Part shown: piece by piece, positions 1-59,631 of the stretch
Layout of the letters: the number at the start of each line of letters is the position of its first letter
Numbering within the stretch: the stretch's first letter is position 1
Source of the DNA: a virus
IMG/VR virus record: IMGVR_UViG_3300042991_000725
Span: 1-59,631 of that record
Length of the DNA stretch: 59,631 bases
Direction: 5' to 3' (one strand)
Made by a program: the position numbers and the translations under genes
The notes under the pieces: model-generated
Told to the model about the DNA's origin: nothing
Databases searched by the model: none
Seen by the model: the letters and a program-made list of their open reading frames with translations, nothing else

Positions 1-342
1 GGTTATGACGCAGCAAAAACAGCCGCGCAAGCTGGCGACGCAATGACGCTTATTGCAGGTTATGACGCAGCAAAAACAGCCGCGCAAGCTGGCGACGCAA
101 TGACGCTTATTGCAGGTTATGACGCAGCAAAAACAGCCGCGCAAGCTGGCGACGCAATGACGCTTATTGCAGGTTATGACGCAGCAAAAACAGCCGCGCA
201 AGCTGGCGACGCAATGACGCTTATTGCGGGTTATGACGCAGCAAAAACAGCCGCGCAAGCTGGCGACGCAATGACGCTTACCGTAGGTTATGACGCAGCA
301 AAAACAGCCTCGCAAGCTGGCGACGAAATGGACTTGGTAGAT
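1..342 (+). repeat. 57-bp in-frame tandem repeat, five copies plus one degenerate
   Basis: Units begin at 1, 58, 115, 172, 229 and 286, exactly 57 bases (19 codons) apart. The first five differ by very few bases (for example a/g in the codon before GGT at the fifth). The sixth has substitutions (TVG for IAG, S for A, E for A) and leads into unique sequence. Near identity at silent positions means recent duplication or gene-conversion-like homogenisation. The array continues upstream beyond the window, so the copy number is unknown and could be collapsed in assembly. Confidence 0.95.
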
Positions 343-501
343 TCCCCAAACTCAAAGGCAATTGCTCTAATCAAAGTCGGTGCGCCAAAAGTTGTTGCTT
401 CTGCAGACGGGAAAACTCTCACTCTTAAGACTGCAGGAGATGTAACTATTGCCACGCTTACTACAGCAGACAGTCTTACTTGGACATTAACGGTGGTATA
501 A
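1..501 (+). CDS. Repeat-containing phage structural protein, 5' end missing
   Basis: The reading frame is open from base 1, so the gene starts before the window; only the last 166 codons are visible. The visible part begins with five nearly identical 19-residue repeats (GYDAAKTAAQAGDAMTLIA) and a sixth diverged copy, rich in Ala and polar residues. It ends in about 55 residues with alternating hydrophobic and polar positions that look beta-stranded (VVASADGKTLTLKTAGDV, then TLTVV). Ala-rich repeats of this kind are common in phage virion proteins such as fibres and decoration proteins. The gene abuts the next one (TAA then ATG). Position just before head-completion genes fits a virion role. 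Exact function unknown. Confidence 0.75.
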   Translation, partial: GYDAAKTAAQAGDAMTLIAGYDAAKTAAQAGDAMTLIAGYDAAKTAAQAGDAMTLIAGYDAAKTAAQAGDAMTLIAGYDAAKTAAQAGDAMTLTVGYDAAKTASQAGDEMDLVDSPNSKAIALIKVGAPKVVASADGKTLTLKTAGDVTIATLTTADSLTWTLTVV

Positions 502-1506
502 ATGAGTGTAAATACTACAAAACCCAATGCGCTTGCATTTGTTAGTGGCGGTCTATACAATGACGTTGCCGCACTGGATGCTGCCGACTATACAACAACA
601 GAAGCCTCAAGAAACACAGATATGGCGGCTGCTGTAGTGCAAAATGCTTACGCCTATATTACAAGGGGGGTGTCAAGAACCGGCACATTGTCTGGTGGAG
701 GGTCTTCTCCATCTACTCCGACGATTTCTATAGATTCGTCTACCGGGACTGTAACTATAACAGGGACTGATGCTGGGACAACAAATACCCTGTATTACAA
801 GTCGGCGTCTACTGCTGCGTGGACGAGTGGCGGGACCAGAACTGGCAACGGAATAATAGCAAGGCCGTCTGGGTTGTCTAATTATACCGCCTATTATTTT
901 GTTGTAGTTTCTGTATTGGGGAACTGTTCGTCTATGGTTTCAAATTTGGTTACATATTCAATTACTACATGTACATTGCCAAGTGCTGGTACGTATGTGA
1001 CCGACGAAATTGTTGAAACATATCAGGATGCTATTGATGCGCTTATTTCAGATATGGGGAGAACAGTTACTTTGAACATGCTGCCATCTGTTATTAAGTG
1101 TCCAAATTGTATATTGGAGAGAGTGGGACAAAAATGGAAGTCGCTTGGCAGATACAACCCTTCAAATCCTAATCCAGTTGGGGGGGCTCTTAATAAAATA
1201 TTTGTAGAGGGTGTGTGTCCGGTATGCAGTGGGTCTGCTACCATTGCCACAGTACAGACTCACGAACTTAAAGGATTGATACAATGGGGTCCAAAAGAAA
1301 TTGAGTCCGATATTGAAGGGCGGAATTTAATCAATATTTGTAGAGTCAAGTGTCTGCAGTCGTGTCATGAATCTTACATAATGAAGTGTATTGAAGCTGT
1401 TGTTGATGGGATCAGGGTCAAGCTTTGGAAGGTTCCGTCTAAACGGGGGATTAGAGATATTCGTTATATCAACAGTTATTGGGAACGTATAGACAACAAT
1501 GGCTAG
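502..1506 (+). CDS. Head-closure / head-tail connector-like protein with Fn3-like segment and zinc ribbon
   Basis: 334 aa. Three parts are visible. An N-terminal segment of about 65 residues is followed by a Ser/Thr/Gly-rich beta segment (about 66-160) with the Fn3-like pattern of repeated T-x-T strands and SNYTAYYFVV. After a CTLP linker comes a C-terminal domain (about 165-334) with CPNC and CPVC pairs (a four-Cys zinc ribbon) and a basic beta region ending IRYINSYWERID. The C-terminal part resembles the small beta-barrel head-closure or adaptor proteins that cap the portal. This is inference from gene order: the next genes are neck, terminator and tube. An Fn3-like module fused to such a protein is unusual. 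The start follows the previous stop directly. Confidence 0.55.
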   Translation: MSVNTTKPNALAFVSGGLYNDVAALDAADYTTTEASRNTDMAAAVVQNAYAYITRGVSRTGTLSGGGSSPSTPTISIDSSTGTVTITGTDAGTTNTLYYKSASTAAWTSGGTRTGNGIIARPSGLSNYTAYYFVVVSVLGNCSSMVSNLVTYSITTCTLPSAGTYVTDEIVETYQDAIDALISDMGRTVTLNMLPSVIKCPNCILERVGQKWKSLGRYNPSNPNPVGGALNKIFVEGVCPVCSGSATIATVQTHELKGLIQWGPKEIESDIEGRNLINICRVKCLQSCHESYIMKCIEAVVDGIRVKLWKVPSKRGIRDIRYINSYWERIDNNG

Positions 1507-2167
1507 ACCAAAAACTGTTTTTGGGAGTGTCAAGCTTATAAACCGAAGTAAGTTGCGCAAAATATTGACTGATGAACAGGCTAGAAAGATTTTGTCAGTT
1601 TTGGTTCGTGATATTATAGATTGGGAAATTGAATTGAAACCGTATATACTTGGGCTGGTTCAAAGATCTACCGGATATGAGTGGATAGCCACAGAAGAAG
1701 GGATTGGCCAATTGGGTCTTGAGCCAGATATAGACGCACAAGATGTTGTTGGCAATATTATCAAACAGGACAAAATTACTGTAACTATGAACAACACAAA
1801 GGCGGTTATGCATTGGGGGGATTACAGTATATTGTATGGCCCGTTGACTATTCATAATCTAACTAGAGGCGACCAGCTCGGCAAAGACGTTTCGTGGGTG
1901 AAGTGGGTGGACGAAGGAGACATTAATATCAGCGGTTATCATGTTGGAAAGAATGTTTATTATGGAGCAAGACCCGCTGGACGCGCAGAGCTTGGTTATA
2001 TCATGGGTAAGGGCGGGTTTTGGAAGATTAGGCCAAGGCAATTTATTACGGAAACAATACAACACAGCATTGACAGAATAAGATATAAAATGAAAATCAT
2101 TATTAATGCTTACTGGCGTTCTGTCGTAGGTGGTAGAGCTGCACGTATAGCTTTGACGGGGAGATAA
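1499..2167 (+). CDS. Neck / tail-completion-like protein
   Basis: 222 aa, overlapping the previous gene by 8 bases. The N-terminus is basic (MARPKTVFG) and helical; the middle is beta-rich with many Gly/Tyr turns (GYHVGKNVYYGARPAGRAELGY). The end is a basic helix (HSIDRIRYKMKIIINAYW). The ARPAGRAELGY-like loop followed by a C-terminal amphipathic helix is reminiscent of HK97-gp10-type tail-completion proteins, and the position between head closure and tail terminator fits. No catalytic motif. Assignment is by synteny and general look. Confidence 0.45.
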   Translation: MARPKTVFGSVKLINRSKLRKILTDEQARKILSVLVRDIIDWEIELKPYILGLVQRSTGYEWIATEEGIGQLGLEPDIDAQDVVGNIIKQDKITVTMNNTKAVMHWGDYSILYGPLTIHNLTRGDQLGKDVSWVKWVDEGDINISGYHVGKNVYYGARPAGRAELGYIMGKGGFWKIRPRQFITETIQHSIDRIRYKMKIIINAYWRSVVGGRAARIALTGR

Positions 2168-3042
2168 TGGCCACTATAAAACTGACAAATCAGATTTTGT
2201 ATAATCTTCAAGTTTATCTGGATAGGATGTTTTTGGAAAATGGCTATTATTATCCAGTTTCTCGCGGAGAGCTTCGTGGGACTTTGGATATGAGCCAACT
2301 TGAAGGGCAAACTGGCCTTAGCGAATATGACGATTATGCTGTATGGCAAAGTGCATTTAAACCTTGGGTTTATGAGGGTGGCGTCGATACCCCGTCTGGT
2401 CAGGCGGCAATTATGGCTCCATCGGGAGTATGGATAGATGATGTTTTTACAGATACAGGGTTGCATTACGATTATAACGGCGGCCGTGTTATTTTCGATG
2501 CTGCATTGGACGGCGATGAAACTGTTCAAATAGCAGGAATGACATTTAAGCAAATCTATGTGAATTTTCCAGAAACAGATCTTAGCTTATTGGATAAGAC
2601 ACAGCTAAAGAATCAAGACAATGTAAGCGATTTGGTTACATATCCATCTTCTCATCAGATTCAGCCTCCTGCTGTTTATATTGATTGGTTTGGAGACTGG
2701 ACACAGCCTTATCAGCTCGGTGGTGGGCTACAGCATGTTCAGAAGCTTTATCTGCACGTTTTTGCTGAGGATATGTTTATAGTTAATGATATTCTAGACA
2801 TCTTAATGAACAAGCGTCATACTGGGTTCACCATGGCCAATTGGAACACCATTCCTGAGCGTTTTGATGTATATGGTGATTTGGCAAGTACTTATAAAGA
2901 ATATTCGTATTTGCAGACCAATTATGCATACAAAAAGCTATATTTTGACAATGTTGCAATAAAAAAGATTTCTATCGATGGCCCATTAAAGAGGGCTTTG
3001 GTCGAAATGGAAACGCTGGCTTATGTGGCGTCTGCAGAATAG
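2167..3042 (+). CDS. Tail-terminator-like structural protein
   Basis: 291 aa; start overlaps the previous stop (TAATG). The protein is rich in aromatic residues and Asp/Gly turns and has no transmembrane segment. It sits directly before the tail-tube gene, the usual place for the tail terminator that stops tube growth and joins tail to neck. It is longer than typical terminators (about 130-200 aa), so it may carry an extra domain (about 60-130, with the WIDDVFTDTGLHYDYNGGRV stretch). Followed by a 123-base intergenic region with a promoter-like motif. Confidence 0.4.
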   Translation: MATIKLTNQILYNLQVYLDRMFLENGYYYPVSRGELRGTLDMSQLEGQTGLSEYDDYAVWQSAFKPWVYEGGVDTPSGQAAIMAPSGVWIDDVFTDTGLHYDYNGGRVIFDAALDGDETVQIAGMTFKQIYVNFPETDLSLLDKTQLKNQDNVSDLVTYPSSHQIQPPAVYIDWFGDWTQPYQLGGGLQHVQKLYLHVFAEDMFIVNDILDILMNKRHTGFTMANWNTIPERFDVYGDLASTYKEYSYLQTNYAYKKLYFDNVAIKKISIDGPLKRALVEMETLAYVASAE

Positions 3043-3057
3043 AAAGGGTTCTTTTTA

Positions 3058-3069
3058 GGTGTATATTAG
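3058..3069 (+). promoter_or_regulatory. Candidate phage promoter motif GGTGTATATTAG before the tail-tube gene
   Basis: The 123-base gap 3043-3165 contains GGTGTATATTAG preceded by a T-run (TTCTTTTTA). The same 12-mer occurs at 14056-14067 in another of the few long intergenic gaps, also after TTTT, and a close variant lies at 52297-52309. No matching -35 element is shared. Downstream is a strong ribosome-binding site (AGGAGGAG, 3152-3159) for the highly expressed tube gene. A 4-bp AGAA/TTCT stem with Ts just upstream could be a weak terminator. Promoter function is inferred. Confidence 0.5.
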
Positions 3070-3165
3070 AATAGAAGTTCTTGTACTTTGTAGTTCATAG
3101 TGTTAAGTTGAAAAGAACACAATTTTTTAGAATTATCTTAAAAGTAATTTATAGGAGGAGTTATA

Positions 3166-4275
3166 ATGGCGACTAATTCACGTTGTTTTTATGCGATCGA
3201 GTCAGTCAATATCGCCAGCTATGTGAAAGGGGCGAATCCGACAGGGTCTCAGATTTATGCCCCTCGTGGCGTGCAGTCGGCCTCAATAGACACTACATTC
3301 AATCTGGATCAAGTATTTGAGCTTGGTCAGTTGAGTCTTTATGATCAGCCGGAGCTTCAACCTGATGTAAGCGTTTCTGTGACGAAGGTTCTTGACGGCA
3401 CAATGCCTATTTATTTCATGGCAACAGACACAACCAAAAACTCTCTCAATGATTGTAATTCTAATAGACAAAGCCTTCTTTGGATGAACATATATCCTGA
3501 CACTCAGTCGGCGGCGTCTGGTACACAGCTTCAGTCTGTTATGTGTTCGGGCGTATATCTGGCTGATATTAGCTATACTTTCCCGGTAGACGGCAACTTT
3601 ACTGAAGAGCTGACGTTCGTTGGAAATGATAAATTCTGGTATGGAAAGAATATCGCTAATGGCAACGAGCCCGGAACTTATTCGTTTACGGTCCCTGCCG
3701 GCGATTTCGACAACACTGACGATGCGACTGTTATTGGTTCTGGCGTACAGCGCAGAGAGAATCTTAAGACTGAACAGTGCACATTCCCAACAATTATCCC
3801 GGGTATGACAGCGGTCAATGCGGCTACTACGCACACTGCGGCACAAGCAGCATTTGATGAGCATGTCCAGTCTATTTCGGTTTCGTGCAGCCTTGGCCGC
3901 GAAGACATCTTCCAGCTCGGTCAGAAATTGGCGTTCTACAAGTACATGACGTTCCCGATTGAAGTTACCACAACCTTTGAGTGTATTACTTCTGAGGCTG
4001 ATCAGATTAGCGCCGACTCTGCTTATGACAACTTGACGAATGAAACCATCAAGATCATTACCGATGATGGCTTCTGCATTGATTTGAGCAACAAGAACAA
4101 GCTGACCAGTGTTGCACTTGGTGGTGGAGATACTGGCGGCGGTAACTCAAGTACTACTTATACGTTCCGTAACTTCAACGACTTGCTTATATATCCTGTT
4201 GATGCCGATGGCGTTAGACAGACAGTGGCTGCGCACTCTTATAATACGATTGTTCAAAACGGCACTGTAGCGTGA
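3166..4275 (+). CDS. Major tail tube protein with internal duplication
   Basis: 369 aa with a strong Shine-Dalgarno site (AGGAGGAG, spacing 6). Two segments look alike: residues about 40-80 (VFELGQLSLYDQP then VSVSVTKVLDG) and about 235-280 (IFQLGQKLAFYKY then IEVTTTFECITSEAD). Both have a Phe-x-Leu-Gly-Gln motif followed by a beta strand ending in an acidic loop, as in tube-fold proteins. A two-domain tube subunit would give pseudo-hexameric trimers, as known for T5 pb6. GC and codon use look richer than the neighbours, typical of a highly expressed virion gene. It could instead be a different major tail protein; the position before chaperones and tape measure supports tube. Confidence 0.65.
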   Translation: MATNSRCFYAIESVNIASYVKGANPTGSQIYAPRGVQSASIDTTFNLDQVFELGQLSLYDQPELQPDVSVSVTKVLDGTMPIYFMATDTTKNSLNDCNSNRQSLLWMNIYPDTQSAASGTQLQSVMCSGVYLADISYTFPVDGNFTEELTFVGNDKFWYGKNIANGNEPGTYSFTVPAGDFDNTDDATVIGSGVQRRENLKTEQCTFPTIIPGMTAVNAATTHTAAQAAFDEHVQSISVSCSLGREDIFQLGQKLAFYKYMTFPIEVTTTFECITSEADQISADSAYDNLTNETIKIITDDGFCIDLSNKNKLTSVALGGGDTGGGNSSTTYTFRNFNDLLIYPVDADGVRQTVAAHSYNTIVQNGTVA

Positions 4276-4326
4276 CATAGTCGCGGTGGAAGAACCCTAT
4301 TGTTTTAATCTTTTTGTGAGGCGTAT

Positions 4327-5382
4327 ATGGGCGAAGATGGAAGTAGAGTTATCAATGCTCTCTTGGTTGGACAAATACCATTCGAAGTCAACCATGAGGG
4401 CTTTTTTTTTAGATTACTTAGTGCAAAAGACAGGGGAGTAATTAATCAAAAACTTGAGTTGGTGAAGAAGACGTTGAAGACGCAAGGGGCCATGTCTGAA
4501 GAGGAAATGCTTGTAGAGAATGTCAGGCGTGCCCTGTGGAGCGACTTGAAGGAAAGACAGTTTCAAGAACTTCCGAAGAAATTAGAGCAAATGAAGAAGT
4601 CAATAACATCTACTGGTGAGTTTTATGCCAGACGTGAACGTAGGATGATAGAGCGGTTGATAGCAAAGGCCGAAGAGACATTTGGCGAGATAAGTAAAGA
4701 CAGAGAATTGTATACTGCTCATTCGATAGAACGCTTTGTAGAAACGGAGAGAATAAAGCTTATTGCTGCCTATGCGATATATACAGGCGACAGACGCTAC
4801 TATAAATCTGAAGCTGAGGTAATATATGACGAGTTGACCGAAAATATAATAAAGAATATAAATGAAATATTGGGGATCTTTACTGTTGCGTCGATTCGCA
4901 ACGTTGCCAGAGATTCTTTTTGGTTTACAATGTATCTGAACGGGGGGAAGACTGCAGAGGGTGTTTGGGGGAAACCCACCATAGAACTGTCAGACGAGCA
5001 AATTCTTCTGCTTTATTGGACTAGGCAGTATGAAGCCATTTATAATGATACAGACTGTCCTCCAGATTTTGTTATAAATAATGATGAACAGTTAGATAAG
5101 TGGCTTGAGCAGCGCAAAGAAAAGAACGAGGTTGAGAAGAGGAAGGGCAAATACCCTGTGACAAAAAAGGCCAATATGAAAGTCGGCGCAACTCCATTTG
5201 ATCGTAGTGAAGTGTTTATTATGGCTGACAAAGATAAGGCTGGCGACATATATAAAATGAATGATAGGGCTATGCGTATTAGGATAGGAGGAGAGCAGAA
5301 AAAAATAGCCGAAAAAGGAACTCTTTCTGAATATGATTTGCGTGTAAAGGGCGGTCCAAAGGTAGAAATAATTAGTAAATAA
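4327..5382 (+). CDS. Tail assembly chaperone-like protein
   Basis: 351 aa, charged and mostly alpha-helical with long Lys/Glu helices (about 45-140 and 255-290), no signal or membrane segment. It lies between tube and tape measure, where gpG/gpGT-like tail assembly chaperones reside. Its opening (LLVGQIPFEVNHEGFFFRLLSAKDRG) has the feel of the N-terminal beta hairpin plus helix of such chaperones. RBS GTGAGGCG upstream. No -1 slippery heptamer was found linking it to the next gene, so it is probably expressed separately. Confidence 0.45.
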   Translation: MGEDGSRVINALLVGQIPFEVNHEGFFFRLLSAKDRGVINQKLELVKKTLKTQGAMSEEEMLVENVRRALWSDLKERQFQELPKKLEQMKKSITSTGEFYARRERRMIERLIAKAEETFGEISKDRELYTAHSIERFVETERIKLIAAYAIYTGDRRYYKSEAEVIYDELTENIIKNINEILGIFTVASIRNVARDSFWFTMYLNGGKTAEGVWGKPTIELSDEQILLLYWTRQYEAIYNDTDCPPDFVINNDEQLDKWLEQRKEKNEVEKRKGKYPVTKKANMKVGATPFDRSEVFIMADKDKAGDIYKMNDRAMRIRIGGEQKKIAEKGTLSEYDLRVKGGPKVEIISK

Positions 5383-5398
5383 TTCTTGGGAGGTGTTT

Positions 5399-5704
5399 AT
5401 GGATGATAAGAACGATTTGAATTTTGTGTTACAAAAAGCTATTAAGTCGATGTATGTGGATATTCTTAATGTGTGTGAAGATGTTTTTATAAATGAAATT
5501 GGGGCAGACAAGGAGAGGTGGGACAGAGTAAGGTCAAGGATTTTCGATATAGGGAATAATACGGCGAGGCGAGTCGGAGTTGTTGTTAATTGTTGCGATG
5601 TAAAACCAAAAATGACGCGGCAGACTTTTGTAAACGTGGATGGAAAATTAGTCAAGGTTCAAAACGGAACTGCTATTACAAGGGAGACTAAGGATGGAAA
5701 ATAA
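5399..5704 (+). CDS. Small protein between tail chaperone genes
   Basis: 101 aa from ATG 5399, chosen because GGGAGG ends five bases upstream; an in-frame GTG at 5393 would sit inside that site. N-terminal half helical (VLQKAIKSMYVDILNVCED), C-terminal half basic with VNCCDVKP and RQTFVNVDGKLVKVQ, which could be two short strands. Overlaps the next gene by 11 bases. Not recognised; probably part of tail assembly by position. Confidence 0.6.
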   Translation: MDDKNDLNFVLQKAIKSMYVDILNVCEDVFINEIGADKERWDRVRSRIFDIGNNTARRVGVVVNCCDVKPKMTRQTFVNVDGKLVKVQNGTAITRETKDGK

Positions 5705-6416
5705 GACTGACAAGGTTATCGAGGTGCAAGGGAAGAAGTATCTGCTTCGCGGAATCAGTGGTAAGCTTATGGATGAGGCTTCGCGTGTAGAAAAAATCAC
5801 ATTTTCAAACGCCTTACGAGAAGGGGCATTGACCGTAGATGAGGCCACAAAGATTTTAAAGGACAGGAAGATTGTTGATTCTGATTCTGATTTTGAATAT
5901 ACCCAGAAGCTTTTAGAGATAAGTAAGCTTACTATTGAGCTTTCCAATGCCTCCGACACCATAAAGCCAGACATTTTTGCCAAGATTAGTAATGTTAGAA
6001 CAAGTCTAAATGAATACAATTTAAAAATATACAAACTGTTAAGCAACACGGCCGAACATATGGCAAAAGACGCCGCTGATGCATATCTTGCTTCTAAGAT
6101 TATTTGTGACGAAAAAGGTGTCGTTATTTTCAAGGATATTGAAGATTTAAAGACTAGGGCTGAGATTGAACCGTTGTCTTTAGTTTTTATGGATTCTCTT
6201 TATTTTATCAAGAATATACCAAAAGACTTTGAAGCTGAATATCCCGAAAACAAGTTAATGAAAGAGGCCGGTTTTGTTCTTGATCAAGAGGCAGAGCAGT
6301 GGACAAAGCCCGGCGTGCAGCTTGCAGATGTCCCGGCTGTAGGTGTTGAGGTGAAAGCGAAGCGAGGTCGTAAACGCAAGGTAGATATTGAAAATTCCAG
6401 TAATACGGAGAATTAG
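5694..6416 (+). CDS. Tail assembly chaperone-like protein with AT-hook-like tail
   Basis: 240 aa. Starts with a beta-like segment (KVIEVQGKKYLLRGISG) then long charged helices, the usual architecture of small tail chaperones, and lies immediately before the tape measure gene. The C-terminus carries KRGRKRKV, an AT-hook or nuclear-type basic motif, similar to basic motifs in three other proteins of this window. Role inferred from order: keeps the tape measure soluble before tube polymerisation. Confidence 0.5.
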   Translation: MENKTDKVIEVQGKKYLLRGISGKLMDEASRVEKITFSNALREGALTVDEATKILKDRKIVDSDSDFEYTQKLLEISKLTIELSNASDTIKPDIFAKISNVRTSLNEYNLKIYKLLSNTAEHMAKDAADAYLASKIICDEKGVVIFKDIEDLKTRAEIEPLSLVFMDSLYFIKNIPKDFEAEYPENKLMKEAGFVLDQEAEQWTKPGVQLADVPAVGVEVKAKRGRKRKVDIENSSNTEN

Positions 6417-6432
6417 TCCGTAAGGAGTATTT

Positions 6433-9400
6433 ATGGCTTTTGGCGGCAATATTTTAGATATGCTCATTGTAGGGAAGGCTGACCATCAGTCTTTTTATAG
6501 TGAGGGGCTAAGGGCTGGCCAGACGGCCCAAAAAGGTATTAATAAGGGCATGGCGAGTGCCGCAGGTGCCGCTGACAATTCTATTGTTCCTATGAACAAG
6601 CAGTATAGAGACTTGGCTGTTGGTGCGAAAAGAGCCGAAGATGCCACTATGAGTTTTGCAGATTCTCTAAAAATAGTTGGTCGGCGTCTTGTCATATATA
6701 CTGTTGCTGTCCAAGCTATAAACGCGCTTACTAATTCGATCACTGCCAGCGTAGGGGCAATGAAAGAATTTGAAACTGAAATGTTAAAAGTTACGAAAGT
6801 CATGTCTATAAGCAAAGAAGAGGCGTTGAGTCTTGGCAAGGAAATTATGAAGTCGGCTGATGATTACGCTGTAAGTGTGGGTACGGCATCTAAGGCTGCT
6901 CAGGTTTGGGCTCAGCAGGGCTTTAGTGCGACAGAGACTGCGAGATTAACAGCTGAATCTCTCAAATTGACGAAAATATCTACACTTGATGCTGCCGAAG
7001 CCACTGAAGTTTTAACCGCAATAATGCAGCAGTTTAATATCCCTGTTAATAAACTTTCTGTTTCTATCGACGTGATGAACGAAGTGGCGGATCAGTTTGC
7101 AGTTACCGAAGAAGACATGGCTGAAGCTTTGCGTCGGGGTGGTTCTGCAGCTGTTGCAGCCGGTGTTAATTTTGAACAATATTTGGCTATGGTAACGGCT
7201 GCGCAGGAGCAAACACGACTTGGTGGCAAGATTATTGGTAACGCGCTCAAGTCTATTTCGGCGAAAGTCTATAGGCCGAAAGCGATTGATGTTCTTGAAC
7301 AAATTGCCGAGGTCCAAGTGTCTCTTGGCGATGGCAAGTTACGCCCTGTATTTAATATTTTATCGGACTTGGCATCTAAGTGGGATGAATTTACAGATAT
7401 CCAACGTCAAAACATAAGTAATACGGTTGCTGGAATCCACCAATATAATGTATTTAATGCATTGCTTCAGAATTTTGCAAAAACACAAGAAGTACTTAGT
7501 GCTGCAACCGGGGCTTCTGGTTCTGCACAAAGAGAGTTGAATAAAGTTACTACAGATCTTACTTCAAAATGGGAGAGGCTAAAGAATTCTTTGTATGAAT
7601 TCGCCGTTTCTGTTGGTGAAAGTGGATTGCTCACAATTATTAAAAGCATGGTTGATGGCCTCACTGCATTAACAAAAACAATCACTGCCCTTGATGTCGA
7701 TAAGTTGCTTTTGATTACATCAGTTGGAGGATTGGCGGTTCGTTTTGGAGGAAGGTTTTTAGCTCCGGTTACTAAAGCTACGCCAGCGGCTTATGGGAGT
7801 CTTGCCCCGAAGCAGAGTGGCTCATTTTTCCAAGCAGTAGCTTTTGAGCGTTCGGCAATGGCCAAACAGGGTGCTCATGGCAATATTTATTCAGCAACTA
7901 GGGGCTCTTCTGGCATTTCTGGTGTTCGTAAGGTAAGCAGTTATGCTGGTGGCAATATTATATTTAATGGTGCAGAGCATGTAAGTTCGGCGGGTGGTAT
8001 TGTAGATGCCGTTACAACTAGAAAATTGGGTTTGGCCAAGTTTGACAGTGCGGCTGCAGGGAAAGGTGCTGATATTACATCACTTATTAGAACGTCTGAT
8101 ATTCAGGCCGCATATAAAGTTGTGGGAATAAAGAAGGGGATATTGTCTGCATTAGACGATGAGTCTATGGCTGTTATCAAAGTTAACAAACAATTGCAGT
8201 CGTATCAAAAGCGTATTACTGACGGCTATTCCGAAATAGAATCTTTGACCAAGCTTGCTGTTAAAAAAGAAGAACAAATTGCGTCTTATCAAGACAGGGT
8301 TGCATATATAAAAAGTAAGCCGATGAGAACATTTAGAGAAGAGTCTCAGATAAAAGAGGATATGGGTAGGGCTATAACTCGTAAAAAAGAACTTGAAGCT
8401 GGCAATTTAAGGACCGCGGTATTAAATAAGCAGATTCCTATTCTTGAACAAGAGCAGTCTTCTATAAAAGAGAAAATTACCAATGAGACTGTTAAGAATA
8501 CCCAAAAGAGGGTAAAAAATGAATTTAGGCTGGCGGAGAAAGAATCTGTTGCTGCCAACAAAGCCGTTACTGAACAGCATAAGTTTGAAGATCAGCGTAT
8601 TCGCGAACAATTTAAAGCAGCGAAGATGAATGCATCGTTTATGGCCGATAGGCAGGTTGCTGTTAATCGAGCGTCTGTGGCCACATTGCCATATACGCCG
8701 TCTCCATATAGTTTTCAAGGGATGGCCTATAATGCGACTAATCGCTTAGACAAATCAATTGGATACAGACCGTCCAATACATATAGTGGCAGATTTGAGC
8801 GTAGATTTGGATCTTCAGTGGCTGGTGGGCTTGGTGGTGTTGGCGGATTTTTAGGCAGACACCCCATGTATGGCGTTGGCCAATTGGCCGGTTGGACTGG
8901 TAGAACTGCCGGAAATGTTGTTGGCGGTGCCGCATCAAGAGTAGGCTCTGTTCTTGGGCGTGGCGCAGGTGCCGTTGGAGCATCTGCTAGGGAGTTTTCA
9001 AAATTTAATTTACGTGGTGGATTAAACAAGTTGGGCATCGAGGGTGTTGGATTAAGAAGACAAGTATCTAGCCCCGGTCTAGCCATTGGCGGGACTATCG
9101 CTGCCTTTACTGCCGCTGAAAAAATAACAGACTATGCTAATGAGTCGGCTCCTGAATTAAAAGTTCTTGGAACGGCTGCGACTGCTGCCGCTACTGCATT
9201 TTCTCTAACTTTGAACCCGGCTATAGGCTTGTTGGCCGGCGCCGCCGTTCTTGCTGGTGATCAAATTATCAAGATGATTGATAAGCGTGAAAAGGTAGAC
9301 ACTACCGTATATGATGTTGGCAAAAAGAAGGCCAAAGAAATACAGATAAAGCGTTCCAAGGATATACAAGAAGCAATTGCTGGGGTAACTGGAGGCAAGG

Positions 9401-11289
9401 TATTTAATGAAGTCCTAAGAATGACTGATAAGAAAAAGCGTGATAAGCAACTAATGGAATTTTTCTCTTATAAGGCAGATGAATTGTTCGGAGCACGTGG
9501 CGAAAAGGTTGGGTTGAATCTTGGTGATGAGAAAACTCTTTTGGGTGCCGAAACCGGTGCGGCTGTTGCCTTAGAGTCTTTAAGAACGTCATTTATAAAA
9601 CAGGCAATGGTCTCTATTGGCGGATCAGCAGAGACTGCTATCAAACGCAGAGATATAGCTGACTTAGAAGAGGCTGCTCTTAAATTTGAAAATGCAGCTA
9701 AATCGCTAGATAGGTCTCTTGATGCGGAATCTTCATATTTAGATGCTATTTCAAATGCTATAGAGACTGCGTCTGATGAAGGGTTGCGCGACCTTTTTGC
9801 TAGAACACAAGAAGCTATGAATAGAACTTCTGGCATGACTGTAGAGCAAATAAACAATCAGATTGTGGCATTGCGCAATTATGATAGGTTTATTAGCAAA
9901 CCCGAGTCTATCGCCACGGGTGTGGATAAGTCAGTCATTACAGATTTTGGGAAATTAACTGGAGATCCGAGACTTTCTGATATTGTAGAAGTTATGAGTG
10001 CTATTAAATCAAACGCCTCGGATAATACCATAAAAGATTTGCTAGGTTATTTAGAAAAGGCGGGAGCTGAAGCTTCTAATTTGTTCTTTTATACGGATAA
10101 TGAGAAAGAAGCATTAACAACCAATGCCCAGCGTATGGAGTATATGGTAGAGCTGGCAAAGAGACTAACCGATGAAGCAAGAAAGAAGCTTGAAACAGAC
10201 AAATCTGTCTTGAAAACCAACGAGCTTAATAAGGCCGCAGAGTTTGAAAGAGCCAAAATACAAATAGAAATGAGGCAGACTATTGAGGGAACGGCTCAAG
10301 AAATAGACAGGTCTTTAGCGCAGCACAATCAGGCGCTTGAACAGGAGTATGAGCAAATTGCGTTAAAGCGTCAGTCTATTGAACTTGATAAACAGTCTAT
10401 AGGCATAAGGCGTGATTATGGAGAGATCGGCGACAATATTCTAAAGGCCGAGGCCGAAAGACAGAGTGCAATTCATGGACTTAATATAGCTCAAAAGAAT
10501 GCTGATCAAAACTCTAGGCAAGAGTTAGACAATATTCAGGCTAAGCTTGGTTTTGAAAATGAAGTTTTAAAAAATCTAAATAGACAAAAGCAGGCCATTG
10601 ATCCCGCTTTTGCCAGATTGCTCGATCCTGCAATCAATGCCAAGGGAGCTGAAATTGCAAAGCTGGAGGGAGAGAAGATTTTAGCTATTGAAAAACAAAA
10701 AGCTAATTTGGTACTAAATACAGGACGCATAATGCTTACTATTGAGCAGCATGCGCTTGCGATTGCAAAGGCTAGAGAAGAGAGCATGCACAAGATGATG
10801 AGTGAGGCCGAACAGTTTGCTGACATGTCCAATAAAGAACGTGCAGAAACTGTAAGGAATCTAAGATTTATTCAAGCATACACCAAAGCAACTCCAGAAC
10901 AAAAAAGATTATTGGTGGCTGGAGCTGCAGGCAAAGAAAAGTCACTATTGAGCACCATTAGGTCTTTTGGATCGGTTGTTCCCGGAGCCGGTGCCGCCGA
11001 GCTTCCTCTTGTTGAGAGGCTTGGTGGATTTAGGGCCGGAGAGTTGGCCAATAGAGCAGCTCAAAACGTAGAAGGGCTGCGCAATTCTGTTGGTAATGCC
11101 GTATCTAATGTTACGAACAATACGCCCACTGTCATCTTTAATGTCAATGGTGTAGAAAATCTGACAGGATATTTAAAAGCTGATATTCTTATTTCTTTAT
11201 TTAGGAATGCGGCAGATAATTTGCCTGTCGGAATGAAGGCTCCATTTATTAGCATTGCAGACGCTTTAAAAAATTCCACCACTCAGTAG
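6433..11289 (+). CDS. Tail tape measure protein
   Basis: 1618 aa, one of the two largest genes; start preceded by AAGGAG. Residues about 110-330 carry the TP901-type tape measure core: helices with MKEFETEMLKVTK, ADDYAVSVGTASKAAQVWA, LDAAEATEVLTAIMQQF and LGGKIIGNALKSI. Around 570-760 is a highly charged coiled coil, 800-960 a Gly/Ala-rich membrane-active stretch (GGLGGVGGFLGRHP; AAFTAAEKI; TAFSLTLNPAIGLLAGAAVLAG), then more coiled coil to about 1480. Tape measure length sets tail length; at about 1.5 angstrom per residue the tail would be near 240 nm. The protein threads the tube and is usually ejected with DNA. No peptidase domain was recognised. Confidence 0.92.
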   Translation: MAFGGNILDMLIVGKADHQSFYSEGLRAGQTAQKGINKGMASAAGAADNSIVPMNKQYRDLAVGAKRAEDATMSFADSLKIVGRRLVIYTVAVQAINALTNSITASVGAMKEFETEMLKVTKVMSISKEEALSLGKEIMKSADDYAVSVGTASKAAQVWAQQGFSATETARLTAESLKLTKISTLDAAEATEVLTAIMQQFNIPVNKLSVSIDVMNEVADQFAVTEEDMAEALRRGGSAAVAAGVNFEQYLAMVTAAQEQTRLGGKIIGNALKSISAKVYRPKAIDVLEQIAEVQVSLGDGKLRPVFNILSDLASKWDEFTDIQRQNISNTVAGIHQYNVFNALLQNFAKTQEVLSAATGASGSAQRELNKVTTDLTSKWERLKNSLYEFAVSVGESGLLTIIKSMVDGLTALTKTITALDVDKLLLITSVGGLAVRFGGRFLAPVTKATPAAYGSLAPKQSGSFFQAVAFERSAMAKQGAHGNIYSATRGSSGISGVRKVSSYAGGNIIFNGAEHVSSAGGIVDAVTTRKLGLAKFDSAAAGKGADITSLIRTSDIQAAYKVVGIKKGILSALDDESMAVIKVNKQLQSYQKRITDGYSEIESLTKLAVKKEEQIASYQDRVAYIKSKPMRTFREESQIKEDMGRAITRKKELEAGNLRTAVLNKQIPILEQEQSSIKEKITNETVKNTQKRVKNEFRLAEKESVAANKAVTEQHKFEDQRIREQFKAAKMNASFMADRQVAVNRASVATLPYTPSPYSFQGMAYNATNRLDKSIGYRPSNTYSGRFERRFGSSVAGGLGGVGGFLGRHPMYGVGQLAGWTGRTAGNVVGGAASRVGSVLGRGAGAVGASAREFSKFNLRGGLNKLGIEGVGLRRQVSSPGLAIGGTIAAFTAAEKITDYANESAPELKVLGTAATAAATAFSLTLNPAIGLLAGAAVLAGDQIIKMIDKREKVDTTVYDVGKKKAKEIQIKRSKDIQEAIAGVTGGKVFNEVLRMTDKKKRDKQLMEFFSYKADELFGARGEKVGLNLGDEKTLLGAETGAAVALESLRTSFIKQAMVSIGGSAETAIKRRDIADLEEAALKFENAAKSLDRSLDAESSYLDAISNAIETASDEGLRDLFARTQEAMNRTSGMTVEQINNQIVALRNYDRFISKPESIATGVDKSVITDFGKLTGDPRLSDIVEVMSAIKSNASDNTIKDLLGYLEKAGAEASNLFFYTDNEKEALTTNAQRMEYMVELAKRLTDEARKKLETDKSVLKTNELNKAAEFERAKIQIEMRQTIEGTAQEIDRSLAQHNQALEQEYEQIALKRQSIELDKQSIGIRRDYGEIGDNILKAEAERQSAIHGLNIAQKNADQNSRQELDNIQAKLGFENEVLKNLNRQKQAIDPAFARLLDPAINAKGAEIAKLEGEKILAIEKQKANLVLNTGRIMLTIEQHALAIAKAREESMHKMMSEAEQFADMSNKERAETVRNLRFIQAYTKATPEQKRLLVAGAAGKEKSLLSTIRSFGSVVPGAGAAELPLVERLGGFRAGELANRAAQNVEGLRNSVGNAVSNVTNNTPTVIFNVNGVENLTGYLKADILISLFRNAADNLPVGMKAPFISIADALKNSTTQ

Positions 11290-11303
11290 GATAAGACCAC
11301 AAA

Positions 11304-11735
11304 ATGGCAACTGATATAGCAAAAGGTAATTTAACAGCTTGGTGGCGATTTGGAGAGAGCTCTTGGGACGGCACTCCGGCTCAAGTTCTTGATTTATCAG
11401 GTTATGGGAAACATGGTACAGCTGTAGGAAGTTTAACGACTATTAATTCTGGCAAAGTTGCTTCGTATTCTGCCGACTTCACTGATGCGACTACAAAATA
11501 TGTTGATAATTTAGCTGTTCATTTAGACACTTTATCATCCTGGACAGTGCATGCCAGCGGATTGTTTGAATTGGGAAGAGCTTTTTTAGGGACTCCTGTG
11601 AACGACTTAAATGGTCAAATAGATGAATTTAGAGTCCAGAAAGGGATAGCTGTTTGGACTTCAAATTTTGCTCCGCCGATTGGCGAGTACCATATTCCAG
11701 ACGTTTATGGAGAATCTGTTTATGGCTGGTTATAA
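11304..11735 (+). CDS. LamG / concanavalin-like domain tail protein
   Basis: 143 aa. The sequence AWWRFGESSWDG, LDLSGYGKHGTAVGS and LNGQIDEFRVQKG is the signature of a LamG-like jelly-roll: the first strand, the N/D-S-G-x-G-x-H-G-T loop, and the IDEFRV strand near the end. Usual LamG domains are 150-180 residues, so this is a compact version. Such domains on phage tails bind carbohydrates. The last residues (DVYGESVYGWL) already show the YG motif repeated throughout the next gene, whose start overlaps this stop by 14 bases in the +1 frame. Confidence 0.7.
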   Translation: MATDIAKGNLTAWWRFGESSWDGTPAQVLDLSGYGKHGTAVGSLTTINSGKVASYSADFTDATTKYVDNLAVHLDTLSSWTVHASGLFELGRAFLGTPVNDLNGQIDEFRVQKGIAVWTSNFAPPIGEYHIPDVYGESVYGWL

Positions 11736-12357
11736 AACAGACAGTTTTTATGGATATGTTGGGACCAAAGAAGAGGTTGAATCAACCATTTATGGGTCCA
11801 GCCAAGGTGGAGAATACAAAAGTGACTCCATTTATGGTTATGCAAAAGGAGCATTATTAGAATCTTTCTATGGATTCACAAGAGCTAAAATAGAATCTAG
11901 TATTTATGGAGTGTTAGAGGGTAGCTCGTCTGCAGAAGTCAGTATTCATGCTCTCATCCCTTTAGTCGCCGAAGGCGTTGTTGTAGAGTCTTTGAACGGG
12001 AATATTTATGGATTCACTGGGTTAACATTGCCCGGTTCATCGGTTAAGATAGCGGGTGTGTATGGATACGCTGGCAGTATAGCGCAATCGGCATCGGAAC
12101 AAGTTTATGGTCATGCCAAGATGAATACACACTTGACAGACAGCGTTTATGGCATTGCTGAAGTTTCAACATACAGTGTTTCTGAAGGTATTTATGGTTA
12201 TACTATCAACTATATAGATTTAAATGAACAAGTTTATGGTGTAGCATTCAATGATCAAGAAAATGTTGTGTCTGTTTATGGATGGACTAGAGCTGGATTC
12301 CAATTATTAACAGATGAGTTCTGGGCATATACAAGGGGATATACCAATTTAAGGTAG
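11722..12357 (+). CDS. YG-repeat tail protein
   Basis: 211 aa from ATG 11722 (AATGGAGAATC upstream gives a GGAGA site); an in-frame ATG at 11668 lacks one. The protein is built from about ten short repeats of 12-20 residues centred on [S/N/Q][V/I/F]YG[Y/F/W], for example DSFYGYVG, STIYGSSQG, DSIYGYAKG, ESFYGFTRA, EGIYGYTIN, EQVYGVAFN and VSVYGWTRA. This suggests a regular beta-repeat shaft or rosette. One longer insertion (about 70-95, HALIPLVAEGVVVESLNG) interrupts it. The preceding LamG gene ends in the same motif, so the two may once have been, or may by frameshift be, one protein. Likely a tail-tip or fibre component. Confidence 0.65.
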   Translation: MAGYKTDSFYGYVGTKEEVESTIYGSSQGGEYKSDSIYGYAKGALLESFYGFTRAKIESSIYGVLEGSSSAEVSIHALIPLVAEGVVVESLNGNIYGFTGLTLPGSSVKIAGVYGYAGSIAQSASEQVYGHAKMNTHLTDSVYGIAEVSTYSVSEGIYGYTINYIDLNEQVYGVAFNDQENVVSVYGWTRAGFQLLTDEFWAYTRGYTNLR

Positions 12358-12363
12358 AAAATT

Positions 12364-14019
12364 ATGGCTTACCAGCTTACATATAATTTGTCTAATATTC
12401 TAACTGCTGCTCAAATTAATGACATAGACGGTGGCACCACCACTTTTAAAGCCAATAAAGGATGGGTTTTTGATCCCACCCCTCTTATTACAATGGAAGA
12501 CACGTGGGAGCGTCAGCCCAACGAAGATAAAATAAGACGTAAAGTGACTATGACATTAAAGGGGACATTATTGAGCGTCGATGACAGCACAGAAGACGCC
12601 AATGGTCTTTCGAATGCTCCTAATTTAGAAAACATCTATTTAAAAAAGAAATTGTTGGTAAATGCTTTTGCTTATGACCGTGGTGAACTTACTCTTGAAA
12701 CGGTGGGGGGGGATGTAATATTTACTCATAAGCCAGTGATTAACAGCATTAGTTTTGAAGAAGGTGTATGGGTTAATAGAATTGATTTCACAATAGCACT
12801 TGAGGCCGAGTCTGATTATACAGACCAACGCATTTCTTCTGGCTCCGAATCAATCGACGTTACTTTTAATGCTGAGAATGACACACTGGAAGTGAATAGG
12901 ACAATTAGCGCCACCGGTATGGTTTATAGATATGGCAGTGACCCTGACGAGAAAATTGAGGCTGTTGATAATGCTAGAGTTTGGGTCTTGTCTAAGATAG
13001 ACGGAAGTGATATAGATGATGTTACGAATACAACCACCTTAAATACATTCTTGGCGAAGTATCGCAATACCACGCTGTCTGGCTCTGCATTATGGAACAC
13101 GGCGCATATACCGGACACTATTTTTCCGGATGCCGAATACTCTACCACCGTAGCAAATTCATTCAGTGAAAGTCGTGATGACTATGCTGGCACCTATCAG
13201 ATTCAGCTCAATTATGTCAAATGTAAAGTTAAGGCTATCGTTGAGGTTAATTATGACACGAACAAGGATTCTAAAGATCAGAAGACGGTAATAACTATAA
13301 ATGGAACAGTGGTAGGATTGGGTATTGATGGGGCTACAAAGTATACCAACGCAGTTATCGAGTATAACAAGCTTATTGGCGCGTCGAATCTAGAAGGCGG
13401 GACAATTTCTATTCCTGTCGATAACTTTCAGACTCCCAAAGATTTGTCTAAATACAACACAAGCAGCGGTAATACCGGATGGACATTACCTTCCAATTTG
13501 ACCAATGCGTCACTTACTAATTGGAGCAGGGGAATAGATGAGAAAAGGGGCACTATAACTTTTTCGTTCACTTTTGATGACAGTTACAAGATTTACAACA
13601 ACAAATACGCTGTAGACCAGTTTGATATAACTAGGCTAAATCCTGCAAGAAAGATCGCTATTATTGACATTCCTTACAGGCAGGCCGGCGCTGTCGTCCA
13701 GGATCTTAAAACGAAGAATATCAAGGAAATGTCCTTAAATATAACAGGCACGGTGCTTAAAATAGATATCAATGGCAACACGGTGGAATTTAATCCGACT
13801 GAGGCTATGTTTAACGACATTTTACTTAGTGTTATTGAGGGTGGACTATTTTCTTCATCTTATCAGAACCAATTAAAAGCCGACCTTATTACGAATGTCA
13901 GCAATGCAAACAATTTGAGTTCGATACTGTCTACTACTACGCTGACTGATGACACGCATGGTTTCGATCCTATTAGAAGGACATTTTCTATAAATCGGAC
14001 CTACAAATATAACGGATAG
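12364..14019 (+). CDS. Distal tail / baseplate protein (Dit-like)
   Basis: 551 aa, beta-rich. The first 150 residues alternate strands and turns (WERQPNEDKIRRKVTMTLKG, then NSISFEEGVWVNRIDFTIAL), and a comparable arrangement recurs around 170-300 and 330-440 (RGTITFSFTFDDSY; FDITRLNPARKIAIIDIP), suggesting repeated tube-fold or galectin-like domains. Position after the tape measure and before the hub-like 1127-aa protein matches a distal tail protein. No enzyme motif. Followed by a 132-base gap with a promoter-like motif. Confidence 0.5.
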   Translation: MAYQLTYNLSNILTAAQINDIDGGTTTFKANKGWVFDPTPLITMEDTWERQPNEDKIRRKVTMTLKGTLLSVDDSTEDANGLSNAPNLENIYLKKKLLVNAFAYDRGELTLETVGGDVIFTHKPVINSISFEEGVWVNRIDFTIALEAESDYTDQRISSGSESIDVTFNAENDTLEVNRTISATGMVYRYGSDPDEKIEAVDNARVWVLSKIDGSDIDDVTNTTTLNTFLAKYRNTTLSGSALWNTAHIPDTIFPDAEYSTTVANSFSESRDDYAGTYQIQLNYVKCKVKAIVEVNYDTNKDSKDQKTVITINGTVVGLGIDGATKYTNAVIEYNKLIGASNLEGGTISIPVDNFQTPKDLSKYNTSSGNTGWTLPSNLTNASLTNWSRGIDEKRGTITFSFTFDDSYKIYNNKYAVDQFDITRLNPARKIAIIDIPYRQAGAVVQDLKTKNIKEMSLNITGTVLKIDINGNTVEFNPTEAMFNDILLSVIEGGLFSSSYQNQLKADLITNVSNANNLSSILSTTTLTDDTHGFDPIRRTFSINRTYKYNG

Positions 14020-14055
14020 GAAAATAGTCTTAGTTATTGGCACAGCAGTGTTTTC

Positions 14056-14067
14056 GGTGTATATTAG
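14056..14067 (+). promoter_or_regulatory. Candidate phage promoter motif GGTGTATATTAG, second copy
   Basis: Identical 12-mer to 3058-3069, again preceded by TTTT and located in a gap (14020-14151) where no ORF is evident. The extended match is TTTTnGGTGTATATTAGnAnAG. A minimal CAC/GTG stem followed by TTTT (14041-14054) just upstream could end the preceding transcript. Downstream lie a 45-aa ORF and the second tail gene group. Confidence 0.5.
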
Positions 14068-14151
14068 TACAGGGAGATTGTGTAGGACGGTTCTGTATTT
14101 TGTGGACGTAGATTTATGTAAATTGTTGATTGGTAGGTATATAGATGAATC

Positions 14152-14289
14152 ATGCTTAAGAGAACTTATTTAACCGAAGAACAAATAGTAGATATTAAGG
14201 ATTTACTTAACAATGATTTTGTTACTTCCGCTTATGTTATTGATAAATATAAGGCGATATTAAAAAAGTCAAAGAAAATTAAATTTTGA
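14152..14289 (+). CDS. Small hypothetical protein, 45 aa
   Basis: An uninterrupted ATG ORF filling the space between the promoter-like motif and the next tail gene. It encodes a short amphipathic helical protein (LTEEQIVDIKDLLNNDF; VIDKYKAILKKSKKIKF) with a strongly basic tail. The Shine-Dalgarno match is weak (GTAGGT, 18 bases up). Its codon pattern and tight fit argue for a real gene. The N-terminal half could be a helix-turn-helix-like fragment, but this is not certain. Confidence 0.5.
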   Translation: MLKRTYLTEEQIVDIKDLLNNDFVTSAYVIDKYKAILKKSKKIKF

Positions 14290-14307
14290 ATTTCGATGGA
14301 GGGATAT

Positions 14308-14916
14308 ATGAGCAGCTTAGTATTTTGTCATCCGGCCCATCTAGTTGAGGGTGATGAGTATCCGGTTATAAGTGCCGCAGGCTCCGGAACATTCGCGTGC
14401 CTTGCGAGTTTTGGAGCCGGAGGTTTTGGGTTTTCAATTGCAGTGAATTCGTACCAAGATAACAACTACGTTTCGTCAGCAGATGGGCAGACAGAATATC
14501 CGGGAGGAGCCGCGTCTGGCGCTTTGCCTAATTTGAAATATGACGATGCTACTCACGCTTACGTAGCTAATGAATCGTCTGGGACGTTGTTGCAAAGTAT
14601 TGCTGTAGGCGAAGCCACTCTTAAAATTATTGCTGACGGTTTCGGCGCATCTGTTCTCACACAAAATGTTTCACTCCGAGCTTCTGATCGCACCAGTTCC
14701 AATAATGATCCGTCCGGTATTACTGTTCAAGCATTTGAAATTATAGACGGCGGCACTGGTGATACTTCTTGGACGAATATCCATGGCACTACAGACCTTG
14801 ATTTTGCCGATCAAACAGCAGCATCTTCGCACAATTTTTATATGGGGATAAGTGTGCGCCCGGTCAGTCTCGGCTCGAAGGAATATCTATATACTTTTGC
14901 TTTGGAAGCGATTTGA
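14308..14916 (+). CDS. Virion-associated beta-rich protein
   Basis: 202 aa from ATG 14308, preferred over ATG 14296 because GGAGGG (14298-14303) then lies correctly. Gly/Ser/Ala-rich and beta-like (AAGSGTFACLASFGAGGFGFS; GISVRPVSLGSKEYLYTFAL); no signal peptide in Gram-negative style. It resembles small structural or decoration proteins and probably belongs to the tail or capsid surface. Not recognised further. Confidence 0.5.
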   Translation: MSSLVFCHPAHLVEGDEYPVISAAGSGTFACLASFGAGGFGFSIAVNSYQDNNYVSSADGQTEYPGGAASGALPNLKYDDATHAYVANESSGTLLQSIAVGEATLKIIADGFGASVLTQNVSLRASDRTSSNNDPSGITVQAFEIIDGGTGDTSWTNIHGTTDLDFADQTAASSHNFYMGISVRPVSLGSKEYLYTFALEAI

Positions 14917-14966
14917 CGAGCCCTTGTCCATCAACAAGTTGCGCAAACAACAGGAGATTATAAAAG

Positions 14967-15173
14967 ATGAAAAAACTCAAAGTAGTTATTGGTAATTGGT
15001 CCAAGCGTTTAGTCGGCGAAGCTGTTTCTAGCAAAAAGACGGTAGTTGCTGCCACAGGCATTTATTTTATGGCGGCTCTCTACCCGATTCTCGCTTTCAG
15101 TTTGATTGTTGTCTGGATGGTTTGTCAAACTCTTGTTGATATTGCGAAAATGAAGTATGGACAAGATCAGTAA
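14967..15173 (+). CDS. Small membrane protein, holin candidate
   Basis: 68 aa with CAGGAG upstream. A basic N-terminal segment (MKKLKVVIGNWSKRLVG) is followed by one long hydrophobic stretch, residues about 27-58 (TVVAATGIYFMAALYPILAF then SLIVVWMVC), and a basic tail. Size and topology suit a small holin or tail-associated membrane protein. No lysin is adjacent, so the holin idea is inference. Confidence 0.5.
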   Translation: MKKLKVVIGNWSKRLVGEAVSSKKTVVAATGIYFMAALYPILAFSLIVVWMVCQTLVDIAKMKYGQDQ

Positions 15174-15345
15174 AGTCTTAGATATAGCAGTTGATAGGAT
15201 GATAAAAGAAGAGGCATTTTTGTTTGGTTTTATTCATGAGTTAAATGTGCATGGCGTAGTCAGGAAGGAGAAAAAAGATGGCAGAAAAGAATTACGAAAA
15301 ATTATTAAAACTACAGAAACTGGTGACAGAAAGACCTACGCATGA
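15157..15345 (+). CDS. Small basic protein overlapping both neighbours
   Basis: 62 aa, starting 17 bases inside the membrane-protein gene and ending 68 bases inside the next. Charged helical sequence (VLDIAVDRMIKEEAFLFGFIHELN; RKELRKIIK). It is the only open frame across 15174-15277, but the long 3' overlap and lack of a clear Shine-Dalgarno make it doubtful; the C-terminal third may be fortuitous. Confidence 0.35.
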   Translation: MDKISKVLDIAVDRMIKEEAFLFGFIHELNVHGVVRKEKKDGRKELRKIIKTTETGDRKTYA

Positions 15346-15715
15346 TACGTATTGGGAAGTTAAACTTAAGTCTGGTCATCAAGTTTTTGATTATATAGAT
15401 TCAAAAGAAAAAGCGGCTTGGCTTAGGCTCGCAGATTACATTAAAAACAGCGGCGATTCCATAGTTGGGATGAGCTTTCGGTTAAAAAAGAAAGTGACAA
15501 CCCTCCCGGATAATGGTGCCGCTTATTTTTTTATTAACAAGCTCATATCTCCTGGCCTAAAAAATACCTTCCATTTTTATGGTGTCGGGTCAACAAAAGA
15601 TAGAGATTTCCTTCGTATTATGATAACGTTTGTTTGCGAGAACGGTTCGTCATATAGGGAAAATAGAGCAAGGGAAAAATGCGGTTTCGGTCTTATTTTC
15701 AACCCGGTGGAGTAA
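15278..15715 (+). CDS. Tail-region protein of unknown function
   Basis: 145 aa with AGGAAGGAG upstream. N-terminal helix (KNYEKLLKLQKLVTERP), then a beta-rich body (SIVGMSFRLKKKVTTLPDNG; GAAYFFINKL; FLRIMITFVCENGSSYRENR). Stands directly before the 1127-aa hub-like gene and ends three bases before its start, so probably a tail component or its chaperone. Not recognised. Confidence 0.55.
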   Translation: MAEKNYEKLLKLQKLVTERPTHDTYWEVKLKSGHQVFDYIDSKEKAAWLRLADYIKNSGDSIVGMSFRLKKKVTTLPDNGAAYFFINKLISPGLKNTFHFYGVGSTKDRDFLRIMITFVCENGSSYRENRAREKCGFGLIFNPVE

Positions 15716-15718
15716 AAT

Positions 15719-18700
15719 ATGGCTGTCCCTACCAAATACAATCTTGATAGCACAGGGCATTTGTGGGGCAACTCTAATGTCGGGGCTATCGATATGAGTC
15801 TTGGTCTCAATAGTACTCCAAGCTCTATTAATATCACTTTGTATGATAGCGATAAGGCTGGCGAGGTTTTTGAAAAACCATCTGCGGGTTCTAATGTTTC
15901 CTTAAAATGGAATGGCCTTACTTTTTATGGAATGCTTACAGACTACCAAAAAAGCACTGGTATGGGCGGCATGCCATATAAGGTTATTCTCAATGACGCT
16001 CGTGAATTGATGCGACACATCGTTCTTGTCCTTGAGCAAAATGGCAACATGTTTCTAAAGGAATCTATACGCACAGCTGTTTCTGAGCAGCTCGTCAAGT
16101 CTTACGATCCCGCGAGTGAAGACTATGAGAATGAGCTTAATTCCATTACAGAGGAATTTGAAGAATTGTTCCCCGGAATATCGTTCGATTCTTATCCTTT
16201 ACAGCTGGTTTATGTAGGAAGTAAGTGGTGGAATAAAATTAAAGCTAAAATTAACAACATGACTGTTTATGTTAATCAGACACCACTCAAGTTTATTTTG
16301 TCTGATGAAGACTGGCCGTCTACTTTGATTTATGATTATTTTGAAATAAACTCGCCGTCTATTACTTTGTGCGACTTATTTGACGATTTATCTAGGCGTT
16401 GTGGGTTTGATTGGTATATAGACAGTTCTGTAGATTATGTCGCTGGAACAGCCATACCTATTAGAAATATTGACAGAAGGCAGGCTCCTACACAACTTAC
16501 ATACACAACTTCGTCTGGAGGCATCGTTGTATCACCGAGCCCTGCCGTTACTGGTAGTATCGAATCTTTTGATGAAGGTGAGACATTTATCAATGAAGGC
16601 ACCGGCATGGTATTATTTGGTGGTAGACAGCGCAACATTTCTAAATTAATATTGAAGGGCCATTTGTATGACATATTGACTCCGGGCGGCGTAGGTGGTA
16701 TTTATGCTGATAGTCAAGTCGGGGTTTCGGCATTGCTCGCACTGCCGGGAGTCAAAATGGTGCTTGAGGAAGAAAATCATAAGGCGGTTAGAGCACTATT
16801 AGCGAAATTTGCAGTCAATCTGTCTTATCTTACGGACACAGATGCTGACTCGTATGATAATTTAAAAGGGTTTTATTTACCCAGCATGGCCGAATTGCAG
16901 GCCGCGTTATCTTCGGAGAATACGTGGGTCCAATATGTGATATCACATAGTGCTGCGTTCCAGGCCGCCTTCCCTACCGCCTATTTTCTGTATCAAAAAA
17001 CTGGATGTGCCACATTAACTTTGGCAGTAGCCCTCAAGAGGATTAACAGAAGCATTATGCCAGTGACACATTCATATAAGCAGCATGGCATAATGAATGA
17101 GGATGAAAAAACATTATATCCCGGTTACAAATATTGGATTTTATATTTCGATAAGGATTTGAATCAAACCACGCTTTATAAGGCTGAAAATAATCCGGGA
17201 GCATCCAGTAAAATTCAATACACCGACTATACACTACCCACAGACGCTGTTGTTATTGGTTCGGCGGCAGGCTATTATCCATTTAAAGATTTAGCTAAGG
17301 CAGAAGGCAGATTATTGCTCACTGACGCACAAGTCAATTTACTTGAACATAGGGATATGCCGTTCCTTTCTCTTATTTGTGATGAAGTTCGTAGTCTTGC
17401 TGAACAATATGCGGAAACGGCATTTGCTATTGACCCAAGCGAGTCCAGCGTAATGGGTCTTGGCATGGAAACATTCTTTAATGGTGATTTTCTCGGCTCC
17501 ACAATGTATACAAAACCAGCATCTGTCACTATGAGACCGGCGGTGCAAAATAAAAAGCTGATTAGGGATTCTGGTTGGTGGAGAAAGAATGCGGTGAGTT
17601 CAGATTATAATATGACAGGGAATACTATTGAATGGTTGCATTTTTCAGAGCCTACAGACAGCAATACATATAGTCCAGATTTGAATAATCGTATTTGTCA
17701 ATATTTTGAAGATAGTTCTGGTATGTTGCCATCATTAGCTGTTCATAAGGATGTTGATCTCGGAGCTATAGAAGAGGTGCAGTCGGACGTCCAATATATA
17801 CACAATATTAACACAGAGCGTAGCGTTGCGTATAAGGCATATGAATTTGATACTATTGCGGTTCCGAACGATGTCAAGGCTCAATTTTTCGATTGGGATC
17901 GTAATTTTATGTTTATTGGTGAGGTCGGGTCTAATTCTGTCGAAAGAAACAAGCGTACTGTTTATTGGATAGGTCAGAAAAAGAGTATTGGAGATATCGC
18001 AGAAAGTCAGTACCAAATTCATTCGTCAATGTCAGAGTCTGTTATTTACTCTTTTGATCTTAATAGCGAGAGCCCGGAGTGGGTATTTGTTAAGGATTTT
18101 GAGGCATCTGTGGCTAAAATGACTCTTTCTCAAATCAATCAACTTGTAAAGATACAGGGCAAATTTTCTAGGCCCGACAAAGGAGCATTGACTGAGGCGC
18201 AAGTCACTTTTTATGGCGATATATATTGTAGAGCGTCTGTGGCTGCTCCATTCTTTATCCTTCTTGTAGACAAGCCTGTTACTCCAAAGTCCAATGTTTC
18301 TAATATGAAATATGCCGATTTGTTTGCAATAGCCGCCGGGCTTGACGCAGGAGATATTGCCAACGTATTAACAAAGAGAGGGCGTATTGATGACAGGGTC
18401 GTTATGGATGCGGCCAATATAGACAAGCAGAGAAAATTGGCAGACACAGAATTAATGAGTGTACTCGCGGAGATGTGCAAGGGTGTAGATAAATCGCTTG
18501 TCCCAGACTATATATATCTTCCTGTTGAGCTGCCGACAAAATATGGCCCATATGTAACTACAGGACTTGGCACGCAGCCCAATGGCACCGTAGATTATGT
18601 GGCTGACGATAGCTTTGTTCCGGATAATTACGGCAGTGAAACGGCCCTTAGTATAATTATGAAGGAAAAGGCCGACTCCGTGGCATTTCAAGATAAGATT

Positions 18701-19102
18701 CAATATTCATATACTATCAAAGTCGCCGGTACTCCCGAACTTAGTCTGGGTGCCAAATTTGCGAATAATGCGCTCAATTCAAACATCACTGGCATGAGCG
18801 TCAGTGTCGGTGAAGATGGCTGGCGGACCACATACACTATTGAGAGCAGGAAGCGTCAACATAGCGCATTCAGTGATTCGACTGTAGAAAAAGCAAATGT
18901 TATTAGTGGTTTGTTGACAGACGCCGAACGTCAGGTCGCGCAGATGAAGACACTGAAAGAATTTAATCGTGTCAAGCAACGCATTCAGCAAAATGACGCA
19001 ATGAATCGAGTGCGTGAGGAAGATAAGAGGCAACAGTTTATTGATAAATTATTCAAGATCAAAAATGGGTTTACTGCCAAAAACATTCAAATAGAGGCTT
19101 AA
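15719..19102 (+). CDS. Large baseplate hub / tail-associated protein
   Basis: 1127 aa. The first 130 residues (SSINITLYDSDKAG; FEKPSAGSNVSLKWNGLTFYGMLTDYQ) fit the beta-barrel of hub proteins of the gp27/gpD/Tal type. A domain around 200-240 (SPSITLCDLFDDLSRRCGFDWYIDSS) repeats the 'LRDLLDDLARRTGxxWYID' theme seen in tail hub proteins. The C-terminus (about 1040-1127) is a basic coiled coil. No lysozyme or peptidase motif was spotted. It is expected at the tail tip, closing the tube until receptor binding. RBS GGTGGAG. Confidence 0.6.
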   Translation: MAVPTKYNLDSTGHLWGNSNVGAIDMSLGLNSTPSSINITLYDSDKAGEVFEKPSAGSNVSLKWNGLTFYGMLTDYQKSTGMGGMPYKVILNDARELMRHIVLVLEQNGNMFLKESIRTAVSEQLVKSYDPASEDYENELNSITEEFEELFPGISFDSYPLQLVYVGSKWWNKIKAKINNMTVYVNQTPLKFILSDEDWPSTLIYDYFEINSPSITLCDLFDDLSRRCGFDWYIDSSVDYVAGTAIPIRNIDRRQAPTQLTYTTSSGGIVVSPSPAVTGSIESFDEGETFINEGTGMVLFGGRQRNISKLILKGHLYDILTPGGVGGIYADSQVGVSALLALPGVKMVLEEENHKAVRALLAKFAVNLSYLTDTDADSYDNLKGFYLPSMAELQAALSSENTWVQYVISHSAAFQAAFPTAYFLYQKTGCATLTLAVALKRINRSIMPVTHSYKQHGIMNEDEKTLYPGYKYWILYFDKDLNQTTLYKAENNPGASSKIQYTDYTLPTDAVVIGSAAGYYPFKDLAKAEGRLLLTDAQVNLLEHRDMPFLSLICDEVRSLAEQYAETAFAIDPSESSVMGLGMETFFNGDFLGSTMYTKPASVTMRPAVQNKKLIRDSGWWRKNAVSSDYNMTGNTIEWLHFSEPTDSNTYSPDLNNRICQYFEDSSGMLPSLAVHKDVDLGAIEEVQSDVQYIHNINTERSVAYKAYEFDTIAVPNDVKAQFFDWDRNFMFIGEVGSNSVERNKRTVYWIGQKKSIGDIAESQYQIHSSMSESVIYSFDLNSESPEWVFVKDFEASVAKMTLSQINQLVKIQGKFSRPDKGALTEAQVTFYGDIYCRASVAAPFFILLVDKPVTPKSNVSNMKYADLFAIAAGLDAGDIANVLTKRGRIDDRVVMDAANIDKQRKLADTELMSVLAEMCKGVDKSLVPDYIYLPVELPTKYGPYVTTGLGTQPNGTVDYVADDSFVPDNYGSETALSIIMKEKADSVAFQDKIQYSYTIKVAGTPELSLGAKFANNALNSNITGMSVSVGEDGWRTTYTIESRKRQHSAFSDSTVEKANVISGLLTDAERQVAQMKTLKEFNRVKQRIQQNDAMNRVREEDKRQQFIDKLFKIKNGFTAKNIQIEA

Positions 19103-19103
19103 T

Positions 19104-19817
19104 ATGGGCGCAAATATATTTGATGAAACGATCCAATTAGAAGATAGCGCTTATACGAAACATGGCGGCGATACCATTATGGGTTCTGACATAGGAGATG
19201 AAGTCGCAAATGACGACTGTTATTTATCCACTTATCACATGTCTTTGTCTGATTTTTTTGTGCCATTCAAGGGAGAGGATATTGTAACAGCGTATGATGC
19301 AAGCACAAGCACTGAATATGAGACATATGCTGATATTACTCCGGTAGCTCCGGGCGATGTAACCGACCCCTCAGTCAAAGATTTATTGCCATTTGGAAGA
19401 CACGACCATAATAGTGATGGTCACATTACAGTCAAATCAACTACTTATGGATTATTAAATAATACAGGCGGGAAGGCTCCTCATGGCGACTTTGACATAA
19501 TGACCGTCAGGGGTATTGCCCTGCGCGTTCCATTAATGGTTGCCGGATGGGGCTGGACGAATAATGGGGCCAGTACATTCAGCACATACGATGAAAAATT
19601 ACCCGGTTCTGCCGGTTGGAAAATAGCACCATTAGACCTTAGATTTAATGAGGAAAGATGGGTGTGGGAGGCTGGAGGAGCAAATTCGCTAACAGATCAT
19701 TATCATCTCAAGGCGACTGATGGTGGAGCTGCCTATTCCGTCTTGTACCCTGCAGCCTCTGGAGAAGTTTCTGAGTCTGAGATTGTTCATATTATCCCTG
19801 CTGATTTGGTGGAATAA
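19104..19817 (+). CDS. Minor tail protein with His-rich loop
   Basis: 237 aa, one base after the hub gene. Contains a His/Asp cluster GRHDHNSDGHIT (about 97-108), a likely metal-binding or turn-rich trimer motif, and a conserved-looking block (GIALRVPLMVAGWGWTNNG then KIAPLDLRFNEERWVWEAGG) with many aromatics. Its stop overlaps the next start (TAATG), so it is coupled to the 1460-aa distal tail protein and may be its partner. Confidence 0.5.
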   Translation: MGANIFDETIQLEDSAYTKHGGDTIMGSDIGDEVANDDCYLSTYHMSLSDFFVPFKGEDIVTAYDASTSTEYETYADITPVAPGDVTDPSVKDLLPFGRHDHNSDGHITVKSTTYGLLNNTGGKAPHGDFDIMTVRGIALRVPLMVAGWGWTNNGASTFSTYDEKLPGSAGWKIAPLDLRFNEERWVWEAGGANSLTDHYHLKATDGGAAYSVLYPAASGEVSESEIVHIIPADLVE

Positions 19818-22800
19818 TGGCTATTAGCAAAGGCCCCACCGTAAAACCCCTCGATTTAATTCCGTCATTTTCATATTATCCAGATCGAATTTCGCCTTTC
19901 AGGAAACATAAGAAATATTTGTGGCACCCGATGTATGACGAAAAATCAGATATACTTATTGGTTACATTCCCTATTTGGCGGATTTTATCAATCATTTTA
20001 TATCTAATTATCCATCTATTTATAAACCATATACTGATTTGTATGGCGGCTATCCTTCTGGGTCTCATAAACATGTCCACGGTTTTGATTCTACTGGGAA
20101 ACTTTATGCTGCTGGCGAGTGCTATATCGGCAAATGCACATTTGACGGAGCGTCTTCTGCTTGGGTTACTAAGGTGGGTAGTAGTATAGGAACCATAGCA
20201 TTTGATGAAAGCGAATGGATCAAGGATGGAATCCCTTCTATCCCTAATTTTACGGCTACCGTCACATCTGTTGTTGGGGCTGCAATCGCTGTTACAATTG
20301 ATTCGACTGTGTATAACACTACACTGTCTGGCAGTTTTACTTACGGCACGTATTTCACAATTCCGATTAGCGCTTCTGCAATCGTCGGTAATTCGGCAAC
20401 TGTTACCATTAATCCAATAGCGTCTGCATTCCCTGGGGGGGGTAAGAAAATCCCAGCCTATAATGCGCTGAAAAACGATTTAACCAAATTTGCTCCGACA
20501 TATGTTAGTGGCCCGACTTCTTTTGTTTGTAGGCCTGGACACAATATAATCAAAGTGTCTGATATTGGACCCGTTTTTAAAAATTCGTTAAATGTCAATC
20601 GCAATTTTCCATGTACATATTTTTACGCATATACTTCCGGGGCGGTTTTTCTTGGCGAATTTGATGCAATAAAATCGCATGTTACTCATTATACAGGACT
20701 ATTGCAAGGAGCATTTGGGAATGAAGACACCTATCCTGTTGTAAGTTATTCAAAATATGGCGAACGAGATTGGTTAACATATTCCTTTGACGAGAAAAAG
20801 TTCAAAGATTTGTTGCAAAGTCAGTATGCAAAAAAATATATAGATATGAGTTTTGACGACGCCAAGAAATATTCTTCTTTTGGCGATACTCAAACAATGT
20901 CGATCCAATTCCCCAGATACGACGCCACTGGAAAATTGTTAAACAATCCAATTTTTGACGCTACCGGCAAGCAGATCGGTGGTGTTAGTCTTGTAAAAAA
21001 TCAACCATTGTATGATGCCGCATTGATTAGCCAGAGAGAATTTTTGTCGATTGTTGTTGACGACGAGATAAAACAATTAGACGTTTCGTTGTCTATAATT
21101 AAAGGCGAAGCGGTCTATAGTAATAATGGACAAAAATTGGCGATTGAGCCAGACCATTTGTTGTATAACCCCAGGACAACCAGCATTTGGGCAAATGATT
21201 CGAACTCTGTATTTAGGACAGAGGCGTTTTTGGGTATTAAGGATGGATATGTCCATTCTTTAAGTGGCTCTACGGCTACTGGACTACCGAGAGCTGTGTT
21301 ATCTAACAACAAAAAATTTGTCATGTCTTATTTAGGGGCCGTTTCTTATAAGTATGCCGATCCTAGTGTTTTCAATAAAATCTCAGATATTGTAGATTAT
21401 TTAGACACATGCATAACTGTTGTTGGTTGGGATCTAACATATGACGAGGTCGGTAGCATAGTTTACTGTATATTAAAACCTGACGGACTTTATTTTCCAT
21501 TGCCGTCCAACTTGGTTATAGACAAGCAATTTGGACACCCCAAAGTTACAATAAGCGCGTCTTCATCGTTCCCTCATATATTCTCTTATTCTTACTCAAC
21601 ATCCGGGACACCATACGAAACTGAATGGAAAGTTATAGGAGATATTTCTTATAGCAAGATAGAATTGACGGATGGAGAGACTGTTGCTAAAAATATCTTT
21701 TTATCTCAACAACTGACGAGTCCGGCATATTTTGTTGCTGTAATAACCGAGGGGCATTTGCTAGTTTATATAACTTCGCAGGTCAATCAAACAGAAAATT
21801 TTTTGGATGCATTTGGGGTGCCCAAAAAAATTGGAGTTTCGTCGCCTACCGCTACACATAATTTCTCTATAAAAATACCAGATACGCTTGCTGGATTTAA
21901 TACGATAAGAACGGCTAAGCTTAGAACCACGGCAGATCAATATAGTGGTAAATTAATGGGTTTCCCTAGTGTTGCTGTTTACGATGACAAACTAAGACTC
22001 TTTAATTTATCATACAATTTTAAGTCTGTCACTATTGATAGAAATTGTTACATAAGAATTGTCCCTATAATGTCAAACCTTTTTTCCGGGAATTTGCTAA
22101 ACCAAGCATCTGAAGAGAGCCGAAGTTTCAACAAATATTTTGTCAATCCGTATAAAATCTTAGATGCAAGGAAGCTGCTTGCTGCCGAATCTGCTTTGGA
22201 TTCTAACAATATTTTCTCTCTTGGTATAAAGAAAGGTTTTGATATAGACAGCCATACAAATTCGGTTATTTATAGAACACGCATAGAAGAAGAGGCAGAA
22301 GATGGGACCGTTTTTGATATTATTAATTATCAGCAACAAACAAAAAAAACGTACAATATAGATTCTGCGATATCTATTGTGTATGATCATATAGTATTGC
22401 TCGGCAATTATATTTATTTTTCGCCAACTTGGTCTTCTGGAATATTGACAGATGCTCAACCTTGGACCGTAGGTAATAGTTTGACCAATATTCTTACAAC
22501 TTCTTGGGACATAGACAACGGAAAGTTTTATGCATATATCTTACGTGGTAGCGCATTTCTACAATCTGGGGGAGAATATGTTAATTTCCAAATAACTGCT
22601 GTGTCTACTCAATATTTGAAATGCAACCCTCAAGGTGCTTATGATGTTTCTATTTTACAAGCCGGGGATAAAATTGCCATATTTAAAAAACAGCAAGTTT
22701 TACCAGAAGAAACAAATGCTGTTAAACTCCCATCTTATACCCGCTCCATAACAGAAGACGACACTTATTTTTATATATTATATCGACCAGCTATTGGTTT

Positions 22801-24199
22801 GAATCAGGCAAGAGTAAAGATTGTTACAAAATCAAAATTTATCAATGGCGACACTGATTATCTTTATGCTGATATAGATATTAGTAGTCATGCATCGGCG
22901 ACCGCATGGGCCTTATTTAACTCGTTTGTTTATGATGAGGCCAATGATTGTTTGTGGCTCGGCTTTGATAGTAATGCTACAGGTCATTACACATTATTAA
23001 AACTCGACAAGTCTACCCTGGCGATATTGGCTACTATAGTCAACCAAGATCTTGCTGGTCTATTAAAATTTCTCCCTATTTTTACAGATGATAGCGGTTA
23101 CGTGTATTTTATGAAGAAGAAGTATGATGCTTCTACTGGTAGCGATTCCGGGGTATACAACGATTACTTGGTATCCGAATCGGAATCATATTTGGTTGCC
23201 GGGGCAGGGGTGCCAGGACTAACTATCTCATATTTGTTGGGATATAGTGGGATAGATTATGACGAAACGACTGCCGAATATGAAGAAATAGCCGTTTCTG
23301 GAGGAATAGCAAGAGACGTTGTTGACAATCCCCCTCTTTATACCGAAGAATCTACTGATTATTTCCATTTTTATTTTACAACAAAAAATCCTTCTTCGGC
23401 TTTGTATAATTACTACAGGGTTCGTTGGGCGTTGCCTCAACAGTCGGTGTTTAATAGGAAGCCGCACATCGAGTTTGTAAAAGCGTTGCTTTCTGATGGC
23501 TCTTTGGGCAATTGGCCAGACTCATTGAACGATTATCCTTACTCTAACAGCGTTGTTTCTAATGTTGTTACTTTAAATAGTCAATATAACGGAAGTGCTG
23601 GCTATATCAGCCCATACATTGTTTGTGACTTGTCTTTTGTTGTAGACCCTATATCTAAAGTTTCTGCCATTTATAATGGGGAAACAACAAAGGATTATAT
23701 GACCGATTTTGATACAACTGGGAAATACGTATATGCACCATCTTATTACGGTAGTGTTGTTGGACCTCTAGGGCACAAGATGGTTTATGTGAGTACGGCG
23801 AATTTGGAGATAAACAATGCCGTAACCAAAGTGTATGGTCAAACACTCTATAGCAGTTCAGCTCATTCGTTCGCATACGGTAGCTCGCCTTTGGTTTGGT
23901 ACAATCTGGCTCCTACATCTTTTAATAGTGCTGCGCTGGTAGTTGATTGGGCACAAACACTCTCTACCGTTGACACTGTCAACAAAACAATAACGATAGT
24001 TCTGCACAAAGCCGTCACTACTTACGTCCCAGTTTCATATCATCCTTATTGGACCATCTCTGGTGTTGTAGATTCTTATATTAATTATGCTACAATACCG
24101 CTTGAGGAATCTGATATGGGGAATAATGCCTTATTATATCTTGTAGACTCTTATTTGAATTCGGTAATGCCTGCTGGCTACTGGTATGGTGGCATTTAA
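19817..24199 (+). CDS. Very large distal tail / receptor-binding region protein
   Basis: 1460 aa, predominantly beta with many Tyr, Ser, Asn and Asp and almost no long helices. N-terminal 110 residues include YPDRISPFRKHKKYLWHPMYD and GSHKHVHGFDSTGKLYAAG, a His motif resembling the loop in the preceding protein. Around 365-400 short DATGK turns repeat (YDATGKLLNN, FDATGKQIGG). The body from about 500 on contains strand-turn repeats suggestive of beta-propeller or beta-helix. The last gene of the virion block, it probably forms the tail tip or fibre contacting the host. No depolymerase motif identified. Confidence 0.55.
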   Translation: MAISKGPTVKPLDLIPSFSYYPDRISPFRKHKKYLWHPMYDEKSDILIGYIPYLADFINHFISNYPSIYKPYTDLYGGYPSGSHKHVHGFDSTGKLYAAGECYIGKCTFDGASSAWVTKVGSSIGTIAFDESEWIKDGIPSIPNFTATVTSVVGAAIAVTIDSTVYNTTLSGSFTYGTYFTIPISASAIVGNSATVTINPIASAFPGGGKKIPAYNALKNDLTKFAPTYVSGPTSFVCRPGHNIIKVSDIGPVFKNSLNVNRNFPCTYFYAYTSGAVFLGEFDAIKSHVTHYTGLLQGAFGNEDTYPVVSYSKYGERDWLTYSFDEKKFKDLLQSQYAKKYIDMSFDDAKKYSSFGDTQTMSIQFPRYDATGKLLNNPIFDATGKQIGGVSLVKNQPLYDAALISQREFLSIVVDDEIKQLDVSLSIIKGEAVYSNNGQKLAIEPDHLLYNPRTTSIWANDSNSVFRTEAFLGIKDGYVHSLSGSTATGLPRAVLSNNKKFVMSYLGAVSYKYADPSVFNKISDIVDYLDTCITVVGWDLTYDEVGSIVYCILKPDGLYFPLPSNLVIDKQFGHPKVTISASSSFPHIFSYSYSTSGTPYETEWKVIGDISYSKIELTDGETVAKNIFLSQQLTSPAYFVAVITEGHLLVYITSQVNQTENFLDAFGVPKKIGVSSPTATHNFSIKIPDTLAGFNTIRTAKLRTTADQYSGKLMGFPSVAVYDDKLRLFNLSYNFKSVTIDRNCYIRIVPIMSNLFSGNLLNQASEESRSFNKYFVNPYKILDARKLLAAESALDSNNIFSLGIKKGFDIDSHTNSVIYRTRIEEEAEDGTVFDIINYQQQTKKTYNIDSAISIVYDHIVLLGNYIYFSPTWSSGILTDAQPWTVGNSLTNILTTSWDIDNGKFYAYILRGSAFLQSGGEYVNFQITAVSTQYLKCNPQGAYDVSILQAGDKIAIFKKQQVLPEETNAVKLPSYTRSITEDDTYFYILYRPAIGLNQARVKIVTKSKFINGDTDYLYADIDISSHASATAWALFNSFVYDEANDCLWLGFDSNATGHYTLLKLDKSTLAILATIVNQDLAGLLKFLPIFTDDSGYVYFMKKKYDASTGSDSGVYNDYLVSESESYLVAGAGVPGLTISYLLGYSGIDYDETTAEYEEIAVSGGIARDVVDNPPLYTEESTDYFHFYFTTKNPSSALYNYYRVRWALPQQSVFNRKPHIEFVKALLSDGSLGNWPDSLNDYPYSNSVVSNVVTLNSQYNGSAGYISPYIVCDLSFVVDPISKVSAIYNGETTKDYMTDFDTTGKYVYAPSYYGSVVGPLGHKMVYVSTANLEINNAVTKVYGQTLYSSSAHSFAYGSSPLVWYNLAPTSFNSAALVVDWAQTLSTVDTVNKTITIVLHKAVTTYVPVSYHPYWTISGVVDSYINYATIPLEESDMGNNALLYLVDSYLNSVMPAGYWYGGI

Positions 24200-24233
24200 T
24201 TTCCATTTTTCAACAGTAAAATCCTTCAATTTA

Positions 24234-24243
24234 TATCTATATA
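24234..24243 (+). promoter_or_regulatory. AT-rich element TATCTATATA in the gap before the replication block
   Basis: The gap 24200-24289 separates virion and replication modules and holds no ORF. It contains TATCTATATA, also present at 44146-44155 upstream of the SSB gene, where it overlaps a TATAAT box. It could be a -10 region for a second promoter class. In an AT-rich genome the match may be chance. Confidence 0.25.
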
Positions 24244-24289
24244 CATAGAACTGGTTGATGCTATAGAATCATTTTTTATGAGAGTAGCC

Positions 24290-24496
24290 ATGAAAGACCC
24301 AATTTTTAAGTTCAAGAAGACAATGACTGGCGATGAAGAAACTATCACAATAAACATAACCCTATCTATATCAGCTATTTCGGTAGTTTTTGGCATGTCG
24401 CTTTTGGCCATTTTATTGACATCAATTTTTACTTCAAATTCTTGTCAGTCAACAACTAATGGGGCAATTATAGTTAAGCAGACAGAGGCGATGTAG
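24290..24496 (+). CDS. Small single-pass membrane protein
   Basis: 68 aa from ATG 24290 (GAGAG five bases upstream; an in-frame ATG at 24278 has no site). Short charged N-terminus, then hydrophobic residues about 27-49 (SISAISVVFGMSLLAILLTS), then a Ser/Thr/Asn tail. First gene after the virion block. Function unknown; a holin-like or phage membrane accessory role is possible. Confidence 0.5.
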   Translation: MKDPIFKFKKTMTGDEETITINITLSISAISVVFGMSLLAILLTSIFTSNSCQSTTNGAIIVKQTEAM

Positions 24497-24499
24497 CAT

Positions 24500-24958
24500 A
24501 TGTCGAAAATAGAGAGAAATAGACATCTGACTTATCTTGTTCTTGTGAATAGACGCGGCATTAGTGCACTTCCCAAGGACTTTCATAAGCTTCCGTTATT
24601 TAAGCGTCAATATAAGCAAATAATGACAGTAATAGGCGTAGTTACGCGTAGCCAGTACAAGGGCACTCCCTATCACGAAGAAGCGTTAAAACGGGCCATA
24701 ATCAACAATAAACTGTGTCTTTGGAAGGGGTTTAAGGAGATAGGGCTGTTTCATTGGATGGTGCAAAAGGAGCATGACCAAATAGACAAGGAGAATTTGC
24801 CAAAAGACTCTGGAGAAAAGATCAATATTGAACCAGTTAAGCCACAAGACATTAGAACGGAAATTGAAAAGTCAACAGCAAAAAAGCAAACTTTTAATCT
24901 ATTTGAGTGTGAACAAACTATATTAGGGGAACAAAATGCCAAAGCGCGGAAGACCTAA
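24500..24958 (+). CDS. Hypothetical basic protein upstream of recombinase
   Basis: 152 aa. Basic N-terminal two thirds with aromatic motifs (LPLFKRQYKQIMTVIGV; LCLWKGFKEIGLFHWMVQKEH); acidic and Lys-rich C-terminus. Overlaps the recombinase gene by 23 bases, so probably co-translated and functionally linked, perhaps a recombination mediator, but no motif supports this. Confidence 0.6.
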   Translation: MSKIERNRHLTYLVLVNRRGISALPKDFHKLPLFKRQYKQIMTVIGVVTRSQYKGTPYHEEALKRAIINNKLCLWKGFKEIGLFHWMVQKEHDQIDKENLPKDSGEKINIEPVKPQDIRTEIEKSTAKKQTFNLFECEQTILGEQNAKARKT

Positions 24959-26054
24959 AAAGATAGAGAAGAGCCCAGAAGTTGTAGAAACAAGTCCTGT
25001 AGAACAGACAGAAGTTGTTACTCCACAAAATGTTACGCCATGTTCCAAAGAAACAAAGAAGCAGACAGATGCTATAGAGTCGAAAATAAAGAATGATTTT
25101 GGCAATGTACTTGTCAGCTTCAGGGAGTATGCGGAACGGCCAGACTATATCATCAGAACAATTCCTGCCGCCGACATACTTCTGAATGGTGGGCTAAGAA
25201 CTGGTCGCCATATGCTTATTAGTGGTAAGCCGTCTGTTGGCAAGACTACACTCAGTCTGTATTTCGCCAAAAAAGCATACGAGCAATACGGTTGCCCTAT
25301 TTATTACTTTAAGGTTGAAGGCCGGTTAGATAAAGGTCTTGTTAAGTCAATTGGCATTACAGAGGATTATAAGTTCAGTATTATAGAAAGTACACAGGAT
25401 CGCATTTTATTTTCCAAAGATTATTTACAGATGCTTATTGATATGATGAAGGGGATTAGGTCTGGATTCTACATTTTCGATTCGCTGTCAATGCTACTCC
25501 CGCAAGACGAGTACGAAGGCGGAATGAGTGGCTCCACTATGATGCAACTTGGAAGAGATGCCGCCAAATTTTTCCGTACTGCTTGCAATCTAGTTTACCC
25601 GACAAATTCGACCATTATTTTTATTGTTCACGAAATGGCAATCAGATCGACTGGGATGCCGGGAGCACCTACTTCTGGCGAGGGTGGCGGCAATGCTGTT
25701 AAGTTTGAAAATGATTTGCATTTAAGTTGTTGGACTGGCGACAAGTATAAGGATAGCGAGACTGGGTACGTTTTCGGACATGATATTCATGCAAAAATAA
25801 AGAAAATTTCTTGGGCCTCTACCATGTGGAGTGAGTTTGTAGTGCCTATCCGTTACGGCAAAGGTATTGATGAAGAGCGGTCTATTCTTGATAGTGCACA
25901 GCAATTTGGCATCATCAATAGAAGCGGAGCCAGCTACAGCTATAATGGTGAAAAGCTTGGTCATGGATTGGAAAATACTATAAATGTTTTAAGAGAAAAT
26001 ACAAAAATACGCGACGGTATTAAAGAGAAAATTTCAGCAATGGCATTCGGATAA
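24936..26054 (+). CDS. RecA/UvsX-like recombinase
   Basis: 372 aa. RecA core: Walker A GKPSVGKT (97-104), catalytic Glu in KVEGR (E128), Walker B FYIFD (178-182). A flexible loop follows, GMPGAPTSGEGGGNAVKFEN, matching the L2 region and the GGxAxKF motif. ATP-dependent strand exchange on ssDNA would support recombination-dependent replication with SSB, DnaB and the Cas4-like nuclease downstream. The N-terminal 50 residues are an added tail opening with an AT-hook-like KRGRPKK, then acidic/Pro-rich. Strong coupling to both neighbours (overlap upstream, TAATG downstream). Confidence 0.9.
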   Translation: MPKRGRPKKIEKSPEVVETSPVEQTEVVTPQNVTPCSKETKKQTDAIESKIKNDFGNVLVSFREYAERPDYIIRTIPAADILLNGGLRTGRHMLISGKPSVGKTTLSLYFAKKAYEQYGCPIYYFKVEGRLDKGLVKSIGITEDYKFSIIESTQDRILFSKDYLQMLIDMMKGIRSGFYIFDSLSMLLPQDEYEGGMSGSTMMQLGRDAAKFFRTACNLVYPTNSTIIFIVHEMAIRSTGMPGAPTSGEGGGNAVKFENDLHLSCWTGDKYKDSETGYVFGHDIHAKIKKISWASTMWSEFVVPIRYGKGIDEERSILDSAQQFGIINRSGASYSYNGEKLGHGLENTINVLRENTKIRDGIKEKISAMAFG

Positions 26055-26254
26055 TGGTCAACGAAAACCCGTTTATATTCAATAGAAAGAAGTATGATAG
26101 TGTAATAGTTGGTGTGTGCAAGTATTGTAATAGGAGGACATATACAGCAACTGAAATTTGCAAACGCTGTTTTGTTGAGTTTGCGTTGGAAGGAAAATAT
26201 GCAGTGGACCACCGAGAGAGGCCAGCGAATAAATCTGAAACTGACCAAACATAG
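26054..26254 (+). CDS. Small zinc-ribbon protein
   Basis: 66 aa; start overlaps the recombinase stop (TAATG). CKYC (22-25) and CKRC (36-39) with 10 residues between form a compact zinc knuckle; the rest is basic and polar. The last 19 codons overlap the next gene. Probably a nucleic-acid binding accessory. Confidence 0.6.
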   Translation: MVNENPFIFNRKKYDSVIVGVCKYCNRRTYTATEICKRCFVEFALEGKYAVDHRERPANKSETDQT

Positions 26255-26609
26255 CATACATAGGAGCAATAGACAGGACAATATTCTTGCGAAACTTAAG
26301 AAACTTTTTCCGTATGATATATTTTATGAAGAAGTAAGAATTCCAGAGACTAGATTGTCTATAGATATATTGTCTCCTTCTTTGCGTGTGGCTGTTGAGG
26401 TGGATTCGGAACTCCATGAAAAGTACAACAAACATTACCACAAAGACTATCATTCTTTTTTGCGAGTGTATAAAAACGATACGCTTAAAAATAAATTATG
26501 CGCCATCAATGGGTTAAAATTAATTAGACTTGATAGGGACGAATATTCTAACGACCAGCTTGCTTCATTAATTTTAATAAAGGAACAGAAGCATGAGCAT
26601 ACAGTCTGA
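26199..26609 (+). CDS. DUF559/Vsr-like PD-(D/E)XK endonuclease
   Basis: 136 aa from ATG 26199 (GGAAGGA upstream). The core pattern is that of small restriction-like nucleases: KLFPYDIFYEEVRIPETR, RLSIDILSPSLRVAVEVDSELH (D, then E-x-D, with His), and then Lys-rich DTLKNKLCAINGLKLIRL ending in a typical 'gl.liRl' strand. Such proteins cut or repair DNA (Vsr mismatch nick, DUF559) or act as Holliday-junction-like nucleases. Lies between recombinase and uracil-DNA glycosylase, fitting DNA repair. Overlaps both neighbours. Confidence 0.55.
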   Translation: MQWTTERGQRINLKLTKHSIHRSNRQDNILAKLKKLFPYDIFYEEVRIPETRLSIDILSPSLRVAVEVDSELHEKYNKHYHKDYHSFLRVYKNDTLKNKLCAINGLKLIRLDRDEYSNDQLASLILIKEQKHEHTV

Positions 26610-27390
26610 CGAAATTGTTGCAAGATGGAGTGCATTTATAGAGCTTATTGATAATGTGAAGAATTGTAAGAGCAAGGATAAGTGCAAGTTGTGTGGGAAT
26701 ATGGTGTTCGGTACTGGTCCGTTAAATGCGGAGCTTGTTATTGTTGGAGAAGCAGCGGGGGAAACCGAAGAAATTCTTGGTATCCCGTTCGTTGGTCTTG
26801 CCGGTCTTATGTTGACAAAGATGTTGGCGGCGATAGGTATAGATAGAACGTCTGTTTATATCTGTAATACTGTCAAGGGGCGACCACCAGAGGACAGAAA
26901 GCCAACCTCCGAAGAACTATCTTCATGCAGACATTTCCTCATTGACCAAATAGCCATTGTCAGGCCGAAGGTTATTCTTTGTCTTGGAGAAACTGCGGCA
27001 CAAGCAATCTTGAGTTGTCAGGAAAAAGTGACAGCGTTGCGCGGAAAGGTTATTGACTGGAGCGAGAATGCTAAGACGAAAGTGATTGTCACATATCATC
27101 CTATTTATTTATGCAAGAAGCCGTCTGCCAAGGGCGAGGCAATGAAAGACTTACTCCTTCTCAAATCTGTTCTTGATCAATTGAACCAGGCCCCTGTTGT
27201 TAATGAAACTGTCGCTGTAGAGGCTGTTACCACTTGTGATACATGTGCAGGGAGAACTGTTAAAATTCGCGGATTGTACCCAAAAGATCCAGAGGTGGAA
27301 GTCTGTCCTACGTGTATGAGAGATCGCATTCATCGTACTGTTAGTATGTTGGTGCCGTTAAAGGTGCAAACGAAGGTCATTAATGTTTAA
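26593..27390 (+). CDS. Family-4-like uracil-DNA glycosylase with C-terminal zinc ribbon
   Basis: 265 aa. Family 4 motifs: GEAAGETEE (52-60; family consensus GEAPGxxED), PFVGLAGLML (65-74), CNTVKGRPPEDRKP (91-104) and TYHP (168-171) with the catalytic-region His. Fe-S cluster Cys candidates are CKLC (31, 34), C112 and C130. After about residue 210 a C2C2 ribbon (CDTC 215-218, CPTC 238-241) is added, which the family usually lacks. The family excises uracil and deaminated bases; a phage version next to recombination and replication genes may protect the genome or act in replication. An older family name links it to SPO1 polymerase N-termini. Confidence 0.8.
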   Translation: MSIQSDEIVARWSAFIELIDNVKNCKSKDKCKLCGNMVFGTGPLNAELVIVGEAAGETEEILGIPFVGLAGLMLTKMLAAIGIDRTSVYICNTVKGRPPEDRKPTSEELSSCRHFLIDQIAIVRPKVILCLGETAAQAILSCQEKVTALRGKVIDWSENAKTKVIVTYHPIYLCKKPSAKGEAMKDLLLLKSVLDQLNQAPVVNETVAVEAVTTCDTCAGRTVKIRGLYPKDPEVEVCPTCMRDRIHRTVSMLVPLKVQTKVINV

Positions 27391-27556
27391 AGACGATATT
27401 ATTCGTTTCCGTATTTGGAACAAGGATTCCAACTATATTAACTATAAAGATTTACGTTTTTCAATGGGAATTAATGATGAAATTATAAATTTTCGAAAAT
27501 GGGGGTTCAAGTTTAAGACAATTGAAAACGTGTATGAAGGAGCGAATAATGGCTGA
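27383..27556 (+). CDS. Small protein resembling the N-terminus of YopX-like proteins
   Basis: 57 aa; ATG 27383 lies inside the last codons of the glycosylase gene with GAAGG upstream, and the stop overlaps the next start by 8 bases. The opening (DDIIRFRIWNKDSNYINYKD) follows the 'ikFRaWdk..' pattern of phage YopX-type proteins, but the rest of that family is absent, so this may be a truncated relative. Confidence 0.55.
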   Translation: MFKDDIIRFRIWNKDSNYINYKDLRFSMGINDEIINFRKWGFKFKTIENVYEGANNG

Positions 27557-27965
27557 ACATAAAAGTCCAAAAGAATTACTTGAAATGTTAAATCTTGATA
27601 ATGTAGCTACAGACGAAAGGGCTGCAGAGATTTTAAAGGCAAAGGCCGACGAAATTGAGCGTTGGAGCATTGAAGACTTGGGCATAGCTTCAGCTGTTAT
27701 CTGCCGCCATGCTCTTGTGGTTAAATTGGAACACAATAAGTCGATGGCTAGGCGCGATTATTTTATATATAAAAAAGAGCGATCTAAGGTTTCTGGATTA
27801 GATGACGAAGTAGACTCCTTCAGTCTCAAGATTACTGAGGAAAGCCAAAAGCGCACATTGCTTTATAATATGTCAGAGCATCTTCTTGAATACGCCAACG
27901 TTCTTAAAAAGCTGTATGACCGCAAGTCTTATGAACATTCTATGCACAATAGGGTGCAATCGTGA
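27549..27965 (+). CDS. Hypothetical helical protein
   Basis: 138 aa from ATG 27549 with GAAGGAG upstream. Entirely helical and charged (KELLEMLNLDNVATDERAAE; IERWSIEDLGIASAVICRHA; ESQKRTLLYNMSEHLLEYAN). Coupled by overlap to both neighbours. No known motif. Confidence 0.65.
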   Translation: MAEHKSPKELLEMLNLDNVATDERAAEILKAKADEIERWSIEDLGIASAVICRHALVVKLEHNKSMARRDYFIYKKERSKVSGLDDEVDSFSLKITEESQKRTLLYNMSEHLLEYANVLKKLYDRKSYEHSMHNRVQS

Positions 27966-28429
27966 CTAAATTTTACTATAGCGTAGTTATGAGCGGAGTA
28001 ACAATAGGTGTTCTATTCTGCTCGGCCTGTTATCTTTTATTTAATTCCAAGCATCCATATTCAACACATTCTGCAATTATATGTATTTTAGTAGGCATTT
28101 TGCAATGCTTCAAGGTTTTCAGAGAGGCCATAACCATATGCGCGTTTGAAAATGTTGTAGATCAAAATAAAAACAAAAATATTGCAGCGCGTGCATTGTG
28201 TAATATTGAAAAAATAGCCATTAATATTAGTGGAAATATAGACGACAGTTGGCAAACGTTTGACCTTGTTAATGACGCTGAAGAGCTTGCTAATTGGCAC
28301 CCCATCATTCTGAAAGAAATAGCGTCTAATCCTAAGAAATTCTTCAAAAATGCTATTGTAACAATGTCGTTGGTGAAAAAGTTTGAGCATTTGGAAAATA
28401 ACGGCGGAACTAAAAATGGTGAAATATGA
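27962..28429 (+). CDS. Two-helix membrane protein
   Basis: 155 aa with GTG start inside the previous stop (GTGA). Two hydrophobic segments, about 7-27 (VVMSGVTIGVLFCSACYLLF) and 39-56 (AIICILVGILQCFKVF), then a soluble helical C-terminus of about 90 residues. Overlaps the following dehydrogenase start (ATGA). Membrane role unknown. Confidence 0.55.
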   Translation: MTKFYYSVVMSGVTIGVLFCSACYLLFNSKHPYSTHSAIICILVGILQCFKVFREAITICAFENVVDQNKNKNIAARALCNIEKIAINISGNIDDSWQTFDLVNDAEELANWHPIILKEIASNPKKFFKNAIVTMSLVKKFEHLENNGGTKNGEI

Positions 28430-29715
28430 TTGCAGGGAAGACTATTTGTATTGTTGGGCTTGGATACGTTGGACTTCCGTTGGCTTTGGCGTTCGGCAAA
28501 CACATTAAAACCATAGGATTTGATGTTTCCGAATCCAAGATTGCTTTTTATAAAAGTGCTATTGATCCTACAGGGGAAGTTGACGCAAAAGCATTTAAAG
28601 ATTCTGTTAATTCAACTTTTACTACAGACGAACGAAGAATAGGCGATGCCGACTTTATTGTTGTCGCTGTACCGACACCTGCAGATGGCGTCAATCCTCC
28701 AGATTTAAGTTATGTTGAGAAGGCGACAGCGGCTGTTGGCAGGAATATGAAGGCCGGGGCTATTGTTATTTATGAATCTACTGTTTATCCGGGAGTTACG
28801 GACGATATATGTGCGCCCATTTTAGAAAAAGAATCCAAAATGAGACGTGGGTCTGGATTCAAGCTTGGATATTCTCCAGAACGCATCAATCCCGGCGATA
28901 AGAATCATTCATTGGAAAACGTTGTTAAGATTGTTAGTGGAGAAGATCAAGAAACCCTTAATACTATTGCTTCACTCTATTCTTTGGTGGTTAGGGCGGG
29001 AGTGTATAAGGCGCCAAGCATAAAAATTGCAGAAGCCGCCAAGGTTATTGAAAATATACAGCGAGATATTAACATTGCACTTATGAATGAATTATCTATT
29101 ATTTTCCATAGAATTGGAATAGATACTGTGGATGTGCTTGAAGCCGCAGGGACCAAATGGAACTTTTTGCCATTCCGTCCGGGCTATGTTGGCGGTCATT
29201 GCATAAGTCAAGATCCTTACTATCTCTCCTATAAGTCTAAATCGCTAGGATATTACCCACACATTATTCTTGCAGGGAGACGTATCAATAATGGAATGGG
29301 AAAATATATAGCTGAACAAACAGTCAAGAGAATGATTGAGTTTAATCGGAATATAAAAGGGGGAAGGGTTCTTGTTTTAGGCATAACATTTAAAGAAAAC
29401 TGTAAAGACTTAAGAAATTCTAAGGTATATGACACGATAAAAGAGCTTGAAAGTTATGGAATCGAGGTGAGTGTTTATGATCCGGTTGCCGATCCAGAGG
29501 AAGTAACAAGGGAGTATGGAATAAATGCAGTATCGTTGGACACTGTTAAAAATATTGAGGCCGTCATAGCGGCAGTTTCTCATAAAGAAATTATCAATAT
29601 AAATCTTTGTGAACTACGCAAAAGGGCTATCGGCATTATTCCATTCATAGATGTAAAATCTTGTTTTGATAGGGAAAAGTTGGGGTCACTCGGCTTTGAC
29701 GTTTGGAGATTATAA
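28426..29715 (+). CDS. UDP-/GDP-sugar 6-dehydrogenase (TviB/WbpA-like)
   Basis: 429 aa, full length for the family. N-terminal NAD-binding GLGYVG (11-16), VVAVPTP loop, E-S-T-V-Y-P-G-V-T motif (about 116-124), YSPERINPGD, central dimer helix, catalytic Cys in GYVGGHCI (C259), and C-terminal VLGITFKENCKDLRNSK (the conserved 'G.aFKpntdDxRxs'). YSPERINPGD and SQDPYYL favour UDP-N-acetyl-hexosamine dehydrogenases over UDP-glucose enzymes. The reaction is a four-electron NAD oxidation of a sugar nucleotide to the uronic acid. With the GT4 glycosyltransferase at 44.7 kb it suggests phage-directed glycan or DNA modification. Confidence 0.9.
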   Translation: MIAGKTICIVGLGYVGLPLALAFGKHIKTIGFDVSESKIAFYKSAIDPTGEVDAKAFKDSVNSTFTTDERRIGDADFIVVAVPTPADGVNPPDLSYVEKATAAVGRNMKAGAIVIYESTVYPGVTDDICAPILEKESKMRRGSGFKLGYSPERINPGDKNHSLENVVKIVSGEDQETLNTIASLYSLVVRAGVYKAPSIKIAEAAKVIENIQRDINIALMNELSIIFHRIGIDTVDVLEAAGTKWNFLPFRPGYVGGHCISQDPYYLSYKSKSLGYYPHIILAGRRINNGMGKYIAEQTVKRMIEFNRNIKGGRVLVLGITFKENCKDLRNSKVYDTIKELESYGIEVSVYDPVADPEEVTREYGINAVSLDTVKNIEAVIAAVSHKEIININLCELRKRAIGIIPFIDVKSCFDREKLGSLGFDVWRL

Positions 29716-29888
29716 TGGATGAAATTGACGGATACAAATATAGAATCTGTATTTGTTGGAGGGTGGCGGCTGGATGCAGTCATGCTTGTATTGAGCTATG
29801 CAGCGATAAGCAAAGAGAGGCATGTAAAGAGGCACAGAAGGCTGACAATAATGCTATCGGCATGGATAAACCAAGGGAGGAGCTATGA
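29715..29888 (+). CDS. Small Cys-rich protein
   Basis: 57 aa from ATG 29715, overlapping the dehydrogenase stop (TAATG) with GGAG upstream, and overlapping the next start (ATGA). Six Cys in a helix-like context (CICW, GCSHACIELC, REAC) could bind zinc or a metal cluster. Unknown. Confidence 0.55.
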   Translation: MDEIDGYKYRICICWRVAAGCSHACIELCSDKQREACKEAQKADNNAIGMDKPREEL

Positions 29889-30433
29889 CACCATTACAGA
29901 AGATAGAATCGGGTATTGTGGATGGCAATATGTTTCTTGTAGCAGAAGGGTACTCCGATTTGACCGGGGATAAAATTGAAGTCAGGGATACAATGACCAC
30001 ATCTGATAACAGCGCTTTTAAGCAAATTCTTTCTGTTATAAACGACTATAATGGCGGAAAGCTTATACAATTGACTATCGGAAGTGCCCCAGGGAACCAA
30101 GATACAGAAGGCATTAAACCTCCAGCGAAGCGTGGTCGTCCACCTAAGAACAAGGCTATAACTGCTGTTGCGTTGAACGAAACTGCTTCAAATGCAAATA
30201 GCGGCATTGTTGTAGCGCAAGATCAACCTGCGCCAGTTGCTAACAACGACAAGCCCAAGACTGTAGGTGATGTTTTGGATAAGCTCGACTTTAAGGGAGT
30301 GTCTAGCACGGAGCCACGTCCGCCTCCACGATACCCAAAGACCCAATGCAACATTTGCGAACAGATGTTTGAAAACAAATATAGCTCTGCGAGTTGCCCT
30401 TCTTGTCTCCAGGGTAGGGGGAAGAGGTCATGA
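29885..30433 (+). CDS. AT-hook / zinc-ribbon protein before helicase
   Basis: 182 aa. N-terminal 70 residues are beta-alpha; then an AT-hook-like KRGRPPKNK (about 83-91), a Pro/Ala/Asn-rich linker, and a C-terminal ribbon CNICEQMFENKYSSASCPSC. The order DNA-binding hook, linker, ribbon suggests a DNA-bound accessory. Translationally coupled to the helicase gene (ATGA), so perhaps a loader or regulator for it; inference only. Confidence 0.55.
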   Translation: MTPLQKIESGIVDGNMFLVAEGYSDLTGDKIEVRDTMTTSDNSAFKQILSVINDYNGGKLIQLTIGSAPGNQDTEGIKPPAKRGRPPKNKAITAVALNETASNANSGIVVAQDQPAPVANNDKPKTVGDVLDKLDFKGVSSTEPRPPPRYPKTQCNICEQMFENKYSSASCPSCLQGRGKRS

Positions 30434-31962
30434 AGTTTAAGTACCTTGATTTAACAGATATGGAGCTTGAAAAAGCATTTTTGGGTTGTTGTGCTAAACG
30501 CCCAGATTTGATTTTTGATGTGGAAGGAATCATCAGGCCGGAAGATTTAACAGAAGCAAATTCGGTCATATTCGGCATAATGCATACGCTTGTTGTTGAT
30601 AAAGAGTACAAGAAAATAGATTCTGTAAGCATTATTAATTATGCGAAAGAGGCAAAGCTTAGAGACTCCATTGGTGAAACGAAGTATGTTAGCGAAATTT
30701 GTTCGTCTGATGTTGAACCAAGTAATTGCATGAAGTATGCCGTAAAAATAAAGCAGTTGAGCGCCAAGCGTATTTTGAAGGAAAAGTTGGAAGGCGCTGC
30801 AGCAACTATCTTAAATGATGAAACTACTGTTTTATCTACGCTTGGCAATGTAGAAAAAGAGATTTTTGATTTTACCTCAATCATTAGTAGTGAGAACAAG
30901 ATAAAGAAACTTGGTGCTGGAGCTTTAGAACTTATCACAAAACTGGCAAATGAAAAGAGGGAGACTATAGGTTTGCCAACATCGTTTAAGTTACTTGACA
31001 AAGCCGTTGGTGGTTTGTTTAGGAGGCCATCTGTAAACGTTTTCGCTAGTAGGTCGAAGGGAGGTAAGTCGTTTGCTGCTATGAACTTATGTCACGATCA
31101 AGCCAAAAGAAATGTACCAGTCCTCCTCCTTGACAGCGAATTGTCCGAAGAGGACCAACAAATTCGACTTGTTAGTTTGGAATCTGCCGTTCCTTCTTAT
31201 CAATTGGAGACAGGCCGTTGGTGCGGAGAAGTTGCATATAAGGATATGGCTATTGATTCGGCAAAAGCTTTAGCAGAACTTCCTCTGTATCGTGTCGGCA
31301 TTAGTGGAGAACCTATTGACGCCGCACTATCTTATATTCGCCAATTCTTAAACAGGATTGTTGGTAGGCGCCCTGATGGCCAATATAACGATTGTGTCAT
31401 CTTTTACGACTATCTTAAAATAACCGATGTGAAAGACATAACCAAGAGTGTAGAAGAGCATCAGGCCATTGGCTTCATGATGCAGAAGTTGAGAAATTTG
31501 GCATTAAGATATAACGTATCTATTAACGTCATGGTTCAAAGTAATCGTGCCGGACTCAAGAATTTTGACGAAGGGTCAGTCGCTCTTAGCGATAGACTTT
31601 CATGGTTGTGCACGAGTCTTTCCATGCTTGTCAAAAAGAGTCCAGAGGAAATCAGTCAATATGGGGCACAGCTTGGCCACAGGAAAATGTACGTTATACT
31701 ATCCCACCACGGCGAAGGTCTTGAGCCGGGAGATTTCATCCATCTCAAGGACGATTTGAGACGTGCTAAAATCGAAGAGATAAAGCTTGAGAGTGAAGTC
31801 CAGCAAAATGTCAAAAAAATGATAGATGAAAAAGAAAATTCAAGAGCTAAAAATAAACAACGAGCCAAGAGTGTTAACGAACAATCTACTAAGGAGTTTA
31901 TTGATGAAGACCTTGCCAATAGATCTCTCGGAAGCATCGTTGAAGAAGCTGAAGAGCGCTAA
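30430..31962 (+). CDS. dnaB: DnaB-like replicative helicase
   Basis: 510 aa. N-terminal helical domain (about 10-120, DMELEKAFLGCCAKRPDL; SVIFGIMHTL) matches the DnaB NTD. The RecA-like motor follows a linker: GLPTSFKLLDKAVGGLFRRP, then P-loop ASRSKGGKS (206-214), LLLDSELSEEDQQIR (H1a), Walker B VIFYDYLKI (D327), and MVQSNRAG with the arginine-containing sensor. The P-loop departs from the usual GRPSMGKT: its first Gly is Ser. A charged C-terminal tail (about 450-510) is extra. Hexameric 5'-3' unwinding ahead of the split DnaE polymerase is expected. Confidence 0.88.
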   Translation: MKFKYLDLTDMELEKAFLGCCAKRPDLIFDVEGIIRPEDLTEANSVIFGIMHTLVVDKEYKKIDSVSIINYAKEAKLRDSIGETKYVSEICSSDVEPSNCMKYAVKIKQLSAKRILKEKLEGAAATILNDETTVLSTLGNVEKEIFDFTSIISSENKIKKLGAGALELITKLANEKRETIGLPTSFKLLDKAVGGLFRRPSVNVFASRSKGGKSFAAMNLCHDQAKRNVPVLLLDSELSEEDQQIRLVSLESAVPSYQLETGRWCGEVAYKDMAIDSAKALAELPLYRVGISGEPIDAALSYIRQFLNRIVGRRPDGQYNDCVIFYDYLKITDVKDITKSVEEHQAIGFMMQKLRNLALRYNVSINVMVQSNRAGLKNFDEGSVALSDRLSWLCTSLSMLVKKSPEEISQYGAQLGHRKMYVILSHHGEGLEPGDFIHLKDDLRRAKIEEIKLESEVQQNVKKMIDEKENSRAKNKQRAKSVNEQSTKEFIDEDLANRSLGSIVEEAEER

Positions 31963-32107
31963 ATCTAAGCAGTGCAAAATGTTTAAGTATTACGGGTTTT
32001 TATTGTCTAACGAACTTGACAATTCAAAAATAGCAGAGTTGTTGGCTACTCGTGAAATAATAGACGGTGACATCAAAGATATAGATGCGGAACTTTTGAA
32101 AAGATAA
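31904..32107 (+). CDS. Small helical protein between helicase and primase
   Basis: 67 aa from ATG 31904 with AAGGAG upstream, overlapping the end of the helicase gene by 59 bases. Helical, basic first half (LKKLKSAKSKQCKMFKYYG), acidic end (IIDGDIKDIDAELL). Too small to place; likely a replication accessory by position. Confidence 0.55.
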   Translation: MKTLPIDLSEASLKKLKSAKSKQCKMFKYYGFLLSNELDNSKIAELLATREIIDGDIKDIDAELLKR

Positions 32108-32110
32108 AAG

Positions 32111-33193
32111 ATGGTTATGGTTGACAATAGTCGCACAAAACGGCTTATTGGATATGCCACAGACAATATAACCGTTGTTATGGATTCTTTGGGCATAGAC
32201 TATGCAGATCGTGGAACGTATTATAATAGCAGTTGTTATGTGCATGGCGGCGATAATGGAACCGCCTTTAGTTGGTCTAAGGATTTTGGGTGTTGGAAAT
32301 GTTTTACGCACGGGTGCGATGATGAATTCGGGCATAACGTTGTTGGTCTTGTTGCCGGCGTTAATAAAGCGGGAAGAGATTCGGCTATTGGGTTTTTATA
32401 CAAATTGTTTTCTGACGAATCGGGGGAGTTGTCTGTACCTAAAGATTATGTCGGCATTAAAAGAGACAGGGCATTTTGTCAAACTAATCTTTTTTTAAAT
32501 GTAGAAGACTTGAATTCTTTGACACATTCTATCTATTTTGAACATCGTGGGTTTCATAGTGATGTTTTGGCCAAATACAGAGTGGGCGAATGTCGGGCTG
32601 GATGGAAAGGCGGACTCAATGGGACTACGAAAACTGCTAACGGCGAAGATTGGCATGGGCTATACAGACCTAGGGCTGTTATTCCTATATTTGATATTGA
32701 TAATAATTTTGTTGGATGGAATGCGCGTACATTAGGAGGGGAAAAAACAAAGTGGCTCCCTCCTCCTGGATTTAAGCGCAACTTGAATTTATTCAATATT
32801 AATTATGCAAAGGATGCGATTAAGGAAACTGGGATAGCGATACTATGCGAGGGTTGTCTCGATGTGCTCAAATTGGTCCAAAATGGTTTTGCAAATGTCG
32901 TTGGTCTTTTTGGTGTATCTATGTCTGAGGCACAGCGCAACTTGCTTATTAAATGTGGCGCAAATGCTATAATAGTAGCGCTTGATAATGACGAGAATAG
33001 GGCCGGGAATTTTGGTGCTGAACGAATAATGTCACGAAATTCGACCTATTTTGATGTCACGAATTTGACAAATTACTTGCCTAAAAAAGATTTTGGCGAG
33101 ATGACCGACTTTGAAACCAGGTCTTTTTATTATTATAAGATTAAACCGGCTATGGAGAAAATTGATGGAAGACAACAAGCTAAACAAATGTAG
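32111..33193 (+). CDS. dnaG: DNA primase (CHC2 zinc finger and TOPRIM)
   Basis: 360 aa. Zinc-binding CHC2 module: C42-x2-H45 and C61-x2-C64 within SCYVHGG and GCWKCFTH. The polymerase core includes RPRAVIPIFDIDNNFVGWNA, and the TOPRIM metal sites are E247 (ILCEGCLDVL) and D292/D294 (VALDNDENRAG). No C-terminal helicase-binding domain; half the length of bacterial DnaG. Makes RNA primers for the DnaE-type polymerase. ATG 32111 or ATG 32117 could be used. Confidence 0.85.
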   Translation: MVMVDNSRTKRLIGYATDNITVVMDSLGIDYADRGTYYNSSCYVHGGDNGTAFSWSKDFGCWKCFTHGCDDEFGHNVVGLVAGVNKAGRDSAIGFLYKLFSDESGELSVPKDYVGIKRDRAFCQTNLFLNVEDLNSLTHSIYFEHRGFHSDVLAKYRVGECRAGWKGGLNGTTKTANGEDWHGLYRPRAVIPIFDIDNNFVGWNARTLGGEKTKWLPPPGFKRNLNLFNINYAKDAIKETGIAILCEGCLDVLKLVQNGFANVVGLFGVSMSEAQRNLLIKCGANAIIVALDNDENRAGNFGAERIMSRNSTYFDVTNLTNYLPKKDFGEMTDFETRSFYYYKIKPAMEKIDGRQQAKQM

Positions 33194-33821
33194 GCCATTT
33201 ATTGTCGGCGTGTCTGGAAAGAAGAGGTCCGGCAAGTCAACGTTTGCTGACATGATTGTTGATGAGTGTGCTAAAAAAGATCTTTGTTGTGTCCGCATGT
33301 CATTTGCCGATATGCTCAAGGAAACTATTCAAGGCGTTTTTGGTATTAATGAAGAGTTGCTCTGGGGCGATGATGACAAGAAATCTCTTTTGTGTAATGT
33401 TGTGTGGTCTGACAATATCAAAAAGATGTTCCCAAAATATAAAAATAAACATAGCAATATGACAGTGCGTGAACTTCTTCAATTTTTAGGCACAGATGTA
33501 TTCAGATTGCTATTTGGAGAGAATGTATGGAAAGACGCTTTATTTAGAAAGGTCGCAGAAGATAGTAGTATACAGGTGATTATTCTAGACGATTGCAGAT
33601 TTAATGACGAATGCGACAAAATAATAGAACTTGAAGGAATACTCATCAGGCTTAGGCGTGGAGAGGATTCCAAGGACAGCCATGAGAGCGAAACGGCTTT
33701 GGACAATTATAATTGGAAGAATCATAGTTGTTTGGTGATTGATAAAAACGCTTCTATAGAAGAATATAAAAAGATTGCCCATAAAATAGTTGAAGATGAT
33801 ATCGAAAGGAAAGTCAAATGA
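33165..33821 (+). CDS. Deoxynucleoside monophosphate kinase-like protein
   Basis: 218 aa from ATG 33165 (GGAGA upstream); overlaps the primase gene end by 29 bases. P-loop GKKRSGKST (about 17-25), a long insertion with FADMLKETIQGVFGI, then LLQFLGTDVFRLLFGENVW, ILDDCRFNDECDKI and a C-terminal HESETALDN. This is the pattern of phage dNMP kinases that phosphorylate dNMPs from degraded host DNA for phage synthesis. Fits the nucleotide-supply genes nearby. Confidence 0.8.
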   Translation: MEDNKLNKCRPFIVGVSGKKRSGKSTFADMIVDECAKKDLCCVRMSFADMLKETIQGVFGINEELLWGDDDKKSLLCNVVWSDNIKKMFPKYKNKHSNMTVRELLQFLGTDVFRLLFGENVWKDALFRKVAEDSSIQVIILDDCRFNDECDKIIELEGILIRLRRGEDSKDSHESETALDNYNWKNHSCLVIDKNASIEEYKKIAHKIVEDDIERKVK

Positions 33822-34687
33822 AATGTGAGATGTTGTCGGCATCTAGAGCGGAGTTATTTAGGCGATGTATGTTTGGCTATTTCGTCAAGTATTATTATAA
33901 TGGTTTGGGGCGGGACGATACTACGGCGCTGGATATAGGGACTACAGTTCATGAATGTTTCGAATATATTGGCAAGCATCAAACTGATGTGGTAGATAGA
34001 GACAGTCATAAGCCGATAGTTGATGTCAACGATCTGGTCCTAGAGATTTTCCAAACAACAGAGTATTTTACAAAAAACAAATTAGATGTTAAAGATTTGC
34101 CAAACAACCACATCTATTGCGAGTGCAACACTATAGTCAATAGGTACTTAGATAGTAAGGACTGTGTGTTGTACGACGAAATCTATATAAAAGATGGGCA
34201 ACCCGTTGTGGAGCAAGAGTTTAAGTTAAAAATCGAAGGCTGTGGTCTCAACCAGCCACTGGAAATAACAGGCTTTATGGATATAGCTTTGAAGGTGAAT
34301 AGCGACACCTTGATCATAAACGATTACAAGTCAAGCAAATCTGTAATGCAGTATGATGACATAATTAACAATATACAGCTCAAGATGTACTTCGTTGCCG
34401 CAAAACATATATTCCCTGAAATCAAACACTTCATTATGAGGCTTGATTACTGTAAATTGGGCAAAAATCGTATAGTTACATTCGATAGGGATTATCCATT
34501 GGAAGTAGAATTATTCGGGATTTCCAACAGCATAAAACGCCAAACCGTATCTAATATATATAGAGAGCCGGGATGGTATTGTGACCGCATGTGCATTGGA
34601 AGGGAGCATTGTTATCAGTTGTGGAATTCATTAAAGAAATCTGGTTTGATGAGGGATGAACTCTATGGAAGAGGAACGACAGTTTAA
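33818..34687 (+). CDS. Cas4/RecB-like PD-(D/E)XK exonuclease
   Basis: 289 aa; ATGA overlap with the kinase gene. N-terminal SASRAELFRRCMFGYFVKYY (the 'S.S.l..fe.CP..' motif), GTTVHE helix, core GFMDIA with IINDYKSSK (the D and D-x-K of the PD-(D/E)XK site), and QLKMYFVAAKHIFP (the Q-x-x-x-Y motif). C-terminal Cys residues (CDRMCIGREHC) plus the N-terminal Cys could hold a 4Fe-4S cluster as in Cas4/AddB. Probable 5'-3' exonuclease for recombination or end processing, beside RecA and SSB. Confidence 0.8.
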   Translation: MKCEMLSASRAELFRRCMFGYFVKYYYNGLGRDDTTALDIGTTVHECFEYIGKHQTDVVDRDSHKPIVDVNDLVLEIFQTTEYFTKNKLDVKDLPNNHIYCECNTIVNRYLDSKDCVLYDEIYIKDGQPVVEQEFKLKIEGCGLNQPLEITGFMDIALKVNSDTLIINDYKSSKSVMQYDDIINNIQLKMYFVAAKHIFPEIKHFIMRLDYCKLGKNRIVTFDRDYPLEVELFGISNSIKRQTVSNIYREPGWYCDRMCIGREHCYQLWNSLKKSGLMRDELYGRGTTV

Positions 34688-35432
34688 ATGTAACGCTAAG
34701 CATAATTGTTGTAATTGCAAAGTTTGTGAAACTACTGTATTGGCAGGTAGAGACGGGCACCTTTACATAGACGGTGGCGGCCCTGTCTGTATTTTATGCA
34801 AGTCTTGTAGAAAGTATTATTTGAAAGACCTTGTGCAGGTGAGTAATGAAATAAAGAAGAATCTTGCGCTATTACATGTTGTTTTTGACGACGGGCTTAC
34901 CTTACGACAGCTAATGCTCGGATTTAGTCAACTGGCTGTTGATTTTAACTTCATGCATTCAAATTGTCTCACAGGGATTTTCAACAAAATGTTGTCCATC
35001 CCCAAAAATGAATATAGAACAGAGATTCAGGAAAATTGCTATATAGGTTTTGATACGGAACTTGTTGTTACTAACTTAAAGAAAACAAATACATTAGATA
35101 TTCATCGTTATGCTTATGTAAAATGTCTTGAGCGTTCTGTCGATACAATAGAAAATTATAAACTCACAGATATTATAGATATGAGAGTCCATCTTTCAAA
35201 GATTGCTCCTTTGGTATTTGAATACGATCAACTTGATGAAGACGGAATACCGATTAGAAAAGAAAAGATGAAAGTCACATTGTTGTGGAAAATGTTAGAG
35301 ATATTGAGTGCTATAAGATTTATGTTCGTTAATCTTGAATCTCCTAATGCAGATATGATGACTGAAACAATCAGGGAATATCAAAATATGGTTTTGAAGC
35401 CGCTGATTAACAGAACAATGATGATCAATTGA
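34665..35432 (+). CDS. Hypothetical protein with N-terminal zinc motif
   Basis: 255 aa from ATG 34665, where GAGGG is placed better than for ATG 34656. N-terminal 50 residues contain clustered Cys (HNCCNCKVC, and VCILCKSCRKYY), a double knuckle as in phage regulatory proteins. The rest is helical (NEIKKNLALLHVVFDDGLTL; LLWKMLEILSAIRFMFVNL) without known motif. Ends six bases before the polymerase N-terminal gene. Confidence 0.6.
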   Translation: MEEERQFKCNAKHNCCNCKVCETTVLAGRDGHLYIDGGGPVCILCKSCRKYYLKDLVQVSNEIKKNLALLHVVFDDGLTLRQLMLGFSQLAVDFNFMHSNCLTGIFNKMLSIPKNEYRTEIQENCYIGFDTELVVTNLKKTNTLDIHRYAYVKCLERSVDTIENYKLTDIIDMRVHLSKIAPLVFEYDQLDEDGIPIRKEKMKVTLLWKMLEILSAIRFMFVNLESPNADMMTETIREYQNMVLKPLINRTMMIN

Positions 35433-35438
35433 GGAACT

Positions 35439-37274
35439 ATGTCTTATATAAGTCTTCATAATCACAGCCATTACAGCATACTTGATAGCTTGATAAGAGT
35501 TGATCAACTATTGGGCATTGCAGATGAGTATAAGATGGAAGCCGTAGCAATTACAGACCACGGCAATTGTTTTGGGCATAATGAGTTTTGGAAATTGCAT
35601 ACTGATAAAAAGGGTAAATTCAAGAACGTCAAACCGATCTTTGGTTGCGAAATTTATGTTGAAGATGGTATAGACAAGTTGACGCATATGATCCTGTTAG
35701 CCAAAAACAACAATGGTCTGCAAAATCTTTACTCTATAGTCTCTGATTCAAATAGAAATTTCAAGAAAAATCCACGTACTACCATACCTATATTAAATCA
35801 GTATGGCAAAGATCTTATATGCATGTCTGCCTGCATTGGCGGCTATACAGCTCGTCCGTTTATTAAAAATGACGAAGCGGAAGGTATGCGCAGGATAGAC
35901 GAGCTATTGAATATCTTTAAGGATGATTTCTATCTGGAAGTGCAGGACGAAAACACAAAGTATTACAATAGCAACGATTACAGCGAAGATAGCATTAGGA
36001 GCTACATGAAGGAATCTACTGCTGATTTAGATAGGCAAGAGATAGAGATGCCCGAACAAGTGCTTATAAAAAAGATATATAGAGAAATTGGGAAGCGGAA
36101 GTCCATTCCTGTTGTTTGTTCGTCTGACCCCCATTATGTCAAGCCTGGGGATGCGTTGTGCCATGACATCCTCTTATGTATCCGTTCACATTCTGTCATT
36201 ACTGATGATAAGAGGACGAAAGAGAATCCAAAAGGCAGACGATTCGCTTTCCCGTGCCATAATTTTTATTTCAAAAACGAAAAATATATGTTGTCAAGAT
36301 TCACGAAAGAAGAGGTTGAGAACACGCACAGAATTGCCAAAATGTGCAATGCAACCATAGAAAAGCGCAAAACATATCCTAAATATAAATTTGTTCCAAG
36401 TGGAGAAACCTCTGTATCATACACAAAGTCTCTGCTCAACTCCGGATGGAAAAGACTGAAGATCGATTTGAAGTCTAATAAAGACGAATATAAGAAAAGA
36501 TTGCATCATGAGTTCGAAGTTTTGGCCAAGTATGACCTGTTGGACTATTTCCTTGTTCTTAAAGACATTGTCAATTTTTGTGAATCTAAGGATATCGATT
36601 CTGGACCGGGGCGCGGATCGGCCGCAGGGTCGTTGCTTTTGTACATTCTCGGCATCACTAAGGTCGATCCAATCAAACACGAATTAATGTTTGGCAGATT
36701 CTTTAATGAAGCCAGAATGAGCAAAGACGCCGGTTCTGGTCTCGATGTGGACATGGACTTTCAGCGCGACAGGCGGGACGAAGTTTTTGCTTATATTAAA
36801 GAAAGATTTGGACAAGATTGCGTCGCTCCAATTATGACAATAGGCACACTCGACTCCAAGTCTGCCGTTAAAGCTGTTGGCCGAGCCTTGGGCCTCAATT
36901 ATGATGATGTCAACAGAATAACCAAAGAATGTTTCCCAAATCATTACGAGGATTTGGCAGACGCAATAAAACAAGAAAATAAATTGCGCCAAGAATACAA
37001 GAAAAACAAAAGACTTTTTGAGCTTGCGCGTATGGTGGAGGGTAACGCCAGCAGTCGTGGCACTCATGCTTGCGGGATTATTATTAACGATAAGCCGCTT
37101 GGTCGTGAATTCCCTCTATGTTGGGATCCAGAAAAGCAGCATCTAATTTCTGGTATTGTCGGCAAAGACATTGACGGACTGGGGTTTACAAAGATTGATA
37201 TTTTAGGATTGTCTTGTCTAAGCATTATCAAAGACACCATCAAAATGATTAAGGATGATTGCCGTGGCAACTAA
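35439..37274 (+). CDS. dnaE: DNA polymerase III alpha subunit, N-terminal half (split DnaE)
   Basis: 611 aa. PHP domain first: HNH (7-9), D16, TDH (H41), E71, H83, C132 and SSDPH (D230, H232), i.e. all nine metal ligands expected of an active PHP. Palm: PGRGSAAGS (390-398), catalytic D438/D440 in LDVDMDF, GTHACGIII, and D587 in TKIDILGL, the three catalytic Asp equivalent to E. coli D401, D403 and D555. The chain stops just after that third Asp and one helix, where intact DnaE continues into the next helix and fingers. The remainder is encoded at 42611-44116. No intein motif is seen at either edge. Together the halves are about 1112 aa against about 1160 for bacterial DnaE. Confidence 0.93.
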   Translation: MSYISLHNHSHYSILDSLIRVDQLLGIADEYKMEAVAITDHGNCFGHNEFWKLHTDKKGKFKNVKPIFGCEIYVEDGIDKLTHMILLAKNNNGLQNLYSIVSDSNRNFKKNPRTTIPILNQYGKDLICMSACIGGYTARPFIKNDEAEGMRRIDELLNIFKDDFYLEVQDENTKYYNSNDYSEDSIRSYMKESTADLDRQEIEMPEQVLIKKIYREIGKRKSIPVVCSSDPHYVKPGDALCHDILLCIRSHSVITDDKRTKENPKGRRFAFPCHNFYFKNEKYMLSRFTKEEVENTHRIAKMCNATIEKRKTYPKYKFVPSGETSVSYTKSLLNSGWKRLKIDLKSNKDEYKKRLHHEFEVLAKYDLLDYFLVLKDIVNFCESKDIDSGPGRGSAAGSLLLYILGITKVDPIKHELMFGRFFNEARMSKDAGSGLDVDMDFQRDRRDEVFAYIKERFGQDCVAPIMTIGTLDSKSAVKAVGRALGLNYDDVNRITKECFPNHYEDLADAIKQENKLRQEYKKNKRLFELARMVEGNASSRGTHACGIIINDKPLGREFPLCWDPEKQHLISGIVGKDIDGLGFTKIDILGLSCLSIIKDTIKMIKDDCRGN

Positions 37275-37728
37275 TATAAAAAATCGGCCAATATCAAAAA
37301 TAAGTTGGGAGTTCTGCTGGAATGCGGCGGAAACATTGGCTGATGACATTTCCAAGATAGAACCGGACGCTACTACTATTATTGGTATTATGCGTGGTGG
37401 TATTATTTTTTCTGCCATGCTTCAATATTATTTGGGTTTTTGTGATGTTAAATCATTTGATGTAGACGATCATAATTTGGTTATTTCCACATATGGTGAC
37501 GGTTATCATGGTGGACTTGTAAGTGATGAATTTTATGGCCGCAATATTCTATTGGTTGACGATATTTCAGATACCGGGACCACATTAAATCGGGCTTCAG
37601 CTATTCTTTCACGGTACTGTACGACGATTAAAACCTGTACAATATTCATTAATAACAATACCAAGAAGTTCCCCGATTATTATTTTGGGAAAACGAATGA
37701 TTGGATTTTATATCCTTGGGAGAAATAA
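37255..37728 (+). CDS. Purine phosphoribosyltransferase (Gpt-like)
   Basis: 157 aa. IIGIMRGGIIFSAML is the PRTase loop; RNILLVDDISDTGTTL is the PRPP-binding signature; the ending DWILYPWEK is like xanthine-guanine PRTases. Transfers PRPP ribose phosphate to a free purine, making GMP/XMP/IMP. Start ATG 37255 overlaps the polymerase gene by 20 bases; GTG 37264 is an alternative. Coupled (TAATG) to a GMP-reductase-like gene, so together they could turn salvaged guanine into GMP then IMP. Sits inside the split polymerase locus. Confidence 0.82.
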   Translation: MIAVATNIKNRPISKISWEFCWNAAETLADDISKIEPDATTIIGIMRGGIIFSAMLQYYLGFCDVKSFDVDDHNLVISTYGDGYHGGLVSDEFYGRNILLVDDISDTGTTLNRASAILSRYCTTIKTCTIFINNNTKKFPDYYFGKTNDWILYPWEK

Positions 37729-38669
37729 TGGATAGAGAATTGTACTACAAGGACGTTTTACTTCTTCCTAATTACTCAATTGTAGAATCGAGAAACGACA
37801 TAAAAACAACGGTTTTTCTCGGTAGTATGACGTTTGAACTTCCGGTAGTCGCGGCGAATATGCGAAGTGTTATTTCTGAAGACCTTGCTGTTGAAATGGC
37901 TACAAAGAGATATTTCTATATTATGCACAGATTTGGTGTTGATAATATTAAGTTTTGCAGAATGATGGGAGAACGAAAGCTGTATACTTCTATTTCTGTT
38001 GGTGTCAACCAGGAAAGCAAGAGCATTATTAGTGAGCTTGCGGCCAAGAAAATTTATCCTTCTTATGTCTGCATTGACATTGCCCATGGATACGCCGTGA
38101 AGATGCGTGATATGATTGTTTTTATAAAACATGTATTGCCTAAATCATTTATTATTGCCGGAAATGTTTGTACGTCGAATGCCGTTACCGCTTTAGATGA
38201 ATGGGGGGCCGATGCAATTAAGGTGGGCACGAGTGGAGGTAGGGTATGTTCTACGAAGACCGCTACAGGATTCGCTAGACCGCAATTTTCGGCAGTATTG
38301 GAATGCTCAAAAGCAACATCAAAGCCTGTTATCGCAGATGGAGGAGTAGCTGAAATAGGAGACATAAATAAAGCTTTGTGTGCTGGCGCAAGCATGGTAA
38401 TGTGTGGGAATCTTTTTTCGTCATGTGAGGAAAGTCCGGGTGACACATTTACATTTAATGGTATTAGATACAAGTCTTTTTACGGCAGTGCGTCTGAACA
38501 TATGAGCGGCAAGAAGGAATATATCGAAGGGTTCCGTATTGATCAACCAGTAAAAGGTTCTATTTGGGATGTTTATAAACGTATTAACGACGGAGTGCGT
38601 AGTGCAGTTAGTTATGCTGGCGGCACTAATCTTGGTGTTTTTAAGAATGTGAGATGGGTAACTATTTAA
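37728..38669 (+). CDS. guaC: GMP reductase / IMP dehydrogenase-like protein
   Basis: 313 aa from ATG 37728 (overlaps the upstream stop). TIM-barrel motifs: YYKDVLLLPNYS (N-terminal 'DvlLvP..s'), PVVAANMRSV, IDIAHGYA, IIAGNVCT, VGTSGGRVCSTKTATGFARP (phosphate loop with catalytic Cys), KPVIADGGV, GNLFSSCEESPG and YGSAS. No CBS domains and short length favour GMP reductase (GMP + NADPH to IMP + NH3) over IMP dehydrogenase; the catalytic-loop sequence is GuaC-like. Gene pairing with the PRTase supports purine remodelling during infection. Confidence 0.85.
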   Translation: MDRELYYKDVLLLPNYSIVESRNDIKTTVFLGSMTFELPVVAANMRSVISEDLAVEMATKRYFYIMHRFGVDNIKFCRMMGERKLYTSISVGVNQESKSIISELAAKKIYPSYVCIDIAHGYAVKMRDMIVFIKHVLPKSFIIAGNVCTSNAVTALDEWGADAIKVGTSGGRVCSTKTATGFARPQFSAVLECSKATSKPVIADGGVAEIGDINKALCAGASMVMCGNLFSSCEESPGDTFTFNGIRYKSFYGSASEHMSGKKEYIEGFRIDQPVKGSIWDVYKRINDGVRSAVSYAGGTNLGVFKNVRWVTI

Positions 38670-38670
38670 C

Positions 38671-38883
38671 ATGACAACACTTATTATAGATAAAACTGGA
38701 AAATATGAAACTGAATATTCCACCATTCAGTCTGATGAATTTGAAGATTTTATTGGCATTTGGATGGATGATGTTATCGTTGCCGGATGCTTCCTTTATT
38801 TTATGCGGGGGTGGAGTGAATCAAGTGTTAGAGAGTATGTGAAAGAGATGAATTGGAAAATTGAAAGTGAGGTGAAGTCATGA
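38671..38883 (+). CDS. Small hypothetical protein
   Basis: 70 aa, one base after guaC. Beta start (TLIIDKTGKYE), a hydrophobic but short stretch (VIVAGCFLYFMRGW), then a charged helix (SSVREYVKEMNWKIESE). No motif recognised; overlaps the following mini-ORF (ATGA). Confidence 0.5.
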   Translation: MTTLIIDKTGKYETEYSTIQSDEFEDFIGIWMDDVIVAGCFLYFMRGWSESSVREYVKEMNWKIESEVKS

Positions 38884-38945
38884 AAGTTTATATTGTTACT
38901 AAGGGCCATTATAGTGACTTTGACAAGGGGGGAAACAATGGATGA
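38880..38945 (+). pseudogene. 21-codon mini-ORF, N-terminal fragment of a common phage protein family
   Basis: ATG overlaps the previous stop (ATGA) and the stop overlaps the next start by 8 bases. The peptide MKVYIVTKGHYSDFDKGGNN matches the usual opening of a widespread small phage protein ('MkvYivtsG.YSDyhi..'), then ends where the GGGGGG Shine-Dalgarno of the next gene has been built in. Best read as a truncated remnant kept for coupling, or a leader peptide. Confidence 0.45.
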
Positions 38946-39399
38946 TAATAAGATTTATAATTTTTTTGTAGTAGAAAAATATTTTCAAGAAAAGCGGTGG
39001 GACGTTTTAGCCATGCTTATTAAGGTGATTCTAAAAAAATTCAAGACAGAGGTCAATGTTTCCGCTTACTCTTATTTAAATCCAGAAGACAATTCTAATA
39101 GAGTTAATATAGATATAGAAACTGGCTCATTAAACAAAAGTGCCGAATACGAAGACGGCGATTCATCTGCTGGTTGTAATGGTCGTTTTGTTTTTTTTGA
39201 TTATTATATAGGACAATTGGTTTTAGTCAAAGATTCAGATGTTACTGGAGAAATAACAGAGCTTAAGCTTAACGCTATAGATAAATATTATGGTGTAACA
39301 AGTTATAAAAATACGAATGAATTCGTCGGATTTTTTAAGAAGGAAGAAATAGAGTTAATAGAGGATGATAGTGAAGATGGAGCAAGGAGCAGAAAGTGA
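38938..39399 (+). CDS. Hypothetical protein with RWDVL helix domain
   Basis: 153 aa from ATG 38938 (GGGGGG upstream). N-terminal helix FFVVEKYFQEKRWDVLAMLI is shared in pattern with residues about 20-45 of the protein at 47452-47922 (FRVNLEYIDGHRWDILSYLI), so the two are partial paralogues. The C-terminal part looks like a small beta barrel (GQLVLVKDSDVTGEI; FVGFFKKEEIELI) with an acidic end. Unknown role. Confidence 0.55.
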   Translation: MDDNKIYNFFVVEKYFQEKRWDVLAMLIKVILKKFKTEVNVSAYSYLNPEDNSNRVNIDIETGSLNKSAEYEDGDSSAGCNGRFVFFDYYIGQLVLVKDSDVTGEITELKLNAIDKYYGVTSYKNTNEFVGFFKKEEIELIEDDSEDGARSRK

Positions 39400-39911
39400 A
39401 CACTTACTTCATAGCAGATACCCATTTTGGCCACGCCAATATAATTTTGTATGAGAATAGGCCGTTCCACGATTGTTACGAAATGGACCTTGCGCTAATA
39501 AACAATTGGAACGATAAGGTTGGCCGTCTTGATAAGGTATTTTGTTTGGGCGACTTTGCCCTTTCTAATAAAGGATTTACTACTTTTGTATGCGCTAAAT
39601 TGAACGGCATAAAAAGCCTTATTATGGGCAATCATGACTGCCGATCAGCGTCTTGGTATATAGATGTTGGATTTGATGAAGTTTATAAATATCCGATTAT
39701 TTATCATGATTTTTACATTTTGTCTCACGAGCCTGTTTATTTAAATAATCACATGCCTTATGTGAACATACACGGACATTTGCATAGCAGGAAAATGGAT
39801 AATAAGAAGTATGTTAATGTGTCAGTAGAGAATGTCGAATACGCTCCTGTTGATTTTGATGCTATAAATAACACATTCAATCCTAACGTCGGGATAAACA
39901 TTGGACACTAA
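39396..39911 (+). CDS. Metallophosphoesterase (calcineurin-like)
   Basis: 171 aa, GTG start overlapping the previous stop (GTGA), with AGGAG upstream. All five calcineurin motifs are present: IADTHFGH (D-x-H), CLGDFA (G-D), MGNHD (G-N-H-D), SHEP and IHGHLHS (G-H-x-H). Acts on phosphodiesters or phosphomonoesters; phage members are often broad or 2',3'-cyclic phosphodiesterases. Located in the cassette between the polymerase halves. Size is typical. Confidence 0.85.
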   Translation: MNTYFIADTHFGHANIILYENRPFHDCYEMDLALINNWNDKVGRLDKVFCLGDFALSNKGFTTFVCAKLNGIKSLIMGNHDCRSASWYIDVGFDEVYKYPIIYHDFYILSHEPVYLNNHMPYVNIHGHLHSRKMDNKKYVNVSVENVEYAPVDFDAINNTFNPNVGINIGH

Positions 39912-40284
39912 AAACCATATTCTTGTCGATCTTGATGGCACTCTCGCTTATTACGACGGGCCGTCAGGCGGCGAAGTTGGCAGACCCATTCAATGTATGG
40001 TAGAAAGAGTGCGAAGTGTCCTAGATAACGGTGGAAATGTTAAAATCTTTACAGCTCGTGCAGCCGAAGGCGATCCTATGTATACAGAAGAAGAGAGGCA
40101 GCTGCGGTTGCAGAAAATTGAAGAATGGTGTTTAAAGACATTCGGGAAGAAGATAGAAATTACGGCGACAAAAACACAATATGCAACGGAGATTTGGGAT
40201 GACCGTGCGGTAGCTGTGGAGTCTAATACTGGAAGGATGAAATCCTTTTTTAAGGAAGATAAAAATGCAAAGGCCCGTTCTTAA
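39901..40284 (+). CDS. HAD-like phosphatase
   Basis: 127 aa, starting at TTG 39901 inside the previous gene's end. LVDLDGTLAYYD is HAD motif I (nucleophile D and general acid D in D-x-D-G-T), VKIFTARAAEGDP is motif II (T), and IWDDRAVAVE motif IV (DD). Small cap-less HADs like this occur in many phages as nucleotide or polynucleotide phosphatases. Coupled with the metallophosphoesterase and the radical SAM gene. Confidence 0.75.
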   Translation: MDTKNHILVDLDGTLAYYDGPSGGEVGRPIQCMVERVRSVLDNGGNVKIFTARAAEGDPMYTEEERQLRLQKIEEWCLKTFGKKIEITATKTQYATEIWDDRAVAVESNTGRMKSFFKEDKNAKARS

Positions 40285-41323
40285 GTTGAGAGAGATCATT
40301 TATGAAATTACCAGCTATTGTCAGAATGGCTGTGAATATTGTGGATCGAAAGAATACAGGGACATTGAAACAGACGAGAATCACATCAAGAGAATTATTG
40401 ATGCAATTGCCGACTATCCGCCAGAGGCTATAGACGTTTCTGGTGGCGACCCATTGGAAGTCTCTTATGACACACACAAATATTTAGTTGCTGAAATGAA
40501 TTCTCGTGGAGTTTGTTGCAAAATTCTCGTTAATCCGCTTTCGTTCAAACGAAACGAATACAACAACATAACCGACTTGTATAGCGTAGTAGGATGTTCT
40601 ATAAACAATGAAGCCGAATTAGCTGCTGCTGAGATGGTTAAGAAGATCGAAAAAACTATCATAACTAATTTCAATATGAGTAACATTTTTATGTTTGATG
40701 CAATATGCCAATATGTTGAGCATCGTTCTTTGGTGTGGCAAATCCAGCATACGATGTATCGTGACAAAGATAACAAGTCTGCTATTTATAATAGTGATGG
40801 AGCCATCAATTACTTGAGAGGAAAAATCGGCACGGCTATCAAATCCGGTATTCGTATTGTTGTTGCAGATAATGCAAATTGCGGATTGTGTGGTGCTGGA
40901 ACTTCATCTATAGGTATCAGGGCTAGTGGCGATATTGTTCCGTGTTTATCCATGGTGTCTTGGAACGACGAACCGTTTATTATAGGCAATGTTCTGGATT
41001 CTGGGTTGCTGTCCTTATGGCGTACAGGATTTGATAAATATAGATTCCATAGCTTTAGGTGCTGCAAGGATCATTGTGGCAATAGAACGATGGTGCCGTC
41101 GGTAGAACCTATTGAGTTTAATATTGAAAAAATACCAAACGCTAAGGAACGGGAACCTGTTACTCCGTCGTATCCACAGCCATGGATAGTCCAGCCTTAT
41201 AGAGTGCAGAGAGACCTCACGGTTTCGACATATGCTGTTTTTGATAGTAGAGATTATTATGGGAAAAATCCATCAGACTACAACCAAGACACCGGAGGCA
41301 AAAGTCATGAAGGTGAAGAATAG
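40265..41323 (+). CDS. Radical SAM enzyme with SPASM-like C-terminal domain
   Basis: 352 aa. Cluster motif CQNGCEYC (C19, C23, C26: CxxxCxxC) and VSGGDPLE (the GGE-like SAM site). A TIM-barrel-like body is followed by a Cys-rich domain (NCGLCGAGTSSIGIRASGD, VPCLSM, GNVLDSGLLSLWR, CCKDHCGN), matching SPASM/twitch auxiliary Fe-S domains. SPASM enzymes usually modify peptides or proteins, less often small molecules. A further 70-residue Pro/Tyr/Asp-rich tail (PSYPQPWIVQPYRVQ) is unusual. No precursor peptide was found beside it. A second SPASM fragment lies at 59391-59631. Confidence 0.85.
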   Translation: MQRPVLKLREIIYEITSYCQNGCEYCGSKEYRDIETDENHIKRIIDAIADYPPEAIDVSGGDPLEVSYDTHKYLVAEMNSRGVCCKILVNPLSFKRNEYNNITDLYSVVGCSINNEAELAAAEMVKKIEKTIITNFNMSNIFMFDAICQYVEHRSLVWQIQHTMYRDKDNKSAIYNSDGAINYLRGKIGTAIKSGIRIVVADNANCGLCGAGTSSIGIRASGDIVPCLSMVSWNDEPFIIGNVLDSGLLSLWRTGFDKYRFHSFRCCKDHCGNRTMVPSVEPIEFNIEKIPNAKEREPVTPSYPQPWIVQPYRVQRDLTVSTYAVFDSRDYYGKNPSDYNQDTGGKSHEGEE

Positions 41324-41654
41324 GAGTGAAAATGTCGTAGATGTTCGAATTGAATCAATCGAGTCTGCTCTCAAATATTTGGGCAATATTAAAGTACCAG
41401 AAGGCAGCAAGGCGCGAGTTGAGTATACTGCCAAGACTAATTGCAAGAAGTGTTTTGGTACTGGCAAATTTGGTATAATGCTTGACAATAATAACGAGGT
41501 TTGTTGGTGTGATTGTTTGAGAAGGGGTGCCATACAAACCATTCCGCCAGAAGTTAAGTCCGATACCGTTCCTAACGCAGATGGGTCTATTGATCTGCCG
41601 GACATCAAAACAGAGGCCGAATTAAATAAGGAGGGATTCAGTGCCAAGATATGA
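41307..41654 (+). CDS. DnaJ-type zinc-knuckle protein
   Basis: 115 aa from ATG 41307 with GGAGG upstream (the longer ORF from 41232 has none); overlaps the radical SAM gene by 17 bases. Contains CKKCFGTGKFG and VCWCDC, a CxxCxGxG-type zinc motif like the DnaJ cysteine repeat, flanked by acidic tail (about 85-115). Unknown client. Confidence 0.6.
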   Translation: MKVKNRSENVVDVRIESIESALKYLGNIKVPEGSKARVEYTAKTNCKKCFGTGKFGIMLDNNNEVCWCDCLRRGAIQTIPPEVKSDTVPNADGSIDLPDIKTEAELNKEGFSAKI

Positions 41655-41955
41655 CTATGTTTGCCCTAAATGTAACAACCGCGAAGAATATGTTCACAGC
41701 ATGAAGAAAAGGCCGAAGTTCTTATGCTCGGAGTGTAATGTTGCGATGGAGAAGCAGATAGGTATTGGGATAGCCACTAATGTAAAGAAGCATAAATTTT
41801 TTGGAGATTGGTACGAAAAGAATTTTCATAAGGATATCGCCGAAGGGACTGCGGACAAGATGAAACTTACAAAGGAACGATTGGACAAACATCGGTCGAA
41901 TGCGCATAAAATCCATAACCATAAAGAGAAGGAGATTAAATCACATGGCATTTAA
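41641..41955 (+). CDS. FmdB-type zinc-ribbon protein
   Basis: 104 aa, GTG start 41641 overlapping the previous gene. Sequence MPRYDYVCPKCNNREEYVHS, then KFLCSECNVAMEKQI, is the FmdB/CxxC-regulatory ribbon pattern (MPxYxYxCxxCG, CxxC). C-terminal half is a very basic helix (KHRSNAHKIHNHKEKEIKSH). Likely nucleic-acid binding. Confidence 0.75.
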   Translation: MPRYDYVCPKCNNREEYVHSMKKRPKFLCSECNVAMEKQIGIGIATNVKKHKFFGDWYEKNFHKDIAEGTADKMKLTKERLDKHRSNAHKIHNHKEKEIKSHGI

Positions 41956-42493
41956 GAGAACAACTACAGCGGAGGCGGCTAGATGGCAACGTGGGGACAA
42001 GATTGTATATATTGGAAAGGCTGAATATCTTTGTTCGAAGGTTGTCGATAAGGCCAATTGTCCACGTAGTGATATTGAAAACCTAAGGCAGTGCGGGACT
42101 TGCATTTATGCAGCCGATTTGAATCCAAACGCCGTTTATCATGTAGACAGTGTTGTTTTAAAAGATAATAATGACCACAACGACAATTGTTTTTGCCGTT
42201 TATGCTCTGCTCCTGTGAAAATTAAGCTTAAAGAATTCCCTAAGTTGTCTATTGAAACCATAAAGTTTAGGCACGCCGATGCGAAGGTCAGTGTCGGAGA
42301 AGTCGCTCCTGTTGTCCAGGGTAAAAAGAAGCGTGGCCGTCCTCGCAAAAACGATGTTGTTGTTAAAAGCGAAGAGTCGGTTGTTGTTATTAGCGAGAGT
42401 AAAAAAATAGTCAAGGAGGAATACAACAGGCTACTTGAAGAGCGCAAGCGGTTGGATGACCGTATTGCAGTATTGGAAGCGCAGTTGGAATAA
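41945..42493 (+). CDS. Cys-rich, AT-hook, coiled-coil protein
   Basis: 182 aa from ATG 41945 (AAGGAG upstream). N-terminal about 90 residues: short beta domain with six Cys (YLCSKVVDKANC; LRQCGTCIYAA; CFCRLC) likely chelating zinc. Then AT-hook KKRGRPRKN (about 123-131) and a C-terminal coiled coil (KEEYNRLLEERKRLDDRIAV). DNA-binding candidate. Its 3' end overlaps a further small ORF. Confidence 0.6.
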   Translation: MAFKRTTTAEAARWQRGDKIVYIGKAEYLCSKVVDKANCPRSDIENLRQCGTCIYAADLNPNAVYHVDSVVLKDNNDHNDNCFCRLCSAPVKIKLKEFPKLSIETIKFRHADAKVSVGEVAPVVQGKKKRGRPRKNDVVVKSEESVVVISESKKIVKEEYNRLLEERKRLDDRIAVLEAQLE

Positions 42494-42614
42494 ATTGAAG
42501 CGCGGCGTAGCGGCGAAAGCTGATTGGACACATCAATGCACCGAGGCCATGTGTTATGCTCTAGAAAGCGAGATTAGAGGCTTCTGCCTACGCCATTTTA
42601 AGGATAGACTATGA
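42456..42614 (+). CDS. Small zinc-motif protein bridging to the second polymerase gene
   Basis: 52 aa; ATG 42456 overlaps the end of the previous gene in another frame (a TTG at 42495 is possible). The stop overlaps the dnaE C-half start (ATGA), which it therefore couples. Sequence WKRSWNKLKRG, then HQCTEAMCYALESEIRGFCLRH: three Cys and two His spaced as a small zinc fold, ending GFCLRHFKDRL. It fills what would otherwise be a 117-base gap with protein-like codons. Confidence 0.5.
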   Translation: MTVLQYWKRSWNKLKRGVAAKADWTHQCTEAMCYALESEIRGFCLRHFKDRL

Positions 42615-44116
42615 AGGATTTTTCTGACGAAGTCATTATTAACGACCCGGAAGTGTATAAGTTGATTAGCCGTGGCGAAACTGGCCTTGTTTTCCAGTTG
42701 AATTCACCCATTGGCAAGAAGTACAGCAAATTGGTCAAGCCACAGAACATTGAAGAACTATCAATGCTTGTTGCGTTGACTCGCCCTAACGTACTGAATG
42801 CCGGATTAGATAAAGATTTTATATCGGTGCGTAATGGCGAACGTCAACCAATATATCCAGATCCAAGATTAGAAAAGATATTAGGTCAAACATATGGCAT
42901 TTCTTTGTATCAAGAACAAATTATAACATTGGGCAAAGAGGTCGCAGGATTCAGTGAAGTAGAGGCTGATTGGTTAAGACATGCTATGGGCAAAAAAGAT
43001 AGAGATGTTATGAAAAAACTACGAAGAAAGTTTTTGGAGGGTGGTATCAAAAACAAATATTCGCTTATAAGCCTTATGACTATTTGGCGCAAATACATTA
43101 AAGCTGCATCTTCGTATGTTTTCAATAAAAGTCACGCTACAGTATACGCTTACAACTCTGCGCGTACTGCATACTTCTGTGCCCATTATCCACTAGAATT
43201 TATTTGCTCCAATCTTATTCATTCTGACGGTGATTTAGAAGAAATAAAAAAGATAATCAATGTTGCCGCATCGTTTGGCATTTCAATTAAGCTGCCGAAC
43301 ATAAAGAAATCCGGCATAGACTTTACAATTGATAAAACCGCCAATTCTATTTTGTTTGGATTGAAGCACATTAAGGGTATAGGCAAATCGGTTCTTCCCA
43401 AAATAAAGAATATTGTTAACTACGTGGGGATCGACAAGCTTTTAGTGTATGAGGCGTTTCATTCTACAATAAATAAGACTGTTATGAATGCGCTGATTTT
43501 TAGTGGGGCTTTCGATTGTTTAGACAGCAACAGGTGCCGCAATTCCAACGCATACAATTTGCTCCTTGAATTCAGTGAGCGCGAAGGAAATATTATGTTA
43601 GACATGTGGCATGACAGCTCTTCTGTACGGAGTTTGGTTAATGGATTTGTTGAGCATTGCAAGATGACGCATGACGTTAACAAAAACAGGATGGTCAAAA
43701 TTATAGAGTTACAGAATAGATTAAATGCTTTTTATGAGCTTAAGGAAAATTTCAACGAGATCATACTTAAAGAACGCGGATGTCTTGGTATTTCCTTAAC
43801 TGGCTGTGAAACAGATACTTATGATATAGACTGCAATTTGTGCCTTGATTTGAAAACAAGGGCAAATCGTGATACTATAAGGCTTTGTGTTCTTATTGAT
43901 GATGTCCGCTCTATCAAAACAAAGAAGGGCGATATGATGGCTTTTATAAGGGGGTTTGATTCATCTGGAAGCGTTGATTTCGTTTTTTTCCCACAACTAT
44001 GGGGGGAGTATAAGGATAGATTCGTAAAGGGGTCAATATTATACATTACTGGTACTGTAGAAAAGTCTCGTGGCGAAAATGTTATAGCCAATAAGATTAG
44101 GATAGTTAAAAAATAA
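42611..44116 (+). CDS. dnaE: DNA polymerase III alpha subunit, C-terminal half (split DnaE)
   Basis: 501 aa. It resumes exactly where the 35439-37274 protein stops: DPEVYKLISRGETGLVFQL (DnaE 'dpktyell..GdT.gvFQlES'), then SMLVALTRPNVLNAG, YGISLYQEQII, ADWLRHAMGKKDRDVMKKL (fingers), NKSHATVYAYNSARTAYFCA, a HhH (GLKHIKGIGKSVLPKI) and an OB-fold (LIDDVRSIKTKKGDMMAFIR; GSILYITGTVEKS). The tau-binding C-terminal domain is lacking. It carries no catalytic Asp, so it must associate with the first half. Start by ATGA coupling to a 52-aa ORF. Confidence 0.92.
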   Translation: MKDFSDEVIINDPEVYKLISRGETGLVFQLNSPIGKKYSKLVKPQNIEELSMLVALTRPNVLNAGLDKDFISVRNGERQPIYPDPRLEKILGQTYGISLYQEQIITLGKEVAGFSEVEADWLRHAMGKKDRDVMKKLRRKFLEGGIKNKYSLISLMTIWRKYIKAASSYVFNKSHATVYAYNSARTAYFCAHYPLEFICSNLIHSDGDLEEIKKIINVAASFGISIKLPNIKKSGIDFTIDKTANSILFGLKHIKGIGKSVLPKIKNIVNYVGIDKLLVYEAFHSTINKTVMNALIFSGAFDCLDSNRCRNSNAYNLLLEFSEREGNIMLDMWHDSSSVRSLVNGFVEHCKMTHDVNKNRMVKIIELQNRLNAFYELKENFNEIILKERGCLGISLTGCETDTYDIDCNLCLDLKTRANRDTIRLCVLIDDVRSIKTKKGDMMAFIRGFDSSGSVDFVFFPQLWGEYKDRFVKGSILYITGTVEKSRGENVIANKIRIVKK

Positions 44117-44130
44117 TTTTTACGACAGTA

Positions 44131-44157
44131 TTGCAACGCCTATTCTATCTATATAAT
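44131..44157 (+). promoter_or_regulatory. Possible sigma70-like promoter upstream of SSB
   Basis: In the 77-base gap before the SSB gene, TTGCAA (44131-44136) and a perfect TATAAT (44152-44157) are 15 bases apart, shorter than the optimal 17. TATCTATATA overlapping the -10 also occurs at 24234. A new transcript starting near 44164 would have a short leader before AAGGAGG. Confidence 0.4.
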
Positions 44158-44193
44158 TGTGGAGTTAACATCACTGTCAAGGAGGATTTTCGC

Positions 44194-44538
44194 ATGGGCG
44201 ATGAAAATGCTATTATTCTGAAGGGGCGAGTGGCTGGCGGTGTTTTTTTGAATGACGCTAATGGCACTTCGGTTATCAATTTTATCTTGGTCACAAATAG
44301 AATCTATAAGAAGAAGAATGGGGAGAAGGTAGATGAGGCTACCTATGTGCCCATTGAAGCCTGGGGAGTGGTTGCGGAAGATGCCCATAAGGTTCTTGAG
44401 AATAAAAAAACGGTGCTCATTAATGGCAGGCTTAAGCAGGACCGCTGGAAGGATAAAGAGGGCAACGATAGGTCGAAACTCAAGGTCGTTATAGAGAACT
44501 TCAAGGTTATCGATAGGGTCTATCATGAAGGTGAATGA
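44194..44538 (+). CDS. ssb: Single-stranded DNA-binding protein
   Basis: 114 aa from ATG 44194 (AAGGAGG upstream; the longer ORF from 44131 is rejected). OB-fold pattern of bacterial/phage SSB: AIILKGRVAGGVFL, SVINFILVTNRIY, TYVPIEAWGVVAEDAHKVLE, TVLINGRLKQDRWKDKEGN, KLKVVIENFKVID. Lacks the acidic C-terminal tail typical of cellular SSB. Coats ssDNA for the phage polymerase and recombinase. Confidence 0.88.
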   Translation: MGDENAIILKGRVAGGVFLNDANGTSVINFILVTNRIYKKKNGEKVDEATYVPIEAWGVVAEDAHKVLENKKTVLINGRLKQDRWKDKEGNDRSKLKVVIENFKVIDRVYHEGE

Positions 44539-44728
44539 AAACTTTATAACTCTAAATGGAGCAGAAGGGCAGATGGCCCTGAATATTTCATGTATAGAAG
44601 CTATTATCGCTAAGTCTCCTTCGTCCGCAGTCATTGTCTCTACAAGTGGCAATAAGGTGATGTTGCAGATGTCGTTTGCCGAAGTAATGGCGGCTATGAC
44701 ACAAGGAGATGGTTGTGGGAAAAAATAG
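44525..44728 (+). CDS. Small protein coupled to SSB
   Basis: 67 aa, starting inside the SSB gene end and ending inside the glycosyltransferase gene start. Beta-alpha pattern (ITLNGAEGQMALNISCIEAII; SSAVIVSTSGNKVMLQMS; FAEVMAAMTQG). Reminiscent of small phage proteins of unknown function with a single beta sheet. Confidence 0.55.
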   Translation: MKVNENFITLNGAEGQMALNISCIEAIIAKSPSSAVIVSTSGNKVMLQMSFAEVMAAMTQGDGCGKK

Positions 44729-46391
44729 AAAAATAAAGCTGTTGTTTAGCAACGAGGGGAGCTGTCTTGAAACCGGCTTTTCTAAAATTGGCCGGGAAAT
44801 GATGTATATTCTTCATGATATGGGTTGTTATGATATTGTTGAACTTGCAAGTTATGTCGGTGAAGGTGATAAGCGTATTGAAAAATTCCCTTGGCGTATT
44901 TATCCAGTAGTGCCCCCCAGAGGGACATCTGCCTACAAACAGTACGAAAGGCAGTTTAAAGTTGCACAATTTGGCGCATTGCGTTTTAATAGCGTTATGG
45001 TCATTGAAAAAGTGGATTTTTGCGTGGACATTCGTGATTTTTGGATGTTGAACCATATTTTCCAGAGTCCGTATCGTAATAATTTCCGATTTGTTATTCG
45101 TCCTCCAGTAGATGGTGAGCCGCAAGATGAAGAATGGATACATTGTTTTAAGACTGCGGATGTTGTTTTTTCGCATAGTCGGTGGGGTAAGAAAATTCTT
45201 GAATCAGAAGGGGTTAAGGTAGATGGCATTCTCTATGGGTGTATCAATTCTGATAATTTTAAACCCTTGAATAAAATAGAGATGCGTAAGAAATACAAGC
45301 TTCAGCCAGATCTTAAGATTATTCTTAGCGTTATGCGCAATCAAGCCAGAAAACAGTTTCCAGAGTTGCTCCAAGCATATGCGTTGTTTAAGAAGAAGTA
45401 TCCAGAAACTTTTGAGCACTCTGTACTTTTGCTCCACACTTCATATCCGGATACAATGGGATGGGATCTGCCCCAACTTTTGCGAAGATATGGTCTTGTT
45501 TCCGATGTTATTTTTACCAATTATTGTTTGGAGTGTGGCAAGCCTTCAGTAACATTTCTGCAAAAGGATTATCACAGGAATAATAAAAATATTTGTTTCC
45601 ATTGTGATAAATACAGCGCAGTCTTCCCAAGTACAAATAGGGGAGTAAGCGAACAGGAATTGAACGAGATATATAATCTGGCAGATCTTTATGTTCAATT
45701 GGCTGGTGGAGAGGGGTCTGGCCTTCCAGCTATAGAAGCTAAAGCCACAGGCCTTCCCGTTATTTGTTGTCCATACAGTGCTATGGAAGATCACGTGCTC
45801 GATCCGGGCGGTATCGGGTTGAAGATTAAAGGCTACTATGTTGACTGGCCACAAATGATCAATAGGGTCTTGCCAGACATTGAAGACTTGGCAGCCAAAT
45901 TTGATTGGTTCTTTAAGTTGTCCAAAGAAGAGCGCATTGCAGTAGGCAAGCCGGGTATTGATTTTGTAAAGAACAACTATAATTACAAGTTGATCACTCA
46001 ACGATTCCACGAAGTGCTCCAGAACACTCCATTGCTTGATAGATCACAGACTTGGGATGCACCAATGCTTGATTTATCGGCATATAAGAGTGTGAATGAA
46101 AAAGACGAACGGCCAGATATAGACAATTATTCATTTGTCGAGTACTTATACAAGCGTATATTTAATCGTCAGCCCGAAAAGTATGGAATGATGAAAGAGT
46201 ATTTGGACGCACTCAATACCGGCAAAATGAAACGGTCTCAAATAGCACTTCAGTTAAAGCATGTTGCTGAACTTATGTGTAAATTGGAAATGCTTAGGGT
46301 GGGTGCTATTAAGAGTCCATCGAATATTAATAAGGACTTAGACGATATCGCTGAAATAGCCCAAAAACACAAGGTTATTAAAATTTTATAG
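44715..46391 (+). CDS. GT4-family glycosyltransferase with zinc insertion and DUF4214-like tail
   Basis: 558 aa from GTG 44715, six bases after AAGGAG; ATG 44709 directly abuts that site. GT-B fold: N-terminal Rossmann half (KIKLLFSNEGSCLETGFSKI), ADVVFSHSRWGKKIL, ILYGCINSDNFKP, KIILSVMRNQARKQFPELLQ, and the GT4 nucleotide site GGEGSGLPAIEAKATGLPVI. Within the C-terminal lobe is an insertion CLECGKPSVTF with CFHC, a zinc knuckle not usual in GT4. After residue about 465 a segment (FVEYLYKRIFNRQPEKYGM; TGKMKRSQIALQL) resembles DUF4214. Transfers a sugar from a nucleotide donor; the phage dehydrogenase may supply a uronic donor. Target unknown. Confidence 0.82.
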   Translation: MGKNRKIKLLFSNEGSCLETGFSKIGREMMYILHDMGCYDIVELASYVGEGDKRIEKFPWRIYPVVPPRGTSAYKQYERQFKVAQFGALRFNSVMVIEKVDFCVDIRDFWMLNHIFQSPYRNNFRFVIRPPVDGEPQDEEWIHCFKTADVVFSHSRWGKKILESEGVKVDGILYGCINSDNFKPLNKIEMRKKYKLQPDLKIILSVMRNQARKQFPELLQAYALFKKKYPETFEHSVLLLHTSYPDTMGWDLPQLLRRYGLVSDVIFTNYCLECGKPSVTFLQKDYHRNNKNICFHCDKYSAVFPSTNRGVSEQELNEIYNLADLYVQLAGGEGSGLPAIEAKATGLPVICCPYSAMEDHVLDPGGIGLKIKGYYVDWPQMINRVLPDIEDLAAKFDWFFKLSKEERIAVGKPGIDFVKNNYNYKLITQRFHEVLQNTPLLDRSQTWDAPMLDLSAYKSVNEKDERPDIDNYSFVEYLYKRIFNRQPEKYGMMKEYLDALNTGKMKRSQIALQLKHVAELMCKLEMLRVGAIKSPSNINKDLDDIAEIAQKHKVIKIL

Positions 46392-46400
46392 GAGGCAACT

Positions 46401-46676
46401 GTGTATAAAAAATTAAATATAGATCCATCACAAGTGAAAGAGATGTATGAAAAGCAGCTTATGAGTTGTGAGGCTATTGCTAAAAAGCTTGGTTGTACCA
46501 AGTCTACTATTTTTAGGATTCTTTGCAGAGCAGGAGTACAACGGCGCACTTATAACAAAGCACAACTTGCCTATCTTATGCATCACACACCGCAGCACAC
46601 TGGCGTACCAATGACCGCTGTTACAAAAGAAAAGATACGAGTCGGTCTAAAACTTTGGAAGGAGATGAATTTATGA
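46401..46676 (+). CDS. Small HTH DNA-binding protein
   Basis: 91 aa, GTG start with GGAGG upstream. VKEMYEKQLMSCEAIAKKLG followed by CTKSTIFRILCRAGVQRR is a helix-turn-helix of the resolvase/HTH_7 type. The tail (KEKIRVGLKLWKEM) is a basic helix that overlaps the next gene by 4 bases. Candidate transcription regulator or small accessory of the annealing protein. Confidence 0.72.
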   Translation: MYKKLNIDPSQVKEMYEKQLMSCEAIAKKLGCTKSTIFRILCRAGVQRRTYNKAQLAYLMHHTPQHTGVPMTAVTKEKIRVGLKLWKEMNL

Positions 46677-47446
46677 ATAAGAGTGAAAGAAGCATTGTGG
46701 TCAAACAGATTTTGAAGTACTCCAAGTTTACGGAAGAACAGCTTGAACCAGAGCCGGACAAGAAGTTGCTTAATATGCTCAATGATTTGATGGCCGATGA
46801 AGCGACAGCAGCTACCGTTCTTGGGACCGCAGGAGTTGACGAGTCTGACATGAAGGCTGTTGCAGAAGTCAGTTATGGATGCACTATAGATTTTAATGCA
46901 ATGCTTCCAGAGGCCGCATTTATTAAAGACAGGGGCCAGATATTTGTACGCCTTAAAGACCTTTATGATTTAGCTTATACCAAGATCGGGATTAAGAACT
47001 TGGATTCTATTGTCATACAGAGTCCTACTAAAGAGAATGGCGGAGTGGCTGTTTTGACTGTCAGAGTCGCATTTAATGATGGCACTTCTGTTGCTTGTTC
47101 TGCTGATGCGCATCCAGGGAATATTAATGAGCAATTCAAGAAGTACCCTACTGCGATCGCAGAGAGTCGAGCTTTGAGCAGGGTGCTAATCAAGAAGATG
47201 AACATCAAGTACAATGCCATTGAAGAGACTGACGCGGCGACTCCAGATATTTCTGACAATCCAATTGTTGATAGCCAAAAGGTTGTACTAGACAAATTGC
47301 TTGGTGATCGTCAAATAACGTGGGAAACATGTCGCAAAGAAATACTAGATAGCGTTTATGATGGGGTAGAAGTCGATGATTTAAAACATAAGGATGTAAT
47401 CGCATTGTTCGAAGCAATACAGAAAATTAAAATCAACAAGGGATAG
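46673..47446 (+). CDS. Putative single-strand annealing / recombination protein
   Basis: 257 aa from ATG 46673 (AAGGAG upstream). A conserved-looking core: VAFNDGTSVACSADAHPGNI then QFKKYPTAIAESRALSRVLI, the A-x-S/T-R-A-x-x-R helix seen in Rad52/Erf-type and other phage annealing proteins that track ssDNA. N-terminal 90 residues helical; C-terminal helical tail. With RecA, SSB and the Cas4-like nuclease this would complete a recombination set. Assignment rests on that one motif. Confidence 0.45.
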   Translation: MNKSERSIVVKQILKYSKFTEEQLEPEPDKKLLNMLNDLMADEATAATVLGTAGVDESDMKAVAEVSYGCTIDFNAMLPEAAFIKDRGQIFVRLKDLYDLAYTKIGIKNLDSIVIQSPTKENGGVAVLTVRVAFNDGTSVACSADAHPGNINEQFKKYPTAIAESRALSRVLIKKMNIKYNAIEETDAATPDISDNPIVDSQKVVLDKLLGDRQITWETCRKEILDSVYDGVEVDDLKHKDVIALFEAIQKIKINKG

Positions 47447-47451
47447 AAAGA

Positions 47452-47922
47452 ATGAAGAAAAATACAAAGAAACGTATTGCTAAAAATGTTAAAAACAATG
47501 CTGACAATTTTCGTGTTAATCTTGAATATATTGATGGTCATAGGTGGGACATTTTATCCTATCTTATTAAATCAATCCTTTATAATTATGGAATATCTAA
47601 ACATATAGAGTTTAAAGAAACTGTTGGTTCAAATCACAATAAAAATATAGAATTTTATATAAAAAACATCGATGGAAATCCTGTTTTTAAACGATTTAGT
47701 CGCACAAACGAAACAGATAGTGAAGAAGTTTGTTGTAGGAAGCATTGTGAAAAATCTTTGGGCAAGGCGGCTTTAGAAGATCTTATTGGTGTTATAAGAT
47801 GTTCTATATGTGGGAATATCAGGTGCCAGAAGTCTCAAGATTGCTCACTAGATTGTGATGTTGACAAATATCCTCATAATATCAATAATTTATTCAAAGA
47901 TGGAATTGATAATAAGGACTGA
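47452..47922 (+). CDS. Hypothetical protein with RWDIL helix and zinc-ribbon tail
   Basis: 156 aa. Basic N-terminal 18 residues, then NLEYIDGHRWDILSYLIKSI, matching the helix of the protein at 38938-39399. C-terminus has eight Cys (EEVCCRKHCEK; IRCSICGNIRCQ; DCSLDCDVD), likely two metal sites. Followed by a 98-base gap (47923-48020) with no supported gene. Confidence 0.55.
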   Translation: MKKNTKKRIAKNVKNNADNFRVNLEYIDGHRWDILSYLIKSILYNYGISKHIEFKETVGSNHNKNIEFYIKNIDGNPVFKRFSRTNETDSEEVCCRKHCEKSLGKAALEDLIGVIRCSICGNIRCQKSQDCSLDCDVDKYPHNINNLFKDGIDNKD

Positions 47923-48020
47923 AATGTTAAAGAATACAGAGGAAAATGTGGGAGCCTATCCTATTGAAAGTTAGGGGCTTGATTTATTGGTAAAAATTCA
48001 TCTATTTACGGAGTTAAATA

Positions 48021-48503
48021 ATGGAAGAGATAAAAATGGGAAATGGAAAACCTGTTGTGTTTCAAAATGGCATTAATTTTTATAGAGCAAATAAGTCTGG
48101 AACCGGCTCGGCTTGTCAGATGAGCATGTTTTTTCGTACACAAAAAGAACGCGAAGGAGTTGAGAGTCTTGATGGTTGCATTTTTATAGAAATGGCAAAA
48201 CAGTTAAGCGGAGAAAAGAAATTCGATTGGGATAAGAAGTTAATGGTGGCCTTCGGCATCAATGATATTGTATTCATTTGGGATTTTATACTATCTAAAG
48301 ATGTTGAGCGTAAAACCATGCATAAATATAACAACAACATTACGAACATTGGCCTCAAGCGCATGGAAGATGGAGCTATATATCTATCACTTAATAAAAA
48401 GGTTGGCGAAAATAACGTAAATATTGGCATCCCTATTAGCAAGGGCGAAATGCGATTGCTTGATACATTCTTCCATGTCTTCTTGGAGAAATATTATGCC
48501 TAA
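48021..48503 (+). CDS. Hypothetical protein, possible nucleic-acid-binding beta fold
   Basis: 160 aa with GGAG upstream. Alternating strands (VVFQNGINFYRANKSGTGSA; GCIFIEMAKQ; IGLKRMEDGAIYLSLNKKVG; NVNIGIPISKGEMRLLDTFF) suggest a compact beta sheet with a terminal helix, as in PC4/whirly-like ssDNA binders. This is impression only. Overlaps the DeoC-like gene by 8 bases. Confidence 0.5.
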   Translation: MEEIKMGNGKPVVFQNGINFYRANKSGTGSACQMSMFFRTQKEREGVESLDGCIFIEMAKQLSGEKKFDWDKKLMVAFGINDIVFIWDFILSKDVERKTMHKYNNNITNIGLKRMEDGAIYLSLNKKVGENNVNIGIPISKGEMRLLDTFFHVFLEKYYA

Positions 48504-49272
48504 GAAATTGCTGTATCCGATAGAGCGATACATAGATAATACGTGGCTCAAGCTTGATGATACAGGATTTGAAGAGTGGGTTGATAAATCTATTGGCATT
48601 AAGTTCAATAGTCTGTGTGTTAGGCCAGACAAGGTTGCCTTTGTGGCAAAGAAAATGAAGGACAATATAATAAAGAATGAACCGCATGCTACAAGCTTGT
48701 GCTCCTGTGTATGCACCGTCATTAATTTCCCGACTGAACCTATAAAAACTTCATCCGATGTCGGCAAAGACATTCAGTCTGGATTAGATGAACTTGGCAA
48801 AGTTATACAGAGTTTCCAATCATGCGACGATATTGTCGGTATTAAAATTGATTATGTGGCACGGATTGACAATTTGTTGAGTGGGAATTTTAAGGCATAT
48901 CATGAAGAAATCTCTCAATTCGCCGACCGTTGTATCGGCCTGTCGAATATTTGTGACATTGAATCTCGCGTTATTATTGAAAGCTCATTTATCAAAGATC
49001 TTAATCTTATGCTTGTTGCAGCAGGTATTTTGAAAGTCTCAAAGATCGATATGCTTAAAAGCAATACCGGATATGTTTCGCAAGACATTATAAAAGAAGA
49101 TAAGCTCGCCAAATATAAACAGTTGATTAATTGCAGGATAGATATGCCCATTAAGGTAGCTGGTGGTATCTCTATCATTGAAGACGCAATCGCCCTTATT
49201 GACGTTGGTGTTGATATTATTGGCACTAGCAAGGGGTTGGAGATTGTTGATGCCTACAAAAAGCAAAGTTAA
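48496..49272 (+). CDS. deoC: Deoxyribose-phosphate aldolase-like protein (DeoC)
   Basis: 258 aa from ATG 48496 (GGAG upstream). Barrel motifs: CSCVCTVINFPTE (the 'vctViGFP.G' strand), GIKIDYVARID, SRVIIESSFI, Schiff-base Lys in DMLKSNTGYVS (K188), second Lys in PIKVAGGIS (K220) and IIGTSKG near the end. Cleaves deoxyribose-5-phosphate to acetaldehyde and glyceraldehyde-3-phosphate. Fits the salvage enzymes in the window. The SxTG loop is altered (SNTG), so substrate may differ. Confidence 0.78.
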   Translation: MPKKLLYPIERYIDNTWLKLDDTGFEEWVDKSIGIKFNSLCVRPDKVAFVAKKMKDNIIKNEPHATSLCSCVCTVINFPTEPIKTSSDVGKDIQSGLDELGKVIQSFQSCDDIVGIKIDYVARIDNLLSGNFKAYHEEISQFADRCIGLSNICDIESRVIIESSFIKDLNLMLVAAGILKVSKIDMLKSNTGYVSQDIIKEDKLAKYKQLINCRIDMPIKVAGGISIIEDAIALIDVGVDIIGTSKGLEIVDAYKKQS

Positions 49273-49369
49273 ACCGTTGTCGGTTAATGACATATTTAAT
49301 TGGTTTCCGTGGCTAACGACAAGTCAGGCTAAAGATTTTTTGAAGAAAATAAAGAAGAGACAGATATGA
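49250..49369 (+). CDS. Small basic protein, 39 aa
   Basis: ATG 49250 in the end of deoC, GGAG upstream; stop overlaps the next start (ATGA). Sequence KVKPLSVNDIFNWFPWLTTS followed by a basic helix KDFLKKIKKRQ. It reads as one amphipathic helical unit. Confidence 0.5.
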   Translation: MPTKSKVKPLSVNDIFNWFPWLTTSQAKDFLKKIKKRQI

Positions 49370-49578
49370 CTAATCCAAATTGCGACAGGGTCGAAAATGC
49401 TATGCTTATAGCGGTTTGTATATCTATTGCCGTATCTATTTTTCTAGCTATAGCAGTGACTAGATTTTTTGTTAATGAAGCATGGCGTAATGAATTAGTT
49501 GGAAAGAATGTTGCAGAATACAATCACACTACTGGAGAATTTAAATTTATTATAGAAAAGAAGGGAGCTGGAAAATGA
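49366..49578 (+). CDS. Single-pass membrane protein ending in -GK
   Basis: 70 aa, ATGA-coupled upstream and downstream. Hydrophobic helix residues about 13-34 (MLIAVCISIAVSIFLAIAVT), then a soluble C-terminus ending EKKGAGK, where GGGAGCTGGAAA both encodes the tail and acts as Shine-Dalgarno for the next gene. Confidence 0.6.
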   Translation: MTNPNCDRVENAMLIAVCISIAVSIFLAIAVTRFFVNEAWRNELVGKNVAEYNHTTGEFKFIIEKKGAGK

Positions 49579-49919
49579 GCGGGATACCCGACATGCTAGC
49601 GGAAGACATGCTAAAAGAGATTGACCGGCAACGTGCAGAAATCTCCCGTCTCAAGGAGGAGTCGGAGAACAAGGACGATTTGCGGCTGTGGTCGGAGGAA
49701 GCAATCCTTGAGTTTCTGGAACGTAGAGCGAAAGAGTGCGACAGGAGAGATTTATGCAGTTGCACTCCAACTGAACTATCTTATTGCGCCACGAGAAAAG
49801 CCGTGGCAGAACTCAAGACCAAGTTATTGGAACATGTCCGGCTTAAGGGGGAGTTGGAGAAGGTGAAGGCAGAGTTTTCCGCATATCGTGAGATGGTGGA
49901 GGAAGAAATCGAACCATAA
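49575..49919 (+). CDS. Coiled-coil protein with Cys cluster
   Basis: 114 aa. Long coiled coils (DRQRAEISRLKEESENKDDL; RLKGELEKVKAEFSAYREMV) around a Cys motif (CDRRDLCSCTPTELSYC). Same architecture as the following gene and several on the minus strand. GC-richer than neighbours. Ends EEEIEP; in another frame the 3' end would read -KEAGK like its relatives, so a past frameshift is possible. Confidence 0.6.
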   Translation: MSGIPDMLAEDMLKEIDRQRAEISRLKEESENKDDLRLWSEEAILEFLERRAKECDRRDLCSCTPTELSYCATRKAVAELKTKLLEHVRLKGELEKVKAEFSAYREMVEEEIEP

Positions 49920-49931
49920 GGAGGCCGGAAA

Positions 49932-50216
49932 ATGAACGAATGTCAATGTGGACCCGCGTGTCATGAAAATGGAAAGTGTCCTATCGCAGAGGCTCAGGAT
50001 GAAGTCTCCCGCCTCAAGGCAGAGTTGGAATATGAGATCGAGCGAAATGTTAATAATGTTTGGATGGCCGATATGGAGATTGCTCGTCTCACGACGGAGT
50101 TGGAAAAGGCGATTGGATACCTCCGTGAAGGCAAGAGAAAATTTGCACCAACCACAACAAATAGCGAGGTAGATTGTTTTCTCGTAAAATACGAAAAGAA
50201 GGGAGTTGGAAAATGA
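49932..50216 (+). CDS. Cys-rich coiled-coil protein ending in -GK
   Basis: 94 aa with AAGGAGG upstream. N-terminal CQCGPACHENGKC cluster, then coiled coil (AQDEVSRLKAELEYEIER; ARLTTELEKAIGYLREGKRK). Ends EKKGVGK by the coding Shine-Dalgarno cassette. Paralogue-like to the upstream coiled-coil protein. Confidence 0.6.
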   Translation: MNECQCGPACHENGKCPIAEAQDEVSRLKAELEYEIERNVNNVWMADMEIARLTTELEKAIGYLREGKRKFAPTTTNSEVDCFLVKYEKKGVGK

Positions 50217-50266
50217 ACTTTACTGAAATTGTTCCGCACTTACAGGAGCGCGGGTTCGCTATGTGA
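50213..50266 (+). pseudogene. 17-codon ORF continuing in frame, past UGA, into the zincin gene
   Basis: ATGA start after the cassette, peptide MNFTEIVPHLQERGFAM, then UGA at 50264-50266. The frame continues (RHYS) into ATG 50279 of the next gene without another stop. Either a nonsense mutation has cut a longer zincin N-terminus, or a short coupling ORF, or readthrough joins them. Confidence 0.4.
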
Positions 50267-50278
50267 AGGCATTACTCA

Positions 50279-50719
50279 ATGAAATTAAACGCTAACAAAG
50301 AGTTACACTGGCTTTGGAAATCAAATAAAGACCTTTCCATGCCAATTGTAGTTGAAAAACATGCCCTTAATGTGAGCGGATATTATCGCCATCCGCAACC
50401 AGAAGAACGTATTTATGATGACCTAGACTTTGTTGTTCCCAAAAACACCGGGGTTATTGTTGTTGATTTCGATGATTTAGACAATGCTAAAAGCGCTTTG
50501 GCCCATGAATTCAGACATCACTGGCAGATGTACAACCATATAAATCTTTGCTCGACTGGATGGGCCTATGTTTATAATCTTACAAACAACTATGAAGAAT
50601 CAATAAGGAGGTTCTTTTATAGCTGCGACTTCGAGATGGATGCTTACAAGTACACATGCGAGGTCGCGTCAAGCGAACTGACCGACTATTGGGCAGGTTT
50701 GTTAGAGATGAGAATATAG
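50279..50719 (+). CDS. Zincin-like metallopeptidase candidate
   Basis: 146 aa. HEFRH (76-80) is an HExxH zinc site, preceded by a helix (NAKSALA) and followed by FEMDAYKYTCEVA (E119 as possible third ligand). Size and pattern fit small phage metallopeptidase-like proteins of unknown substrate. GAAGG nine bases upstream; an in-frame ORF precedes it across a UGA codon. A second zincin-like gene is on the opposite strand at 52796-53341. Confidence 0.6.
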   Translation: MKLNANKELHWLWKSNKDLSMPIVVEKHALNVSGYYRHPQPEERIYDDLDFVVPKNTGVIVVDFDDLDNAKSALAHEFRHHWQMYNHINLCSTGWAYVYNLTNNYEESIRRFFYSCDFEMDAYKYTCEVASSELTDYWAGLLEMRI

Positions 50720-50763
50720 AAAGGTGTTGTTATGTTGCAGGAACAAAACAAATTTATGATTTT

Positions 50764-51045
50764 ATGGTCGAACAGAAACAAATAATTCTTTTGAGGCTTA
50801 TGGAAATGCAATGCCGACTAGGACCATCAAATTGTCGTTCTTGTGAATTTAGAAGTGAATGCGATATTTATATTGAAATAAAAAATTGTCACAAAATTCT
50901 TAATAAATGGAACAAAAGTTCAGATAGTTGGGATTTATATAGTCGCGTTTCTCTTCTTGTGAGTTGTCATCTGAAACTGTCAGAAACGGCTGGAAATTTG
51001 ATAGCTGCGAATATAAAAAAACAAAAGGAGGATACCCGTGGCTAA
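50764..51045 (+). CDS. Cys-motif protein with uncertain start
   Basis: 93 aa from ATG 50764; no good Shine-Dalgarno. The good site (AAAGG) serves ATG 50731, whose frame stops after 17 codons, so a frameshift or a different start may exist. Contains CRLGPSNCRSCEFRSECDIY, a Cys4 motif, then helices. GTG of the next gene overlaps its end. Confidence 0.45.
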   Translation: MVEQKQIILLRLMEMQCRLGPSNCRSCEFRSECDIYIEIKNCHKILNKWNKSSDSWDLYSRVSLLVSCHLKLSETAGNLIAANIKKQKEDTRG

Positions 51046-51292
51046 AGGTGGAGCAGACTATGAGAAATTCAAGAATGGCGAAAAATTGTCTATGCGTCAA
51101 GCTATCCGCGCACATTGTTTCCAGTGTATGGGATTTTATGGCGACGGAGTCTTTGATTGCAAGAATGTCAAGAGTTGCCCACTTTATCCATTCATGCCAT
51201 ATAACGAGAGCAGGGTAAGGAAGGTTAGGGTGATGAGTGATGAAGCTAAGGCGCAGTTTGTAGAGCGCGTACAAGCGGCTAGGAGGGAATAG
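51038..51292 (+). CDS. Conserved small phage protein with Cys motif
   Basis: 84 aa, GTG start with AAGGAGG upstream. KLSMRQAIRAHCFQCMGFYG and DCKNVKSCPLYPFMPYN form a pattern I recognise from many phages (AIRAHCxxCxG..DC...CPLYpf.PY). Zinc-binding by four Cys. Commonly beside HNH nucleases, as here. Function not known. Confidence 0.72.
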   Translation: MAKGGADYEKFKNGEKLSMRQAIRAHCFQCMGFYGDGVFDCKNVKSCPLYPFMPYNESRVRKVRVMSDEAKAQFVERVQAARRE

Positions 51293-51296
51293 TGTC

Positions 51297-51782
51297 ATGG
51301 ACGTATACAAGAGGTATGCCAACAGAGACAGGGACTTCCCTAAGCGTCGTGGGCACTGTAGGTACTGCGGCAAGTATGCAAGGCTTGTGTATTGTTCGCC
51401 CAAGTGTAAGATGGAGGTTGACATTAGGTGTGGGTGGTATGCGGATGACTACATATTTAAGAGGGATAAAGGAGTGTGTCATAGATGCGGGTTGGACACG
51501 CTTGCTGTGAGTGCAGAGTTACACAGATTAAATAGAGTGCAAAAAACGCCTTCTTGGCTATCCACCTATACAACATGGAGCGATTTTATTGTCAGTGGAG
51601 GATTCCCAAGGCTATGGCATGAGAAGCTATGGAGGGGCCATCATATCAAACCGATTTATTTAGGTGGCGGATGTTGCGGGATTGAAAACTACGAAACGTT
51701 GTGTTGGCTATGTCATAACAAGGAGCATGAGAGCAGAGAAAATCAGAAAGGGATGGGTGTGGCTAAAGGAGGACTAAAATGA
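51297..51782 (+). CDS. HNH endonuclease
   Basis: 161 aa. N-terminal zinc ribbon (CRYCGKYARLVYCSPKC), a second CHRC, and HNH core HHIKPIYLGGGCCGIENYET with LCWLCHNKEHE (H-H, N, H/H and the structural CxxC). This is the free-standing phage HNH family with an N-terminal 'CxxCG...YCSxxC' element. Cuts DNA; could be a homing nuclease or host-DNA nickase. Overlaps the next gene by 4 bases (ATGA). Confidence 0.85.
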   Translation: MDVYKRYANRDRDFPKRRGHCRYCGKYARLVYCSPKCKMEVDIRCGWYADDYIFKRDKGVCHRCGLDTLAVSAELHRLNRVQKTPSWLSTYTTWSDFIVSGGFPRLWHEKLWRGHHIKPIYLGGGCCGIENYETLCWLCHNKEHESRENQKGMGVAKGGLK

Positions 51783-52282
51783 TTTATGGAAATGATTTAG
51801 TTAAGTCGGTTGTAATTTACCTATCTGGTGCCATCGAGTCTGTAAGTGATGGTGGAACGGAATGGAGGCGTATTCTAAGGCCCATGTTAGAAGAAAAGGG
51901 GTATATTGTAATTGACCCAACAGACAAAGTCGTCCATGGTCTTATTCATGAAGATAAAAACAAGCTTTGCCAACTAAAGGTTTCGGATAAATGGGAAGAG
52001 TTCCATTCTATTATGAGAGAGATTGTTAAATGGGATTTGAGAGGGGTTGACAAGAGCGATATTGTTTTTGTTTATTTGCCTTCACCTACTACTCATATTA
52101 TAGGCACATGGCACGAGTGTGTTCTTGGATCAATTGAACGCAAGAAGATTTATCTTGTTCTTGGTAGTGGCAAAGTTGCAGACTTGAATAGCTGGCTACT
52201 TTACATCGTAGGCTACAAAAACATCTATAGTAATTTCGAAGATGCCATACATGCAATAGGCGTTGACTTCCCACAAGCCTAA
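51779..52282 (+). CDS. Nucleoside 2-deoxyribosyltransferase-like protein
   Basis: 167 aa. IYLSGAIESVSDGGTEWRRI, LEEKGYIVIDPTD, IVKWDLRGVDKSDIVFVYLP and HIIGTWHECVLGSIERKKIY follow the N-deoxyribosyltransferase pattern: first strand with G-x-I, D-x-x-x-I..D-D/S-I, and G-T-x-x-E with the catalytic Glu. Exchanges bases on deoxynucleosides or hydrolyses dNMPs. Consistent with the nucleotide-salvage theme (DeoC, PRTase, GuaC). Confidence 0.7.
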   Translation: MIYGNDLVKSVVIYLSGAIESVSDGGTEWRRILRPMLEEKGYIVIDPTDKVVHGLIHEDKNKLCQLKVSDKWEEFHSIMREIVKWDLRGVDKSDIVFVYLPSPTTHIIGTWHECVLGSIERKKIYLVLGSGKVADLNSWLLYIVGYKNIYSNFEDAIHAIGVDFPQA

Positions 52283-52296
52283 AGCCTTGCCAAAAC

Positions 52297-52309
52297 GGTG
52301 TATATATTA
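52297..52309 (+). promoter_or_regulatory. Promoter-like motif variant GGTGTATATATTA
   Basis: Variant of the 12-mer at 3058 and 14056, lying in the 50-base gap before the membrane-anchored protein gene, with AAAGGAGGGGG 10-20 bases further on. Third occurrence of CGGTGTATAT in an intergenic position. Confidence 0.4.
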
Positions 52310-52332
52310 TTATATCTCAAAGGAGGGGGTTT

Positions 52333-52818
52333 ATGAGCACTATACTCGTATCTTTCGTTACTTTTATCTTAATTATTGGCGTATATGTATGTTATGTAGA
52401 ATCACATGGAAATTCTGATAACAGTGTAATAAATCCAGAAAAAGAAGCTAAACAAATAAAAAAATGGTTTGAGCTGATTTACGGTCAATCATTTTTCTCT
52501 TCTTATGGAGATTATTACGGTTCTCCTAAAAGCGGTCACAAAATAATGGGCCAATTCAAGGGCAATACAAGCATCATTTATCTGCAGAACGCTTATCGCA
52601 ATGGATCTGCAATCATTGTGGCTAGAATAAAGGGTGTGTATAACAAAGATTACAAAGAAATGGTTAGTTTGGGCCATGGTATTATAAACGACATTGCGTA
52701 CTTTGACGATGCCTTACCGATAACCACTGTCAAGAGCACTCCTACAAGGGCTGCAATTCAATTAACTATAAACAATATGCCGTTTAGAATCGAAGTTAAC
52801 GTGGGCAAGCGACACTAG
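52333..52818 (+). CDS. Membrane-anchored or secreted protein
   Basis: 161 aa with a very strong Shine-Dalgarno (AAAGGAGGGGG). N-terminal hydrophobic segment 3-22 (TILVSFVTFILIIGVYVCYV) is a signal anchor; the soluble rest is alpha+beta (SIIYLQNAYRNGSAIIVARI; RAAIQLTINNMPFRIEVNVG). Last plus-strand gene, meeting the minus-strand operon. Perhaps a superinfection or envelope protein; unknown. Confidence 0.6.
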   Translation: MSTILVSFVTFILIIGVYVCYVESHGNSDNSVINPEKEAKQIKKWFELIYGQSFFSSYGDYYGSPKSGHKIMGQFKGNTSIIYLQNAYRNGSAIIVARIKGVYNKDYKEMVSLGHGIINDIAYFDDALPITTVKSTPTRAAIQLTINNMPFRIEVNVGKRH

Positions 52819-53341
52819 GGCCAAGATTCATTCTGCCAAGGGAATCTTGGTATCTTTTTAACATTATTTTGGCATATGCGTCAGCTTGCCATTCTACATT
52901 TCTACCTGTTATCTGCCCTGTTTTCCTGAAATAATGAAACAATTCGTGCATCACTATAAACACAATCCCTTCTGCCATAGTATTTAATGTCAAATTGTCG
53001 GTCGTTTCAAGCCAACACTTGCCGCCAATCACGTGCTCCTTCGAGTCTCTAAACAGCTTGATTATGGCGTTTCGTTCGTCTTCCTTGTAATATATAGGGG
53101 CATTTTTAATCGCAAATTCCATTGGATAAGGCCCTGGAACCTGACAAGAGATTCGGTAGGATTTTCGTTGTCTGGTCGGATAGTGGCATCGGCCATAGAT
53201 CCCACCTAATTTGCCCCTGCCTAAACTGATATTTATATATTCTATTTTGTCCAAATCTTCACCCATAACCTCTGTCATTATCCAAGAGGTAGCAATAATA
53301 GACTCTTCATCTTTTATGCGCTTGTCGATTTTCCATTTCAT
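52796..53341 (-). CDS. Zincin-like metallopeptidase candidate, minus strand
   Basis: 181 aa. HELFH (132-136) within IVFIVMHELFHYFRK, then NVEWQADAYA with E150 fifteen residues on, the HExxH...E/D-x-x-A pattern of small zincins. N-terminal beta part (NISLGRGKLGGIYGRCHYPT; SYRISCQVPGPYPMEFAIK). Ends inside the plus-strand terminator and overlaps the opposing gene by 23 bases. Substrate unknown. Confidence 0.65.
   Translation of the reverse strand: MKWKIDKRIKDEESIIATSWIMTEVMGEDLDKIEYINISLGRGKLGGIYGRCHYPTRQRKSYRISCQVPGPYPMEFAIKNAPIYYKEDERNAIIKLFRDSKEHVIGGKCWLETTDNLTLNTMAEGIVFIVMHELFHYFRKTGQITGRNVEWQADAYAKIMLKRYQDSLGRMNLGPSVACPR
52821..52857 (+). terminator. Rho-independent terminator at the convergent junction
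   Basis: CCAAGATTC (52821-52829) pairs with GAATCTTGG (52842-52850) around a 12-base loop, followed by TATCTTTTT. Placed three bases after the last plus-strand stop. It lies within the 3' coding end of the opposing gene, so its complement is also translated. Confidence 0.75.
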
Positions 53342-53429
53342 TTTTTTTGCCTTCTTGTAATTGGGACAAGGAATACAATAGCTCCTTTAAATACATAGTC
53401 CATCAACTATATCGAGACAACTTAACCTC

Positions 53430-53681
53430 TTATACCACAACACCTTGCACATACTCGGCCAACCATTCGTCGTACTTCGCCAGTGCACTCGTCCCGAGGG
53501 GTTCCCTCATAGGGGCCCGGATGAGAGCCTTGTATTCGTTCAGACGTGCGGTATTCCACAGGATGAATCCAAGCATACATACTCCGAGGTAGTCCTTCTT
53601 ATCCCTCTCCATCATCTCGTCCGGAGTACATCCGTGGGCCTTGGCATAAAGAATATACCTTGGGTTGTCGTATCCCGGCAT
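53430..53681 (-). CDS. Small conserved-type phage protein
   Basis: 83 aa from ATG 53681 (GGAGGAAGG upstream). MPGYDNPRYILYAKAHGCTP and GFILWNTARLNEYKALIR are helical with a conserved feel seen in many phages. GC-rich relative to neighbours. The 88-base gap 53342-53429 behind it has no well-supported gene. Confidence 0.55.
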   Translation of the reverse strand: MPGYDNPRYILYAKAHGCTPDEMMERDKKDYLGVCMLGFILWNTARLNEYKALIRAPMREPLGTSALAKYDEWLAEYVQGVVV

Positions 53682-53691
53682 GGCCTTCCTC

Positions 53692-53781
53692 CTATCCAAT
53701 AGTTTTTGTTGCGAAGTCAATCCAATCCCATAATTGACCTCTTTCTAAATTGTACCAAAAACTAACAATAGCTTTTGGCAC
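53692..53781 (-). CDS. Possible 29-aa Trp-rich peptide
   Basis: GTG start at 53781, reading VPKAIVSFWYNLERGQLWDW then IDFATKTIG and TAG, filling the space between two genes; its stop is followed immediately by the next gene's GGAGG. No clear Shine-Dalgarno of its own. Amino-acid composition looks protein-like. Confidence 0.35.
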   Translation of the reverse strand: MPKAIVSFWYNLERGQLWDWIDFATKTIG

Positions 53782-53800
53782 GGGTTAGAGAACTCTCGCT

Positions 53801-53980
53801 TCACTCTGGTCCCTTGGGAGTCAAAACAAAATCCGGGACCACTCCATGCTCGTCGTAATAATTCAACAGTTTCAAAAACAGCGATTCGCGTTCTTTCCCC
53901 GCTTGAGGGCACGCCAGAATAGCCGCATCCAATTTCATATCGATTGCATGCCGGAGGCTGTCAGGAACAATTGCTATCAT
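53801..53980 (-). CDS. Small hypothetical protein, 59 aa
   Basis: From ATG 53980, served by the coding cassette AAGGAGGGTGGAAAATGA at the end of the upstream gene. Helical: IVPDSLRHAIDMKLDAAILA; ESLFLKLLNYYDEHGVVPDF. No motif. Confidence 0.6.
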   Translation of the reverse strand: MIAIVPDSLRHAIDMKLDAAILACPQAGKERESLFLKLLNYYDEHGVVPDFVLTPKGPE

Positions 53981-54483
53981 TTTCCACCCTCCTTCCACCG
54001 GCCGACCAGTCTCCGGTCACACCCCCATAAAATTTCAATTTTCCCATCTCTTTCTAAAAGTCGCATTGCGTCGGCATAGGACGAGCGCCCGTTGGAATCC
54101 AATTTGTCCCCGCAGAGGCACGCTTTATTTATTGTTTTGATCAATGCCTCCTGATACTTTTCCAATTCCAATTTGAGCCGGGCAATCTCGTTTTCCAAAT
54201 CAGAAACACACCTGCAATTACTTACAGATTCACATATTTCGATCATTTTTTTTGTTTCCTTTTCGATTTTTCGTTTTGGGTGACAAGCGGAGTCGCACCC
54301 GCGCCAGGCCAAAACCTCCTTGGTTGCGATACCAATGGCCAAGATAAAATTACAAATCAACTTGGCGAGAATAAAGTCTGGAATGTTACATTCGCTTTCA
54401 ATGCCGTTCCGGTTTATTAGTTCCATCAGCCCATTTTCAAACCTCGCCAGTTTGGGAACTATCGAAATCTCTTTTTCTCTCAT
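53977..54483 (-). CDS. Phage protein with coiled coil and Cys pair, -GK end
   Basis: 168 aa. N-terminal helical domain (LARFENGLMELINRNGIESE; FILAKLICNFILAIGIATKE), a Cys motif (RGCDSACHPKRK), then coiled coil (DLENEIARLKLELEKYQEAL) and CLCGDKLDSNGRSSYADAM. Ends KEGGK with the cassette. GC-rich. The N-terminal block resembles a family of short phage proteins often repeated in such arrays. Confidence 0.6.
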   Translation of the reverse strand: MREKEISIVPKLARFENGLMELINRNGIESECNIPDFILAKLICNFILAIGIATKEVLAWRGCDSACHPKRKIEKETKKMIEICESVSNCRCVSDLENEIARLKLELEKYQEALIKTINKACLCGDKLDSNGRSSYADAMRLLERDGKIEILWGCDRRLVGRWKEGGK

Positions 54484-54632
54484 TTCCCGGCCTCCTTATT
54501 TTCCAATTCTTCTTCCAGGTCAGCAACGCGACTTTGTAAAACGCACAATGGGCACTCTAGATATATTCCGTCCTGTCGTTCAAGACGAATTACAATGCAA
54601 TCCACGTATTCACATGTCAGCATGTCACTCAT
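54480..54632 (-). CDS. 50-aa Cys-motif protein
   Basis: Start overlaps the upstream gene stop and stop overlaps the next start (ATGA both sides). Contains MSDMLTCEYVDCIVIRLERQ, ECPLCVLQSRVADLEEELEN and the cassette tail KEAGK. Zinc-type Cys plus coiled coil. Confidence 0.65.
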   Translation of the reverse strand: MSDMLTCEYVDCIVIRLERQDGIYLECPLCVLQSRVADLEEELENKEAGK

Positions 54633-54781
54633 TTTCCGGTCTCCTTGTCAATAATTTTTTGGACAAATTCACAACATTTTAATTCCTTCACTGTCCACTT
54701 TGTCCTGTCAGTTTGATTAAGAGCCAGTTCAAGAAGCTGAATAAACTCTTTAGTAAGATTATTAGGTATTGTAATTTTCAT
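54629..54781 (-). CDS. 50-aa helical protein with -KETGK end
   Basis: MKITIPNNLTKEFIQLLELA, then NQTDRTKWTVKELKCCEFVQ and IIDKETGK. ATGA-coupled on both sides; cassette at the 3' end. The first 25 residues could be a ribbon-helix-helix-like DNA binder (strand then helix), common in phage regulators. Confidence 0.65.
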   Translation of the reverse strand: MKITIPNNLTKEFIQLLELALNQTDRTKWTVKELKCCEFVQKIIDKETGK

Positions 54782-55002
54782 ACAGAACCCTCCTTTTTGC
54801 ATTTTTGAAGAATCTGATAACCATCACAGTCAGGATCATTAGCATTGTTAGTTTCAGACCATGCATCCCAAACATCTCCGAGCAGCCTTCTTAATCGTAC
54901 AATATCTTTCTCAAGTTTATTCCTTTCACCTTTTACACGGAACAACTCTCCTTCTAAATGAATTATCTCTTGATTCTGACTTATAATAGACGGTTTTTTC
55001 AT
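54778..55002 (-). CDS. Coiled-coil protein, 74 aa
   Basis: GGAGG upstream of ATG 55002. Long coiled coil (IIHLEGELFRVKGERNKLEK; DIVRLRRLLGDVWDAWSE) and a short C-terminal tail with two Cys. Ends KKEGSV, a diverged form of the cassette. Confidence 0.6.
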   Translation of the reverse strand: MKKPSIISQNQEIIHLEGELFRVKGERNKLEKDIVRLRRLLGDVWDAWSETNNANDPDCDGYQILQKCKKEGSV

Positions 55003-55041
55003 TTATTTATCCTCCTACCAAGCTGAAAGACATCATGTTTT

Positions 55042-55320
55042 TCATCTGTAGTTATTTTTTCTCCTCTCCCATTCATCACATCTACCATAAGGTTCTACGC
55101 TCCGACAATAGTGCCAATCAAGCCAAGCTTGTGTGCCTTTCCCTTTCTTATGAGACCTCACACCTTTCCACCATTCTTCGTTAAGAGCGCAAACCGATTT
55201 CATAGTAAATCCCACAATACAATATCCTTCCCAAGTCTCAGGATTCCATGGTTCAAAACACTTAGTGCAATTATGACAACCATCCTGACAACAATAAGAT
55301 TTGGGTAAAATTTCATTCAT
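55042..55320 (-). CDS. Cys-rich hypothetical protein
   Basis: 92 aa from ATG 55320, chosen because the preceding 40-aa ORF stops there (TAATG). Six Cys near the N-terminus (YCCQDGCHNCTKCFEPWNPE) and two later; Trp-rich (WKGVRS; WLDWHYCRS). Likely metal-binding. Unknown. Confidence 0.6.
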   Translation of the reverse strand: MNEILPKSYCCQDGCHNCTKCFEPWNPETWEGYCIVGFTMKSVCALNEEWWKGVRSHKKGKGTQAWLDWHYCRSVEPYGRCDEWERRKNNYR

Positions 55321-55442
55321 TATATCACCCACGAGAAACATCCCCATGAATTCCCCGCGGCTGACTCATACTGCGACCACCAGAACGGAAACACCCATAT
55401 GGTGCATCCGAGAAGATGAAACTTGATATTCCAATTTCTCAT
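55320..55442 (-). CDS. 40-aa Trp-rich protein
   Basis: ATG 55442 follows cassette AAGGAGGTCGGGAAATGA. Sequence MRNWNIKFHLLGCTIWVFPF then WWSQYESAAGNSWGCFSWVI; stop overlaps the next start (TAATG). Moderately hydrophobic. Reads as a genuine short gene. Confidence 0.6.
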   Translation of the reverse strand: MRNWNIKFHLLGCTIWVFPFWWSQYESAAGNSWGCFSWVI

Positions 55443-55495
55443 TTCCCGACCTCCTTATTAAAGAGTTGCATTTTAAGATAATTCACTTCTGTTTT

Positions 55496-55639
55496 TCACC
55501 TACGTTTCCAGTAACGACTTTCTCCTTTCTCCTCCTCCAACTCCTCTTTGAGTCCCTCAATCTCCAACTTAAGTTCGCAAGTGTGGCACATGCGTGCAAG
55601 ATTTCCGTGCTGACACTCATTGCTCTTCTTCTCGCTCAT
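55496..55639 (-). CDS. 47-aa Cys/coiled-coil protein, apparently cut by in-frame UGA
   Basis: ATG 55639 follows the sigma-factor gene's cassette. CQHGNLARMCHTCELKLEIE, then LEEEKGESRYWKRR and UGA at 55496-55498. After the UGA the same frame stays open for 18 codons and ends with the cassette reading NKEVGK-stop at 55439. So the intact gene probably had about 65 codons, or the UGA is sometimes read through. Confidence 0.6.
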   Translation of the reverse strand: MSEKKSNECQHGNLARMCHTCELKLEIEGLKEELEEEKGESRYWKRR

Positions 55640-56172
55640 TTCCCGCCCCCTTTATGATTAATTTCAATATTGATTTGTTGTAAAATATCATCAATTATTT
55701 TTTTCGTTTTTCTGAATCCGATCTTGTGTTTTTTCGCTATATATTCCAATGCGCGTTTATGATGAAATCTATCCACGAAAATATTGTGATAAGACTCTGG
55801 GACTGAACTAAGCACTGTTTTGATAGACATACTGGTTTCTGTTTCTGTCATTATCACCAACGGAGTCCTGTAGTCAATTTTTACGGTTCTGTCATTTTGT
55901 AGCTCTATATTTAAATTGTTGTTACTGTTTTCTTTATACGCCTCTTGCAACATTTTATTCTTTGCGGCTTTGTACAAATAACCCGCAAATGATTTATTGG
56001 CTTTTAACTTTGATGTATTGTATTTGCTGACAACTTCCAATACACCAACACTAACGAGGTCATCTATAATCTGATATCTGACTCCAAAACTTACCGCGCA
56101 TCCTATTATCCCCGGCTTCAGTTTTTCTAAAATAGATAACAAGTCGTTATCAATTGTTTGTGTCGGACACAT
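55636..56172 (-). CDS. Sigma-70-family-like (ECF-size) sigma factor
   Basis: 178 aa with AAGGAG upstream. Region 2-like helices (YQIIDDLVSVGVLEVVSKYN, then FAGYLYKAAKNKMLQEAYKE) and region 4-like helix-turn-helix (SVPESYHNIFVDRFHHKRAL; EYIAKKHKIGFRKTKKIIDD). The 'D-D-L-x-S-x-G-x-L-E' is the classic region 2.1/2.2 signature. Probably redirects host RNA polymerase to phage promoters, perhaps the GGTGTATAT motif. Ends KGGGK. Overlaps the RuvB-like gene by 23 bases. Confidence 0.72.
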   Translation of the reverse strand: MCPTQTIDNDLLSILEKLKPGIIGCAVSFGVRYQIIDDLVSVGVLEVVSKYNTSKLKANKSFAGYLYKAAKNKMLQEAYKENSNNNLNIELQNDRTVKIDYRTPLVIMTETETSMSIKTVLSSVPESYHNIFVDRFHHKRALEYIAKKHKIGFRKTKKIIDDILQQINIEINHKGGGK

Positions 56173-57157
56173 TATCTTCGCTCCTTCTGTGATCTATGGT
56201 CCCTATCGGCAGTATATTTAATTGCATAGAGTTGTTGGTTTTAATAAGCATATAGCGTTTACCATTCAATGTAAGCTGCCTCCCTCTGCTACCTATACAG
56301 AGAAGACCACGACGAATAAGGAATGGCTCAACATTTTCTAATATTTCTTTTCTACTTACATTAGTATAGGCTGATATTGTGTTGATGGACGCACCCACAG
56401 CCGACTCGTTAAGATATTCAAGAATCTTATATTCGCAGTGCCTAAGTCCGTCGTCATTGTATCCCATGGAATCTAATATATTTTTTGTTTCAACTATGCC
56501 TACCATTTCATACTTCAATGCGGCCGCACTTGTTTCTATAAAATCGTACCATTGATTGAGTTGTCTCGGATTGCGAGTTATTGTCGCCAGCAATTCCATT
56601 GCGCCATCTGTTAAAATTCCGTTTTTGTCGATAAGTTTTATCATCTTCTTATAATCATTTACTGTATAATCTTCAAGCTTTATTTCTATGAGTCTACTGA
56701 TAATCGGCTGAGGTATTTTGTTAGGATCGGTTGTTGCAAATATAACTGTTAAAAATTTTGTAGGCATAAACTCTTTAACAATCTCGCCATCGAAATTCGT
56801 AATTAAAATATACGGATATTCGAAGAAAGATAACATGCCGTCATAAATTTGTTTCGGAAGTGCATGAGCTTCTTCCATAAAAACCACATTATACTTATTT
56901 TCATCATAATTGACAAGAATGCGTCTAAAATCATCTATAGAATTAATCGCCGTACAATTGACATACATATATTTGGCATCAAGCTCATTGGATATAATTT
57001 CGGCTAAAGTCGTTTTACCTGTTCCGGCTGGACCTGTCAGCAACATGGACTTTAACGGCTTCTTTGTCTCTTCAAAACAATCAACCATGCGCCGTATCGC
57101 GGTCTTTGCTCTCTCGTTACCTATAAACTCTTCAAGCTTCGTCGGTCTATATGCCAT
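56150..57157 (-). CDS. ruvB: RuvB-like AAA+ ATPase
   Basis: 335 aa from ATG 57157 (GGAGG upstream). RPTKLEEFIGNERAKTAIRR, Walker A GPAGTGKT (42-49), Walker B-like VVFMEEAH (91-98; E in place of the usual D), ATTDPNKIPQPI and ISRLIEIKL (arginine finger). A winged-helix C-terminus (GASINTISAYTNVSRKEILE; EPFLIRRGLLCIGSRGRQLT) is the RuvB-type domain IV. Drives branch migration in bacteria with RuvA; neither RuvA nor RuvC is seen here. A clamp-loader identity is less likely because of the RuvB winged helix. Confidence 0.8.
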   Translation of the reverse strand: MAYRPTKLEEFIGNERAKTAIRRMVDCFEETKKPLKSMLLTGPAGTGKTTLAEIISNELDAKYMYVNCTAINSIDDFRRILVNYDENKYNVVFMEEAHALPKQIYDGMLSFFEYPYILITNFDGEIVKEFMPTKFLTVIFATTDPNKIPQPIISRLIEIKLEDYTVNDYKKMIKLIDKNGILTDGAMELLATITRNPRQLNQWYDFIETSAAALKYEMVGIVETKNILDSMGYNDDGLRHCEYKILEYLNESAVGASINTISAYTNVSRKEILENVEPFLIRRGLLCIGSRGRQLTLNGKRYMLIKTNNSMQLNILPIGTIDHRRSEDNVSDTNN

Positions 57158-57173
57158 GAGCACCTCCACAAAG

Positions 57174-57632
57174 TTATCTTAACAACTTCCATTTCACAGT
57201 AACTATTCCGTGTCGTTTATTCAAACCAAGCTCGTTCCATAATCCATCAGATAAATCAATTCCTGCTTTATTTCTGGCCCTTCCCCACGCCTTCGGCAGA
57301 CGTTTTCCGCTTTCTGCTAATGGTCTGTTTCCATTTTTCCAATAGGGGTCACGAATGCTATGTGGCCCCACATCTAAAACCTTGCAGATTACAGTCTGTT
57401 TATTGGATATAACAGCCACCATGCTGCCCAATACACAACGACTTGGTAGTGCAACAAATATATCATGAGGCTTGATAATATGCCCGGACGCTGTTTGTTT
57501 CCCAACTAGTCCAATGCGAGTCGCTTTAACTTTGTGCCATCCAGAAGCATCGTTTACCTGTCTATCCCAACCTCCAGAGTTTAATGATGCACATACAATC
57601 ATTGCAAAACTAAACGCTATCATTGTTTTCAT
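57174..57632 (-). CDS. Secreted double-psi beta-barrel (RlpA-like) protein
   Basis: 152 aa from ATG 57632 (CTGGAG upstream). Signal-like N-terminus (MKTMIAFSFAMIVCASLNSG), then ATRIGLVGKQTASGHIIKPH, LPSRCVLGSMVAVISN, VICKVLDVGPHSIRDPYW and GIDLSDGLWNELGL. The DVGPH and terminal 'iDLS..lw..lG' are DPBB hallmarks of RlpA/expansin-like proteins, some of which cut or bind peptidoglycan. Possible lysis or cell-wall role. Confidence 0.7.
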   Translation of the reverse strand: MKTMIAFSFAMIVCASLNSGGWDRQVNDASGWHKVKATRIGLVGKQTASGHIIKPHDIFVALPSRCVLGSMVAVISNKQTVICKVLDVGPHSIRDPYWKNGNRPLAESGKRLPKAWGRARNKAGIDLSDGLWNELGLNKRHGIVTVKWKLLR

Positions 57633-57825
57633 AAATAGTTCTCCAGCTTAATCTCCACTCTTTCTTGAATGCATGGCCGACAACATACAGTCTGTTCTTG
57701 CCCACAAGATATTTGATGATCGGAGCTGCATCTTTAACTATGTCATTTTCAAGCAATAATCCTGCCGTAAAATATGGGGCTTCTATCCTGCACAACTCTT
57801 GCTTCCCTAATAATTTTTCTTTCAT
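57610..57825 (-). CDS. Small conserved-looking hypothetical protein
   Basis: 71 aa, AGAGGG upstream; overlaps the DPBB gene start by 23 bases. CRIEAPYFTAGLLLENDIVK, AAPIIKYLVGKNRLYVVGHA and WRLSWRTIY suggest a two-layer alpha/beta mini-domain. I have the impression of a recurrent phage protein; no function. Confidence 0.55.
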   Translation of the reverse strand: MKEKLLGKQELCRIEAPYFTAGLLLENDIVKDAAPIIKYLVGKNRLYVVGHAFKKEWRLSWRTIYENNDSV

Positions 57826-57837
57826 TTCACCCTCTAT

Positions 57838-58014
57838 TCATGGCCAAAGGACAGCGAAAACACCCCTAAGATTCTCTTCTTCTAGTTTCCCAACTTGTAC
57901 AACACGCACTTCATTAAAACCGTTGCCTTCCCTGTCTATGGACAGAGCCACATTAATATTTCCATATTTTTTATTTATTGCATTTAATTTCTTAACGAGT
58001 TTGCTAATCTCCAT
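57838..58014 (-). CDS. 58-aa alpha/beta protein
   Basis: ATG 58014 with AAAGGAA upstream. MEISKLVKKLNAINKKYGNI, NVALSIDREGNGFNEVRVV and LRGVFAVLWP. Helix then three strands, similar to short phage proteins that follow a helical start and a 'd.pV.i....' strand. Confidence 0.6.
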   Translation of the reverse strand: MEISKLVKKLNAINKKYGNINVALSIDREGNGFNEVRVVQVGKLEEENLRGVFAVLWP

Positions 58015-58102
58015 ATAGAATTCCTTTTATGTCATTTGTCCTATATTGTTGGATCAACCCTATCTCTTTCTTGTTTATATAATATAAGTCGTTAGTTCCC
58101 AT
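58004..58102 (-). CDS. Possible 32-aa protein
   Basis: ATG 58102 lies two bases after the upstream stop; AAGGGCTG is a partial ribosome site. TNDLYYINKKEIGLIQQYRT then NDIKGILYGD. Stop overlaps the next gene start by 11 bases, matching the dense tiling of this strand. Confidence 0.42.
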   Translation of the reverse strand: MGTNDLYYINKKEIGLIQQYRTNDIKGILYGD

Positions 58103-58104
58103 AA

Positions 58105-58401
58105 TCAGCCCTTTTTTTTGCCGTTTTTGACTCTATTAAAAATATCTTCAAACTTTTCTTTTTGACAATCAAAGCAATCTGAAATAAAACCCGAGTCTTC
58201 TTCACTCAACTCTGCTTTCTTCACCACATATGTAAACATAGAGTCCATAAACTTCATATTGTGTTCGTGTATGAACGAAACTGCTGCATGAATTCTATTT
58301 TCTATACGTCTAAATTTATTTTCTATTTTCTTCCCAACATAATAGCCGATGCCAAATCCAAACATTGCGCCTCCAGCAACGCCTATTATTCCATCAATCA
58401 T
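58105..58401 (-). CDS. Glycine-zipper membrane-associated protein
   Basis: 98 aa from ATG 58401 with AGGGGA upstream (overlaps the previous stop by ATGA); longer ORF from 58587 lacks a site. Gly-rich hydrophobic N-terminus (IIGVAGGAMFGFGIGYYVGK), a glycine zipper, then charged helices (RRIENRIHAAVSFIHEHNMK) and a basic end. Confidence 0.6.
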   Translation of the reverse strand: MIDGIIGVAGGAMFGFGIGYYVGKKIENKFRRIENRIHAAVSFIHEHNMKFMDSMFTYVVKKAELSEEDSGFISDCFDCQKEKFEDIFNRVKNGKKKG

Positions 58402-58753
58402 TCTGTTTCCCCTGACTGGGATAGTCATCCATGCTGTATTCGGGCGCGGGTCTACCAACAACTGTTTCATAGCCATGCTCATCAATGTGGCAATAAACGC
58501 CATCGGCGCGAACGTATACATTCTCTTCTTTTCCAATCGGCAAAATGAAACTTCTTTCTCTCCGTACATCGTTCCACAAAGCTGCAAGGCAGTCGATAGC
58601 CAAATTTGTTATAACACGCTTAGCCTCAGTCACATATTTAACCGGCCCAACACAGCCACATTTGCTACAAACGATGGAGCGCACAATCCCACGCTCATCT
58701 TCATCCATTTCTGGTTCGCTACCACAAAACGGACAAGACAATAGTTTTCTCAC
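58394..58753 (-). CDS. Lar-like zinc-ribbon protein
   Basis: 119 aa from GTG 58753 (GGAGG eight bases upstream; an in-frame TTG at 58768 overlaps that site). LLSCPFCGSEPEMDEDE (C7, C10), IVCSKCGCVGPVK (C29, C32) and a helix ending CLAALWNDVR fit the Lar (restriction alleviation) ribbon. Extended by about 60 residues. Lar proteins blunt type I restriction; the extension may mean another role. Confidence 0.72.
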   Translation of the reverse strand: MRKLLSCPFCGSEPEMDEDERGIVRSIVCSKCGCVGPVKYVTEAKRVITNLAIDCLAALWNDVRRERSFILPIGKEENVYVRADGVYCHIDEHGYETVVGRPAPEYSMDDYPSQGKQND

Positions 58754-58773
58754 GACATTATCCTCCAATTAAA

Positions 58774-59121
58774 TTAATCATGCCAAGCATCCTGACATGT
58801 GCCACACTTGACATCACTGCCTAGTATCTTGCCCATCTTTTCTTCCGTCTTGGCTTTAAATTCAGCCCCAGTCTCGCTGTCGCCAATAGAGGCCCAAGAC
58901 GCTCCGACACCAATGCGTTCGCTGTCATAATTATATTCAAGAATAAGCCCTGTTCCTTCAATCTTCTTTTCTAAGAAACGTTGTAGATCAAAATCTTCCG
59001 AATCTACATCTTTCATTTGTCCTCTCAAAATATTTTTGAAATCCTCTACGTTAGTGTATATACCATAAATCAAAAACGAACTCGTGCTGCTGTTGGATAC
59101 GAAACCTGTACGAATTTTCAT
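58774..59121 (-). CDS. 'FVSNSS' family phage protein
   Basis: 115 aa from ATG 59121 (GGAGAAATC upstream). The opening MKIRTGFVSNSSTSSFLIYG is the hallmark of a widespread family in phages and prophages ('MkiR.GFVSNSSSSSF'). The rest is acidic with EKMGKILGSDVKCGTCQDAW at the end. Function unknown; the Ser-rich conserved tip suggests post-translational modification or processing. Confidence 0.68.
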   Translation of the reverse strand: MKIRTGFVSNSSTSSFLIYGIYTNVEDFKNILRGQMKDVDSEDFDLQRFLEKKIEGTGLILEYNYDSERIGVGASWASIGDSETGAEFKAKTEEKMGKILGSDVKCGTCQDAWHD

Positions 59122-59136
59122 GATTTCTCCATTCAA

Positions 59137-59390
59137 ATGTTAAATATTGAGCATAAGCGACAATTTGCTAAAAGTCTCTGTCTGAAATTTCTGAATAAAT
59201 CACTATACCAGATGTCGTGGAATAATTCACAGTTCTGTTATTTATCCAAATGATTTTCCCTCCAATGTTATAAATTGGACAATCTCGGCAATTTTGTCAT
59301 TTTCATATGTTCTACACTTTGTTTGTATAAATATCTAAGTCTATTTTCAGACAAATTAATCTTTGACCTATTCATGTCTTTATGAACCCA
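59137..59390. other. 254-base region with no convincing gene
   Basis: Between the FVSNSS gene and the SPASM fragment. On the minus strand a 35-codon ORF (59375 to 59268, MNRSKINLSENRLRYLYKQS...) lacks a ribosome site, and a GGAGGG (59260 area) leads only to ATT/ATC-initiated short frames. AT-rich; could be a promoter or leader region for the downstream minus-strand operon. Confidence 0.4.
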
Positions 59391-59631
59391 TTAAATATTG
59401 ATATTTTCAAATAACAAACATTTCCTACATCCAGACGGATAACAAGTATTTATAGATATATTCCGATATTTTGATAATTTTTCAGAGAACCACACATCCT
59501 TCAAAAAATCTTTACAATTCAATACGTCTATGCCTTCCGCCCATTCGCCTTCTCCAGCCGCGAAACTACACGGAAAATATTTCCCAAAAACATCAATATA
59601 ACAAGAACTTATGCCAAAACTCTCACAGCTT
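59391..59631 (-). CDS. C-terminal fragment of a second SPASM radical SAM protein
   Basis: Continues beyond the window; 79 codons seen. SCESFGISSCYIDVFGKYFP then CSF, GEWAEGIDVLNCKDFLKDVW and CYPSGCRKCLLF give the SPASM Cys spacing and the 'fy.PCSF' and 'GCr.C' endings of radical SAM peptide-modifying enzymes. It is not the same sequence as the enzyme at 40265. The radical SAM core is off the window, so it is named by its C-terminal domain only. Confidence 0.68.
   Translation of the reverse strand, partial: SCESFGISSCYIDVFGKYFPCSFAAGEGEWAEGIDVLNCKDFLKDVWFSEKLSKYRNISINTCYPSGCRKCLLFENINI

Follow-up and report, generated by a model that had tools for sequence, protein, structure and literature searches.

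A DnaE-type phage replicase probably working as two chains, encoded by two genes broken at the palm-fingers linker

C-family replicases are treated as single chains. In bacterial DnaE (Pol III alpha; E. coli 2HNH/5FKV, Taq 2HPI/3E0D, and M. tuberculosis 7PU7), the PHP domain, a palm with three Asp, fingers, helix-hairpin-helix (HhH), and OB follow one another on one chain, and in PolC of Firmicutes a DnaQ-type exonuclease is encoded within the polymerase gene as a domain inserted in PHP. The catalytic subunit of cyanobacterial DnaE comes from two genes and is joined to one chain by a split intein (PMC3919608). Group 2.2 jumbo phages carry a minimal split Pol III alpha in two distant genes; it has none of the remaining Pol III domains, and a family B polymerase is encoded alongside it (Iyer et al. 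2021, PMC7824862). In addition, the OM43 phages MEP401 and MEP402 have a family A polymerase split by a small gene, a feature that is frequent among related genomes from metagenomes and for which its authors suspected an intron (PMC10580990). Besides these two phage reports and the intein cases, the arrangement described below was not found in the literature outside subscription journals.

The window (i.e., the whole stretch of 59,631 nucleotides that was analyzed) is part of an IMG/VR virus record. The preliminary description of this DNA had claimed a DnaE split into two genes about 5.3 kb apart, and both ORFs are indeed present and cover the same family, phrog_405, in two parts (positions 42-617 for dnaE-N and 626-1065 for dnaE-C). 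The first gene, dnaE-N (35439..37274, +), encodes 611 aa comprising the PHP and palm of a C-family (DnaE-type) polymerase (PF02811, 1.9e-40, and PF07733, 5.2e-67, by profile search), whereas dnaE-C (42611..44116, +) encodes 501 aa with the fingers, HhH, and OB of the same polymerase (PF17657, 3.7e-40; PF14579; PF01336). By this domain set, in the same order as in bacterial DnaE, the product is a DnaE-type polymerase, but on two chains and not one continuous chain. As had been proposed, all three catalytic Asp (D438, D440, and D587) lie on the first chain, and the fingers and OB on the second. The PHP forms one continuous stretch (residues 6-170) in which all nine metal ligands listed in PMC3666897 are present (HHDHEHCDH). 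Unlike bacterial DnaE, dnaE-C ends just past OB, and a C-terminal domain was not detected. Its fingers motif reads RPNV in place of the RPGx that is near-invariant elsewhere, which we counted against the two-chain reading. Each gene is preceded by a Shine-Dalgarno-like sequence (GAGG upstream of dnaE-N and AAGGA upstream of the dnaE-C ATG). AlphaFold2 predicted confident folds for both halves (pLDDT 92.7 and 95.1), and these models match DnaE structures: Taq/E. coli DnaE is the best PDB match of dnaE-N (TMq 0.80-0.85), and dnaE-C matches Mtb DnaE1 (TMq 0.74). For annotation, either half alone resembles a truncated or broken polymerase gene.

Alignment of both proteins to full DnaE placed the break precisely. 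Against E. coli DnaE, dnaE-N reaches residue 573 and dnaE-C begins at 590; against Taq DnaE, the corresponding positions are 637 and 646. Only ~15 linker residues thus fall between the halves, and 6 + 8 unaligned residues account for most of them. In the predicted model, a single helix (592-610) follows D587, which agrees with the earlier claim that the break comes after the third Asp and one helix. The break is therefore in the linker at E. coli DnaE ~573-590, and it costs the enzyme no domain. The E-values, together with 145 relatives that have the same break, show that this observation is not due to chance.

We conclude, with a probability of roughly 0.87, that both genes contribute to a single DnaE-type replicase, which works as two chains. 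Because the catalytic Asp and the fingers/OB are on different chains, with no intein or intron, a two-chain enzyme would be needed, as the preliminary description had argued from the sequence. Each chain would be translated from its own ribosome-binding site within one co-oriented gene run and would fold alone, and the two would then dock non-covalently via the palm-fingers surface, which is intramolecular in ordinary DnaE. Chain 1 would bring the three catalytic Asp, and chain 2 would supply the dNTP- and template-binding parts. A large phage lineage with two chains would have a polymerase active site split across a subunit boundary, and would offer natural material for studying palm-fingers cooperation, the replacement of the PHP nuclease by an exonuclease, and how an essential gene gets cut and stays cut.

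The record as a whole comprises 154,404 b, is designated 'linear', and may be incomplete. Within it, single matches to PF07733 and PF17657 were found, and neither a second DnaE nor the contiguous dnaE that the preliminary description held to speak against a split was present. Family B (PF00136) and family A (PF00476) polymerases likewise gave no match in this possibly incomplete record, and 15 long records with a split gene hold one dnaE each and no additional polymerase; in the window's case a further polymerase may lie outside the sequence that the record covers. The window therefore shares with the jumbo phages a phage Pol III alpha in two distant genes, but differs from the minimal split enzyme in possessing PHP, HhH, and OB, in the lack of a PF00136 match, and in being broken after all three Asp.

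Relatives were retrieved by alignment queries, since single-protein scans of viral contigs gave few. Among 291 related loci, DnaE is broken at the same linker in 146 (the window counted), representing 124 distinct protein pairs, and 127 have a one-ORF dnaE. The halves are co-oriented in all 146 split loci, and the catalytic Asp are conserved in every row that aligns there. Distances of the N and C parts correlate at r 0.887 in the split enzymes and at r 0.887 in the one-ORF enzymes; i.e., co-evolution of the halves is as close as that of the same parts in unsplit enzymes. Because the window lacks a close relative (best ~36% identity), selection was measured only in its sister lineage; where dS was measurable, dN/dS was 0.01-0.10 for the N half, the exonuclease described below, and the C half. 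Both halves are thus under strong purifying selection in relatives. A search of 50,697 GenBank phages with a main-lineage query revealed no near named relative (at best ~34% identity over most of the searched polymerase half). Collectively, the two-piece break is widespread among uncultivated relatives and apparently undescribed. The split is thus a trait of a lineage and not singular to the window, and a phage Pol III alpha split in another, minimal way had been reported before (PMC7824862).

The spacer (37275..42610, +; 5,336 nt) holds about ten co-oriented, mostly overlapping genes. A phosphoribosyltransferase gene (37255..37728, +; PF00156) shares its first 20 nt with the end of dnaE-N and is followed by a gene of the IMPDH/GMP reductase family (37731..38669, +), whose homologues in the unsplit loci L257 and L284 are located elsewhere, outside dnaE. 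Further on are genes for a calcineurin-like phosphoesterase (39396..39911, +; phrog_547), a small protein (39901..40284, +; phrog_1238, labeled phosphoheptose isomerase, and HAD-like in the preliminary description), a radical SAM/SPASM protein (40265..41323, +), and a zinc-ribbon protein (41641..41955, +; PF09723, just under the cut-off); a similar short Zn-ribbon protein is encoded in the gap of L118. An SSB gene (44131..44538, +; PF00436) lies directly 3' of dnaE-C, as it does 3' of the whole dnaE in unsplit L117. Upstream, a replication cassette (30430..35432, +) encodes DnaB helicase, Toprim primase, a dNMP-kinase-like protein, and a PD-(D/E)XK nuclease, followed by an unknown gene; except for this last gene, the cassette is common to split and unsplit relatives. 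A glycosyltransferase-like gene (44709..46391, + in the window) is found 3' of the polymerase in 126 of the 146 split loci and in all 8 unsplit loci of the same clade. The window thus belongs to a split-DnaE lineage with a palm-fingers linker break within a DnaB-primase-nuclease-DnaE-GT cassette. As this replication cassette also surrounds the unsplit genes of relatives, the gene was broken (or rejoined) at its present location.

It had been noted that the spacer is not one selfish gene; its cargo of about ten genes is a special case, as nearly all split relatives have one conserved DEDDh exonuclease gene there. Specifically, a DnaQ-like gene (PF00929) lies between the halves in 141-142 of the 146 split loci and in none of the 127 one-ORF loci. 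Its best match in the 50,697 GenBank phages has only 28% identity (six Bacteroides phages). The window has no such exonuclease, either by PF00929 in the record or by a lineage-specific profile, and the gene is likewise missing from the gap in L118, L288, and L073. The PHP metal site is intact in the window and the other exonuclease-less split enzymes but has degenerated in roughly half of those linked to an exonuclease, a pattern expected from PMC3666897. The window represents a deep branch that lacks the exonuclease, keeps all PHP metal ligands, and carries other genes in its gap. Since its PHP carries the nine-ligand set of self-proofreading PHP polymerases (Taq/Tth type), the enzyme probably uses it for proofreading, and the DEDDh exonuclease of the main split lineage is most likely a proofreading subunit. 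In PolC the exonuclease is a domain within PHP, whereas the main split phage lineage encodes it by a gene of its own, placed between those for palm and fingers; the window itself was rejected as a PolC, because its PHP is uninterrupted and PF00929 is absent from the record. The OM43 phages also have a replicase divided by a small gene, but theirs is of family A, and the gap gene is of unknown function and no proofreader.

As to origin, we tentatively suggest a widespread class of uncultivated phages in which Pol III alpha is permanently two subunits and one linker was cut more than once. The gene would have been cut in place at an open linker (E. coli 573-590), inside a cassette also found in unsplit relatives, after which ordinary phage genes would be free to sit between the halves. 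The main branch would then have captured a DEDDh proofreader, giving a three-cistron core (alpha-N, epsilon-like, and alpha-C), with the PHP nuclease decaying in part of the branch, while the window would have stayed without an exonuclease, with its PHP doing the proofreading. A possibility to which we give slightly below even odds, and which is compatible with a two-chain enzyme, is that the gene was split only once, long ago, and rejoined later in L052/L117 and L257/L278/L284/L209, rather than being cut independently two or three times at this linker. It is simpler, provided that re-fusion is easy, and holding the window and the main split clade together was not rejected (p-AU 0.19). However, the tree needs three split/unsplit changes, at least two of them forced by starred branches, and one clade of all split rows was marginally rejected (p-AU 0.043). 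The gap contents are also wholly different in the window, L118, and L288. Unsplit relatives fall inside the same clade as split ones, so the breakpoint is not strictly lineage-fixed. The preliminary description had looked to relatives for intact and split genes, which both exist, and for insertion of the same cargo, but by blastp the window and the main clade share nothing in the spacer.

It is very unlikely that the polymerase is decaying, in a phage that depends on the replicase of its host and in which at least one half is a remnant or serves another purpose. The RPNV replacement and the long terminal branch leading to the window (1.24-1.45) would fit such decay, but the catalytic Asp and PHP ligands are all retained, both ORFs are open with ribosome-binding sites, the dN/dS of both halves is low in relatives, and this is the only polymerase detected, alongside helicase, primase, and SSB.

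Very improbable is an enzyme that works as one chain because its halves are linked again through protein trans-splicing (split intein) or RNA trans-splicing. Cyanobacterial DnaE is split at the FNKSH region, and the break in the window is away from it. L188 does have an intein-interrupted DnaE, but among the split loci inspected only this one shows intein-like ends, and it is broken elsewhere. As had been claimed, the edges lack intein and intron motifs: the 6 (N half) and 8 (C half) residues beyond homology are too short for intein pieces, and an Rfam intron search of the window was negative. A programmed frameshift is ruled out by the 5.3-kb gap. Least probable of all is an assembly artefact joining two loci or two phages: the record is metagenomic, but the gene run is continuous and overlapping with even G+C, the flanking cassette order on both sides is that of L117, L118, and L257, and the other split loci are broken at the same place.

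Comparison with known polymerases revealed that the DnaE-type replicase of the window (bases 1-59631 of a 154,404-base IMG/VR virus record) is encoded by two plus-strand genes, namely dnaE-N (35439-37274, 611 aa), which specifies the PHP and Pol III alpha palm domains, and dnaE-C (42611-44116, 501 aa), which specifies the fingers, HhH, and OB domains. The two genes matched positions 42-617 and 626-1065, respectively, of the phage polymerase family phrog_405, and in comparisons with solved structures dnaE-N reached residue 573 of E. coli DnaE (637 of Taq DnaE) and dnaE-C started at residue 590 (646 in Taq). No domain is lost across the two genes, which bears out the split without domain loss that the preliminary description had proposed from sequence. 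Alignment with intact phage DnaE placed the break in a linker that joins the helix following the third Asp to the xxDDxxTWxLxxxGxTxGVFQ segment. The spacer measures 5,336 nt and holds about ten same-strand, mostly overlapping genes; dnaE-N and dnaE-C each have a Shine-Dalgarno-like sequence of their own, and G+C stays even throughout. Residues 58-61 of dnaE-C (42782-42793) read RPNV, where the fingers motif RPGx is near-invariant elsewhere.

A contiguous dnaE elsewhere in the genome was one of the alternatives raised in the preliminary description, and the whole 154,404-base record yielded only one PF07733 and one PF17657 match. No family A or family B polymerase was found in this record, whose "linear" class leaves completeness not assured. 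Likewise, each of 15 long records with a split gene (103-244 kb) contains a single dnaE and lacks family A and B polymerases. Genes for a helicase, primase, nuclease, and SSB flank the split dnaE, and two SSB-like genes occur in the record (window 44131-44538 and record 112653-113168). Coding-frame tandem repeats lie at both record ends (window 43-501, MTLIAGYDAAKTAAQAGDA...; record 153630-154364, LRGCFCCVITRNKRHCVAS...) and may be the reason that assembly stops there.

AlphaFold2 modeled each half confidently as a lone chain (pLDDT 92.7 and pTM 0.92 for dnaE-N; 95.1 and 0.90 for dnaE-C), with query TM of 0.80-0.85 for dnaE-N against Taq, E. coli, and Mtb DnaE and 0.74 for dnaE-C against Mtb DnaE1. 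Twelve pairs of split relatives gave dN/dS values of 0.01-0.10 for the N half, the exonuclease, and the C half in all cases with a measurable dS. Split and one-ORF enzymes showed the same correlation of pairwise N and C distances (r 0.887 in both; residual s.d. 0.041 and 0.047, respectively), so the two halves are inherited and evolve together. The most probable reading by a wide margin is a functional two-chain DnaE, and we infer that its chains assemble and polymerize DNA.

The split is not confined to the window. Among 291 loci, window included, collected from alignment-based IMG/VR scans, genome_contigs, and GenBank, 146 (124 distinct N+C protein pairs) have halves in separate co-oriented ORFs broken at the palm-fingers linker and 127 keep the two halves within a single ORF. 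These counts describe a similarity-chosen sample in which the same contig sometimes appears as two loci, and they do not stand for population frequencies. Nine of the 127 have an additional break, in the fingers or closer to the N terminus. DnaE is broken near profile position 285-295 in L283, L289, and L294, within PHP in L086, L109, L111, L123, and L238, and in the fingers in L143; fission of phage DnaE is thus not limited to the palm-fingers linker.

Intein or intein-like sequence was seen at two loci. In L188 (9974-14211 of IMGVR_UViG_3300005403_000005), left out of the 146, DnaE is interrupted in the fingers by an intein sequence with an HNH-like stretch, and two overlapping ORFs are separated by a frame break; this is a split or broken intein at a site different from the window break. 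A Candidatus Paceibacterota contig (L015, within 7873-11502) has an intein-like insert at FNK|C...HN|SH in an intact DnaE ORF. In cyanobacterial DnaE, the halves are joined by a split intein. Among phages, a split family A polymerase occurs in OM43 phages (PMC10580990), and some jumbo phages encode a minimal split Pol III alpha beside a family B polymerase (Iyer et al., PMC7824862); the window has neither of these jumbo-phage features. A search of the open-access literature found no description of the window's split-DnaE lineage, and no INPHARED GenBank phage exceeded about 34% identity across the N half of the polymerase. The lineage, break site, and exonuclease-in-gap arrangement appear to be a new variant among split phage replicases.

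In a 36-row tree, the window's clade (100/100) comprises 18 split and 6 one-ORF enzymes, and the split state needs three changes, at least two of them by well-supported branches. A single clade of all split rows was marginally rejected (p-AU 0.043); grouping the window with the main lineage (split relatives with an exonuclease gene in the gap), without the split locus L118, was compatible with the data (p-AU 0.19). This history involves either repeated cutting of the linker or re-fusion of some genes. The surrounding cassette runs DnaB, primase, kinase, PD-(D/E)XK nuclease, DnaE, (SSB), glycosyltransferase. DnaB and glycosyltransferase each occur in 126/146 split loci and in 8/8 one-ORF loci of the same clade, and in 2/119 and 1/119, respectively, of the other one-ORF loci. 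Since the SSB gene directly follows both the whole dnaE of the unsplit L117 and dnaE-C of the window, the change happened in place.

Gap length among the 146 split loci is 0.6-5.3 kb (commonest about 0.85 kb), the longest being that of the window. Clustering and profile searches revealed a gene of about 230 aa in the gap of 141 of them; in one further split locus, L088, this gene and the C-half open frame overlap. This gene matches PF00929 RNase_T (6e-13) and carries the motifs FDFET, GYNIxxFD, and NAHDALxDVxDTA; in the main lineage it is, as predicted from its sequence, a DEDDh exonuclease of DnaQ type, and the gap there holds a probable proofreader. Its profile gave no match in the 127 one-ORF loci. 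The exceptions are the window and three other split loci, whose gaps contain dUTPase-like, thymidine-kinase-like, and other genes (L118, by eye), glycosyltransferase-like and methyltransferase-like genes (L288, by eye), or a uracil-DNA-glycosylase-like gene (L073). Given these varied contents, ordinary phage genes are tolerated in the gap. In L073 the glycosylase-like gene lies inside the gap (9231-9878), and in the window its counterpart (26593-27390; 38% identity) precedes dnaE-N by 8 kb, which shows that genes move into and out of the gap. The IMPDH/GMP-reductase gene in the window's gap has a homologue located elsewhere in the related loci L257 and L284. Two small genes of unknown kind (38893-39399 and 47452-47922) flank dnaE-C and look like paralogues by eye (RWDVLAMLIK/RWDILSYLIK).

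Loss of the nine PHP metal ligands defined in PMC3666897 is reported there to accompany a separate exonuclease. The window keeps 9/9 ligands (HHDHEHCDH), as do the remaining exonuclease-less split enzymes, and no DnaQ-type gene was detectable in its record; only 62/134 exonuclease-linked split enzymes keep all nine. This pattern, a correlation along a tree, fits a scheme in which the window lineage would proofread by PHP and the exonuclease would have taken over in part of the main lineage. In addition, 77/147 split C halves (e.g., L198, L194, and L218) bear a Cys-rich N-terminal extension (YxCGCxF) before the fingers, which occurs in 67/76 cases where the PHP site on the partner chain is intact and, where that site is degraded, is mostly missing (5/62), an association that phylogeny may explain.
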